A stretch of DNA of 64,000 nucleotides from Sipunculus nudus (Eukaryota; Annelida; Sipuncula; Golfingiida; Sipunculidae): assembly GCA_026874595.1 (NCBI GenBank), contig CM049313.1, positions 32,422,008 through 32,486,007 on the forward strand, read 5' to 3'. Shown here piece after piece: positions 1 through 64,000 of the stretch (position 1 is its first letter; the number at the start of each line of letters is the position of its first letter). The position numbers and the translations under genes were made by a program. Below the pieces are notes generated by a model. That model was not told the DNA's origin and ran no database searches. It saw only the letters and a program-made list of their open reading frames with translations.

Positions 1-1745
1 TTACAAGAATAATCCCCTGAATAACTCTTATAATAATTAATTGTCTTTTATGGTTCCAAAGAATGAATTTTGGCTGAATAATAAAGATTGAATTGAGTCA
101 TTTTACCATATATGTTAGCTGTGTGAAGCAGATACATCTAGCCTGGCACCAGTTAATCATCATCCGTTACATCATGCCTCCAGACATTTAGATTTCAGGT
201 TATCTTTGGTTAATATTGACAAGAATGTTTTTTAAAAACTTTAAAAAAATGTAGATTTATGATTTTAGATATTCCTCATGCCAGGCAATGTTTACAATCA
301 CAGGTATACGTTATAACTCATACTATTGGATTGACTGGAGCTAGCATCATGAAATTTAATGCAAAAAATTAGCCATCTGAAAAAAATCTGCATTTTCTCA
401 GATTTTATAGAGAAAAAGCTAAAAAAAACCTTAAAAAATCTTCTCCTCTGAAACGGTCAAGCCAATTTGTTCAGTATTTCACAGAAATAATCTTTTATAT
501 CATCTCTCTCAAGTTTGTTCAAATGGTTCAAGTTCAGTGAATATTTGCCGTATTACAGGAAGTTGAACCTAGTCATCTGTCCGAAAAAGCATACTAAAAT
601 GACAATCTCAGAAACGGCCGGAGCTATCATCACCAAATTTTCTGCCAGTGTTGGTCACATGAGCCATATATGAAATTCAGGTATTGGTGGTCACCTGCAT
701 TGACCTTTTTTGTACGGGGGTCATTGGTCATCTGTACATTAACCCATAATTTCTCAGAATAGCAGGAACTACCATCCCCAGATTTTGTGGAATAATCTGT
801 CATATATCAAATGTTGTGGGATTCAGCTTATTTATGAAAAAACTGCATCTTTGATTATTCTAGATATTTTGATAAAAAGTTTATGAATATGTCAGCTTGA
901 AAAAATGCATTTTAGCCAAAGTCTTTCAGTATGTGTAAACAGATTTACCAACAGGCTAAGATTGTGTCTGTATATTTAAATAGGTTAAGAAACTGCCAAC
1001 TGTTTCAGTATTGGCAATAGATCAAGAGTTCATTCAGTGCAGCCAGATATAGGTCAAGAGTTCAGTCAGTGCAGTCAAGCACAAGGCATGTGATCCCCTC
1101 ATGGGTGACATGTGAACACCTCACGGGCACCATGTGATCACCTCATGGGTGTCATGCCTCAGGGCTGCATGTGGAGTCAATCTATTTATAGCTTTGGCAG
1201 ACTGCCAACAGTATCATATTAGGCAACAGGTCAAGAGTTCACTCAGTGCAGCCAGGTACAGGTCAAAAGTTCACCCAGTCTAGCCAGGTGCAGGTCATGA
1301 GTTTATTCAGTGCAGTAGCCTGAGCAAGCAAATTTGTCACAGTTCACTCGGGGCAACTGTCTTTCTCACCTAAGTGTGGTCAGCCCCATGCATCAGACTT
1401 AAGGTAAGTTTGATGTATTGGCCTGATATTTATGCGTCTTTGATGGGTTTCTCATTCACAAGACAGGTGTCACCACCTACAGTGACTTTGGACAGTGTGT
1501 GACTTTTGTGCCTGCTTATTTCTATAGAGGAATTTGATATATCATCCTGAAATTTGGCATATTTATACCTATCGAATAGCTTTGTCGTATACAAGACTGG
1601 TGGTGCCACCTACAATAATTTTTGCACAGAGCGAGTCCCTGCTTATTTCTGAGGAGGGGTTTGATATATCAGTCTGAACTTGGGCATATGTATATATCTC
1701 TGATAGCTTTGTTGTATACAAGACTGGTGGTGCCAGCTACAATCA
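1..1745. repeat. Mosaic of dispersed repeats, inverted relative to copies at 49-53 kb
   Basis: No coding region is visible. Several blocks reappear in reverse complement on the right side of the window. Positions 1-250 match 52655-52895, including a segment resembling tttggctgaat and a later tagatttcaggttat. Positions 901-1430 match 49195-49545, sharing the tcactcagtgcagccaggta and ttcactcggggcaact motifs. The 430-860 block belongs to family D, recognised by gagctatcatcaccaaattt. Positions 1530-1745 contain two units of about 128 bp, each with tttgatatatc and a ggtggtgcca motif, also found inverted near 51900-52060. The blocks are not in the same order as their counterparts, so this is a shuffled mosaic rather than one simple inverted duplication. 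Confidence 0.65.
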
Positions 1746-2556
1746 TTTTTAGCTCAGCTGACTGTAAGTCAACTGAGGTGTGGGAATGGCGCTTTGTCCG
1801 TCGTCCATACGGGTATCCGGCTTTCCGTTAGCAGGGCACAAATCGTAACAGCTGGTCCTATAAACTTCTAAGTGAGAATTGTGGGAGGTCAATAAAAAAT
1901 CTCCTTGGAAACCTGAAATTAGGTCACTGCGACCTATATCCTTTGAGCTACGGGGCTTGAAAGTACCCCCCAGAATAGTAAGAAATTTGATACAAAACCT
2001 CCAATATCTTGATAATTAATGCATGGTTTGTCATGAATCTTGCCTTGAATATTGACCATGACTAGTTTTGTCAGTTCCTGAAACGTGGTGGCGCCACCTG
2101 TATTTTTTCTATTTTAACGAATATTTTTCTATTTATTTACTAAAAATAAACTGGCTCCAAACTTGATTTAATAATGACCAACCACATAAGTAAATTATTT
2201 TGATTACCAGGGTCCAGCGATATAAGTTGAAGGTCACAGGAGCCACATCTTTAAAAAGATTTTTGATGCACTGTAAATCAAACTTTTCATCCTGAACTTT
2301 CCAACGATCACACATGGCTTACTTGCCTAAAGTGAGGAAACCTGTAGAATTTGAGGTTATCTGGTCAGAGGTCAAGGTCACTTTTTAAAAGATTGTTACA
2401 ATAATCCTAATGCTGCAAGTTCAAGGATATTAAGTTCTAAGATTTTTGGTCACAAGGTCATTGGTTAAGGTCACAGGACTGTCATTCTGAAAAATTTCAT
2501 TAAAATTTCCTTATAGACAAATTCAGCTGAGCATTGAGACCCATGGGTCCATAGTT
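1746..2556 (-). mobile_element. Short family E element (E1)
   Basis: On the plus strand it begins with the inverted end GCTCAGCTGA (1752-1761) and finishes with TCAGCTGAGC (2523-2532), followed by the palindrome GACCCATGGGTC (2538-2549). This is the mirror of the plus-strand copies at 26-33 and 54-64 kb, so the element lies on the minus strand. The interior carries one degraded unit of the ~340-bp core seen at 31-33 and 62-64 kb: gggcacaaatcgtaac, cctgaaattaggtc and tcctttgagctacgggg are the reverse complements of those units. It is non-coding and presumably non-autonomous. Confidence 0.65.
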
Positions 2557-3298
2557 GTGTTGTGTGCACCCATGCCAGAATTTCAGCAGTGATGTTTGTG
2601 TAATTGTTTCTTATTCAAAATGTTTAGTACCTGCTTTGTTCATATACATGAGAAGTAATGGTCCAGCATTGAAGCATTATACCTGGTGTATTTCCCAATG
2701 CACAGGTTCGCTTTAGGCCTGTAGGCCTTGTTCAGACTATGAATTGGCTTTTTTAATGATTCCTGATTTATATTTTGGACTCTAAGTCTGATATTAATGA
2801 GGATTACTGTTATAACTATATTTATGTATTAAACTTGGTGTGTTATTTTAATATTTCAAACCACGTTTGAATTCATTTATTTAAAAGAAAATAAAATAAA
2901 ATATATATATAATCCTTCAGATATTTTATTGCCTGGTGTTTTTAAACTCATTCAAATCTCATCTTTCCCTTTTTTAAGAATATAAATATTATTCACTCTG
3001 CGATTTGATATTATAATTATTGTTAATTGCAACTAGGTAAAGGTGCAATTAGGTTCTTTCAGATCATTATTTTAGTAAATCAACATGTTTCATTAAAAAA
3101 ACACGACCGAATCAGAGATTGTAACAGAGGTTGAATCTGTGTTGATTTATTTTGAAAGGTAAAATATACTGAATTATCACGATATTTCACTGCAAAACTT
3201 CATTTGATTATTGAATTTTTATAAAAAAAAGTGTCATGGTCTGTATAAATGTGTTGTTACGGCGTTGATTAATTGTACCTGACCGTTGTTACCTGCAG
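2557..3298. other. Repeat fragment then AT-rich intron, no gene seen
   Basis: Positions 2557-2710 are an inverted match to about 50540-50705: tgtgcacccatgccagaa and cagcattgaagcattatacc recur there in reverse complement. From 2711 to 3298 the sequence is AT-rich with no convincing open frame or repeat. It reads as the intron preceding the exon at 3299, ending in the acceptor gttacctgcag. Confidence 0.5.
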
Positions 3299-3473
3299 AG
3301 TGAGGAAACCGTGGTTCAGTACAGGAGGCAGGGCAACGAGTGCATCGACCAGATGAAAGAGATACTGTGGAAGCTAGGACACCGGCAGCTCAAACCCAAT
3401 GACTGGAAGAAACTGGCCCTGTACTGGAAATTTACAGAGGCTCACATTAGAGCGGTAGAACACCAGTACACAG
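3299..3473 (+). CDS. Internal exon: N-terminal half of a death domain, ANKDD1-like protein
   Basis: This is an internal exon of 175 bp between acceptor ttacctgcag (ending 3298) and donor ACACAG|gtacca (gt at 3474-3475). It reads in phase 0 from AGT at 3299 and leaves phase 1, the last base being the G of a split glycine codon. The peptide starts SEETVVQYRRQGNECIDQ, continues through KEILWKLGHRQLKPNDWKKL and ends with TEAHIRAVEHQYTG. The WKKLA..W.FTE.HI.A.E.QYTG pattern is that of helices 1-4 of the death domain of ankyrin repeat and death domain-containing proteins (ANKDD1A/B). Death domains make homotypic contacts in signalling complexes. The preceding ankyrin exons are not visible and must lie upstream. 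It joins in phase to the exon at 19049. Seen: splice signals, open frame and conserved pattern. Inferred: the family. Another ankyrin/death-domain paralogue is possible. Confidence 0.8.
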
Positions 3474-4439
3474 GTACCATGCACTATACATAACTACACA
3501 CGTACGTAGGCTGTCAGTAGAGCACCAGTACACAGGTACCATACACTATATACGTAACTACACACGTACGTAGGCTGTCAGTAGAACACCAGTACACAGG
3601 TAACATACACTATACATGACTATACACGCACGTAGGTTGTCAGTAGATCACCAGTACACAGGTACCATACACTATATACGTAACTTAAAACGTACGTAGT
3701 TTGTCAGTAGAACACCAGTACACCGGTAACATACACTAGACATAACTACATACGTACGTAGATTGTCAGTAGAACACCAGTACACAGGTACCATACACTA
3801 TATACGTAACTACACATGCACGTAGGTTGTCAGTTGAACGCCAGTACACCGGTAACATACACCATACATAACTACACACGTACGTAGGTTGTCAGTAGAA
3901 CACCAGTGCACAGGTACCATACACTATATACGTAACTACACACGCACGTAGGTTGTCAGCTGAACACCAGTACACCGGTAACATACACCATACATAACTA
4001 CACACGTACGTAGGTTGTCAGTAGAACAACAGTACACATGTAACATACACTATACATGACTATACACGCACGCAGGCTGTCAGTAGAACACCAGCACACA
4101 GGTATAATAAACTATACATGACTACACACGTACGTAAGTTGTCAGTAGAACACCAGTACACTGGTACCATACACTATATATGTAACTACACACGCACGTA
4201 GGTTGTCAGTTGAACACCAGTACACCGGTAACATACACCATACATAACGACACACGTACGTAGGTTGTCAGTAGAACACCAGTACACAGTTAACATACAC
4301 TATACATGACTATACACGCACGTAGGTTGTCAGTAGAACACCAGTACACAGGTACCATACATAATATACGTAACTACACACGCACGTAGGTTGTCAGTTG
4401 AGCACCAGTACACCGGTAACATACACCATACATAACTAC

Positions 4440-7400
4440 ACACGTACGTAGGTTGTCAGTAGAACACCAGTGCACAGGTTCCATACACTATATACGTAAC
4501 TACACACGCACGTAGGTTGTCAGTTGAACACCAGTACACCGGTAACATACACTAGACATAACTAAATACGAACGTAGATTGTCAGTAGAACACCAGTGCA
4601 CAGGTACCATACACTATATACGTAACTACACACGCACGTAGGTTGTCAGTTGAACACCAGTACACCGGTAACATACACCATACATAACTACACACGTACG
4701 TAGGTTGTCAGTAGAACACCAGTGCACAGGTACCATACACTATATACGTAACTACACACGCACGTAGGTTGTCAGTTGAACACCAGTACACCGGTAACAT
4801 ACACTAGACATAACTAAATACGAACGTAGATTGTCAGTAGAACACCAGTGCACAGGTACCATACACTATACACGTAACTACACACGCACGTAGGTTGTCA
4901 GTTGAACACCAGTACACCGGTAACATACACCATACATAACTACACACGTACGTAGGTTGTCAGTAGAACACCAGTACACCGGTAACATACACTAGACATA
5001 ACTACATACGTACGTAGATTGTCAGTAGAACACCAGTACACAGGTACCATACACTATATACGTAACTACACACGCAAGTAGGTTGTCAGTTGAACACCAG
5101 TACACCGGTAACATACACCATACATAACTACACACGTACGTAGGTTGTCAGTAGAACACCAGTACACCGGTAACATACACTAGACATAACTACATACGTA
5201 CGTATATTGTCAGTAGAACACCAGTACACAGGTACCATACACTATATACGTAACTACACACGCACGTAGGTTGTCAGTTGAACACCAGTACACCGGTAAC
5301 ATACACCATACATAACTACACACGTACGTAGGTTGTCAGTAGAACACCAGTACACAGGTAACATTCACTATACATGACTATACATGCACGTAGGTTGTCA
5401 GTAGAACACCTGTACACAGGTACCATACACTATATACGTAACTACACACGCACGTAGGTTGTCAGTTGAACACCAGTACACTGGTAACATACACCATACA
5501 TAACTACACACGTACGTAGGTTGTCAGTAGAACACCAGTACACATGTAACATACACTATACATGACTATACACGCACGTAGGCTGTCAGTAGAACACCAG
5601 CACACAGGTATAATACACTATACATGACTACACACGTACGTAAGTTGTCAGTAGAACACCAGTACACTGGTACCATACACTATATACGTAACTACACACG
5701 CACGTAGGTTGTCAGTAGAACACCAGTACACAGGTAACATACACTATAATACATGACTATACACGCACGTAGGTTGTCAGTAGAACACCAGTACACTGGT
5801 ACCATACACTATATATGTAACTACACACGTACGTAGGTTGTCAGTTGAACACCAGTACACCGGTAACATACACCATACATAACTACACACGTACGTAGGT
5901 TGTCAGTAGAACACCAGTACACAGTTAACAAACACTATACATGACTATACACGCACGTAGGTTGTCAGTAGAACACCAGTACACAGGTACCTGCATAATA
6001 TACGTAACTACACACGCACGTAGGTTGTCAGTTGAACACCAGTACACCGGTAACATACACTAGACATAACTACACACGTACGTAGGTTGTCAGAAGAACA
6101 CCAGTGCACAGGTACCATACACTATATACGTAACTACACACGCACGTAGGTTGTCAGTTGAACACCAGTACACCGGTAACATACACTAGACATAACTAAA
6201 TACGAACGTAGATTGTCAGTAGAACACCAGTGCACAGGTACCATACACTATATACGTAACTACACACGCACGTAGGTTGTCAGTTGAACACCAGTACACC
6301 GGTAACATACACCAAACATAACTACACACGTACGTAGGTTGTCAGTAGAACACCAGTACACAGGTAACATACACTATACATGACTATACACGCACGTAGG
6401 TTGTCAGTAGAACACCAATACACAGTACCATACGCTACATACGTAATTACACACGCACGTAGGTTGTCAGTTGAACACAAGAACACCGGTAACATACACC
6501 ATACATAACTACACACGTACGTAGGTTGTCAGTTGAACACCAGTACACCGGTAACATACACCATACATAACTACACACGTACGTAGGTTGTCAGTAGAAC
6601 ACCAGTGCACAGGTACCATACACTATATACGTAACTACACACGCACGTAGGTTGTCAGTTGAACACCAGTACACCGGTAACATACACTAGACATAACTAC
6701 ATACGTACGTAGATTGTCAGTAGAACACCAGTGCACAGGTACCATACACTATATACGTAACTACACACGCACGTAGGTTGTCAGTTGAACACCAGTACAC
6801 CGGTAACATACACCATACATAATTACACACGTACGTAGGTTGTCAGTAGAACACCAGTACACAGGTAACATACACTATACAGGACTATACACGCACGTAG
6901 GTTGTCAGTAGAACACCAGTACACAGTACCATACACTATATACGTAACTACACACGCACGTAGGTTGTCAGTTGAACACCAGTACACCGGTAACATACAC
7001 CATACATAACTACACACGTACGTAGGTTGTCAGTAGAACACCAGTTCACATGTAACATACACTATACATGACTATACACGCACGTAGGCTGTCAGTAGAA
7101 CACCAGCACACAGGTATAATACACTATACATGACTACACATGTACGTAAGTTGTCAGTAGAACACCAGTACACTGGTAACATACACTATACATAACTACA
7201 CACGTACGTAAGTTGTCAGTAGAACACCAGTACACAGGTACCATACACTATATACGTAACTACACACGTACGTAGGTTGTCAGTAGAACACCAGTATACA
7301 GGTAACATAAACTATACATGACTATACACGTACGTAAGTTGTCAGTAGAACACCAGTACACAGGTACCATACACTATATACGTAACTACACACGTACGTA

Positions 7401-7480
7401 GGTTGTCAGTAGAACACCAGTACACAGGTAACATACACTATAATACATGACTATACACGCACGTAGGTTGTCAGTAGAAC
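4440..7480 (+). repeat. Block duplicated within the satellite (left copy)
   Basis: This ~3.04-kb block of monomers recurs at 11047-14087 with a constant offset of 6607 bp. I checked markers along it: cgaacgtaga at 4821/11428, cgtatattgt at 5201/11808, ttcactatac at 5364/11971 and the ggctgtcagt variant at 5581/12188. Only occasional substitutions separate the copies. The order of variant monomers is preserved, which points to block duplication rather than independent monomer amplification. Confidence 0.85.
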
Positions 7481-10400
7481 ATCAGTACACCGGTAACATA
7501 CACTAGACATAACTACATACGTACGTATATTGTCAGTAGAACACCAGTACACAGGTACCATACACTATATACGTAACTACACACGCACGTAGGTTGTCAG
7601 TTGAACACCAGTACACCGGTAACATACACCATACATAACTACACACGTACGTAGGTTGTCAGTAGAACACCAGTACACAGGTAACATTCACTATACATGA
7701 CTATACATGCACGTAGGTTGTCAGTAGAACACCTGTACACAGGTACCATACACTATATACGTAACTACACACGCACGTAGGTTGTCAGTTGAACACCAGT
7801 ACACTGGTAACATACACCATACATAACTACACACGTACGTAGGTTGTCAGTAGAACACCAGTACACATGTAACATACACTATACATGACTATACACGTAC
7901 GTAGGTTGTCAGTAGAACACCAGTACACAGTTAACATACACTATACATGACTATACACGCACGTAGGTTGTCAGTAGAACACCAGTACACAGGTACCATA
8001 CATAATATACGTAACTACACACGCACGTAGGTTGTCAGTTGAGCACCAGTACACCGGTAACATACACCATACATAACTACACACGTACGTAGGTTGTCAG
8101 TAGAACACCAGTGCACAGGTTCCATACACTATATACGTAACTACACACGCACGTAGGTTGTCAGTTGAACACCAGTACACCGGTAACATACACTAGACAT
8201 AACTAAATACGAACGTAGATTGTCAGTAGAACACCAGTGCACAGGTACCATACACTATATACGTAACTACACACGCACGTAGGTTGTCAGTTGAACACCA
8301 GTACACCGGTAACATACACCATACATAACTACACACGTACGTAGGTTGTCAGTAGAACACCAGTGCACAGGTACCATACACTATATACGTAACTACACAC
8401 GCACGTAGGTTGTCAGTTGAACACCAGTACACCGGTAACATACACTAGACATAACTAAATACGAACGTAGATTGTCAGTAGAACACCAGTGCACAGGTAC
8501 CATACACTATATACGTAACTACACACGCACGTAGGTTGTCAGTTGAACACCAGTACACCGGTAACATACACCATACATAACTACACACGTACGTAGGTTG
8601 TCAGTAGAACACCAGTACACCGGTAACATACACTAGACATAACTACATACGTACGTAGATTGTCAGTAGAACACCAGTACACAGGTACCATACACTATAT
8701 ACGTAACTACACACGCAAGTAGGTTGTCAGTTGAACACCAGTACACCGGTAACATACACCATACATAACTACACACGTACGTAGGTTGTCAGTAGAACAC
8801 CAGTACACCGGTAACATACACTAGACATAACTACATACGTACGTATATTGTCAGTAGAACACCAGTACACAGGTACCATACACTATATACGTAACTACAC
8901 ACGCACGTAGGTTGTCAGTTGAACACCAGTACACCGGTAACATACACCATACATAACTACACACGTACGTAGGTTGTCAGTAGAACACCAGTACACAGGT
9001 AACATTCACTATACATGACTATACATGCACGTAGGTTGTCAGTAGAACACCTGTACACAGGTACCATACACTATATACGTAACTACACACGCACGTAGGT
9101 TGTCAGTTGAACACCAGTACACTGGTAACATACACCATACATAACTACACACGTACGTTGGTTGTCAGTAGAACACCAGTACACATGTAACATACACTAT
9201 ACATGACTATACACGTACGTAGGTTGTCAGTAGAACACCAGTACACAGTTAACATACACTATACATGACTATACACGCACGTAGGTTGTCAGTAGAACAC
9301 CAGTACACAGGTACCATACATAATATACGTAACTACACACGCACGTAGGTTGTCAGTTGAGCACCAGTACACCGGTAACATACACCATACATGACTAGAA
9401 CACCAATACACATGTAACATACACTATACATGACTATACACGTACGTAGGTTGTCAGTAGAACACCAGTACACAGTTAACATACACTATACATGACTATA
9501 CACGCACGTAGGTTGTCAGTAGAACACCAGTACACAGGTACCATACATAATATACGTAACTACACACGTACGTAGGTTGTCAGTAGAACACCAGTGCACA
9601 GGTTCCATACACTATATACGTAACTACACACGCACGTAGGTTGTCAGTTGAACACCAGTACACCGGTAACATACACTAGACATAACTAAATACGAACGTA
9701 GATTGTCAGTAGAACACCAGTGCACAGGTACCATACACTATATACGTAACTACACACGCACGTAGGTTGTCAGTTGAACACCAGTACACCGGTAACATAC
9801 ACCATACATAACTACACACGTACGTAGGTTGTCAGTAGAACACCAGTGCACAGGTACCATACACTATATACGTAACTACACACGCACGTAGGTTGTCAGT
9901 TGAACACCAGTACACCGGTAACATACACTAGACATAACTAAATACGAACGTAGATTGTCAGTAGAACACCAGTGCACAGGTACCATACACTATATACGTA
10001 ACTACACACGCACGTAGGTTGTCAGTTGAACACCAGTACACCGGTAACATACACCATACATAACTACACACGTACGTAGGTTGTCAGTAGAACACCAGTA
10101 CACCGGTAACATACACTAGACATAACTACATACGTACGTAGATTGTCAGTAGAACACCAGTACACAGGTACCATACACTATATACGTAACTACACACGCA
10201 AGTAGGTTGTCAGTTGAACACCAGTACACCGGTAACATACACCATACATAACTACACACGTACGTAGGTTGTCAGTAGAACACCAGTACACCGGTAACAT
10301 ACACTAGACATAACTACATACGTACGTATATTGTCAGTAGAACACCAGTACACAGGTACCATACACTATATACGTAACTACACACGCACGTAGGTTGTCA

Positions 10401-11046
10401 GTTGAACACCAGTACACTGGTAACATACACCATACATAACTACACACGTACGTTGGTTGTCAGTAGAACACCAGTACACCGGTAACATTCACTATACATG
10501 ACTATACATGCACGTAGGTTGTCAGTAGAACACCTGTACACAGGTACCATACACTATATACGTAACTACACACGCACGTAGGTTGTCAGTTGAACACCAG
10601 TACACTGGTAACATACACCATACATAACTACACACGTACGTTGGTTGTCAGTAGAACACCAGTACACATGTAACATACACTATACATGACTATACACGTA
10701 CGTAGGTTGTCAGTAGAACACCAGTACACAGTTAACATACACTATACATGACTATACACGCACGTAGGTTGTCAGTAGAACACCAGTACACAGGTACCAT
10801 ACATAATATACGTAACTACACACGCACGTAGGTTGTCAGTTGAGCACCAGTACACCGGTAACATACACCATACATGACTAGAACACCAATACACATGTAA
10901 CATACACTATACATGACTATACACGTACGTAGGTTGTCAGTAGAACACCAGTACACAGTTAACATACACTATACATGACTATACACGCACGTAGGTTGTC
11001 AGTAGAACACCAGTACACAGGTACCATACATAATATACGTAACTAC

Positions 11047-14000
11047 ACACGTACGTAGGTTGTCAGTAGAACACCAGTGCACAGGTTCCATACACTATAT
11101 ACGTAACTACACACGCACGTAGGTTGTCAGTTGAACACCAGTACACCGGTAACATACACTAGACATAACTAAATACGAACGTAGATTGTCAGTAGAACAC
11201 CAGTGCACAGGTACCATACACTATATACGTAACTACACACGCACGTAGGTTGTCAGTTGAACACCAGTACACCGGTAACATACACCATACATAACTACAC
11301 ACGTACGTAGGTTGTCAGTAGAACACCAGTGCACAGGTACCATACACTATATACGTAACTACACACGCACGTAGGTTGTCAGTTGAACACCAGTACACCG
11401 GTAACATACACTAGACATAACTAAATACGAACGTAGATTGTCAGTAGAACACCAGTGCACAGGTACCATACACTATATACGTAACTACACACGCACGTAG
11501 GTTGTCAGTTGAACACCAGTACACCGGTAACATACACCATACATAACTACACACGTACGTAGGTTGTCAGTAGAACACCAGTACACCGGTAACATACACT
11601 AGACATAACTACATACGTACGTAGATTGTCAGTAGAACACCAGTACACAGGTACCATACACTATATACGTAACTACACACGCAAGTAGGTTGTCAGTTGA
11701 ACACCAGTACACCGGTAACATACACCATACATAACTACACACGTACGTAGGTTGTCAGTAGAACACCAGTACACCGGTAACATACACTAGACATAACTAC
11801 ATACGTACGTATATTGTCAGTAGAACACCAGTACACAGGTACCATACACTATATACGTAACTACACACGCACGTAGGTTGTCAGTTGAACACCAGTACAC
11901 CGGTAACATACACCATACATAACTACACACGTAAATAGGTTGTCAGTAGAACACCAGTACACAGGTAACATTCACTATACATGACTATACATGCACGTAG
12001 GTTGTCAGTAGAACACCTGTACACAGGTACCATACACTATATACGTAACTACACACGCACGTAGGTTGTCAGTTGAACACCAGTACACTGGTAACATACG
12101 CCATACATAACTACACACGTACGTAGGTTGTCAGTAGAACACCAGTACACATGTAACATACACTATACATGACTATACACGCACGTAGGCTGTCAGTAGA
12201 ACACCAGCACACAGGTATAATACACTATACATGACTACACACGTACGTAAGTTGTCAGTAGAACACCAGTACACTGGTACCATACACTATATACGTAACT
12301 ACACACGCACGTAGGTTGTCAGTAGAACACCAGTACACAGGTAACATACACTATAATACATGACTATACACGCACGTAGGTTGTCAGTAGAACACCAGTA
12401 CACTGGTACCATACACTATATATGTAACTACACACGTACGTAGGTTGTCAGTTGAACACCAGTACACCGGTAACATACACCATACATAACTACACACGTA
12501 CGTAGGTTGTCAGTAGAACACCAGTACACAGTTAACAAACACTATACATGACTATACACGCACGTAGGTTGTCAGTAGAACACCAGTACACAGGTACCTG
12601 CATAATATACGTAACTACACACGCACGTAGGTTGTCAGTTGAACACCAGTACACCGGTAACATACACTAGACATAACTACACACGTACGTAGGTTGTCAG
12701 AAGAACACCAGTGCACAGGTACCATACACTATATACGTAACTACACACGCACGTAGGTTGTCAGTTGAACACCAGTACACCGGTAACATACACTAGACAT
12801 AACTAAATACGAACGTAGATTGTCAGTAGAACACCAGTGCACAGGTACCATACACTATATACGTAACTACACACGCACGTAGGTTGTCACTTGAACACCA
12901 GTACACCGGTAACATACACCAAACATAACTACACACGTACGTAGGTTGTCAGTAGAACACCAGTACACAGGTAACATACACTATACATGACTATACACGC
13001 ACGTAGGTTGTCAGTAGAACACCAATACACAGTACCATACGCTACATACGTAATTACACACGCACGTAGGTTGTCAGTTGAACACAAGAACACCGGTAAC
13101 ATACACCATACATAACTACACACGTACGTAGGTTGTCAGTTGAACACCAGTACACCGGTAACATACACCATACATAACTACACACGTACGTAGGTTGTCA
13201 GTAGAACACCAGTGCACAGGTACCATACACTATATACGTAACTACACACGCACGTAGGTTGTCAGTTGAACACCAGTACACCGGTAACATACACTAGACA
13301 TAACTACATACGTACGTAGATTGTCAGTAGAACACCAGTGCACAGGTACCATACACTATATAAGTAACTACACACGCACGTAGGTTGTCAGTTGAACACC
13401 AGTACACCGGTAACATACACCTTACATAATTACACACGTACGTAGGTTGTCAGTAGAACACCAGTACACAGGTAACATACACTATACAGGACTATACACG
13501 CACGTAGGTTGTCAGTAGAACACCAGTACACAGTACCATACACTATATACGTAACTACACACGCACGTAGGTTGTCAGTTGAACACCAGTACACCGGTAA
13601 CATACACCATACATAACTACACACGTACGTAGGTTGTCAGTAGAACACCAGTTCACATGTAACATACACTATACATGACTATACACGCACGTAGGCTGTC
13701 AGTAGAACACCAGCACACAGGTATAATACACTATACATGACTACACATGTACGTAAGTTGTCAGTAGAACACCAGTACACTGGTAACATACACTATACAT
13801 AACTACACACGTACGTAAGTTGTCAGTAGAACACCAGTACACAGGTACCATACACTATATACGTAACTACACACGTACGTAGGTTGTCAGTAGAACACCA
13901 GTATACAGGTAACATAAACTATACATGACTATACACGTACGTAAGTTGTCAGTAGAACACCAGTACACAGGTACCATACACTATATACGTAACTACACAC

Positions 14001-14087
14001 GTACGTAGGTTGTCAGTAGAACACCAGTACACAGGTAACATACACTATAATACATGACTATACACGCACGTAGGTTGTCAGTAGAAC
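11047..14087 (+). repeat. Block duplicated within the satellite (right copy)
   Basis: Right copy of the 4440-7480 block, offset 6607 bp. It ends where the left copy switches at 7482 to a unit beginning with the unusual gaacatcag. Between the two copies, a 1483-bp displacement relates 9005, 10488 and 11971 (the ttcactatac marker), and also 9391 and 10874, where both copies carry the same partial-unit deletion atgactagaa. A 3641-bp displacement links 4281 to 7922. The array therefore has nested higher-order structure. Confidence 0.85.
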
Positions 14088-15157
14088 ACCAGTACACAGG
14101 TACCATACACTATATACGTAACTACACACGCACGTAGGTTGTCAGTTGAACACCAGTACACCGGTAACATACACCATACATAACTACACACGTACGTAGG
14201 TTGTCAGTAGAACAGCAGTACACAGGTAACATACACTATACATGACTATACACGCACGTAGGTTGTCAGTAGAACACCAGTACACAGGTACCATACACTA
14301 TATACGTAACTACACACGCACGTAGGTTGTCAGTTGAACACGAGTATACGGTAACATACACTAGACATAACTACATACGTACGTAGGTTGTCAGTAGAAC
14401 ACCAGTACACTGGTAACACACACTAAACATGACTATACACGTACGTTGGCTGTCAGTAGAACACCAGTACACAGGTAACATGCCCTATACATGAATACAC
14501 ACGCACGTAGGTTGTCAGTAGAACACCAGTACATAGGTAACATACACTTAATATAACTACACACGTACGTAGGCTGTCAGTAGAACTCCAGTACACCGGT
14601 AACATACACTACACATGACTACACACGCACGAATGATGTCAGTAGAACACCAGTACACAGGTATCATACACTATACATAACCACAGACGGACGTAGGCTG
14701 TCAGTAGAACACCAGTACACAGGTAACATACACTATACATGACTACACACGCACGTAGGCTGTCAGTAGAAAACCAGTACACAGGTAACATACACTATAC
14801 ATAAATACACACGTACGTAGGCTGTCAGTAGAACACAAGAACACAGGTATCATACTCTATACATGCCTACACACGCACGAAGGTTGTCAGTAGAACACCA
14901 GTACACAGGTACCATGCACTATACATAACTATACACGCACGTATGTTTAAGTAGAACACCAGTACAAAGGTAACACACACTATTCATAACTACATACGCA
15001 CGTATGTTGTCAACAACTAATATTCTGCTAGAAGGAACAATTACAAGTTCATCATTTTTGCCAATGTTCAGTAAATGTGTAACGATTACTGCTCTAGTTT
15101 TGGTATTGTGTGTCCTTATTTGTTCGTGTTCCACACCGTCAGGACACATGTACACGA

Positions 15158-17050
15158 TTTTTAGCTCAGCTGACTATAAGTCATCTAGATGAAATTTCGG
15201 CATAATGTTAGATGTCCCCAAGAACTCCTACCAAGCCGAAAACTGGGTCTTTGCGACTTCGATCCTTTGAGAAATTAAGGAAAAACCTCAATTTTTTTAT
15301 TAAAAACCTATTTTCACACTTCAGGACTGCCTAATATCGAAACCACTCATCTGTTTTTCCTCTTATATACCATAAATATTCCTCTATATAGTTCCTATGT
15401 ACGTGCCAGAAATTTGGTCTGCATTATATAATTTAAAAAAGTTATTGGCCCAAACATAATGCATTTTGTAAAAAATCAGGAAAGATATTTGATCACTTAA
15501 CACAAAACATGTTAAAGCTATGGACTTTTTTCCAGTTATATAACTTTAATTAATCAAAATTTTAATTGTATACCCAAAATTAGATCTAAATCTTTTAAAT
15601 TTTTTAAAATATTAGCAAAAATAAAAAATTGGTACCTTAAATTTTACCCAACTTTGACCATGGCACGTTTTTTTTTCCTGTTAGTACTGTGGATCTAATT
15701 TTCATAGCATGTACAAATAAGGATTTAATCTGTTAAAATCTGAAATTTGAAAATAAAAGCTGCAAAATAAGGCTAGTTATTGAATTTTTTTGGAGGCTCT
15801 TGTTGTATTTCCTTACATTGTCAAGTAGCCACTGTGGTCACTCTTGGTCATTCAGTGCAGCTCTCTATGCTCCCAAGGTTGTTGGCATAATTTTAGATGT
15901 CCCCAAGATCTCCCAAGCTGAAAACGGGGTCTTTGCGACTTTGTTCCTTTGAAAAATTAAGGAAAAACCTCAATTTTTTTTTATTAAAAACCTATTTTCA
16001 CATTTCAGGACAGCCTAACTACGAAACCACTCACCTGTTTTTTCTCATATTTACCATAAATATTCCTCTATATAGTTCCTATGTACATGCCAGAAATTAG
16101 GTCTGTATTGTATGATTTAAAAAAAGTTATGGGCTCAAACAATGCATTTTGTAAAAAATCAGGAAAGATATTTGATCACTTAACACAAAACATTTTAAAG
16201 CTATGGACTTTTTTTCGAGTAATATATCTTTAATTAATCAAAATTAAATTGTATACATAAAATTAGATCAAAATCTGTTAATTTTTTTAAAATATTAGCA
16301 AAAATAACAAATTGGTACCTTATATTTTGCCTAAATTTGACCATGGCACGTTTTTTTCTTATAAATACATTTGATTTAATTTTCACAGCCAGTTTACATA
16401 TGTATATAATCTGATGAATTTTGAATTTGAAAGTATAAGCTTAAAAAATAGTCTAGCTATTGAAGTTTTTTAGAAGCCTTAATGTATTTGTATTTTCTAG
16501 CATCATGACCCTACTTTTGTTTACCTAGTAATAAAAAATTGGCATAATGTTAGATGTAATTGTAAATATAAGAAAACATAAGAATGGCTGAGACTTTTTT
16601 TTTCAGGAATATAACATCATTTAATCAAAATTCAATTGTATACCGAAAATTAGATATGAAATTTGCAATTTTTTTAAGTTATTAGCATAAATATAAAATC
16701 AGTACCTGAAATTTTGCCCAACTTTGGCCACGGCACGATTTTTTCCTGGAAGTACTGTGGATGTTATTTTCACAGCATGTACACATAAGGATTTAATCTG
16801 TTAAAATCTGAAATTTGAAAAATAAAAGCTGCAAAATTAGGCTAGTTATTGAATTTGTTTGGAGGCTCTTGTTGGATTCCCTTACATTGTCAAGCAGTCC
16901 ACTGAGGTCACTGTAGGTCATTCAATGCAACTCTCTATGCTCCCCAGGCTGTTATGTAATCCCATCACTCGGGCAAGCCCTCTCTCTTGTTGAGCAGTTA
17001 CTAATATTTTCCAAAATTCAGCTGAGCAACGTGACCCATGGGTCCCTTGT
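15158..17050 (-). mobile_element. Family E element with ~700-bp tandem core (E2)
   Basis: The ends are GCTCAGCTGA at 15164-15173 and TCAGCTGAGC at 17018-17027, followed by GACCCATGGGTC at 17033-17044. This orientation places the element on the minus strand. The interior has about three diverged units (15190-15880, 15890-16490, 16540-16950). The first two start with ggcataat and (t)tagatgtccccaaga, and the units share runs such as aaggatttaatctgtt, ttgtcaagtag and ggcacg. The same core occurs in the elements at 26.3-28.9 and 57.5-61.7 kb in plus orientation. No protein-coding frame is present. Inference: a non-autonomous transposon sitting in the death-domain intron. Confidence 0.7.
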
Positions 17051-17945
17051 TTTTATTTTGGAACAAAAATTTGCTAAGCATTAATATATAGCCAGACATC
17101 AACATCAGACAGTGCATAAATGTAAAACATCTATGCCATTTAAGGTGTTTTCGTTAGCTGACAAGCCGTATGCAGCGGCGGATTCGGATCCCTCCCCCTT
17201 TTACGACCTAAAATCTATAAAATACGATGATATTTACTTAATTACGACAAGCAACCCTGAATGGTGGGTTTCCCTTCTTCTTTATTTCAATATTCCTGCA
17301 TGTGAGAGTATGTAGACTTGTTTACCTGTGCCAGTGTGTTCGAGCCCGCCGGTACCATCCCCCCCCCCGATCCTAAACCCGCCCGTTGTAAGAAAACTTG
17401 CATACATACACACACAACACACGTCCTTACTCCTTCTAATTCCATGTCTATATGTGAAGTACCAATTAATTCATAAAATTTCAATAAGACCAGTGTGTGC
17501 CTGTATATACATGAATACGGTCGGTTGAGTGAACATATACAAGTTCATTAGTCATAAGTAAACATTTTTCTACCTGTAGGTACGCCGTATCAGTGGGAAT
17601 GGTCAGTTTTTGGAAAATAATGCCCCAAAGATTAATTTAACCACACATTTTTTTTCGGCGTAGCTCGATAAATCACACCAGATCAGTTGTGTTATACGCC
17701 TTGTAAGGATGTTTAGTTAGTCGCATCAGGAATTTCAAACACACACACAACATTATTATACAGGGAGTAGAAATCCTGTACACAGGTAACTAGAGGTAGA
17801 CCGTGATTGTAATTTGCATATATTTCTCTATTAGAATATCTATTTTTATGGCAAAAAATAAATACATGTGCATGCATAATGTGTTATCTGACAAATTTAG
17901 GGATAAATGGTGATGCAATTTAGAATTGTGCATCAACATATATTC

Positions 17946-17947
<2 letters not shown>
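17051..17947. other. Intronic sequence, no gene seen
   Basis: This stretch is mostly unique sequence in the death-domain intron. It has a C-rich patch near 17348-17390 (a run of nine or more C at about 17360) and an agcggcggattcggatccct stretch near 17178, but no exon with credible splice signals and no repeated unit. Confidence 0.4.

Positions 17948-18002
<55 letters not shown>
17948..18002. repeat. (TA)n microsatellite
   Basis: Uninterrupted TA dinucleotides for about 55 bp. A shorter related run lies at about 18350-18369. Apparent Tyr/Ile-repeat open frames here are artefacts of the dinucleotide. Confidence 0.95.
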
Positions 18003-18003
<1 letters not shown>

Positions 18004-18384
18004 CAAATATATAACATTTATAAACTTGAAAAAATTGATGTAATGAAAAGAATGAGGATCTAATGCAAACATTTGTTCATTATTTTCCTGCCTCAGCAGA
18101 ATATGAAATAAAGTGAATGACTTTGTTTGTTCACCTTTCTGTCTGTTTATAAATATTTTGTAAAAAGGAATAAACTTTTCCTCCTGTAAGCACTTAAATT
18201 TCATTTCCTGTGTGTATATGCAGAGGTGTTGTAAATCTCACAATTAACCCCCCTCCCCTGCCATTGAGTCTTGCCCATGAGTTTTATATAGCAACTAGAT
18301 ATACATGTATTATATTCTTGCCTCAGCAGAATGGGCATTCAAATGCTAATATATATATATATATATATTTAAAAAAAAGTATAT

Positions 18385-18447
18385 TGTGCATTTGCTACAG
18401 TTTTCCGAAATTCAGCTGAGCCACGTGACCCATGGGTCCCTTGTTTA
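18385..18447 (-). mobile_element. Solo 5' end of a family E element (E3)
   Basis: TCAGCTGAGC at 18412-18421 is followed by GACCCATGGGTC at 18427-18438 and cccttgttt. The bases before it (tttgctacagttttccgaaa) are the reverse complement of the start of the elements at 58.8 and 59.4 kb. No matching opposite end is visible nearby, so this is a truncated copy. Confidence 0.55.
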
Positions 18448-19305
<858 letters not shown>

Positions 19306-19828
19306 ATTCTCAAATAAAAATGGACCTCCGAGGTTCTTGTGGTAAAGGCTTCACGGACGGATTTTTTTTGTGGCAAACTATTATACAAATTTGTACAGCA
19401 ATGAAGATCAAGGTTAACTTTTCAAGCGTTGCATTTTTACTGAGGACACATTTTCTTTATTATATTGGGGCACAGACGAGGGCATGAATAAATATTGTTT
19501 TATATTTTAAAGGAGACCAGTCAGTATTTAATCATGTATAAAAAGTTTTATATTTTAAAGAAGATATATCATTATTTAATCATGTATAAATAGTTTAATA
19601 TTTTAAAGTGGATCAACCAGTATTTAACGTGAAAAGCTCTCATTTTTCAAGTGTCCGGATGTTGTGAACATTTCAATATTCCTTTATGTATATTTATATT
19701 TGTAGAACAAATAAGACGAAAAGCAAACCTACAAGTCGATAAACCATCCACAGGAAAATACTGTCGGATATCCTGACAACAACCTATCATATGCAGCGAC
19801 CAGCTGTCTATCAAAGTGGTGCTACCTT
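19306..19828. other. Probable 3' UTR or intron, no further exon seen
   Basis: AT-rich sequence with AATAAA at 19313-19318 and 19487-19492. A short diverged duplication recurs at about 19498-19640: tatattttaaag and atttaatcatgtataaa appear two to three times at roughly 50-bp spacing. If the upstream exon is terminal, this is its 3' UTR. Confidence 0.4.
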
Positions 19829-19929
19829 GTTGCCAGGCAACAATGCCCGCCTCTCAGTGTGATTGGCCGAAGAACACAAGTGAACGGGACTGACAACCAA
19901 TCAACAGCCATCGACTGCAATGATATAAG
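19829..19929 (+). promoter_or_regulatory. Candidate promoter: X-box, two CCAAT boxes, TATA-like motif
   Basis: GTTGCCAGGCAAC (19829-19841) is a perfect 13-base palindrome with the form of the X-box bound by RFX factors. Twenty bases on is GATTGGCC (inverted CCAAT, 19861-19868). CCAAT follows at 19897-19901 and GATATAAGC at 19922-19930. An X-box next to an inverted CCAAT (Y-box) at about this spacing is a known promoter arrangement, and RFX X-boxes mark many ciliary genes. About 90 bp downstream, an ATG at 20019 with A at -3 opens the short frame MCGRITPNDRDG, which runs into a strong donor, ct|gtaagg, at 20056/20057. Each motif could arise by chance; their clustering is the argument. No transcript evidence is available here. 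Confidence 0.35.
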
Positions 19930-22344
19930 CCGAGTATCTGAATAGAAAATCGGTCATGCAGAAAGTCCAATAATAATTTTTTTATACAACATTTCCCCCA
20001 AATCTCTGATAATTGACGATGTGTGGACGGATCACTCCAAATGATCGCGATGGTCTGTAAGGGTATATGTTGTCTGAATGGAGCAGAGAAAGGCCTGTGT
20101 CCTGTGTATGTTTCTATTTGTGTATAACAGGAGCCTTTCAATTATAGAATGGAACCTTTTTCTCTACTTTTGGCCTTTGACAATGGTTTCTATCAGCGGA
20201 ACCGAGCAGGGGTCTTTTTCTACCGTGACGTCATGGATTTTTGACAGGAACGTCTGGTGTATTATAATGTACTCTTATTTAGTATCTGATTTACTGAGAT
20301 TACATAATTGTCAGTGTTGTGGGCTACACCAGAGAAGCTGTTCGTGCGTGGAGTGAAGCATCTGCATTGATATCGAAAAGAGATATTTTACATAGTTACA
20401 TATTCTATCACCCGTTTGACCGTTTATGTTTCAGGAGACTGATTTTGTGATGTATGAAAATGGACCACAGTGGTTAAAGGCCCTTTCTACTCATGTATTT
20501 GACGAAAAGTCTCATTACTCCATACCATGAGACTGCTTGAAGTTCTGAAATTAAATCCGGTACATTAAAATCATGATAAAAATTATGTACATTTAAAATA
20601 TGTTGCACATAGAAAATTTTTTCTCATCCAAAAGCCTGTAGTTCAGTAGGGCAACCACTGTAGCAAACTACACCATGGCTGATTACAGAATTTGATTAGG
20701 CATCTGATCAGTAGAGACCGACCTTTATGACCTCAAGAAAAGTAAACTTGTTATAAAGTTTCACCAGTACATTTCATGAACCGCAAGAGAAAATTGATAC
20801 CGCAAGAGACTAATAAAATCGCAAGAGACTAATACCTTGTTTAGTGTATATCCATTAAAGATGATTAATTAGACGTGTAATGTTAGCCTGCTTGGCATAA
20901 AGTTATTTTGTGATATTTTAGAGTACGGGTTGTTGTACAATTGTTTCTTTGAAAAAAAATTCATGTCGAACTGACACTTCCTCCGGCTTGTGTTTCCTTC
21001 ATGATGCAATGTATTTCAACATTTAGTAGTTTACCCCGAAACAAAATGTTAAGGCAGTTCTGACTCTCACTCTGTCCAAGATGCCTTATTGAATTCCGCA
21101 ATAAAAGTTATGAAAGCTCAATGTAATCAGGTCCAGAATTCTTCACGACAGATAGTGGTGCATGCACGTCGGGACGTGCTTTAGACACATTCCAAAAGTT
21201 GGGTATATGTTTTACAATAAACTGGGCCAGATCGGAGCCATTTTTTGTTTCTCATATATATTCCATGCCACCTCTGTAAATGCACTGAGCAGCTAATGTA
21301 AAAAAAATACAGGACAAGGCTCTACTAAGAACCCATACCCAACACTTCCCGAATTATATCCTTTTCTATTGCGTTTTTCTTCATACTTTGCAACATACAA
21401 ACTAGAACGTTTGACGGGTGATTTTTGCTTATAAACATTGATACCGTATTTCCTTGATCAGACGCCGGGCCTTAATTAGACGTCTGTCTTAATTAGTGGC
21501 TGGGTCAAAACAATGTCTTAGAAAAGTAAACGCCCGCCTAAAATTGATGCCGGTCTTGTTCGGGCATCAGAGTAGTTTCCATGTTCGCGCCAGATGTTTT
21601 TCCCCATCACCATAATGTGTGCTTTTATGGGTCAATTTTTCCGGAGATTGATGTATGAATTTCTGTTTGTAAATCCTCTATAAATCTTTCTTTTATTGTA
21701 CGAGTCATGGCTATTTTTCAATAACGGACGCCAAATATTTATGATTCGTCCAGTAGGTTTAAAACCGGTCACCAATCCTAGCTATCGCGGCAAAAATAAA
21801 ATATCAGCAGTGCAAGAGGAGGCCAACACTCGGACACTCGTGCTCCTTGCTTTCATTTTTTAAGTGCATCCGTTCGTTACCTGAACCCCACTACCTAGAT
21901 CATCTTAAAGTTATAAATAATATTTACTTCGTGTCGGCATCCAATACGTTCAGAGTATGAAATATTGTCGGTGGTAAATATAAGTTAGCCGTATATACCA
22001 GGTCATTAACCAGTTATTACCATGAAACTCCCTAGCACTTGGTCTCGAGAACCCGCGTGGACAGATGCTTGTGTACAACTGCAAAGTCTTCAAATTATAG
22101 TACACAGTGGGAGCAAATGTCCGTCCTTCTAATGCATATAATAACCACTTTTTTATTAGGGGATGTCTTATAAACTATAATTCTTATATATCTTATATTA
22201 AAATTATGAAATTTGTTTTTCGTGAAAGTGTGAAATGCTTGAAAACTCGAGACATGTTCATCACTGGACGAATTTCAATAATTTTACATGATTTTTTTTA
22301 AAGTTTATGGTTTTAAATTTTTCCTCTACAAATGATATCGGGAT
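19930..22344. other. Mostly unique sequence, no confirmed gene
   Basis: Apart from the possible first exon at about 19950-20056, I see no exon I can defend. A short dispersed-repeat-like piece at about 21443-21560 contains accgtatttccttgatcaga, then cgccgggccttaattagacg, and later aaacgcccgcct. This resembles a class of short interspersed repeats common in invertebrates. The remainder is AT-rich and non-repetitive. Confidence 0.4.
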
Positions 22345-24180
22345 ATAAAAAAAAGTACTCTCGTTATCATGGGCAAACTAAGAAAGTACTCTCATCTGTT
22401 ACCATGGGCCAACTAAGAAAGTACTCTCATAACATCTGTTACCATGGGCAAACTAAGAAAGTACCCTCGTTATCATGGGCAAACTAAGAAAGTACCCTCG
22501 TTATCATGGGCACACTAAGAAAGTACTCTCATCTGTTACCATGGGCAAACTAAGAAAGTACTCTCATCTCATATGTTACCATGGGCAAACTAAGAAAGAA
22601 CTCTAATCTGTTACCATGGGCAAGCTAAGAAAGTACTTTTATCTCATCTGTTACCATGGGCTAACTAAGAAAGTACTCTCATCTGTTACCATGGGCCAAC
22701 TAAGAAAGCACTCTCATCTCATCTGTTACCATGGGCAAACTAAGAAAGTACTTTCCTCTCATCTGTTACCATGGGCAAGCTAAGAAAGTACTCTCATCTG
22801 TTACCATGGGCCAACTAAGAAAGCACTCTCATCTCATCTGTTACCATGGGCAAACTAAGAAAGTACTTTCCTCTCATCTGTTACCATGGGCAAACTAAGA
22901 AAGTACTCTCATCTGTTACCATGGGCCAACTAAGAAAGCACTCTCATCTCATCTGTTACCATGGGCAAACTAAGAAAGTACTTTCCTCTCATCTGTTACC
23001 ATGGGCAAACTAAGAAAGTACTTTCCTCTCATCTGTTACCATGGGCAAGCTAAGAAAGTACTCTCATCTGTTACCATGGGCCAACTAAGAAAGCACTCTC
23101 ATCTCATCTATTACCATGGGCAAACTAAGAAAGTACTTTCCTCTCATCTGTTACCATGGGCAAACTAAGAAAGTACTTTCCTCTCATCTGTTACCATGGG
23201 CAAGCTAAGAAAGTACTCTCATCTGTTACCATGGGCCAACTAAGAAAGCACTCTCATCTCATCTGTTACCATGGGCAAACTAAGAAAGTACTTTCCTCTC
23301 ATCTGTTACCATGGGCAAACTAAGAAAGTACTTTCCTCTCATCTGTTACCATGGGCAAGCTAAGAAAGTACTCTCATCTGTTACCATGGGCCAACTAAGA
23401 AAGCACTCTCATCTCATCTGTTACCATGGGCAAACTAAGAAAGTACTTTCCTCTCATCTGTTACCATGGGCAAGCTAAGAAAGTACTCTCATCTGTTACC
23501 ATGGGCCAACTAAGAAAGCACTCTCATCTCATCTGTTACCATGGGCAAACTAAGAAAGTACTTTCCTCTCATCTGTTACCATGGGCAAACTAAGAAAGTA
23601 CTCTCATCTCATCTGTTACCATGGGCAAACTAAGAAAGTACTCTCATCTGTTACCATGGGCCAACTAAGAAAGCACTCTCATCTCATCTGTTACCATGGG
23701 CAAACTAAGAAAGTACTTTCCTCTCATCTGTTACCATGGGCAAGCTAAGAAAGTACTCTCATCTGTTACCATGGGCCAACTAAGAAAGCACTCTCATCTC
23801 ATCTGTTACCATGGGCAAACTAAGAAAGTACTTTCCTCTCATCTGTTACCATGGGCAAACTAAGAAAGTACTTTCCTCTCATCTGTTACCATGGGCAAAC
23901 TAAGAAAGTACTTTCCTCTCATCTGTTACCATGGGCAAACTAAGAAAGTACTTTCCTCTCATCTGTTACCATGGGCAAGCTAAGAAAGTACTCTCATCTC
24001 ATCTGTTCCCATCGGCAAACTAAGAAAGTACTCTCATCTGTTACCATGGGCCAACTAAGAAAGCACTCTCATCTCATCTATTACCATGGGCAAACTAAGA
24101 AAGAACTCTAATCTGTTACCATGGGCAAACTAAGAAACTACTCTCATTTGTAACTATGGGCCAACTAAGAAAGTACTGCG
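22345..24180 (+). repeat. Minisatellite, 35/40-bp unit, about 48 copies
   Basis: The base unit is accatgggcaaactaagaaa followed by gtactctcatctgtt (35 bp). A 40-bp form has an extra ctcat. A ggccaac...gcactctc variant marks a higher-order unit: its positions 22691, 22806, 22921, 23076, 23231, 23386, 23501, 23656 and 23771 are separated by 115 or 155 bp, which is three or four monomers. Edge units at both ends are more irregular. It has no coding potential. Confidence 0.97.
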
Positions 24181-25086
24181 CTCTTAATGTTTATCTCTGT
24201 ACCTCCAGACCTTTATACCAGCGACTTTATATCAGTCTCCCTTCAAATAATCATTTCGCTATAAATGAAACGTATAATCTATGATCTGACTCAAAATTTA
24301 ATGATCAAACACTTTGGATTCATATTATCCAATTACTTTCACGCCGAACTACTTGTCTATACTCGAACTATATGTCATGCCAGTGAATAGTTGTAGCCTA
24401 TATTTGCAATTGGAAACCGTACGACATTCAGACCCATACAAAAATGTAGGGAATTTCCCAATGACTCTAATACCTACATACCAAATTTAGGATATTCAAA
24501 TATCCTTGCGGGGGACGAGAAGAGTCCCTATGAATTGAATACATGGTGGAACGGTTTAACGGCGGACTTCATAAAGACATTTTAAAGAATGTGAAACGTT
24601 CTGCAACAAATTTTTAGGGTTAAAATTAAGTTCGGATAACGTATTCGTGGATACTTATAACGTCATAACCAAAATGAGTCCACTTTTAATTATAGTTAAT
24701 CAGAATTACCGAAGACATTATAAAGTTTATACTTATCATGTGCACTGCTAAGGGCATGCAACTTGTTTACCGATTATCACCAAAACAAATCTTATAAAAA
24801 CACATACGCGCGACGAAAGCCATTCTCTCCACACAAAGTTTAGGTATGTACTTAATTTATCTGTTGGTCTTAATACAGCTATGTACATTAAATAAATTTC
24901 TTTCTGCCAGGCCGTTTTATTATCTTCATACAAAATAAGAGAAAAAAATCATGCAAAATGGTAATGTGTTTGCGCGTCGTCACTCCGGCAGTGCTTCAGG
25001 GTATCCATTTTGGCGAGTCCTCACAAGACAACCGTCCGTGATAATCCAGTATCCCGGCCTGTGGAAGGAAATATAATATAAGGGTG
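24181..25086. other. Unique sequence, no gene seen
   Basis: AT-rich single-copy-looking DNA between a minisatellite and a microsatellite. It has short open frames only, and none has recognisable protein similarity or splice context. Confidence 0.4.
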
Positions 25087-25090
25087 TATA

Positions 25091-25177
<87 letters not shown>
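25087..25177. repeat. (TA)n microsatellite
   Basis: About 90 bp of TA dinucleotides with one tgtgta interruption near the left end. The Tyr/Ile open frames across it are artefacts. Confidence 0.95.
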
Positions 25178-25179
<2 letters not shown>

Positions 25180-25227
25180 GTATACTGCAAACACATCTAG
25201 ATTAAAAGCAAATTGAAATAAAAAAAA

Positions 25228-25368
25228 CACATGCCAAGATTACAGACAACCCACATAAATTACAAGGCTAAATTACACAACGCTGAAATCACATCAAACA
25301 CATGGAAAGATTACAAACAACCCACATATTAATCACCAGGCTAAATTACACAACGTACAACTGCAATT
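25228..25368 (+). repeat. Two-copy tandem duplication, 70-bp unit
   Basis: gattacagacaacccacat at 25239 recurs as gattacaaacaacccacat at 25309, and aggctaaattacacaacg is repeated in both. The two copies differ by several substitutions, so it is an old local duplication. Confidence 0.8.
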
Positions 25369-26317
25369 TTTCCACTTTATCCCTTAACACAATCGTAACT
25401 TCATTTCCTGTTGACTTTTGCACTATGACATTTCTCGACCCTTTCTCACTCTTTTTGTTTTTGAAGGTTCACCAATATGATGTCGGTAATGATGTAATAA
25501 CAGTCACAGAAGGTTTCTTGTGCAGTCGATAATTTCAAAACTCGACAGGTCTCAAACGAGCCACCCTATCTCAGGTTGTTCTCAGATCAGTTTCAAAGTT
25601 ACCGGTGACAGTCACGGTCAACTGAAGCTGCTCTCAGAAAAACTCAAATCCTTAACCACGTATCACTCAAGCCGACTGATCAAAGTCCTGCTGCATTAAC
25701 CGGTCTTACTAGCTACTCTACTACATCACATATCAAACCGAGAAACTATAATGTCACCCGAACCAGAAAAACTGACACCCAAGAGAGACAGCTTTTAACC
25801 CCCTCCAAAAAAAGACCCTTCTAAAATGTATGAAATTAAAGATTTGTATCTCGTGTTAATCTGGTCCACTGACCCAATTATATGAAAACTGACACCGATA
25901 ACTTCAATGATAGGTGACACAAGCGCAATTACAACTTTTACATGTTTATAACTAAGTTTTTATATTTATAATGTTAAAATTTCTAATGATATGCATATAT
26001 TTTCTATTTTCGTCTACTACCACCTTAATATGCATACAGATATTTCAGAATCCCAAAAAGAATTCAGTACCAGTTAGTATAAGATGGAAATTTTTATAAC
26101 TTACCATAAATTCATTACCAAAAGTTTTTGCACCTATATTTAAAAATACGGTCAATTTTAAGGTTTCCCCGGTGATTTCGCAGTTTGGCCTTCAGGTCTA
26201 TTTATTTATTAAATTTTCAAACAAAGAGCTTTCCTCAGAGTCTAAGATGACAACCGGTCTGCTCGATGTTAAAGCATGTCCTCCTTAACAATTTCAGGAT
26301 ATCACCCATGGATAAAA
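25369..26317. other. Unique sequence, no gene seen
   Basis: No repeated unit and no convincing exon. The open frame spanning 25302-25532 is unremarkable and overlaps the local duplication. Confidence 0.4.
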
Positions 26318-28891
26318 ACAAGGGACCCATAGGTCACGGTGCTCAGCTTAAGTTTGAAATTTTTGCAAATGCAAAATATTCTATTTTAATGTTTTTCATT
26401 TATATAAGCATATGAGAAGCTAAGAGGAAAGAGGCCCTCCTACTTGGTTGTAGTAAAGTTCTAAATATATGATTGCAAACTAATACTCTGACAAGACTGT
26501 CATGAAGAAAAACAGTAAAAGGTTTGAGATATGTGATGCATATGAAAATTTACAGATGGACAGGCCAGTGGTGTGTGTGGACAGAATGGACTAATACCTT
26601 TATTTCACTTTAAAGGGAATAATGCATTTAAGTTTATATATACGCCTATTATTTAAGCATATCCACTTTTTCCATTAAAATAGTTTTATCTGATTATTTT
26701 TTTTTATTTACAAGTTTAATAAATTTGTATTAAGAAACACTTAAAATATAAGTTAAAATATTAGAATTCTAAGTTGCAATCATTATATATCAAGAGTGTA
26801 GCTCATATTGGGTCATATTATGCATACACATATATTTTTATTATTTTTAAATCACAAATGTTTAAACTGAATTAAAAAGAAAATAATGCCACAATGTGGC
26901 ATCTACAAGATTATTCCTTGAATCACAATTAAAAAGTTTTGCACATTGGAGTTTTCAGTACATGCTGAATCTTATTCACCGAAATAAAATAAAAGATTCA
27001 GTAAATTTGGTAAAATAAAAACATCTTTTCAAATAAAGTATACACACTGTTGGTTGAATGAGGGACAAACAATATCATTATGCTAATTACAATCTCAGCT
27101 ATAATTTTTTACTGGAATTAATAGTAAATTGTGAAGTTTTTACTCTTCTCAAGTAAGGAATTACTTATCTGATGAACATCCACACTTTCATAGCAATACA
27201 CCACTTTGTGGACACAATTAAATGTGCACTTTAATCATTGTAACCCTGGTGGTAAATACAAAATCTAAAATGTAGCATTGCATAGCCAAGAATAAAATGA
27301 AATACAGAAAATTATAACATTCATCTAGTTAATGCACCATTTGGGGGGGGGGGGGGGGTGAGTGCAGGGCAGAGGGGAAGCCTGCTAGTAGTGGCCAAGC
27401 TGAGCCAAGGCAAGCTGCCTGGGGTGGGTTATATAATGCAAGTGAAGGCTGTACTACTAAGTTGGCTAGATGTAAACAACACTTGACATGGTATATGAAA
27501 ACTTGAATAAAAGCTACTCTTTTTTAATAATTCCTTTGAAATTTCAGATTTTAAAAGATTAAATCCTTATGTATATACGCTGTGAAAATTAAATCAACAG
27601 TGCTTACAGGGAAAAACATGCCATTGCCAAAGTTGGACGAAATTTAAGGTAATGATTTTTTATTTATGCTAATAACTTGAAAAATTAGCAAAATTCAGAT
27701 CTAATTTTGGGTAAACAATTGAATCTTGATTAAATAAAGTTATATTCCTGAAAAAAAGTCTCCAGCTTCAGCAATTCTCATCTTAGGTGAGTAAATATAT
27801 TTCTTGATTTTTTAAAAAGTGCATTATTTTTGGGCCCATAACTTAAAAAAAAAAACCGCAATTCTGACATCATTTCTGGCATGTGCATAGCGAATGTATA
27901 GAAAAATATGTATATTATATATGATCAAAGTCAGATCAGTGGTTTTGATATTAGGCAGTCGTAAAGTGTAACAATGGGTTTTTAATGGAAAAATGAAGTT
28001 TTTCATTAATATCTCGAAGGAATTAAGTCCTAGTGACCAAATTCTTGGCATGGTAGGGGATTTTGGAGACATCTAACTGTATGCCAAATTAAAGGAACTT
28101 AGAGTTCAAGCTGGGGAGCTGAGCTCTAGCAAACTGCATAACACTAGCTTGATGTAAACAATATGTGACATGGTGCTTGAAAACTTGAATAAAATCTACA
28201 GTTTCTGATTCAACTGGTTTCAAATTTTTGGTGTAAACAGTTAAAATGCTAACAAAAACATGCTTTGAAAATTAAATCCACAGCAGTTACAGGAAAAAGA
28301 CATGCCATGGTCAAAGTTGGGCAAAATTTAAGATACCAATTTTTTATTTTTGCTAATATTTTAAAAAATTTAAAAGATTTAGAACTAATTTTGGGTATAC
28401 AATTTAATTTTGAATAATAAAAGTAATATTACTGGAAAAAAGTGCTTAGCTTAAACAAGTTTTGTGTTAAGTGATCAAATTTCTTTCCTTATTATTTACA
28501 AAATGCATTATGTTTGGGCCCACAATTTTTTTAAATAATACAATACAGACCTAATTTCTGGCATGTACATAGGAACTATATAGAGGATTATTTATGGTAA
28601 ATATGAGGAAAAACAGATGAGTGATTCTGGAATGTGAAAATAGGTTTTTTTAATAAAAAAATTGAGGTTTTTCCTTAATTTCTCGAAGGAACGAAGTTGC
28701 AAAGACCCAGTTTTTGGCTTGGTAGGAGATCTTGGGGACATCTAACATTATGCCAAATTTTGGATTCCTAGGTCTTACGGTTTCAAAACGTGCCACATCT
28801 ACGGATGGACAGATGGATGGACAGACGGATGGACAACGGACAATGGACCATGACTACAGCTCTGATGACTTAAAGTCAGCTGAGCTAAAAA
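26318..28891 (+). mobile_element. Complete family E element (E4)
   Basis: The 5' end is ACAAGGGACCCATAGGTC at 26318 (palindrome with one change), then GCTCAGCTTA. The 3' end has repeated acagacgga/ggacggac-like runs, then ctctgatgacttaaag and TCAGCTGAGC at 28876-28885. The interior is AT-rich, with a 16-G run at 27343-27358 and two units of the ~700-bp core ending in ggggacatctaac. The first 1.3 kb is nearly collinear with 57518-58835. There is no transposase frame, so it is probably mobilised in trans, if it is mobile at all. Confidence 0.75.
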
Positions 28892-28925
28892 TTACTGTAG
28901 TAAAAACCAAGTGATTTCATTCGCC

Positions 28926-29475
28926 CATGTTTCAGTAATACGGCTCACCTGATCAGTTGTGGCCTTTGTCATGCATCAGTAACACGGCTCACCTGACCAG
29001 TTGAGCCCATTTTCATGCATCAGTAACACGGCTCACCTGATCAGTTGAGCCCATTTTCATGCATCAGTAACATGGCTCACCTGACCAGTTGAGCCCATTG
29101 TAATGCATCAATAACACGGCTCACCTGACCAGTTGAGCCCATTTTCATGCATCAGTAACACGGCTCACCTGACCAGTTGAGCCCATTTTCATGCATCAGT
29201 AACACGGCTCACCTGACCAGTTGAGCCCATTGTCATGCATCAGTAACACGGCTCACCTGACCAGTTGAGCCCATTGTCATGCCACAGAAACACAGCTCAC
29301 CTGATCAGTTGAGCCCATTGTCATGCCACAGAAACACAGCTCACCTGATCAGTTGAGCCCATTGTCATGCCACAGAAACACAGCTCACCTGATCAGTTGT
29401 GCCCATTGTCATGCCACAGAAACACAGCTCACCTGATCAGTTGTGCCTATTGTCATGCCACAGTAACACGGACAA
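28926..29475 (+). repeat. Minisatellite, 44-bp unit, about 12 copies
   Basis: The unit is aacacggctcacctgaccag followed by ttgagcccattttcatgcat and cagt (44 bp; for example 28981 to 29025). The last five units use the variant gccacagaaacacagc. Each unit contains the E-box-like CACCTG. There is no coding potential. Confidence 0.95.
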
Positions 29476-30056
29476 GTAAAAGGGACAAAGGGTTTTCGAA
29501 GAAAACACTTTGAACTAAAAGTATTGTGATCAACTTTACCAGAATTAAAATAAATTATTGTGATCCGTAAACCCTCCAACATTTGATAGACTTTTCCTCT
29601 GGTGTTATCCTAATCCTCCATAAAATATCATCAGTATATATATAACATGTTGCGTAAATTTGCTTACAGACGCACCAACCAAGGGTTAAATATAATACCT
29701 CCCCACCTGTCGGAGGTTAAATCACCTCTTTTGAGCACATACAAGAACTATATGATACAAAAAAGACATAGGTACCACCTAATTCAGCGAAATTCTCACA
29801 TAAATCCTCTTCACTGCGATGCCTCCCTATTCCTGGACCACTAGGCATGCCAATTTCTAGATAAGATAAAGAATTAGAAAATTTAGACAAAATGAATATT
29901 TCATAGTAATATAGATGATGGAGTTGCCAGGTTTACGGTCATATGGAATGAGAAGTCACACTTGCAGACTGGTTTATTTTGTGGAAAATAGAGCATATTT
30001 CCAATGGTCACTCATATTTAAACCTTCATTACTTTGAATGCCAGTAGCTAACCTAA
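29476..30056. other. Unique sequence, no gene seen
   Basis: Short AT-rich stretch between the 44-bp minisatellite and a family E element. The 65-residue open frame at 29647 has no recognisable features. Confidence 0.4.
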
Positions 30057-33000
30057 ACAAGTGACCCATGGGTCATGACGCTCAGCTGACTGGGAAGAGA
30101 TTCACAAAAGGAAATTTTATCATCAGAATGGTAGATTTCAACTGAAGCATCAAACAGATTAACCAACAGGCCAAGATTTAGTCTGTATTTATATATCTGA
30201 AAAATAGAGAAAAAATGTGTAAACTTTAAAAACTAGAATAGCCGACAAGTGACTACGTGTATCTGCAAAAATCAGAGTGAAGTGAGGCATGGATTGAGTG
30301 GCAAGGGGAAACAAAGTGAGGTATGTTGCATATTAGCATGGATGTCTGCAGCCTAAATGTGTATGTAGGTTGTGCAACCTACCACAAATCCAGAAAGCTG
30401 TCCAAGTTGTATACATATGCAAAATTTTAGCCAGTAAAGTCAAACCACTACATGGATATGAGTGATTTTAGCCCACGGCAGACAAACAGACAGACGCTGT
30501 GCAAAAATGGTTCAGTTTTGTGTATGATAAAGACCTATGTGAGATCTAAACACAAGCACAATTTTGGCCCAATCGGTCAAATGGTTCCTCAGATATTAGC
30601 TTGGATGTGTGCAGTGTTAACTAGAATGTAGGTGGCGCCACCTGTCATAAAATCAAGAAAGCTATCCAGGATGTATAAACCTGCAAAATTTTAGGCAGTT
30701 ATGTCAAACCACTACAGAGAAATGAGTGATTTTAGGCCACGGCAGACCAACAGACAGACGCTGTGCAAAAATGGTTGCAGGTGGCCCCTCCAGTTTTGTG
30801 TATGATAAAGACCTATGTGAGATCTATACGCATGCAAAATTTTGGCCCAATCGTTCAAACGGTTCCCGAGATATGAGCTTGGATGTCTGCAGCATAAACT
30901 AGAATAAAGGTGGCGCCACCTGTCATAAAATCAAGAAAGCTATCCAGGATGTATAAAACTGCAAAATTTTAGGCAGACATGTCAAACCACTGCCAAGATG
31001 TGAGTGACTTTATTGCACGGCAGACAAACAGACAGACGCTGTGCAAAAATGGTTGCAGGTGGTGCCACCAGTTTTGTGTATGATAAAGAGCTATGTTAGA
31101 TCTATACACATGCAAAATTTTGGCCCCATCGGTCAAACGGTTCCCGAGATATGAGCTTGGAAAGCTCATAAAATCAAGTCCCAGAGGAGCTCTCTGGAAA
31201 CGAATGCGGCAACGGCGGAGGAACCCGGTCAAAAACATAGATTCCACAAAACTTCGTTTTGGCGGGTACAAAAATACAGGTGGCTCCACCAGTCTGCAAA
31301 ACTAATAAAAACACTTACAAACATCAATATCCATGCAAAGAATCATGGTTATCTCCCCATTAGTTGTTCAGATACTTCAATTTTTGTATCAAATTGTCCA
31401 TGATTCTGAGGGATACTTCGGAGTAATATAGCTTGAAGGATATGGGTAACAGAGACCAAATTTTAAGTTTCCACAGGCACTTTTCATGGGCCTTCTTGCA
31501 TGACAAGAATGAAGATTCTAGGTCCAGTTGTTGCGATTTGTACCCTGTTGACAGAAATCCACATCTTTATCATAGAGGTATCAAAAAAAGAGAAAAAAAA
31601 TCGTAAAAATTTGAAAAAAAATAGAGATGGCGCACCCAGTCTGCAGAAACTGATGGAACAGGTCATGATCAATATGTATGCCGAAAATCATGACCATCAG
31701 TGTTGTAGTTATTGAGATACTGCAGTTTTTGTATCAAATTTTCCATTATTCTGGGGGGTAATTTGGAGCCATACAGCTTAAAGAATATAGGTAACAGAGA
31801 CCTAATTTCAGGTTTCCATGGAGACTTTTCATGGGTCTCCCTGTGTGTCAAGAATGAAGATTCTAGGTCCAGTTTTAATGATTTGTGCCCTGTTAACAGA
31901 TGTTCATAACTTTAAAGGTCTCAAAAATAGAGAAAAAAATTCGTAAAAAAACCCGAACAAATACAGGTGGTGCCACCAGTCTTCAGAAACTGATGAAACA
32001 CTCCATGATCAATATCCATGAAAACAATTATGGTGATCTCTGCATTAGTTGTTCAGATACTTCAGCTTTTGTATCAAATTTTCCATTATTCTGAGCTGTA
32101 CTTTGGAGTGCCATAGCTCAAAGGATATGGGTAACAGAGACCTAATTTCAGGTGTCCATGGAGACTTATCATGGGTCTCCCTGTGTGTCAACAATGAAGA
32201 TTCTAGGTCCAGTCCTTACGATTTGTACCCTGTTGACAGATAACTACATCCTGAAAGGTCTCGAAAATAGAGAAAAAAAAATTGTGAAAATTTGAAAAAA
32301 TACAGGTGGCACCACCAGTCTGCAGGTACTGATGAAACACCTCTTGATCAATATGTATGCCAAAAATCATGACCATCAGTGTTGTAGTTATTGAGATGTT
32401 GCAGTTTGTTTTTATCAAATTTTCCATTATTATGGGGGGTTATTGGGAGCCCCCCATAGCTCAAAGGATATGGGTAACAGAGACCTTATTTCAGGTTTCC
32501 ATGCAGACTTTTTATGGACCTCTCAGTGTGTCAAGAATGAAGATTCTAGGTCCAGTCTTTATGATTTGTGCCCTGTTAACAGCTGTTCACATTTTTAAAT
32601 TCGTAAAAAATCGAAAACTTCAGGTGGCAGCCACCAGTCTGCAGGAAGTGATGGAACATCTCATGATCAATATGTATGCCAAAAATCATGACCATCAGTC
32701 AAGTAGTTAATGAGATATTGAAGTTTTTGTATGAAATTTTTGACTTTTCTGGGGGGTACTTTGGGGCCCCATAGCTCAAAGGATATGGGTAACAGAGATC
32801 TAATTTATGGTTTCCACGGAGACTTTTAATAGGTTTCTCAGTGTGTCGAGAATGAAGATTCTAGGTCCAGCGGTTACGATTTGTGCCACGTTAACAGATG
32901 ACAGCATCTTTAAACGTCTCAAAAATAGAGGAAAAAATTGTAAAAAAATCGAAAAATACAGGTGGCGCCACCAGTCTGCAGGAACTTATGGAACATCTCA

Positions 33001-33298
33001 TGATCAATATGTATGCCAAAAATCATGACCATCAGTGTTGTAGTTATTGAGATATTGAAGTTTTTGTATGAAATTTTTTACTTTTCTGGGGGGTACTTTG
33101 GGGCCCCATAGCTCGAAGGATATGGGTAACAGAGACCTAATTTCTGGTTTCCAAGGAGATTTTTCATGGACCTCTCAGTGTATCAAGAATTAAGATTCTA
33201 GGTCTAGCCTTTACGATTTGTGCCTTGTTAACGGACGGACAGACGGACAAAGAGTGATCGCTATAGCTCAGATGACCTTCAGTCAGCTGAGCTAAAAA
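30057..33298 (+). mobile_element. Family E element with ~340-bp core, interrupted by a family C element (E5)
   Basis: The 5' end has aacaagt, GACCCATGGGTC (30063-30074) and GCTCAGCTGA (30080-30089). The 3' end has ctatagctcagatgac and TCAGCTGAGC (33283-33292). The core (31270-33240) holds six or so units of about 330-340 bp. Each unit has cagtctgca after a GGTGGCGCCACC-like palindrome, then atcatgaccatcagt, ttggggccccatagctc, gatatgggtaacagagacc and agattctaggtcc. A closely similar element without the C insertion lies at 61727-63956, giving an empty-site comparison. Confidence 0.8.
30233..31271 (-). mobile_element. Family C Helitron-like element nested in E5 (C1)
   Basis: Read on the minus strand it ends in a degenerate hairpin (plus-strand gccgacaagtgactac) and CTAG, next to T. 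The subterminal repeat at the other end is ttttggcgggtac (31257-31269), the partner of the degraded gtatctgcaaaa at 30259. The core is a ~278-bp unit: GGTGGCGCCACC at 30631 and again at 30909, each followed by tgtcataaaatcaagaaagc. The flanks (gtgtaaacttt... and ...aaaatacagg) are continuous in the empty copy at about 61895-61920. Confidence 0.7.
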
Positions 33299-34045
33299 AC
33301 GATTTGTTCCTAGAAGTATTCTTTGGATTAAAAATAATAAAGTGTCGGGGAGCGTGAGAAGCCAACGATAAAAAAAAAATAACTGTAGTAAGGTACTTGT
33401 TTTAGTTTATTTTGTTATTTTAAGAATTATGAAATTCCTGATATACTCTGAGAAATTGGTATAAAAATTCTCTCTTTATACTGCATATCTAATATTTGTA
33501 TGACAGAAAAGTAACTCTTTATAAATATAAATATTATGTCCATATTTGTAATTATAAACATTTCTCTTAAGTGTATTAGGGTTGGTTTGGAGTTGGTTCA
33601 CGTGCCTGTGTGTAATACTCTCATATATGAACAGATGATCTTTATATGTTCTCTATATGTTCATATAATATTTGCATTTAAATGTAGTATTCAGCATGGT
33701 GAGCGCTTTCAGTGACTCAGAAAGTCATCCAAAAAATCTGAGCGTTTACCTTATCAATACTGAAATACAGAATATAAAAGTTAAAGTTGCTTGCTTTGTA
33801 AATAAATAGAAAACACATCCATAACTCATACCCACCCCCCTTAATTGTTGTTTCCTAGAAAGGTTTATTATGCACTTATTAGACATGTTACTTATGCAAT
33901 TATGCAGTCTTAAATTCTCTCCTCTATAACTATATATAATTGAAATACCTCTATTAAACAACTAACAATTAATGATATTCTGTTTGTCTTGGATAACACA
34001 CTCTATACTTGGCTATCTGGTTCACCATGTCCTTTTTGTGTATTT
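33299..34045. other. AT-rich unique sequence, no gene seen
   Basis: It lies between a family E element and the 68-bp minisatellite. It is rich in A and T, with a C6 run near 33835 and no convincing exon. Confidence 0.4.
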
Positions 34046-34051
34046 GGTGAA

Positions 34052-34722
34052 CAGTCACTCTGAGGAAATGCATCAGGGGTTACGTGGAGTGATATCATTA
34101 CTGTTTACTTTGTCATGTACAGTCACTCTGAGGAAATGCATCAGGGGTTATGTGGAGTGATATCATTGCTGTTTACTTTGTCACGTACAGTCACTCTGAG
34201 GAAATGCATCAGGGGTTACGTGGAGTGATATCATTGCTGTTTACTTTGTCACGTGCAGTCACTCTGAGGAAATGCATCAGGGGTTACCTGGAGTGATATC
34301 ATTGCTGTTTACTTTGTCACGTACAGTCACTCTGAGGAAATGCATCAGGAGTTACCTGGAGTGATATCATTGCTGTTTACTTTGTCACATACAGTCACTC
34401 TGAGGAAATGCATCAGGGTTATGTGGGGTGATATCATTGCTGTTTACTTTGTCACGTACAGTCACTCTGAGGAAATGCATCAGGGGTTACATGGAGTGAT
34501 ATCATTGCTGTTTACTTTGTCACGTACAGTCACTCTGAGGAAATGCATCAGGGGTTACGTGGAGTGATATCATTGCTGTTTACTTTGCCATGTACAGTCA
34601 CTCTGAGGAAATGCATCAGGGGTTACGTGGAGTGATATCATTGCTGTTTACTTTGTCATGTACAGTCACTCTGAGGAAATGCATCAGGGGTTACGTGGAG
34701 TGATATCATTGCTGTTTATTGT
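34052..34722 (+). repeat. Minisatellite, 68-bp unit, 10 copies
   Basis: The unit is cagtcactctgaggaaatgc, then atcaggggttacgtggagtg, then atatcattgctgtttacttt, then gtcacgta. Starts are at 34052, 34120, 34188, 34256, 34324, 34392, 34459 (one base deleted), 34527, 34595 and 34663. Copies differ at only a few positions, so the array is young or homogenised. Confidence 0.96.
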
Positions 34723-34906
34723 CTCACGTCGAAAGGTTCCTCAGGTGATTCGCCTTTGACATATAACAGATCATGTAAAGTAGCTTGTATAAATCATTTA
34801 CATTTTTAACAACTCGGTGGCCTGAACAGTTAAAAAAAATTCATTCCCTAGCTTCCAATGTTTTTTAAGACTTTCAAAAAATTGTCCCTGGCAAATAAAG
34901 GAACTT

Positions 34907-37092
34907 GCATTGGCAAATACATGAAGCACTCTTTCTATCACAAATGCATAAATCACTCCATCTAGCAAAGATACATGAAGCCCTCCATCTAGCACAAATA
35001 CATGAAGCACTCCATGTAGCAAAAATACATGAAGCACTCAATCTAGCACAAATACATGAAGCCCTCCATCCAGCACAAATACATGAAGCCCTCCATCTAG
35101 CACAAATACATGAAGCCCTCCATCTAGCACAAATACATGAAGCACTTCATCTAGCACTAATACATAAAGCCCTCCATCTAGCACAAATACTTGAAGCCCT
35201 CCATCTAGCACAAATACATGAAGCTCTCCATCTAGCACAAATACATGAAGCCCTCCATCTAGCCCAAATACACAAAGCCCTCAATCTAGCACAAATACCC
35301 GAAGCCCTCCATCTAGCACAAAATACATGAAGCCCTCAAACTAGTACAAATACATGAAGCACTCTATCCCAAACACAAATACATGAAGCCCTCCATTTAG
35401 CACAACAACATGAAGCCCTCCATCTAGCACAAATACATGAAGCCCTCCATCTAGCACAAATACATGAAGCCCTCCATCTAGCACAAATACATGAAGCCCT
35501 CCATCTAGCACAAATACATGAAGCCCTCCATCTAGCACAAATACATGAAGCCCTCCATCTAGCACAAATACATGAAGCCCTCCATCTAGCACAAATACAT
35601 GAAGCCCTCCATCTAGCACAAATACTTGAAGCCCTCTATCTAGCACAAATACATGAAGCACTCCATCTAGCACAAATACATGAAGCCCTCCATCTAGCAC
35701 AAATACTTGAAGCCCTCCATCTAGCACAAATACTTGAAGCCCTCCATCTAGCACAAATACATGAAGCCCTCCATCTAGCCCAAATACACAAAGCCCTCAA
35801 TCTAGCACAAATACCCGAAGCCCTCCATCTAGCACAAATACATGAAGCCCTCCATCTAGCCCAAATACACAAAGCCCTCAATCTAGCACAAATACCCGAA
35901 GCCCTCCATCTAGCCCAAATACAGGAAGCCCTCAAACTAGTACAAATACATGAAGCACTCTATCCCAAGCACAAATACATGAAGCCCTCCATCTAGCACA
36001 ACAACATGAAGCCCTCCATCTAGCACAAATACATGAAGCCCTCCATCTAGCACAAATACATGAAGCCCTCCATCTAGCACATATGCATGAAGCCCTCCAT
36101 CTAGCACAAATACTTGAAGCCCTCCATCTAGCACAAATAAATGAAGCCCTCCATCTAGCACAAATACATGAAGCCCTCCATCTAGCACAAATACATGAAG
36201 CCCTCCATCTAGCACAAATACATGAAGCCCTCCATCTAGCACTAATACATGAAGCCCTCCATCTAGCACAAATACATGAAGCCCTCCATCTAGCACAAAT
36301 ACATGAAGCCCTCCATCTAGCACAAATACTTGAAGCCCTCTATCTAGCACAAATACATGAAGCACTCCATCTAGCACAAATACATGAAGCCCTCCATCTA
36401 GCACAAATACATGAAGCCCTCCATCTAGCCCAAATACATGAAGCCCTCCATCTAGCACAAATACTTGAAGCCCTCCATCTAGCACAAATACATGAAGCCC
36501 TCCATCTAGCCCAAATACACGAAGCCCTCCATCTAGCACAAATACTTGAAGCCCTCCATCTAGCACAAATACTTGAAGCCCTCCATCTAGCACAAATACT
36601 TGAAGCCCTCCATCTAGCACAAATACATGAAGCCCTCCATCTAGCACAAATACTTGAAGCCCTCCATCTAGCACAAATACATGAAGCCCTCCATCTAGCC
36701 CAAATACACGAAGCCCTCCATCTAGCACAAATACATGAAGCCCTCCATCTAGCACAAATACTTGAAGCCCTCCATCTAGCACAAATACTTGAAGCCCTCC
36801 ATCTAGCCCAAATACACGAAGCCCTCCATCTAGCACAAATACATGAAGCCCTCCATCTAGCACAAATACATGAAGCCCTCCATCTAGCACAAATACTTGG
36901 AGCCCTCCATCTAACACAAATACTTGAAGCCCTCCATCTAGCACAAATACTTGAAGCCCTCCATCTAGCACAAATACATGAAGCCCTCCATCTAGCCCAA
37001 ATACACGAAGCCCTCCATCTAGCACAAATACTTGAAGCCCTCCATCTAGCACAACTACATGAAGCACTCCATCTAGCACAAATATATGCATT
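34907..37092 (+). repeat. Minisatellite, 27-bp unit, about 80 copies, open on both strands
   Basis: The unit is catgaagccctccatctagc followed by acaaata (27 bp, nine codons). It translates as HEALHLAQI on plus and as VLDGGLHVF and CARWRASCI in two minus frames, so frames stay open for up to 340 residues (plus, 36083-37105) and 422 residues (minus, 35937-37205). Variants include acttgaag, acccgaag and tagccc. A block with gtacaaatacatgaagcactc and tatccca at 35343 recurs at 35939, a 596-bp shift (22 units plus 2 bases), which changes frame. I do not call this a gene: no start context, splice site or non-repeat domain supports it. A repetitive low-complexity protein cannot be excluded. Confidence 0.95.
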
Positions 37093-37245
37093 AAGGAGCA
37101 TGTAATGGTCGAAAGTTCATTGTAAAATGACATTGAGATCACAGGTGAAAATGATATATTGACCAATGGCAAACAGAGTTGTAAAGACTGTGTTTTGTGG
37201 TACAATTCTGATACAGATTGATAAAGTTACTTAGAATTATAATAA

Positions 37246-39309
37246 AACTAGATGTGTCGGAACGACTCGAATGCCACCGCCTGGGGCAAATTAGAAACAT
37301 TTGTTAAATTTTGAAAAATTTTTTAAGTTCAGGAAGTGTTGTATGGTCAAAAGTAGGTCAACAAGGGCAAAATGCAAACTCGATCTGTAAAGGGTCATTA
37401 TCAAGCAAGACACCAAAAATCAGGCCAGTATCTGCAGGCATTGTGAAAAAAAGTCCATATATGTGCATTTTTCATGAAAATTTCTGTCTTTCATGAAATT
37501 TTCTATGTTCAGGATCTGTCATATGGTGAAAAATAAGTTAACTGGGACGAAACGCGAACTCGATCTGTAAGTGGTCATTATGCGCCCACAGACCTAACAT
37601 TAGGCCAGTATCTGTAAGCATTGTATTGCGAAACTAGAATATTAGCAAAAGTTGATAATCATTTATAAATTTAAATTGGAGAGGTATATACCATGTTTCA
37701 TAACAATCCACCAAATGCTTCCTGAGAAATAAGCTCCTAAGTTTTTTTCTATACTAAGCTCTGTGACCTTGAAAAGTAGGTCAAGATCACCCATCTTTGA
37801 ACTTGACCAAGATTTTGTAAATATAATGCAATAGCACTGAAGAAATGTAGTTCCTGTGTTGAATACCTTTGGAGATATCCTGCACAAAAGGCCAAAATTG
37901 AAAAAATCCGATAAAATTTCATTAAAAATTCAGAAATTGCAGGTGGCACCACCAAAATTGTGCAGCACATACAGACCATCAGTCCCAATGATCATAGTAA
38001 GTTTTGTGAAAATCCACACAATGGTTCCTGAGATATAAACTTCTGAGTGTTTTTCTATAATCAGCTCTAAAATGTAGAAAAATGGGTCAAGGTCACCCAT
38101 CTTCGAACTTGACCTAGATTTTATCGATATACATCTTCACTGATGAAATAAAATTCCAACGGTGAATCCTTTTAGAGATATCCCGCTCACAAGGTAAAAG
38201 GTAACAGACGCGGAACGGACGGACGGACAGACAGACACCGGACAGACAGATGGACAGACGGACAGCTTGGGTGACGACAATAGCCCATCAGCCTATGAGC
38301 TGAAGGCTAAAAACGGCTGTACATGTGTATTTGTCATGAAAATTTCTATTTTTCATGAATTTTTCTAAGTTTAGGAGCCGTAAAACGGTCAAAAGTAGGT
38401 CAACCGGGACAAAACGCGAACTCGATCTGTAACTGGTCATTATCTGCCCACACACCAAAAATCAGGCCAATATCTGCAGGCATTGCAAAAAAAAGTCTGT
38501 ACATGTGTATTTGTCATGAATATTTCTATTTTTCATGAATTTTTCTAAGTTTAGGAGCCGTAAAACGGTCAAAAGTAGGTCAACCGGGACGAAACGCGAA
38601 CTCAATCTGTAACTGGTCATTATCTGCACACACACCAAAAATCAGGCCAATATCTGCAGGCATTGCGAAAAAAAGTCTGTACATGTGTATTTGTCATGAA
38701 AATTTCTATTTTTCATGAAATTTTCTATGTTTAGGAGCCGTAAAAACGGTCAAAAGTAGGTCAACCAGGACGAAACGCAAACTCGATCTGTAACTGGTCA
38801 TTATCTGCCCACACACCAAAAATCAGGCCAATATCTGCAGGCACTGCGAAAAAAAGTCCGTACATGTGTATTTGTCATGAAAATTTCTATTTTTCATGAA
38901 ATTTTCTATGTTTAGGAGCCGTAAAACGGTCAAAAGTAGGTCAACCGGGACGAAACGCGAACTTGATCTGTAACTGGTCATTATCTGCCCAAACACCAAA
39001 AATCAGGCCAATATCTGCAGGCATTGCGAAAAAAATTCCGTACATGTGTATTTGTCATGAAAATTTCTATTTTTCATGAAATTTTCTAAGTTTAGGAGCC
39101 GTAAAACGGTCAAAAGTAGGTCAACCGGGACGAAACGCGAACTCGATCTGTAACTGGTCATTATCTGCCCACACAACAAAAATCAGGCCAATATCTGCAG
39201 GCATTGCGAAAAAAAGTCCGTACAACTGTTTGATTTCGGAATGACGGAATGACGGAATGACGGACATGGGTAAAACTATATGCCCCGGCCACTTTGTGGC
39301 GGGGGCATA
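37246..39309 (+). mobile_element. Element with 180-bp tandem core and terminal hairpin
   Basis: It starts near aactagatgtgtcggaacga. Two diverged core units (37290-37640) are followed by a non-core segment (37640-38310) carrying ggtcaaggtcaccc and a gacggacagacagac run. Five regular units of 180 bp follow (acatgtgtat at 38321, 38501, 38681, 38862 and 39042). Each has aaaacggtcaaaagtaggtc, actcgatctgtaactggtca and atcaggccaatatctgcagg. The right end has three copies of gacggaat, then a 13-bp-arm hairpin at 39280-39308. No coding frame is present. Similar tandem-core elements are known in bivalves; assignment here is by architecture only. Confidence 0.65.
39280..39308 (+). other. Strong hairpin at element end
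   Basis: The arms are ATGCCCCGGCCAC (39280-39292) and GTGGCGGGGGCAT (39296-39308), with one mismatch and a three-base TTT loop. It is very GC-rich compared with its surroundings. It lies at the right edge of the 180-bp-core element and may be its 3' structural end. Confidence 0.75.
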
Positions 39310-39994
39310 AAAAGGAAGGTTGTCCTAATTTCACATCTATACTGAGTCACAGTGCATGCATAGCCATGACAACCTGACTCAGTAGGCAATCTGATAATTG
39401 GGCTGGTAAGCCTACTCTGGTGCTAGTAATCTGGTCGTAATGCCAGAGGGTCGATATGACGCAGAGGGCGTGCAGTGACTATATATAGTGAAAAATAAAA
39501 TGGACCTGCATCCCCTAATTTTGCCTAGGATATAGTATCAGTAAAATCATGCCACTGGTGAAATACAAAGTGCTAATAACTGATGCAAATATGGGCAACA
39601 AGGGCAGCAACAATTTAATTTTTACGAGTCAATACTCTCGTACAAATAAGATCTAAATACAAAGAAGATGTGGACACTGTCATGAACTTAGACACAGAGG
39701 TGGATGCAAACCACTTAAAACAATAAGCTCCCGAGGTGTCGACTAAAAAGAAAACTTAAAATGATATAACACAATGTAAAGATGAGTTTCCTGATCTATG
39801 TATTATGCCAGTGCCTAGTGTTACTTTGAATTTGTCACTCTTGATTAAACTTAAGGTCTGCAAGAACATTTACTTTTAAGCTTGAAATTTCAATCTGTTG
39901 ATCTAATATTCTAATAAACTGTTTGCCTCAGCATATTTTTAATCATCACATATACATTCCTGGGCTCCAGTGTACATTATTTAAATCTTCTATA
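39310..39994. other. Unique sequence, no gene seen
   Basis: No repeated unit or credible exon was identified. Confidence 0.4.
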
Positions 39995-40400
39995 TAAATA
40001 ACTAGACATAATTGTGCATTTATTGAACCTTCATATAAACAACTTGACTCAATAGTGCATTTATTGAACCTTCATATAAATAACTAGACTTAATAGTGCA
40101 TTTATTGAACCTTCATATAAATAACTAGACTTAATAGTGCATTTATTGAACCTTCATATAAATAACTTGACCCAATAGTGCATTTATTGAATCTTCATAT
40201 AATTAACTAGCCTTAATAGTGCATTTATTGCACCTTCATATAAATAACAAACTTAATAGTGCATTTATTCAACCTTCATATAAATAACTTGACTCTATAG
40301 AGCATTTATTGAATCTTTATATAAATAACTAGATTCAATAGTGCATTTACTGAATCATCATAAAAACCACAATCTTCACATAAATAACTGGACATTTTAT
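39995..40400 (+). repeat. Minisatellite, 41-bp unit, about 9-10 copies
   Basis: The unit is tgcatttattgaaccttcat followed by ataaataactagacttaatag. tgcattta occurs at 40015, 40056, 40097 and 40138 and continues at similar spacing, with later units increasingly diverged. Confidence 0.93.
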
Positions 40401-41782
40401 GAATCTCATGAAATATCACAAAGTCTCATGAAAGACTGGTTTGATTGTTAATTGTTTTAAGCCTTTTCAATAGACTGAACTTCACAGTTAATTATTTTCA
40501 ATCTTTTCTTTAATTATTGCACTCCTTTGTGAATTGTTTTGAATCTTTTTTTTAATAAATCACTCGACTCCCTAGTAAATTATTTTGAATCTTTTTGTTC
40601 TTTGTAAATTGTTGGATTAGTTTGGAAAAAGTTACTTCTTGGTTTTCAAACGGAGTATTTTGTTGAAACATTTGGTGTAGGCCTGTCAAGTTGGAATAAA
40701 AATATGCAAGATTTTTAAAAGTAATGGGCTTCACAAAAATTCTAGATTTTCGAAGATTTGACCAAGAAGATGAAGATAAAGTTCACCAGTTTTCTTGGAG
40801 GAAATAATTTTTGTATCACATATTTCACGAAAAAAAAAATATTCAGTGATTCAAAGTTACAGCATTCACAAAAAAATTTCTAATAAGTTGAAGTATAAGA
40901 TGAAGGTAAAGGTCACAAGTTTTTCAACTTATTTTAGAACTTGGTTGATACTTGTGTATCAATTTTGAGGAAAGAATATGCAATGCTTCAAAAGTTATCA
41001 TATTCATAATAAATCCTAGAAACAGCTTGGCTGATTTGACCATGAAGGTCAAGATCTTCAGCTTTCAAACTCATCTGAGAAACTGTTTGAAACATTGTGT
41101 CAAATTTGAGAAAAAAATATGGAACACTTAAGTTATGGGGTTCACAAAATTTTATTTACCATATTTTACCTTAAAGGGTCATGGTCATAATGTTTTTAAA
41201 CTCATCCGAGATATTTCTAGAAACAATTTAAATGTCAAATTTCATGTAAATAGATTGAGTGATGAAAATCTTGAGTGGTTCAAAAGAAAAGACACAGACG
41301 ATGCCGATGACTACGGACAATGATGAAGCAGACGACTGACCAAACATTGTCTCCATTCACATAGGAATCCACAACTCATGGTTTTTTTAATATTTAAAAA
41401 TAATTTTATTAAAAAAAGTTATGAACTCACCTGTTAAAGGGGAAGGCCCATCACTCCAAATCACCTGAAAATCAAGCCTACATTTAGCAGGTTGGATATA
41501 GAAACCAAGTTTATATAGCACATATAAACATACATCAGTACATGTGAAGACATAGCAACTAGATGTCTCTCATCAGAGATGCCCTAGTAACAACAGACAT
41601 AGGGCAAACCCTCTTAAAATTAGACACCCTTCTTCTGAGGTCTATAATAAAGTATTTTAACAGAATGACATTGAGATCAAGGTCATGGTCATAATTTTTC
41701 AAACATGTCTAAGATCTTGTGAAAATGTATGATAATATACAGGTTTTAAAAAGTTGGGGGGGGGACATAATTTTAAGTAAAA
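40401..41782. repeat. Degenerate dispersed repeat, no gene seen
   Basis: Positions 40700-41330 hold several loose copies of a ~130-bp motif with gttcacaaaa, gatttgacc, aaggtcaagatc/aaggtcac and aactcatctgagaa, ending in a gacacagacgatg-like run. Similar units occur at 43140-43510 and 48060-48380. Open frames inside are short and inconsistent between copies. Confidence 0.5.
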
Positions 41783-43137
41783 CTAGAATATGGTTAGTCG
41801 AGAAGTGACTACGTATATCCGCCAAAATCAGAGTTGGACGGGTGTAGTGAGGCATGGATTTGAGTGGCAAGGGGAAATGGAGTTAGATGTGTTACATATT
41901 AGCATGGATGTCTGCCACGTAAACATGATTGGAGGTGGAGCCACCTGTTACTTGAACGAGAAACTATCCAAGATGTATACACATGCAAAATTTCAGGTGG
42001 AAAAGTCAAACCACTGCTGAGATATGGGTGATTTTATCCCACAGCAGACAAATGAACCTAAATGGTTGCAGGTGGTGCCACCAGTTTCTTGTATGATCAA
42101 GAGCTTTGTGAGATCCAAACACATGCATCTCTTCAAGCAGCTATGTCAAACCAGTCCGGAGATATTAGCATGGATATCTGCAGCGTGAACGTGAATGTAT
42201 ATGGCACCACCTATCATCAAATTTAGAATGCTATACAGGGTGTATATGCATGCCAAATTTCAGGCGAATAATTCAAACTACCACTGAGATATGAGTGATT
42301 CTAACCCAAGTCCAATGAACTGATGGACCCAGTGCAAAATGGTTGCAGGTGGTGCCACCAGTTTCTTGTATGATAAAAAGCTATGTGAGATCTAAACACA
42401 TGCAAATTTTCAGGAAGATACATCAAACCAGTCGGGAGATATATGCATGGATGTCTGCAGTGTGAATGTGAATGTAGGTGGCGCCACCTGTCATAAAATG
42501 AAGAAAGTTATCCAGGATGTATATGCATGCCAAATTTCAGGTGAATAAGTCAAACCACTGCCGAGATATGAGTGATATTAACCCAAGTCAAATGAACAGA
42601 TGGACACTGAGCTAAAAAGGTTGAAGGTGGCACCACCAGTTTTGTGTATGATAAAGAGCTATGTGAGATCTAAACACAGGCAAATTTACAGGGAGATACA
42701 TCAAACCAGTCCGTATGTATACGCATGCCGCATATCAGGTTACTTTGTCAAACCACTGCAGAGATATGAGTGATTTTAACCCAAGACAGACAAACAGAGA
42801 GACACTGTGCAAAAATGGGTGCAGGTGGTGCACCATTTTTGAGTACGTTATAAAGCTACGTTTGTGTAAAAATATTTTCCTGATTGGTCAAACAAGTCAG
42901 AAGATATGTGAGTTAATGTGTCAAAACAGACGCACAGATGGACGCACTGACGAGAGGAAAGGTCAGAGGTCAACGCAGAATGGTCAGGCACCAGTTCACA
43001 TGTGAACCGATAATTGGTGTAAGTTTCAGAAAAATCGATCAAGTAGTCTCATTTGAGTTTTCCGGAAACAAATACGGCAGCAGCTGCGGAACCTGGTCAA
43101 AAACAGTATCTGCAAAACTTCCTTTTGGTGGATACAA
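41783..43137 (-). mobile_element. Family C Helitron-like element (C2)
   Basis: Plus-strand left edge: CTAG at 41783, a partly degraded hairpin (gttagtcgagaagtgactac), then gtatatccgccaaaa. The right edge is ttttggtggatac at 43123-43135. The interior has ~278-bp units with GGTGGCGCCACC (perfect at 42477), tgcaggtggtgccacc, gagatatgagtgat and tgtgagatctaaacacatgc. On the minus strand, the hairpin followed by CTAG and then T agrees with a Helitron-type 3' end (CTRR|T). Confidence 0.7.
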
Positions 43138-44339
43138 ATATGGTACTTTGAAAGTTATAGGGTAAAAAATCATCCTTATTTTGGCAGATTTGACGCTAAA
43201 GATAAAGTTCAAGGCCACCAGTTTCTTACATGTGTGAGATCTTGGTTGAAAAAAAAATGTTTAACAAAAATGGGGGGGGGGGGGGGGGGGATGATAGGGT
43301 GCACAAGAAGATTCTGCAGATTTGGCCTTGAATATCAAGGTCTAGGTCACCAGTTTTATATTTAATCCATAAACTTGATTGAAGCTATAGGTGTATTAAA
43401 TCTAAAGAGTAAAAATTATGCAGTACTTTAAAAGATATAATGGATAACATGATCCTCATTTTGGCAGATTTGATCTATAAACCAAGGTCAAGGTAAGTGG
43501 TTTTCAAGCTCATTTGACAGCTTTCTACCCGAGATCCTTCAATTTGTATTTCAGAACAATACATCCACTTTAGAAATGTAATGTGTGTGTTGTTTTAACA
43601 AATATACAATTACTTAAAGTCAAGACCATTCTTAAAATAAAGATCATGACCCATATCATGTGCACAATAATTTTAGTTTTTGAATTATAATAACACTCAC
43701 ACTACTGTCAAGTGACAATGGTGAGGGTATTTAAAGGCATGAAAACAAGAAAAGGATAAAAGTTGGTACCACCAGTCTCACGCACAGGACACAGCTATCT
43801 AACATCTGACACCAATCTGATTTTCAGACCAACCTATCCAGCCTCTCTTGAGTTATTTAATGTTTTGTGTTTTTTACAAAATGGGGCTTTTCAAGAGTAA
43901 AGGTCCTGACCAAATTAAGATAAGCTTCATCTCCATATCTATGCACATGTTATGTTTGAAAAGATCTTTAAAAATATTTATTATCTCCCTTGCAAATATT
44001 CTCTGTGACAGTGGCGCCATTGTGCTGAAATCATAGTATCTCATACTTTCAATCTAGGTAAACAAATATATCTATGAACAAATCTCCCAATTTCCTTCAA
44101 CACATTACTGGCCCAGATGGACATTTTGTTCTGTTCATTGAGTCAGTTCCTCATACAGGTAAAACGTTCATGTAAATGCCTATAAATATTCACACACATA
44201 TGTATATATTTATTCATAAACAACTTAGCCACATATAAACCAATAGCTGTATTTTAATTTAAATGTTTACCTTAGTATCTCACAGTCCAATACTGTGTCA
44301 AAAGAAAAAAAAAAACCTAAAAGTAATTTTGTGCAATGA
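43138..44339. other. Degenerate repeats and a 19-G run, no gene seen
   Basis: Positions 43140-43510 repeat the ttatagggt, ttggcagatttga, aggtcaccagttt motif in loose copies. G19 lies at 43272-43290. From 43520 to 44339 the sequence looks single-copy, with ggtaccaccagtct near 43767 as a stray fragment of the C/E core. Confidence 0.45.
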
Positions 44340-45440
44340 TACAGAATTTGAAACAAGAGTTGCATCCCCTCAGTCTGATATAGGCTTACTTGGCCAAAAG
44401 TTCAACTTCAGCTTACTATGACTCAAAAAATCATTGTACCAGAAATATTTTTATACAATTGAGAGAACCCTTCAGTAGGATAATGTTTGCAAAGAATTAA
44501 ACCATTCAGTTGAGTTTCATCATAAAATAGTTCTAATGCAGAAGCTGAAAGAGGATAAAATTATGAGTTTTCCCCCATAAATAACAGCTTGATGTAGGTG
44601 GCGCCACACAAACCTCAATTTCAAATATGAGTCATGTGACCATAATTTGCACAAAACTTGATGATCCTACATCTCCTGCCGTTTCTGAGATTGTAATGTT
44701 AGTACCAGTATGCTTAATTGGCCAAAATAATGAACTCAGCCCAAATTCATTGAACCCAAACCATTTGAACAAACTTTAGAGAGCTCATCTCTGGAATCAT
44801 TTCTGTGAAATACTGAACAATTTGGCTTTATTATTTTGGAGAAGATTTTCAAAGGTTTTTTAGTTTTTTCCCCCGAAAAATGCAAGTCTACTCAGGTGGT
44901 GCCACAAAAAGCTAAATCACACAACATTTGACAAGTGACTGATTTCTTTCATACAATTTGGTGATGCTAGCTCCTGATATTCCTGAGAAATTATGGTTTA
45001 ATGTACTGATGACCGATGACCCCCTTACAACAAAGGCCAAGGCAGGTGACGCCACCAATACCTTAATTTCAAATAAGACTAATGTGACCAAATTTTCAAG
45101 CCTTTTCTCTGTACTTTTATTATGCTTTTTTTGGCCAAATGAATAAGTTTAGCTTTCTGTACCCAAAAAAATCACCAAACTGGACCTATTCGAACCAACT
45201 TGAGAGAGATTGTTCCTGGGATCATTTGCGTGAATTTTTTGGACAATTTGGCAAGACAGTTTTGAAGAAGAAGATTTTTTTAGCTTTTCCTCTATAAAAT
45301 TTAAGTCAATGCAGATAGCAAGTTTGACATGTGACTGATTCTTCAACAAAATTTGGCCCTGCTAGCTCTAACAGGTTTTTGAGATAGGATAGGTTAATGT
45401 AAGGTGGGGGGACGCTGCAGTGCCATCGCATAAACTCACA
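44340..45440 (-). repeat. Family D dispersed repeat
   Basis: Units carry tgatgctagctcctg, gagattgtaatgttag or gagaaattatggttta, ggccaaa, ccatttgaacaaact, tgtgaaatactgaacaattt and gtaggtggcgccac or caggtggtgccac. They repeat two to three times here and again at 49860-50530 and 52860-54030. An inverted relative lies at about 430-860. They are non-coding. Orientation is arbitrary, taken as opposite to the left-end copy. Confidence 0.55.
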
Positions 45441-46445
45441 ACCAAGCTAAAAAATAAGACCACAGGTGTGTGGTAATAAGGTGACACAAATCATGTTGAT
45501 GACTTTAGTCCTAGGGCCATCTTGTGTCACAATGGTAGCCATTATTGTGATAATGGTAATACGGCCTGCGTAGGCTGATGTACAGTGTAATGTTATTGCA
45601 AAAGGCCAAAGAATTTCATAAAGTACAAACAAAACCAACACATGACATATCAGCACATTTTGAAAATCACAGAAGTAAACACATCATTCTTTTCATAATA
45701 TATAGCTACGAAGGGTCTAAACATTCCTATATCTTGCTTACATATATAGTAACAAAAAAATGTTATATATATACACACACACACACACACACATATATAT
45801 ATGCATATTAGTACAAGAAAGGGGAGACTAAACTATTCCTTTAGGCATGTATCAGGTGTTTTATATCTTTGCTGTGCACATTTAGCAGTTGCCGATTAGG
45901 GGCTTATTATAAAAGTGAATGAATAAAAAGATGTGGATACAGAAATGGATAAAAGAACAGAAATCTAGTATGAGAGACTTCACACAATGAAGGTTTAAAT
46001 TCTGCAACATACTGGTCATCTGAATATGATGTGCAGAATACTCAAGTTCACAGAACAGATCTTTTCAGCTGAAATTAATCTTGGATGGCAATATGAAGGC
46101 AATTACACAAATGTCGAAATTTGACATTTATCTATAAAAAAAAAGACCCTGTGTAACTTTCCCTATAAAGTTCTGCAAGGCAGTAGAACCAAGTTCTAAT
46201 GCAAACTACGCAAATGTCTTTTCATGATCCTGTAAAATAATTAACACAGCATAATAAATAATAAATTCAGAATGGTTCACAATTTAAAACATTCTGCTCA
46301 CATGCAGCCATGATGAATGAATGAGCTGGCCAGGTGGGACACTAGGGGGCACCAGTTGTTTGTCTGCAGATTTTCAGGCAGGCAGTCATTTACTACCTCC
46401 ACATTTGAGACTATCAGTTTTAGCCATATCCCGTATTAGTACATG
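45441..46445. other. Unique sequence with a short (AC)n run
   Basis: An (AC)n run of about 20 bp lies at 45773-45792, flanked by short TA runs. The rest is single-copy-looking with no exon I can support. Confidence 0.45.
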
Positions 46446-46778
46446 CTCTGCCAGGGGTGTAGCCAAGGGGGGCAACAGGGGGCCACTCCCTTCGACTCGC
46501 ATTCAGTACTCCCTGTCCTGCTGGGAATTTCATTTCGTCTAATAATGATAAAAATTTCTGAAACACAAGCATGAAATTCCTGTCACTGGTATCTGCAGAT
46601 TTTGGACTTACTTCAAAGCAAATCATTGCATCTGCAGTAATTGACGTATTGTATATTGATAATTCTACATTTAATTAGGTCTGATCTTGCAAACATATTT
46701 TTTTACTCATCTTCTACAACTGATATTTCTAATTGGAATTAAAATGTGAGGTATATATATATATATTTATATATATCT

Positions 46779-46823
<45 letters not shown>

Positions 46824-46886
46824 CTTCAACAACCCTAGCCAAATATTCCCCCCACCCCAAATCCTGGCTTTGCCCCTGTCTGCAGG
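46446..46886. mobile_element. Possible short inverted-repeat element
   Basis: The left motif ctgccaggggtgtagccaag (46446) and the right motif cctggctttgcccctgtctg (46863) are imperfect inverted repeats of about 20 bp. The interior contains a (TA)n run at 46752-46820 and no coding frame. Similar 'ggggtgtagccagg' ends flank short DNA transposon remnants in other animals. The match is imperfect, so this is tentative. Confidence 0.3.
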
Positions 46887-46989
46887 AAAAAATAAACACA
46901 ATGCAGACAGAGAAACAACAACTGTTTATTAAGTTATTATTATTATGGTAATGGAGCTAATGACAGTCAGTTTTAATTGTCAAAGACAT

Positions 46990-47930
46990 AGGATTAGCAG
47001 ATGGATTTAGATAACAATCAGCAGATGGATGCAGATTAAAAAGGGACATCAACAGGTGGAAGCAGATGTAGGAGTATGGGATCAGCAGGTGGATGTAATT
47101 TTGGGAATTAGGGATCAGCAGGTGAATGTAGATGTAAAAGTGAGCGATCAGCAGGTGGATGCAGATATGGGAGTTAGGGATCAGCAGGTGGATGCAGATC
47201 TTAAAGTGAGAGATCAGAAGGTGGATGTAGATGATACGGTGAGGGATCAGCAGGTGAATGTAGATTACATAAAACATCAAAAGTTAGTTGCTGATGTGAG
47301 AATGAGGGATCAGCAGGTGGATGCACATGTTACAGTGAGAGATCAGCAGGTGGATGTAGATGTTAAAGTGAGAGATCAGCAGGTGGATGTAGATGTTACA
47401 GTGAGGGATCAGCAGGTGGATGTAGATGTCAGAGTGAACGGTTATGCAGGTGGATGTAGATAACAAGCTGAGAATATATGCAGGTAAATGTAGATGTCAG
47501 GGTGAGGGGATCAGCAGGTTGATGATGCTGTGAGCTGGAGTGTTCAGCCCATGGATTTAGATGTCAGGGTGAGGGATCAGCAGGTGGATGGATATGTCAA
47601 ATTGAGGGATCAGCAGGTGGATGTATATGTCAGAATGAGGGGATCAGCAGGTGGATGTAAATGACAGAATGAGGGATAAATAGGTGGATGTAGATGTCAG
47701 AGTGAGGGATCAGCCAGTGGATGTAGGTGTCAGGGGATCAGCAGATGGAAGTAGCTGTCTGAGTCAGGAATCAGCAGGTGGATGTACATGTCAGGGTTAG
47801 GGATCAGCAGGTGGATATAGATGTGAGGATGAGGGGGCCAGCAGATGGATTGAGATGTCCGAGTCAGGGATTAACAGGTAGATATAGATGTGAGGGGATC
47901 AGCAGACAGAAGTAGATGTCAGAAAATCAT
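46990..47930 (+). repeat. Minisatellite, 33-bp unit, about 27 copies
   Basis: The unit is gatcagcaggtggatgtaga followed by tgtcagagtgagg (33 bp, 11 codons; plus DQQVDVDVRVR). Because the unit is a multiple of three, frames remain open for 144 residues on plus (47029-47463) and about 107 on minus. Units after 47460 have indels and break the frame. I see no exon signals, so I treat it as non-coding. Confidence 0.93.
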
Positions 47931-48385
47931 GCAGTTTATTTGCATACAATTTTAATTCAACCTTGTGCACTGCAATGACAGCAAAAAAACTAGACATTGA
48001 GATGCCGGAGATATTGTAGTATTCCCTGACATTGAGCATATCCCCTTTAAAATAGAAACCTTCCTCTGAAGCATATATGGACACTTTACAGGTTCAAAGA
48101 TCCCCACATTTTGAACTTGTCCGACAACTTGGTTGAACAATGTGTGTATCAAAATTGATTACAATATGCAGTACTTCAAAAGTTATGAGTTTAAAAAAAT
48201 CCTTATTTTCACGGATTTCACAAGCTCACAAGTTTTCAAACATGTCTAAAATCTTGAAAAAAAACAACTGATGTATCAAATTTGAGGAAAAGTAAGCAGT
48301 ATTAAAAAAGTTATAGGGTTCACAAAAAATCATACATTTGTGCAGATTAAACTTTGAAGATCTAACTCAAGGTCACCAAATTAAA
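47931..48385. repeat. Degenerate dispersed repeat
   Basis: Loose units with acaagttttcaaacatgtct, gttatagggttcacaaaa and aaggtcacc, related to 40700-41330 and 43140-43510. No gene seen. Confidence 0.45.
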
Positions 48386-48570
48386 ACAAGGGACACATGA
48401 GTCATGGCACACAGCTGATTTTTTTTTTATTTTAGCAAAAGTAAAATATACTTATTTCTTTTTTTTTTATATATAAATTAGCATTTTAAAAGCTATGAAG
48501 AAATGGCCCTGCTATCTGGTGATGATCAAATACTAAATATATGTTTGCCAAACTAACGCTGTGCACTTTA
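48386..48570 (+). mobile_element. Solo 5' end of a family E element (E6)
   Basis: ACAAGGGACACATGAGTC and then acagctgatt form a diverged 5' end (48386-48418). They are followed by aaatatacttatttctt, ttagcattttaaaagctatg and aatggccctgct, matching 58.84-58.97 and 59.39-59.52 kb. No 3' end was found. Confidence 0.5.
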
Positions 48571-49194
48571 ATGGACTATATTAAAGATGCAGGAGCCTCT
48601 CAGTATTTCAGCTATAAAACAGTAATAGGTACTTAAAATAATCCCTCCACTGGGAATGTATGAACCCCTGTCAATAAAAGATTAAGTAAAAAAGTGGAGA
48701 TTAGCTGCAGTTTAATAAATTTTAATAAATTTCTTAACTGAAATAAAATGTGTAAATAATTAAAATTTTCCATTTTCAAATGAGCATAAAATAAATCTGT
48801 TAAGGACATATGACAGAGGTGTTATAACCAATTTATTAATTGGTGGTAAATGTTTGAAAGTGTGCATAAGATTATTTGTAATTTCAAATATGTATCTAAA
48901 TGGCTAATTACCTGTAGATATAATAAGCAGTTCAGTGAAGGCAATCTATGTCCAGACAGGATGACACTTAGGTTGGAGCTAATTAGCATTTCAGTTCAGG
49001 GAATGGCAACTGAATCTTTTAAAGAAAATCACACCTTTATGTCTAATACCCGTCAGGCTGAATGATGTTCCCACTTATGCTATTGCAGTTAATCAAAGCA
49101 TTCTAGTTGATCAGTTATCAAAGAGATAATGACCAGTTTAATATGTATACAAGGATTGGAAATCCAGACATAGGGAGGCAGAGCTAGGACACAG
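48571..49194. other. AT-rich sequence, no gene seen
   Basis: No repeated unit was recognised and no supported exon was found. Confidence 0.4.
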
Positions 49195-49545
49195 AGATGT
49201 GCACTTTGTGCATCAAACTTCTCTGGAGTCAGGTGAACTGGGCTGACCAAGCTCAGGGGAGGAAGGCAGTTGCCCCGAGTGAACCGGAACAAAATGCAAA
49301 CTGCAGCTACTGCACTCAGTGAACTTTTGACCTGTACCTGGCTGCACTGAGTGAACTTTGAGTGTTGTGTAATTTGATACAGTAGGCAGTCTGCCAAAGC
49401 TATAAATAGATCCAGACTTACCTTTGGCCTGTTGCCAAATCTGAAATAGTTGCCAGTCTGCCAATATAGATACAGACACAATCTTGGACTGTTGACAAAT
49501 CTGTTAACACATACTGAAAGACTTTGGCTAAAATGCTTTTTTTCC
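49195..49545 (-). repeat. Inverted copy of 901-1430
   Basis: The reverse complement shares ttttagccaaagtctttcag, caagattgtgtctgtat, tctatttatagctttggcag, ttcactcagtgcagccaggt and tcactcggggcaact with the left end of the window. It is part of a dispersed repeat present in at least two orientations. A further related piece lies at 52080-52330 (tgccaaagctataaatag twice). Confidence 0.75.
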
Positions 49546-49557
49546 AAGCTGACATAT

Positions 49558-49853
49558 TTTTATTAAAATTAAAATGTTTAGCTTTGTTTACCAAAGTATA
49601 TCACAGTCCTTTCACTGTTTAAGGTCCAATAATTCTGCCAAAAATCATTTAAGAAAACTTGAACAAAGGCCATCTATGAATATTATTTGTGCAATGTTAC
49701 AGAAGTTTTATTAAAATTAAAATGTTTAGCTTTGTTTACCAAAGTATATCACAGTCCTTTCACTGTTTAAGGTCCAATAATTCTGCCAAAAATCATTTAA
49801 GAAAACTTGAACAAAGGCCATCTATGAATATTATTTGTGCAATGTTACAGAAG
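49558..49853 (+). repeat. Perfect 148-bp tandem duplication
   Basis: 49558-49705 and 49706-49853 read identically, starting ttttattaaaattaaaatgt and ending gcaatgttacagaag. No differences were seen in 148 bases. It is either a very recent duplication or an assembly artefact. Confidence 0.95.
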
Positions 49854-50530
49854 TTGAACAACATTTTTGCAGAAGAAGACTATTGCAGCCCCCAGTTTGA
49901 AATAGGCTTACACTTAAGCTTTCTATGGATATACCAAAATAGATGAACCTAATCTATTCTTATACAATTGAAAGTACCCTACCCTAGGATAATTCTTGTG
50001 AAAAATTAAACCATTCAGCTTGACAGTTTCATCATAAAAAGCTGAAAGTGGCTAAAAAATTACAAGGTACTGTAAAAAACAGGTCAATGTAGGTGGAGCC
50101 ACAAAAACTTCAATTTCAAATTGTGACTAACATTTGAACAATATTTGGTGATGCTAGCTCCTGTCATTTCTGAGATTGTTATGTTAGTATGCTTATTGGC
50201 CAAATGGCTAAAGTTCTGATTCCTCTAACTTGGCCGAATTCATCAAACCCAAACCATTTGAACATACTTGAGAGAGTTTGTCTCTTGGATCAAATACTGA
50301 ACAATTTGGCCAAATAATTTCAGAGAAAATTTTCAAGCTCCCCCCCCCCCCCCCTCGGAAAATGTAAGTTGATGCATATGGTGCCACAAAGAGCTCAATC
50401 ACACAACATGTGACATGTGACAGATTTCTGCATAAAATTTAGGGATGCTAGCTCTGCTGTTCCTGAGAAATTATGGGTTAATATACTGATGACTGATGAC
50501 CTCTATACAAACAAGGCCTACTGCCCTATT
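49854..50530 (-). repeat. Family D dispersed repeat with a 15-C run
   Basis: It contains ggtgatgctagctcctg, gagattgttatgttagtatg, ccaaaccatttgaacata and ttcctgagaaattatgggtt, as in 44340-45440. C15 lies at 50340-50354. It is non-coding. Confidence 0.55.
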
Positions 50531-50704
50531 GTAAACCTGTGCAATGAGATTACACCAGGTATAATGCTTCAATGCTGGACCAATACTTTTCAAGAACATG
50601 TGTAACATGTATATGAACAATGCATGTACTAAACACTTAGAACAAGAAACAATTAAACAAACATCACTGCTGCAGTTCTGGCATGGGTGCACACAACACA
50701 AAAA
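50531..50704 (-). repeat. Inverted copy of 2557-2710
   Basis: caccaggtataatgcttcaa, tgctggaccaatact, catgtatatgaaca and ttctggcatgggtgcacaca are the reverse complements of the block at 2557-2710. At both places the block adjoins a mobile-element edge: family C here and family E1 there. Confidence 0.7.
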
Positions 50705-51888
50705 CAAGAATATGGGTAGTCAACAAGCGACTATGTGTATCCGCCAAAATCAGAGTAGGAAAGGTGAAGTGAGGCATGGATTGAGTGGAAAGGGGAAATA
50801 GAGTGAGGTGTGTTGCATAATAGCCTGGATGTCTGCAGCCGAAAAGTGTATGTAGGTTGCACCACCTACCACAAAATCCAGAAAGCTGTCCAAGATGTAT
50901 AAACATGCAAAATTTTAGGCAGTTAAGTCAAACCACTACTGAGATATGAGTGATTTTAGCCCATGGCAGAAAAACAGACAGACGCTGTGCAAAAATGATG
51001 GCAGGTGGCACCACCAATTTTGTGTATGATTAAGAGCTATGTGAGATCTATACACATGCAAAATTTCACAGGGATATGTCAAGCCAGTCCTGAGATATAA
51101 GCCTGAATATCTGCAGAATATGCATAAATGTAGGTGGCGCCACCTGCCAAAATAATCCAGAAAGCTATCCAAGATGTATAAACCTGCAAAATTTTATGCA
51201 GATATGTCAAACCACTGCCGAGATATGAGTGATTTTATCCCAAGGCAAACAAACAGACGGACGCTGTGCAAAAATGATTGCAGGTGGCGCCACCAGTTTG
51301 CGTATGATAAAGAGCTATGGGAGATCTATACGCATGCCAAATTTTGGCCCAACTGGTCAAACAGTTCCTGAGATATGAGCTTGGATGTCTGCAGCTTAAA
51401 CATGAATGTAGGTGGCGCCACCTGTCATAAAATCAAGAAAGCTGTCCAGGATGTATACACGTGCAAAATTTCAGGTGGATAAGTCAAACCAATGCAGAGA
51501 TATGAGTGCTTTTATCGCAAGGCAGATGAACAGATGGACGCTGTGCAAAAATGGTTGCAGGTGGCACCACTAATTTTAGTGTATGTTATAAAGCTTTCGA
51601 AGGGCTACAGTAAGCAAAATCTTTAGCCTTATCGGTCAAACGGTTCCCGAGATATGTATATTATGTGTGGAAACAGACGCACAAATGGACGCTGAGCAGA
51701 GAGGAAAGGTCAGAGGTCAACCAAAAATGAGGGTGCAGCAGTTCACATTTGACCAATCATAATTCGGAATTTTAAAAAATTCTGCCCAGTGGTTATGGAT
51801 GAGTTCTCTGGAACCCTTTGCAGCGATGGCAGCAGCGTTGGTGTCGACTGAAAACATAGTATCCGCAAAACTGTTTTGGCAGATACAA
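50705..51888 (-). mobile_element. Family C Helitron-like element (C3)
   Basis: The left edge has caagaatatggg, a near-perfect hairpin (gtagtcaacaagcgactatg) and gtatccgccaaaa. The right edge is ttttggcagatac (51874-51886). The core has ~278-bp units with GGTGGCGCCACC at 51133, 51283 and 51411, tcaagaaagctgtccaggat, aagtcaaaccaatgc and gagatatgagtg. The edge reads CTTG rather than CTAG on the minus strand, so the terminus has decayed slightly. Confidence 0.7.
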
Positions 51889-52895
51889 TGATTATAGCTG
51901 GCACCACCAGTCTTATATACAACAAAGAGATAAAAACATATGCCCAATGTCAGACTGATATGTCAAACCCCACCTGTGAAATAAGCAGGGACATACACTG
52001 TGCAAAAATTATTGTAGGTGGTGCCACCAGTCTTGTACACTATAAAGCCACCCAATATGTATAAACATACCCAATTTGACCTGTTGCAAAATCTGACACA
52101 GTTGGCAGTCTGCCAAAGCTATAAATAGATTCAGGCTGAACTTTGGTGCCAAATATGATGCAGTGAGCAGTCTGCCAAAGCTATAAATAGGATGCAGCTA
52201 CTGCACTGAGTGAACTCTTGATCTATACCTGGCTGCACTTCTTCCAATCCTGGCACTGTGCCAAAACTATTTATAGAGCTGACATCATCTTGGCTAATGG
52301 CCCACATCAAGGCACTGGCAATCTGCCAGTGGTAAACCAAGTGCTGCCATCTATACACAAAAGTGGTCCCTACTTGAAATAACTTTGAAATTTATTTTCC
52401 CAATACAAAATGCATTCAGCTGACTTTTTATAAAAAAGAAATCAGGAATATATGTAAAATTATTACGGATGCATACTGAATGCAAAATTAAAATACAGAT
52501 ATATATCATTGATGGCAAATTCTTGAATTAAGTTGAGTAGGAATACCAATAATTTATAATCCAAGTACAGTTGTTTTTATATAGCCACAGCGAGCTGAAT
52601 ATCCATGATTGTAACATTGCCAGGTATGATGAATAACATAAATCAGAAATCTTAAGTTTTTAAAAGCTTTTAAAAAAAACTTTCTTGTCAAAATTAACCA
52701 AATATAACCTGAAATCTAAATGTCTAGTGGCATGATGTAATAGATGCTGATAAACTGGTGCCGGGCTAGATGTAACAGCATCACACAACTAACACATATG
52801 GTAAAATGACTCAATTCAAACTCCATAATTCAGCCAAAAATCATTCATGTGGAACCATGAATGACAATTATTATAAGAATTATTGTAGGGATTAT
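51889..52895 (-). repeat. Mosaic, inverted relative to 1-1745
   Basis: 51890-52070 repeats the ggcaccaccagtcttatata unit found inverted near 1560-1745. 52080-52330 holds two or three gtctgccaaagctataaata units. 52655-52895 is the inverted copy of 1-250. The 52380-52650 part looks unique. Confidence 0.6.
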
Positions 52896-54033
52896 TCTTG
52901 TAAAATATTTAACAAACTGGCTTCAGTGGCATCAGTCAAAAAACGTTTCGCAAGTTTATAACTCATATATGAAAATACAGCAAACTGGCTAAGTTCAGCT
53001 TCCTGTAACTCAGCCAAAAAGCACTGAACCAAAACCATTTGAATAAACTTGAATTATCAACATCTGAGGATAATTAATGTGTGAGATTTAAGAATTAGGC
53101 CCAGTGGTTCTTGAGAAGAAGATCTTTGTAGCCACTGGGCTGAAATGGGCTGTTATGGCATATGACTAAATTCAGCTTCCCATAACTTAGCCAAAAGTCA
53201 CTGAAAAGAGACCATTTGAACAAACTTCAGAAAGCACTACCCTAGGATCATTTCTGTGCGATATTAAACATTTTGGCTATATGGTTTCAGAGAAGAAGTT
53301 TTTGTAGCCCTCAGTGTGATACAGGCACTAATGACCCCGTACAAAAATGGCCGATGCAGGTGGCGCCACCAATACCTCAATTTCAGATATGACCTATGTG
53401 ACCAACATTGGCATAAAATTTGGTGATGATAGCTCCAGCCGTTTCTGAGATTTAAATTTTAACATGCTTTTTTGCACAGTTAACAAAGTTCAACCTCCTG
53501 TAACTCGACCAAAAATCTCCAAACTGAAACCATCCAAATAAAATTGAGAAAGATTGTTCCAGGGATCATTTCTGTGAAATATTGGACAATTTGGCTGGAC
53601 AGTTTCGGAGGAGAAGGTTTTTAAGGATTTTTAGGCTTTTTCCCTATAAAATCTAAGAAAATGCAGTTAGAAAAAAAATAAACAAAATCCGATATAGTTT
53701 TTTGGATGACTGATTATTTGCAAAAAAATTTAGTGATACTAGCTCCTGCCGTTTTTGAGATAGCTATGGTTAACCTACAGACGACGCACAACGTACGACG
53801 CACGACGGACTACGCCGCACCATCGCATAAGCTCACAGGTTCCCTAAAAAGGTTCATGCAGGTGGCGCCACCAATACCTCAATTTCAAATATGAGTCATG
53901 TGACCAACATTTTCTTAAATTTTGTGATGATAGCTCCAGCCGTTTCTGATATAGTCATCAGTTTCAGAGAAGAAAATTATTAAAGGGTTTTTAGCTTTTT
54001 CCCCTAAAAAATCTAAGTAAATGCAGATAGCAG
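52896..54033 (-). repeat. Family D dispersed repeat
   Basis: Three or more units contain cataacttagccaaaag or ctgtaactcagccaaaa, gaccatttgaacaaactt, tgtgaaatattggacaattt and tttggtgatgatagctccag. Two perfect GGTGGCGCCACC palindromes (53359, 53861) are each followed by aatacctcaatttca. A run of acgacgcacaacgtacgacg lies near 53780, analogous to the gacgga runs at the 3' ends of other repeats here. Confidence 0.6.
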
Positions 54034-56146
54034 ACATGTGACCCATGGGTCATGACTCTCAGCCGACTGACATGTTGACAAAATGTCCTTACACAGGCAA
54101 CTGATTGTATCCGCCAAAACAGAGCAGATATTATGTTTTCAGTCGAAGGCCGCCGCTGCCGCCCCTTAGGTTTCCGGAGAACTCCTCCGTAACCACTGGG
54201 GGGAATTTTTTAAAATATTTTGTTTATGAATGGGTCACATATGAACTGCTGCGCCCTCATTTTTGGTTGACCTCTGACCTTTCCTCTCTGCCCATTGTCC
54301 ATTTGTGTGTCTGTTTCCTCACATAAAAACACATATCTTGGGAACCGTGTGACTGATCAGGCTAAAAATTTTGCACAAATATAGCCCTTGGATAGCCTTA
54401 TAACAAACACGAAATATGGTGGCCCCACCTGCAACCATTTTTGCACAGCGTCCATCTTTTCATCTGCCTTGGGATAAAGTCACTCATATCTCGGCAGTAG
54501 TTTGACTTATACACCTGAAATTTTGCATTTTATACATCCTGGACAGCTTTCTTGATTTTATGACAGGTGGCGGCGGTGCCACCTGCAACCATTTTTGCAC
54601 AGCGTCCATCTGTTCATCTGCCTTCGGAAAATATCACTCATATCTTTGCAGTGGTTTGACTTATCCACCTGAAATTTTGCAGGTTTATACAACCTGGACA
54701 GCTTTCTTGATTTTATGACAGGAGGCGCCACCTTCATTCACATTTACGCTGCAGACATCCAAGCTCATAACTTGGGAATTTTTTGACCTATTGGGCCAAA
54801 ATTTTGCATGTGTAGAGATCTCACATAACTCTTTATCATATGTGAAACTGGTGGCGCCACCTGCAACCATTTTTGCACAGGGTCCATCTGTTCATCTACC
54901 TTGGGATAATATCACTCATATCTCAGCAGTGGCTTGACCTCTCCACCTGAAATTTTGCAGGTTTATACAACCTGGACAGCTTTCTTGATTTTTTGACAGG
55001 AGGCGCCACCTTCATTCCTGCTGATGCTGCAGACATCCAAGCTCATACCTTGGGAACTGTTTGACAGATTGGGCCAAAATTTTGCATGTGTATAGATCTC
55101 ACATAGCTCTTTATCAAACATAAAACTGGTGGCGCCACCTGCAACCATTTTTGCACAGGGTCCATCTTTTCATCTACCTTGGGATAATATCACTCATATC
55201 TTGGCAGTGGTTTGACTTATCCACCTGAAATTTTGCAGGGTTATACAACCTGGACAGCTTTTTTTTTATTTTATGGCAGGTGGCACCACCTACATTTATG
55301 TTTATGCTGCAGACATTCAGGCTTATATCTCAGGACTGGTTTGACATATCCCCCTGAAATTTTGCATATGTATAGATCTCACATAGCTCTTAATCATACA
55401 CAAAATTGGTGGCGCCACCTGCCACCATTTTTGCACATTGTCCTTCTGTTTGTCTGCTGTGGGATAAAATCACTCATATACAAGTAGTGGTTTGACTTAT
55501 CTGCCACTAAATTTTGCATATGTATACAACTTGGACAGCTTTCTGGATTTTGTGGTAGGTGGCGCAACCTACATACATATTTTGGCTGCATACATCCATG
55601 CAAATATGCAACACACCTCAATCTATTTCCCCTTGCCACTCAATCCATGCCTCACTTCACCCATCCCACTCTGATTCTGGCGGATACACGTAGTCGCTTG
55701 TCGACTACCCTTATTCTAATTTATATAATGTAGCTGTCATCAACGTTCATTCATATAGGCTTAAATTCATGAAGACCCATAAGATCAACAAATTTGATGA
55801 CAAACCATTCAGCTGTTCCTAAGGAATCTGGTATTTTGTGTGTATTTTGCATTATATCTGGAAAATATGCCCCGAAACTTTGAGAATATAGGTCACAGGA
55901 TGTCAAGTTAGAAGATTCTAGGGCCAATGGTTATGATTTGTGCCCTGCTTTAGTATCAAATTTTTAGTTATTCTAGGGGCTGCTTAGAAGCCCCACAGCA
56001 TAGAGAACATGCATGTCAAGTTAGAAGATTCCAGATCTAAAGTTTACGATTTGTGCCGTGTTAATGGATGGACAGACAGACAGACGGACGATGAGCAAAG
56101 AGTGATGGCTATAGCTCAAATGACTTTCACTCATCTGAGCTTAAAA
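54034..56146 (+). mobile_element. Family E element interrupted by a family C element (E7)
   Basis: The 5' end is GACCCATGGGTC (54040-54051), then ctctcagccgactga. The 3' end has gacagacagacagacggacg, ggctatagctcaaatgac and TCATCTGAGC (56131-56140; one change from the standard end). Between the C4 insertion and the 3' end are pieces of the ~340-bp core (gattctagggccaatggtta, gatttgtgccctg). Confidence 0.65.
54105..55720 (+). mobile_element. Best-preserved family C Helitron-like element (C4)
   Basis: The left subterminal repeat GTATCCGCCAAAA (54107-54119) pairs with tctGGCGGATAC at the right (to about 55686). A perfect hairpin GTAGTCGCTTGTCGACTAC (55690-55708, 7-bp stem, 5-base loop) follows, then CCTTATTCTAA and T. 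A subterminal inverted repeat, then a hairpin, then CTRR next to T is the 3' architecture of Helitron/Helentron-type elements. The core has units of about 278 bp with GGTGGCGCCACC at 54850, 55128 and 55408 and ggaggcgccacc at 54721 and 54999. No Rep/helicase frame is present, so it is non-autonomous. Confidence 0.72.
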
Positions 56147-56320
56147 TTTACAAAATCGAATAGAGGTTTTTAGATGACTGCATGAGTTTTTGCATAAAAT
56201 TTGGTGATGCTAGCTCCTGCCTTTTGAGATAGTATGGGTTAACGTACAGACAAAGCCACACCATCACATAAGTTCACAGGTTCACTAAAAACGCAGTTCT
56301 TCAAAAATTATTGGGTTCAT

Positions 56321-57200
56321 AACAAGTGACCCATGGGTCATTACGTTCAGCTGACCAGCGGGCCATTCACAACAGGATCTAATTACATGTAAATCATCTG
56401 AAAGCAATATTGAGATAAACTTGAGATGTGATCTTGACTTTTGACCTTCTGAATACACAGTCGACAGGGTTATTCCGTAAGTGATGGGTCACACATGTGC
56501 ATACTGAATCCACTCAGGATTGGTTTAGATAGAGGTTGTACAAATGAAGGATAAGATCAAGGTCACCAGTTTTCAAACTCTTCTGAGAGGTCATAACAAC
56601 CTAGTTTCAGGTCTAATGGATACAATTTGTGCCCTGTCAGACTGTCTTGGTGCTCAGATAATGTTTTGGCCTGTCACTCACAGAATATATAGGTCATTAT
56701 GACCTAGTTTCAGGTTTCCAAGAAAATTTGCCAAGAACCCCCCTGGATGTTGTGTCAGAAGATTCTAGGCCTACAGGCCACAATTTGAGCACATCTAACT
56801 TCCAAGGTGCTCAAATCATGTTTTGTTTTTCCTATAGCTCCAAGATTATTGGGTATGGTGACCTAATTTCATGTTTCCAATGACATTCTACCCGGACCCC
56901 CCACCCCTCCTGAATGTCACATTGGAAGATTCTAGAGCAAATGGATACAAGTTGTCCCCCTCTGACTCTCTGGGTGCCTAAAATCATGTTCATCAGCCAG
57001 TATATTGGAAATTATAGGTCATCATGACCTAGTTTTAGGTTTCCAAGAACATCTGCCAAGAACCTGCCTGGATGTTGTGTAAGATGATTCTAGGCCTGAT
57101 GGATACAATTTGAGCCCATCTTACTTTTGCAATTATTTTGGTGTTTCAGGACAATTTACCTCATGCAAGAACAGCAAACTGTTTTAGAGATTGGTTTGAG
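56321..57200 (+). mobile_element. Family E-like 5' end with ~150-175-bp core units (E8)
   Basis: aacaagt, GACCCATGGGTC (56328-56339) and ttcagctgacc mark a 5' end. Downstream are three to four units with gacctagtttcaggtttcca, aagaacc and agattctaggcc (near 56590, 56700, 56850 and 57026). No clear 3' end was found, so the right boundary is approximate. Confidence 0.5.
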
Positions 57201-57517
57201 CTCCTAACATTTTTTTAACAGTCACAACAAATTAAATAAAGGCACAACCTTAACAATCTATATTATAAAATGAATCGCAGTAGGATATGTACAAAGAGTC
57301 ATTGTTAAGTGGTAATGTCATATTAAATTCACAATTTTATAGTCACCACAAAATGGTTCCAGAATTTGGTATATCATTGAGGCTTGTTGTAAAAATAAAA
57401 AGAAAACAATTCAACTAAACATTATTATAAAGACACAAACATGTATATGTGGCTTTGGGTTACCACTAAATGGATATAAAATGGGCCATTTTAATGGTGT
57501 GGTGAATGAAAGGAAAA
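57201..57517. other. AT-rich sequence, no gene seen
   Basis: Short stretch between two family E elements with nothing recognisable. Confidence 0.4.
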
Positions 57518-58838
57518 ACAAGGGACCCATGGGTCATGGGGCTCAGTTGAAGTTTGAATTTGTTGCAAATGCATAATATTCTATTGTAATGATTTTAATA
57601 TATATAAGCATATGAGAAGCTTAGAGGAAAGGGGCCCTCCTACTTGGTTATAGTAGAGTTTTAAATATATGATTGCAAAACTAATTCTCTGACAATACTG
57701 TCATGAAGAAAAACAGATGCTTATGAAACATTTACAGATGGACAGGCAAGTGGACAGAATGGACTGATACATTTATTTCACTTTCAGGGGAATAATGCAT
57801 TTAAGTTTATATTAAACCCTATTTTTTCCATTAAATCCACTTTTTCCATTAATAGTTTTTATCATATTCATTTTTTTTTAATTTACACGTTTTATCAATT
57901 TGTAATAAAAATCTGAAAATATAAGTTAAAATATCAGAATTTTAAGTTGCAATCATTATTTATCCAGAGATCAGCTCACATCAAGTCATATTATGCATAG
58001 ACATATATTTTATTATTTTTTAAATCACAAATGTTTAAAGTGAATTTAAAAGAAAATAATACCACAACATGGCATCTTCAAGATTATTCCTTGAATCATT
58101 ATTAAAGTTTTGTACAATTGGGTTTTCCTTACATGCTTAATTTTATTCACTGAAATAAAAGATTCAGAAAATTTGATAAAATAAAAACATCTTTTCAAAT
58201 AAAGTATACACACTGTTGATTGAATGAGGGAAAAACAATATCATTATGCTAATTAATATCTCACCTATAATTTATTACTGGAAAAAATTTTCAATTTCAC
58301 ACCTGGTGAAGTTTTTACTCTTTTGAAGTAAGGAATTCCTTATCTGATGAACATCCACACTTTCATAGCAATACACCACTTGTGGACACAATTAAATGTG
58401 CACTTTAATCACTGTAACCCTGGTGGTACAATACAAAATCTAAAATGTAGAAAAAAAAGCCAAATATAGATGAGTCAAATATAGAAAATTATAACATTCA
58501 TCTAGTTTATGCACCATCCTGGGGGGGGGGGGGTGCAGGGCATAGGGGAAGCCTGCCAGTAGTGGCCAAGCTGAGCCAAGGCAAGCTGCCTGGAGTGGGT
58601 TACATAACACAGGTGAAGGCTGTACTAGGTAGGCTTGAAGTAAGCAACACTTGACATGGTGTATGGAAACTTGAATAAAAGCTACTCTGTTCAATCAATT
58701 CCTTTGAAATTTCAGATTTTAAAAGATTAAATCCTTATGTATATATACTGTGAAAATTAAATCAACAGTGCTTACAGGGAAAACCGTACTATGGCCAAAA
58801 TTTATGGTATTGATTTTTTATTTATGCTAAAAACTTAA

Positions 58839-59390
58839 ACAAGGGACCCATGGGTCACGTGGCTCCGCAGAATTTCGGAAACTATTAGCAAATGCAAAAT
58901 ATTCTTATTTCTTTTGGTTTTTCATGTATATTAGCATTTCAAAAGCTAAGAGAAAATGGCCCTGCTAAAATTAAACTCTGTAGATAATAGAATAATGGAT
59001 ATAAGCTAAAACATATGCACTGTGTAATAAACTTGTGGCCTGAAACCATTTAATGATGCACCAAGGGAAAAATGGGCCAACAGTAAGTGTTATATGAAAG
59101 TTACATTTTATAAACAAAGAATGTGTGAATAAAATTAAGTTTTCAATAGTTAAATATATGGCCATATGATTTAAAAATTATTCCCACAAAGTTTGACCGA
59201 TATTTCTGATTTTTAAACTAAGTTTAATGGTGTTCACACCTAGGCCTGGCCAACTCTTAAGAGATATGAATGAAATGCTACAAAGTATTTATATCTTCTT
59301 AAATCTTGTCAATTAGCACTTACATTAGATCCTAATATTTTATCACATTTGAATGTTAGAATTCAATTCCTGAACATTTTTATCTTAAAA
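58839..59390 (+). mobile_element. Nested family E copy, first of a tandem pair (E10)
   Basis: It starts ACAAGGGACCCATGGGTC, then ggctccgcagaatttcgg. It repeats the following element with a ~553-bp offset: aaatggccctg, gatgcaccaagggaa, gtgttatatgaaagt/gtgttatataaaagt and ttagcacttacattagatcc occur in both. It interrupts E9. Confidence 0.6.
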
Positions 59391-59935
59391 AACAAGGGAC
59401 CCATGGGTCACATTGCTCAGCTGAACTTTGGAAAATATTAGTAACTGCAAAATATTTTTATTTCTTTTGGTTTTTCATGTATATTATCATTAGAAAAGCT
59501 ATGAGAAAATGGCCCTGAGAAAACGAAAGTCTGTAAATTATAGATTAATGGACATGAGCTAACCATTTAGTGATGCACCAAGGGAACAAATAGGCCTACA
59601 GTAAGTGTTATATAAAAGTAACATTTCATAAACAAATAATGTGTGAAGGTAATAAGTTTTCAAAAGTTAAATATATGGCCATATGAGTTAAAAATTAATC
59701 CCACAAAGTTTGACCAATATTCCTAATTTTAATACTAAGTTAACAGTGTTATTCACACCTAGGCCCTGCCAACTTTAAGAGATATGAATGAAATGCTACA
59801 AAGTATTTATATCTTCTTAAATCTTGTCAGTTAGCACTTACATTAGATCCTAATATTTTATCACATTTGAATATTAGGATTAAATTCCTGAATTTTTTTC
59901 TTAATAACAATCGAAATTGTCCAAGTCTCATCAAA
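59391..59935 (+). mobile_element. Nested family E copy, second of a tandem pair (E11)
   Basis: aacaaggGACCCATGGGTC (59398-59409) and then ttGCTCAGCTGA. It is collinear with 58839-59390. The right boundary is approximate, after ttagattaaattcctgaat-like sequence shared by both copies. Confidence 0.6.
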
Positions 59936-61668
59936 AAGAATTTATTTAACATTAAAATTATAAGATTCATCTTGTTTATTAGTCCAATGTATTGAAGGGG
60001 TTGGTGGGGGCAGGGGTCTCCGCTGTTACTGCTCGTTGCTGAAAAAAATGTTAATTTTAAGATTCATCTAGTTCATAGTCCAGGTCTGTCAACAGAATGG
60101 GGGTGGGGGGGGGGGGGGGGAGCGGCGGCTGCCAGAGAAAAAGGCTCCCTGTCGTATGGTATTAACTGCAGACAGCCTGATCAAGCTCAACTCAGTGGAG
60201 AGAGCTCAACTGAATGACCTACAGTCACCAAAGTCGACTGCTTGACAATGTAAGGGAATACAACAAGAGCCTCCAATATAAATTCAATTACTAGCCTAAT
60301 TTTGCAGCTTTTATTTTCAAATTTCAGATTTTAACAGATTAAATCCTTATGTGCACATGCTGTGAAAAATAAATCCACAGTACTTACAGGAAAAAAATGT
60401 GCCGTGGCCAAAATTTAAGGTACCAATTCTTATTTTTGCTAATATTTAAAAAAATTTAAAAGATTTTGATCTAATTTTAGGTATACAATTTAATTTTGAT
60501 TAATTAAAGTTAAATTACTGGAAAAAAGTCCTTAGCTTTAACATGTTTTGTATCAAGCGATCAAATATCTTTTCTGATTTTTTCAAAAATGCATTATGTT
60601 TGAGCCCATAACTTTTTAAAATTATATAATACATACCTTATTTCTGGCATGTATATAGGAACTATATAGAGGAATATTTATGGTAAATATGAGGAAAAAC
60701 AGATGAGTGGTTTTGATATTAGGCAGTCCTGAATTGTAAAAATATGTTTTTAATAAAAAATTGAGGTTTTTCCTTAATTTTCTTAATTTCTCAAAGGAAC
60801 AAAGTCAATAAGACCCAGTTTTCAGCTTGGTTGGAGATCTTTGGGACATCTAACATTATGCCAACAGCCTGGGGAGCATAGAGATATGCAATGAATGACC
60901 TACAGTCACTAAAGTGGACTGCTTGACAATATAAGGGAATACAACTTGAGCCTCCAAAAAAATTCAATAACTAGCCAGATTTGCAGCTTTTATTTTCAAA
61001 TTTCAGATTTTAACAGATTAAATCCTTATGTGTACATGCTGTGAAAATTTAATCCACAGTACTTACAGGAAAAAACGTGCCATGGCCAAAGTTGGGCAAA
61101 ATTTAAGGTACCAATTTTATATTTTTGCCCATATTTATAAAAATTTAACAGATTTTGATCTAATTTTTAGTATCCAATTAAATTTTGATTAATTAAAGTT
61201 GTATTACTGAAAAAAAGTCCCGACCTTTAACACTTTTGGTCTTAAGTGACCAAATATCTTTCCTGATTTTTTTACAAAGTCCATTATGTTTGAGCCCATA
61301 ACTTTTTTAAATTAAATAATACTGACTTAATTTCTGGCATGTACATAGGAACTATATAGAGGAATATTTCTGGTAAATATGAAGAAAACCAGATGAGTGG
61401 TTTTGATATTAGGCAGCCTGAAGTGTGAAAATAGATTTCTAATAAAAAAATTGAGGTTTTTCCTTAATATCTCGAAGGAACGAAGTCCTATTGACCCAAT
61501 TTTCGGCATGGTAGGAGATTTTGGGGACATCTAACTGTATGCTAAATTTCAGATTCATAGGTCCGATGGTGTCGAAACGTGCCAGTCTTACGGACGGACA
61601 TCCGGACGGACGACGGACAATGGACCACAACTATAGCTCAGATTACTAATAGTCAGCTGAGCAAAAAG

Positions 61669-61726
61669 AACAAGGGACCCATGGGTCACTGTGCTCAGCT
61701 GAAGTTGACCTTGAAGGTAAAAATAA
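61669..61726 (+). mobile_element. Solo 5' end of a family E element (E12)
   Basis: aacaagg, GACCCATGGGTC (61676-61687) and GCTCAGCTGA lie directly between the 3' end of E9 and the 5' end of E13. Three element ends therefore lie within about 90 bp. Confidence 0.65.
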
Positions 61727-63956
61727 ACAAGTGACCCATGGGTCATGATGCTCAGCTGACTGGGAAGAGATTCACAAAAGGAAATTTTATCATCTGAAAG
61801 GTAGTATATTTCCCATTCAACTGAAGCATCAAACAGTTTAACCAACAGGCCAAGATTGTGTCTGTATTTATATATCTCAAAAATAGAGAAAAAATGCGTA
61901 AACTTAAAAAAAAAATACAGGTGGCTCCACCAGTCTGCAGAAACTAATAAAAACACTTAATGGTCAATATCCATGCAAAGAATCATAGTGATCTCTGCAT
62001 TAGTTGTTCAGATACTTCAGCTTTTGTATCGAATTTTCCATTATTCTGAGGGATACTTCGGAGTCCTATAGCTTGAAGGATATGGGTAACAGAGACCTAA
62101 TTTCAGGTTTCCACAGACACTTTTCATGGGCCTCCTTGCAACACAAGAATGAAGATTCTAGGTCCAGTTGTCACAATTTGTGCCACGTTAACAGATGACA
62201 GCATCCTTAAAGGTCTCAAAAATAGAGAAAAAAATTCGTAAATAAAATCGAAAAATACAGGTGGCGCCACCAGTCTGCAGAAACTTTTGTAACATCTCAT
62301 GATCAATATGTATGCCAAAAATCATGACCATCAGTGATATTGAAGTTTTTGTATGAAATTTTTGACTATTCTGGGGGGTACTTTGGGGCCCCATAGCTCA
62401 AAGGATATGAGTAACAAAGACCTAATTTCTGGTTTCCATGGAGACTTTTCATAGGTCTCTCACTGTGTCAAGAATGAAGATTCTAGGTCCAGTCTATACG
62501 ATTTGTGCCCTGTTAACAGATGTTCACATTTTTAAAGGTCTCAAAAATAGAGAAAACAATTTGTAAAGAATCGAAAATTACAGGTGGCGCCACCAGTCTG
62601 CAGAAACTGATGAAACATCTCATGATCAATATGTATGCCAAAAATCATGACCATCAGTGATGTAGTTAATGAAATATTGAAGTTTTTGTATGAAATTTTT
62701 GACTATTCTGGGGGGTAATTTGGGGCCCCATAGCTCAAAGGATATGAGTAACAAACACCTAATTTCTGGTTTCCATGGAGACTTTTCATAGGTCTCTCTC
62801 TGTGTCAAGAATGAAGATTCTAGTTCAAGTCTATACAATTTGTGCCCTGTTAACAGATGTTCACATTTTTAAAGGTCTCAAAAATAGAGAAAAAAATTCG
62901 TAAAAATCGAAAAATACAGGTGGCGCCACCAGTCTGCAGGAACTGATGGAACATCTCATGATTAATATGTATGCCAAAAATCATGACCATCAGTGATGTA
63001 GTTAATGAAATATTGAAGTTTTTGTATGAAATTTTTGACTATTCTGGGGGGTAATTTGGGGCCCCATAGCTCAAAAGATATGAGTAACAAAGACCTAATT
63101 TCTGGTTTCCATGGAGACTTTTCATAGGTCTCTCTCTGTGTCAAGAATGAAGATTCTAGTTCCAGTCTATACGATTTGTGCCCTGTTAACAGATGTTCAC
63201 AATTTTAAAGGTCTCAAAAATAGAGAATAAAATTAGTTAAAAATCGAAAAATACAGGTGGCGCCACCAGTCTGCAGGAACTGATGGAACATCTCATCATG
63301 ATGATTAATATGTATGCCAAAAATCATGACCATCAGTGATGTAGTTAATGAAATATTGAAGTTTTTGTATGAAATTTTTTACTATTCTGGGGGGTAATTT
63401 GGGGCCCCATAGCTCAAAGGATATGGGTAACAGAGACCTAATTTCTGGTTTCCATGGAGACTTTTCATAGGTCTCTCTCTGTGTCAAGAATGAAGATTCT
63501 AGGTCCAGTCTATATGATTTGTGCCCTGTTAACAGATGTTCTAATTTTTTAAGGTCTCAAAAATAGAGAAAAAAATTTGTTAACAATTGAAAAATACAGG
63601 TGGCGCCACCAGTCTGCAGGAACTGATGGAACATCTCATGATTAATATGTATGCCAAAAATCATGACCATCAGTGATGTAGTTAATGAGATATTGAAGTT
63701 TTTGTATGAAATTTTTTACTATTCCGGGGGGTACTTTGGGGCCCCATAGCTCTAAGGATATGGGTAACAGAGACCTAATTTCTGGTTTCCAAGGAGATTT
63801 TTTATCGACCTCTCAGAATGTCAAGTTACAAGATTCTAGGTCCAGCAGTTACGATTTGTGCCTAGTTAACGGACAGACAGACAGACAGACAGACGGACGA
63901 CGGACAAAGAGTGATCGCTATAGCTCAGCATGACTGAAAGTCAGCTGAGCTAAAAA
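61727..63956 (+). mobile_element. Complete family E element with five ~340-bp core units (E13)
   Basis: The 5' end is aacaagt, GACCCATGGGTC (61733-61744) and GCTCAGCTGA. The 3' end has gacagacagacagacagacg, gctatagctcag and TCAGCTGAGC (63941-63950). Core unit markers are the GGTGG palindromes at 61920 (imperfect), 62260, 62583, 62919, 63256 and 63599, spaced 323-343 bp. Units are highly similar, each with atcatgaccatcagt, ttggggccccatagctc, agattctagg(t)tcc and gatttgtgccctgttaacag. It is the empty-site counterpart of E5. Repeated ~60-residue frames in the units are repeat artefacts. Confidence 0.82.
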
Positions 63957-64000
63957 TAATATCAAATGGAGATAAAGTGTAAGAGGAAGAGGTAATAAAG
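63957..64000. other. Window edge, nothing recognised
   Basis: Short purine-rich flank after the last element. Confidence 0.4.

Follow-up and report, generated by a model that had tools for sequence, protein, structure and literature searches.

Turri, Cuin and Porter reportedly showed in 1995 that a minisatellite in the human gene IFI6 (6-16, G1P3) supplies multiple splice donor sites. Two downstream repeat units of this minisatellite are reported to serve as donors (PMC4526556). In human ABCA7, the VNTR of intron 18 adjoins exon 18, the donor GT being the first two bases of a 25-base unit that is described as intronic; alleles run from 298 to 10,678 bp, with up to ~427 units, and with longer arrays exon 19 is skipped more often and expression falls (PMC5954066). 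A cryptic donor inside the ABCA7 array retains one unit, breaking the frame, an event that is rare (2 +/- 1%) and independent of array length (PMC5954066). Introns are also recognised to change through tandem duplication over their boundaries with exons: in the Rogers model of intron gain, discussed for the potato RdRp gene, a boundary-crossing duplication reuses the splice signals (PMC4974935).

Here we describe a tandem array found in the window, that is, the whole stretch of 64,000 nucleotides of Sipunculus nudus DNA that was analyzed. It is a further donor-spanning intronic minisatellite of the ABCA7 and IFI6 kind, set apart by a unit that contains coding bases: an array of short units that starts inside the end of an exon, includes the presumed donor at 3474 and carries donor-like sites in part of its downstream units. 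As in ABCA7, the array flanks an exon, includes its donor and reaches a similar size, being known here from the DNA of one assembly; unlike the ABCA7 unit, which begins at the GT, the present one holds 19 coding bases, and most of its junctions make an AG. In IFI6 the unit and the array are far shorter and the downstream donors keep the reading frame, whereas here the donors of units 2 to 5 meet a stop codon. With intron gain under the Rogers model this locus has in common a tandem duplication across an exon-intron boundary, but nothing suggests that an intron was gained; instead, one that was already there, and that other genomes apparently have as well, became longer. The initial annotation had called repeats that incorporate a donor rarely described; two human minisatellites that span a donor are already in print. 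Literature searches for satellite DNA arising at an exon/intron boundary, and for a VNTR tandem repeat at the splice donor of an exon-intron boundary, found no match. The array looks like a non-mammalian counterpart of the ABCA7 VNTR, against which the splicing effect of long donor arrays might be compared.

The host gene and its splice junctions

The window lies on contig C8 of a genome of 1.43 Gb in 153 contigs, and its main features are collected in Table 1. When joined, the two death-domain exons match Pfam Death with an E value of 1.8e-9; the first of them translates as SEETV...IRAVEHQYT, its final 19 bases being part of repeat unit 1. Ankyrin-like exons were found within the 20 kb that precede the window (L001 and L002) on the same strand as the death-domain exons. 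These upstream exons, the C-terminal death domain and a match to gecko ANKDD1A (P0003), the sole homologue with a gene name, indicate that the host is apparently an ANKDD1A-like gene of an animal. A protein search of the genome revealed no paralogue of this gene; it gave at least two matches, both of them the window exons.

Table 1. Coordinates of the exons, the presumed donor and the tandem array in the window.
Feature	Positions	Strand	Basis
Coding exon of ANKDD1A-like (ankyrin-repeat/death-domain) gene, apparently penultimate	3299..3473	+	First part of death domain; Pfam Death; homologues P0002/P0003; cag acceptor 3296-3298
Presumed true 5' splice site: CAG|GTACCA, GT of the donor at 3474-3475	3471..3479	+	Frame and protein continuity with 19049
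Tandem array, 185 units, mostly 62 or 64 bases	3455..15012	+	Wraparound alignment; Tandem Repeats Finder
Unit 1, presumed ancestral: 19 coding (3455-3473) and 43 intron bases	3455..3516	+	Wraparound alignment; 24-base core match
Array core, long exact duplication: 8998-10417 identical to 10481-11900	8998..11900	+	
Diverged units 176-185 at the right edge; nine of the ten are 62 bases long; rare variants in common with unit 1	14394..15012	+	
Following coding exon, apparently last	19049..19305	+	Death domain completed here; stop codon ends at 19305

The intron between 3473 and 19049 measures 15.6 kb, of which the array makes up 11.5 kb. Its presumed donor is without G at +5 and is weak by a human donor matrix. 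Splicing most likely still joins the donor at 3474 to the acceptor ending at 19048, as no other donor is attached to a whole exon that has an acceptor of its own.

Anatomy of the array

By wraparound alignment the array is 11,558 bases long and consists of 185 complete units, opening in phase 0 of a 62-base consensus and closing in phase 61; Tandem Repeats Finder gave 185.0 copies within the same limits. Both the count of about 185 repeats over 11.6 kb in the initial annotation and its reading of the first monomer as the last coding bases plus about 43 intron bases agree with these unit alignments. Unit length is 62 bases in 112 units, 64 in 59 and another value in 14; there are 71 distinct units, with a mean distance to the consensus of 0.068. 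Allowing up to 3 mismatches, a 24-base core of the unit had 179 matches in the window, 178 of them inside the array, and none in 100 shuffles.

The variation among units is ordered along the array. Near-identical twins are present for core units and absent for edge units, and of the 18 units with private variants 15 fall within units 1-13 or 173-185. A variant of unit 1 at column 27 is restricted to units 1, 177 and 184; another, at column 57, is carried by 12 units, five at the right edge (176, 178, 180, 181 and 182), three at the left (1, 2 and 10) and four in the core (34, 58, 140 and 164). The core is marked by long exact duplications, the longest of which spans 1420 bases and recurs 1483 bases further on (Table 1), with another at 5494-6282 (offset 6607). 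Exact copies longer than 1 kb inside a homogeneous array are what would be seen if the array length, or the recent core duplications, were partly an artefact of assembly; we regard this as improbable, the edges being diverged and ordered, and the argument on origin developed below rests on those edges and not on the copy number.

Origin of the array

The proposal of the initial annotation, that local amplification at the exon/intron boundary gave birth to the array, is the reading we favor, and we give local tandem duplication across this boundary a probability of about 85%. It is sustained by the ancestral coding end of the unit, the whole units, the presence of unit-1 variants at the far edge and the finding of no second copy of the gene. 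The 19 coding bases of the unit encode VEHQYT of the death domain, and the exon end reads AVEHQYTG here, AIEHQYTG in P0002 and AIEHQWAG in P0003. Because the source is conserved coding sequence, it is possible to tell which unit was the founder and that the change went from gene to repeat, making this, with its most diverged units at the edges, an unusually legible birth of a tandem repeat.

Eight homologues were found (P0002-P0009), seven of which reach the intron site, while P0009 begins further on. In five of the seven (P0004-P0008, on ENA contigs between 1.4 kb and 1.2 Mb long) the similarity starts, within a residue, at the glycine codon that opens the next exon, a break that genomic read-through would show and which therefore suggests a shared intron position; P0006-P0008 are mutually close, and the five are not independent witnesses of the intron. 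The other two run through the site: P0003 is a UniRef protein, and P0002 is predicted on a 1071-base contig. The unbroken P0002 counts against a shared intron, but would be accounted for if its contig were a transcript or came from a relative that lacks the intron. Judged from these alignments, the exon end is older than the array, and the intron position most likely is older as well.

A different history, in which a pre-existing satellite from elsewhere was inserted at the exon end, has to be weighed against the repeat content of this genome. In a sample of twenty 10-kb stretches (200 kb, two per contig from C1 to C10) tandem repeats made up 17.7% of the sequence, with a longest sampled array of 6.2 kb; in the window they reach 42.6%, or 29.9% when the array at 3455-15012 is left aside. 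In a genome so rich in tandem repeats, which speaks for insertion, it is not astonishing that an array should chance to begin in an exon. Insertion also finds some room in the searches of the unit DNA against the whole genome, done twice, which gave candidates too many for scoring; these may be other copies or just the 185 units here. Nevertheless, when up to 4 substitutions were allowed, the 24-base core was present in none of the 20 sampled stretches nor in the 20 kb upstream (L001 and L002), the first unit is conserved coding sequence in frame, and the unit-1 variants recur at the far edge. Moreover, the whole number of units favors duplication of a resident sequence, as a foreign block would end in this phase by chance about once in 62. 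We thus consider insertion very unlikely. As to the name satellite used in the initial annotation, the array is indeed a tandem repeat, but with a single location known the label is too strong, and intronic minisatellite describes it better.

Returning to local duplication, diverged edges and a duplicated core fit in-place expansion by unequal exchange, from which old edges and a young core are the expected pattern. Against origin by duplication, 4 of the 12 column-57 units sit in the core, and the presumed sites of the first breaks, TGTCA|ACAAC and GAGCG|GTAGA, show no apparent microhomology. In the sequence of events that we envisage, a 62-base segment astride the exon-intron boundary would first have undergone tandem duplication where it stood; through unequal exchange or replication slippage the count would then have risen to 185 units within the intron. 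The true exon would have retained unit 1, while the remaining units would have become an intronic minisatellite, drifting and being homogenised, with their donor-like sites left unpreserved.

Donor-like sites in the units

The initial annotation held that each unit keeps a CAG|GTA(C/A) site, but this is true of 73 of the 185 units. CAG|GT is found in 84 and AG|GT in 86, unit 1 included, so that AG|GT has been lost from 99; the commonest single form at the donor position is CCG|GTAACA (62 units), and some GT lies within a few bases of that position in all 185. The nine donor columns have a mean diversity of 0.153 and rank 58 among the 62 circular 9-base stretches of the unit (1 being the most conserved), whereas the 19 columns that stem from the exon take rank 20 of 62 and are only slightly less variable than the intron columns (pi 0.094 vs 0.109). 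Selection keeping the donors is unsupported, the donor 9-mer being among the most variable stretches. Selection on the coding sense of the copies was also considered: third codon positions account for 149 of 204 variant copies, yet for 10 of 25 distinct variants, and since the excess comes from a few variants that got amplified, it is no evidence of selection.

Could the downstream donors and the AGs at unit junctions really be used, as a bank of decoy donors, or as micro-exons of 18 nt that keep the frame, so that hexapeptides resembling VEHQYT are inserted or productive splicing is titrated? By the human matrix the authentic donor is outscored by 102 of the 185 units, equalled by 52 (unit 1 included) and higher than 31, and 51 other units carry a 9-mer identical to it; GT sites scoring at least as high, by the same matrix, occur at 32.4 per kb in the array vs 6.5 per kb outside, a roughly fivefold density. 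These figures favor use of the array, as does the in-array donor of ABCA7, which retains one unit in some transcripts; they are set against the loss of AG|GT in more than half of the units, the small difference in variability between exon-derived and intron columns, and, in ABCA7 itself, the rarity of that retention whatever the array length (PMC5954066). In all four cases considered (the donors of units 2, 3, 4 and 5) the extended exon reaches a stop, HQYTGTMHYT*, which truncates the death domain. Occasional use of a later donor would extend the exon into this stop and yield less protein, a cost in expression rather than a function.

The junctions bear on the second part of this rival. An AG is present at 181 of the 184 unit junctions; in 168 of these 181 a GT at the donor position follows 18 nt past the AG, delimiting a segment in frame and without a stop, and in the other 13 it follows at 17 nt. 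VEHQYT is encoded exactly by 119 of the 18-nt segments. However, the pyrimidine share before the junction AGs is 0.468, which is close to that of the other AGs in the window (0.476) and lower than the 0.647 seen at each of the two real acceptors; neighboring micro-exons would be spaced by just ~44 bases, and the first two units show no RNA structure beyond that of shuffles (z +0.56). The micro-exon mimic that the initial annotation saw in gttgtcag|tagaac holds for the AG and the in-frame 18 nt, and fails for the pyrimidine tract, which is absent. Taken with the donor data, we think it unlikely that the array is used in either way. It would be a very long shot that a share of transcripts carries VEHQYT insertions in the death domain, drawn from the at most 168 candidate self-contained, frame-keeping micro-exons (AG, 18 coding bases, GT) and tuning or diversifying the adaptor. 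A function through the extra splice sites is unproved, and from the sequence their maintenance by selection seems unlikely.

Competition of the array donors with the true donor would be possible in principle, because the authentic donor is weak by the human matrix and 51 other units carry its exact 9-mer. The idea that the array could compete for U1 or alter splicing stands to this extent, weakened by the units without AG|GT, the high variability of the donor and the background level of pyrimidines. If the decoys are silent, the locus is a natural test of exon definition, in which a weak donor would be shielded from 51 identical competitors.

Other repeats in the window

In the same intron, 2.75 kb past the array, an isolated plus-strand segment at 17767-17790 agrees in 21 of 24 bases with the donor-bearing part of the unit (none in 100 shuffles) and was considered as a second copy of the exon. 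When the alignment was widened, however, 1 and 3 of 300 randomised introns did equally well under two schemes, and the match is either a decayed stray copy or due to chance. Two segments, at ~15160-17055 and 1747-2560, start with ttttagctcagctgac and end in the similar inverted sequence ttcagctgagc...gacccatgggtcc; by eye they look like non-autonomous mobile elements.

A 27-base array of 80 copies at 34914-37088 has a unit length that is a multiple of 3 and long open stretches on both strands, with up to 429 open codons on the minus strand and plus-strand peptide repeats like IHEALHLAQ. More tandem arrays are located at 22363-24177 (40-base unit), 28932-29471 (44), 34051-34729 (68), 38309-39224 (180) and 47048-47923 (33). 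Units of ~277/278 and 337/340 bases recur at 30513-33232, 41896-42727, 50822-51585, 54425-55598 and 62337-63870, several of them containing ggtggcgccacc; arrays of 278-280 and 336 bases, likened to these by unit length, were seen on other contigs (L005, L007 and L021) and on the same contig (L019 and L020). Finally, a two-copy tandem of 148 bases at 49558-49855 has a 100% match between its copies, and a two-copy 148-base array also occurs in a sampled stretch (L013); likened by unit length, the tandem may represent a dimeric element that is dispersed in the genome rather than something that arose recently at this site.
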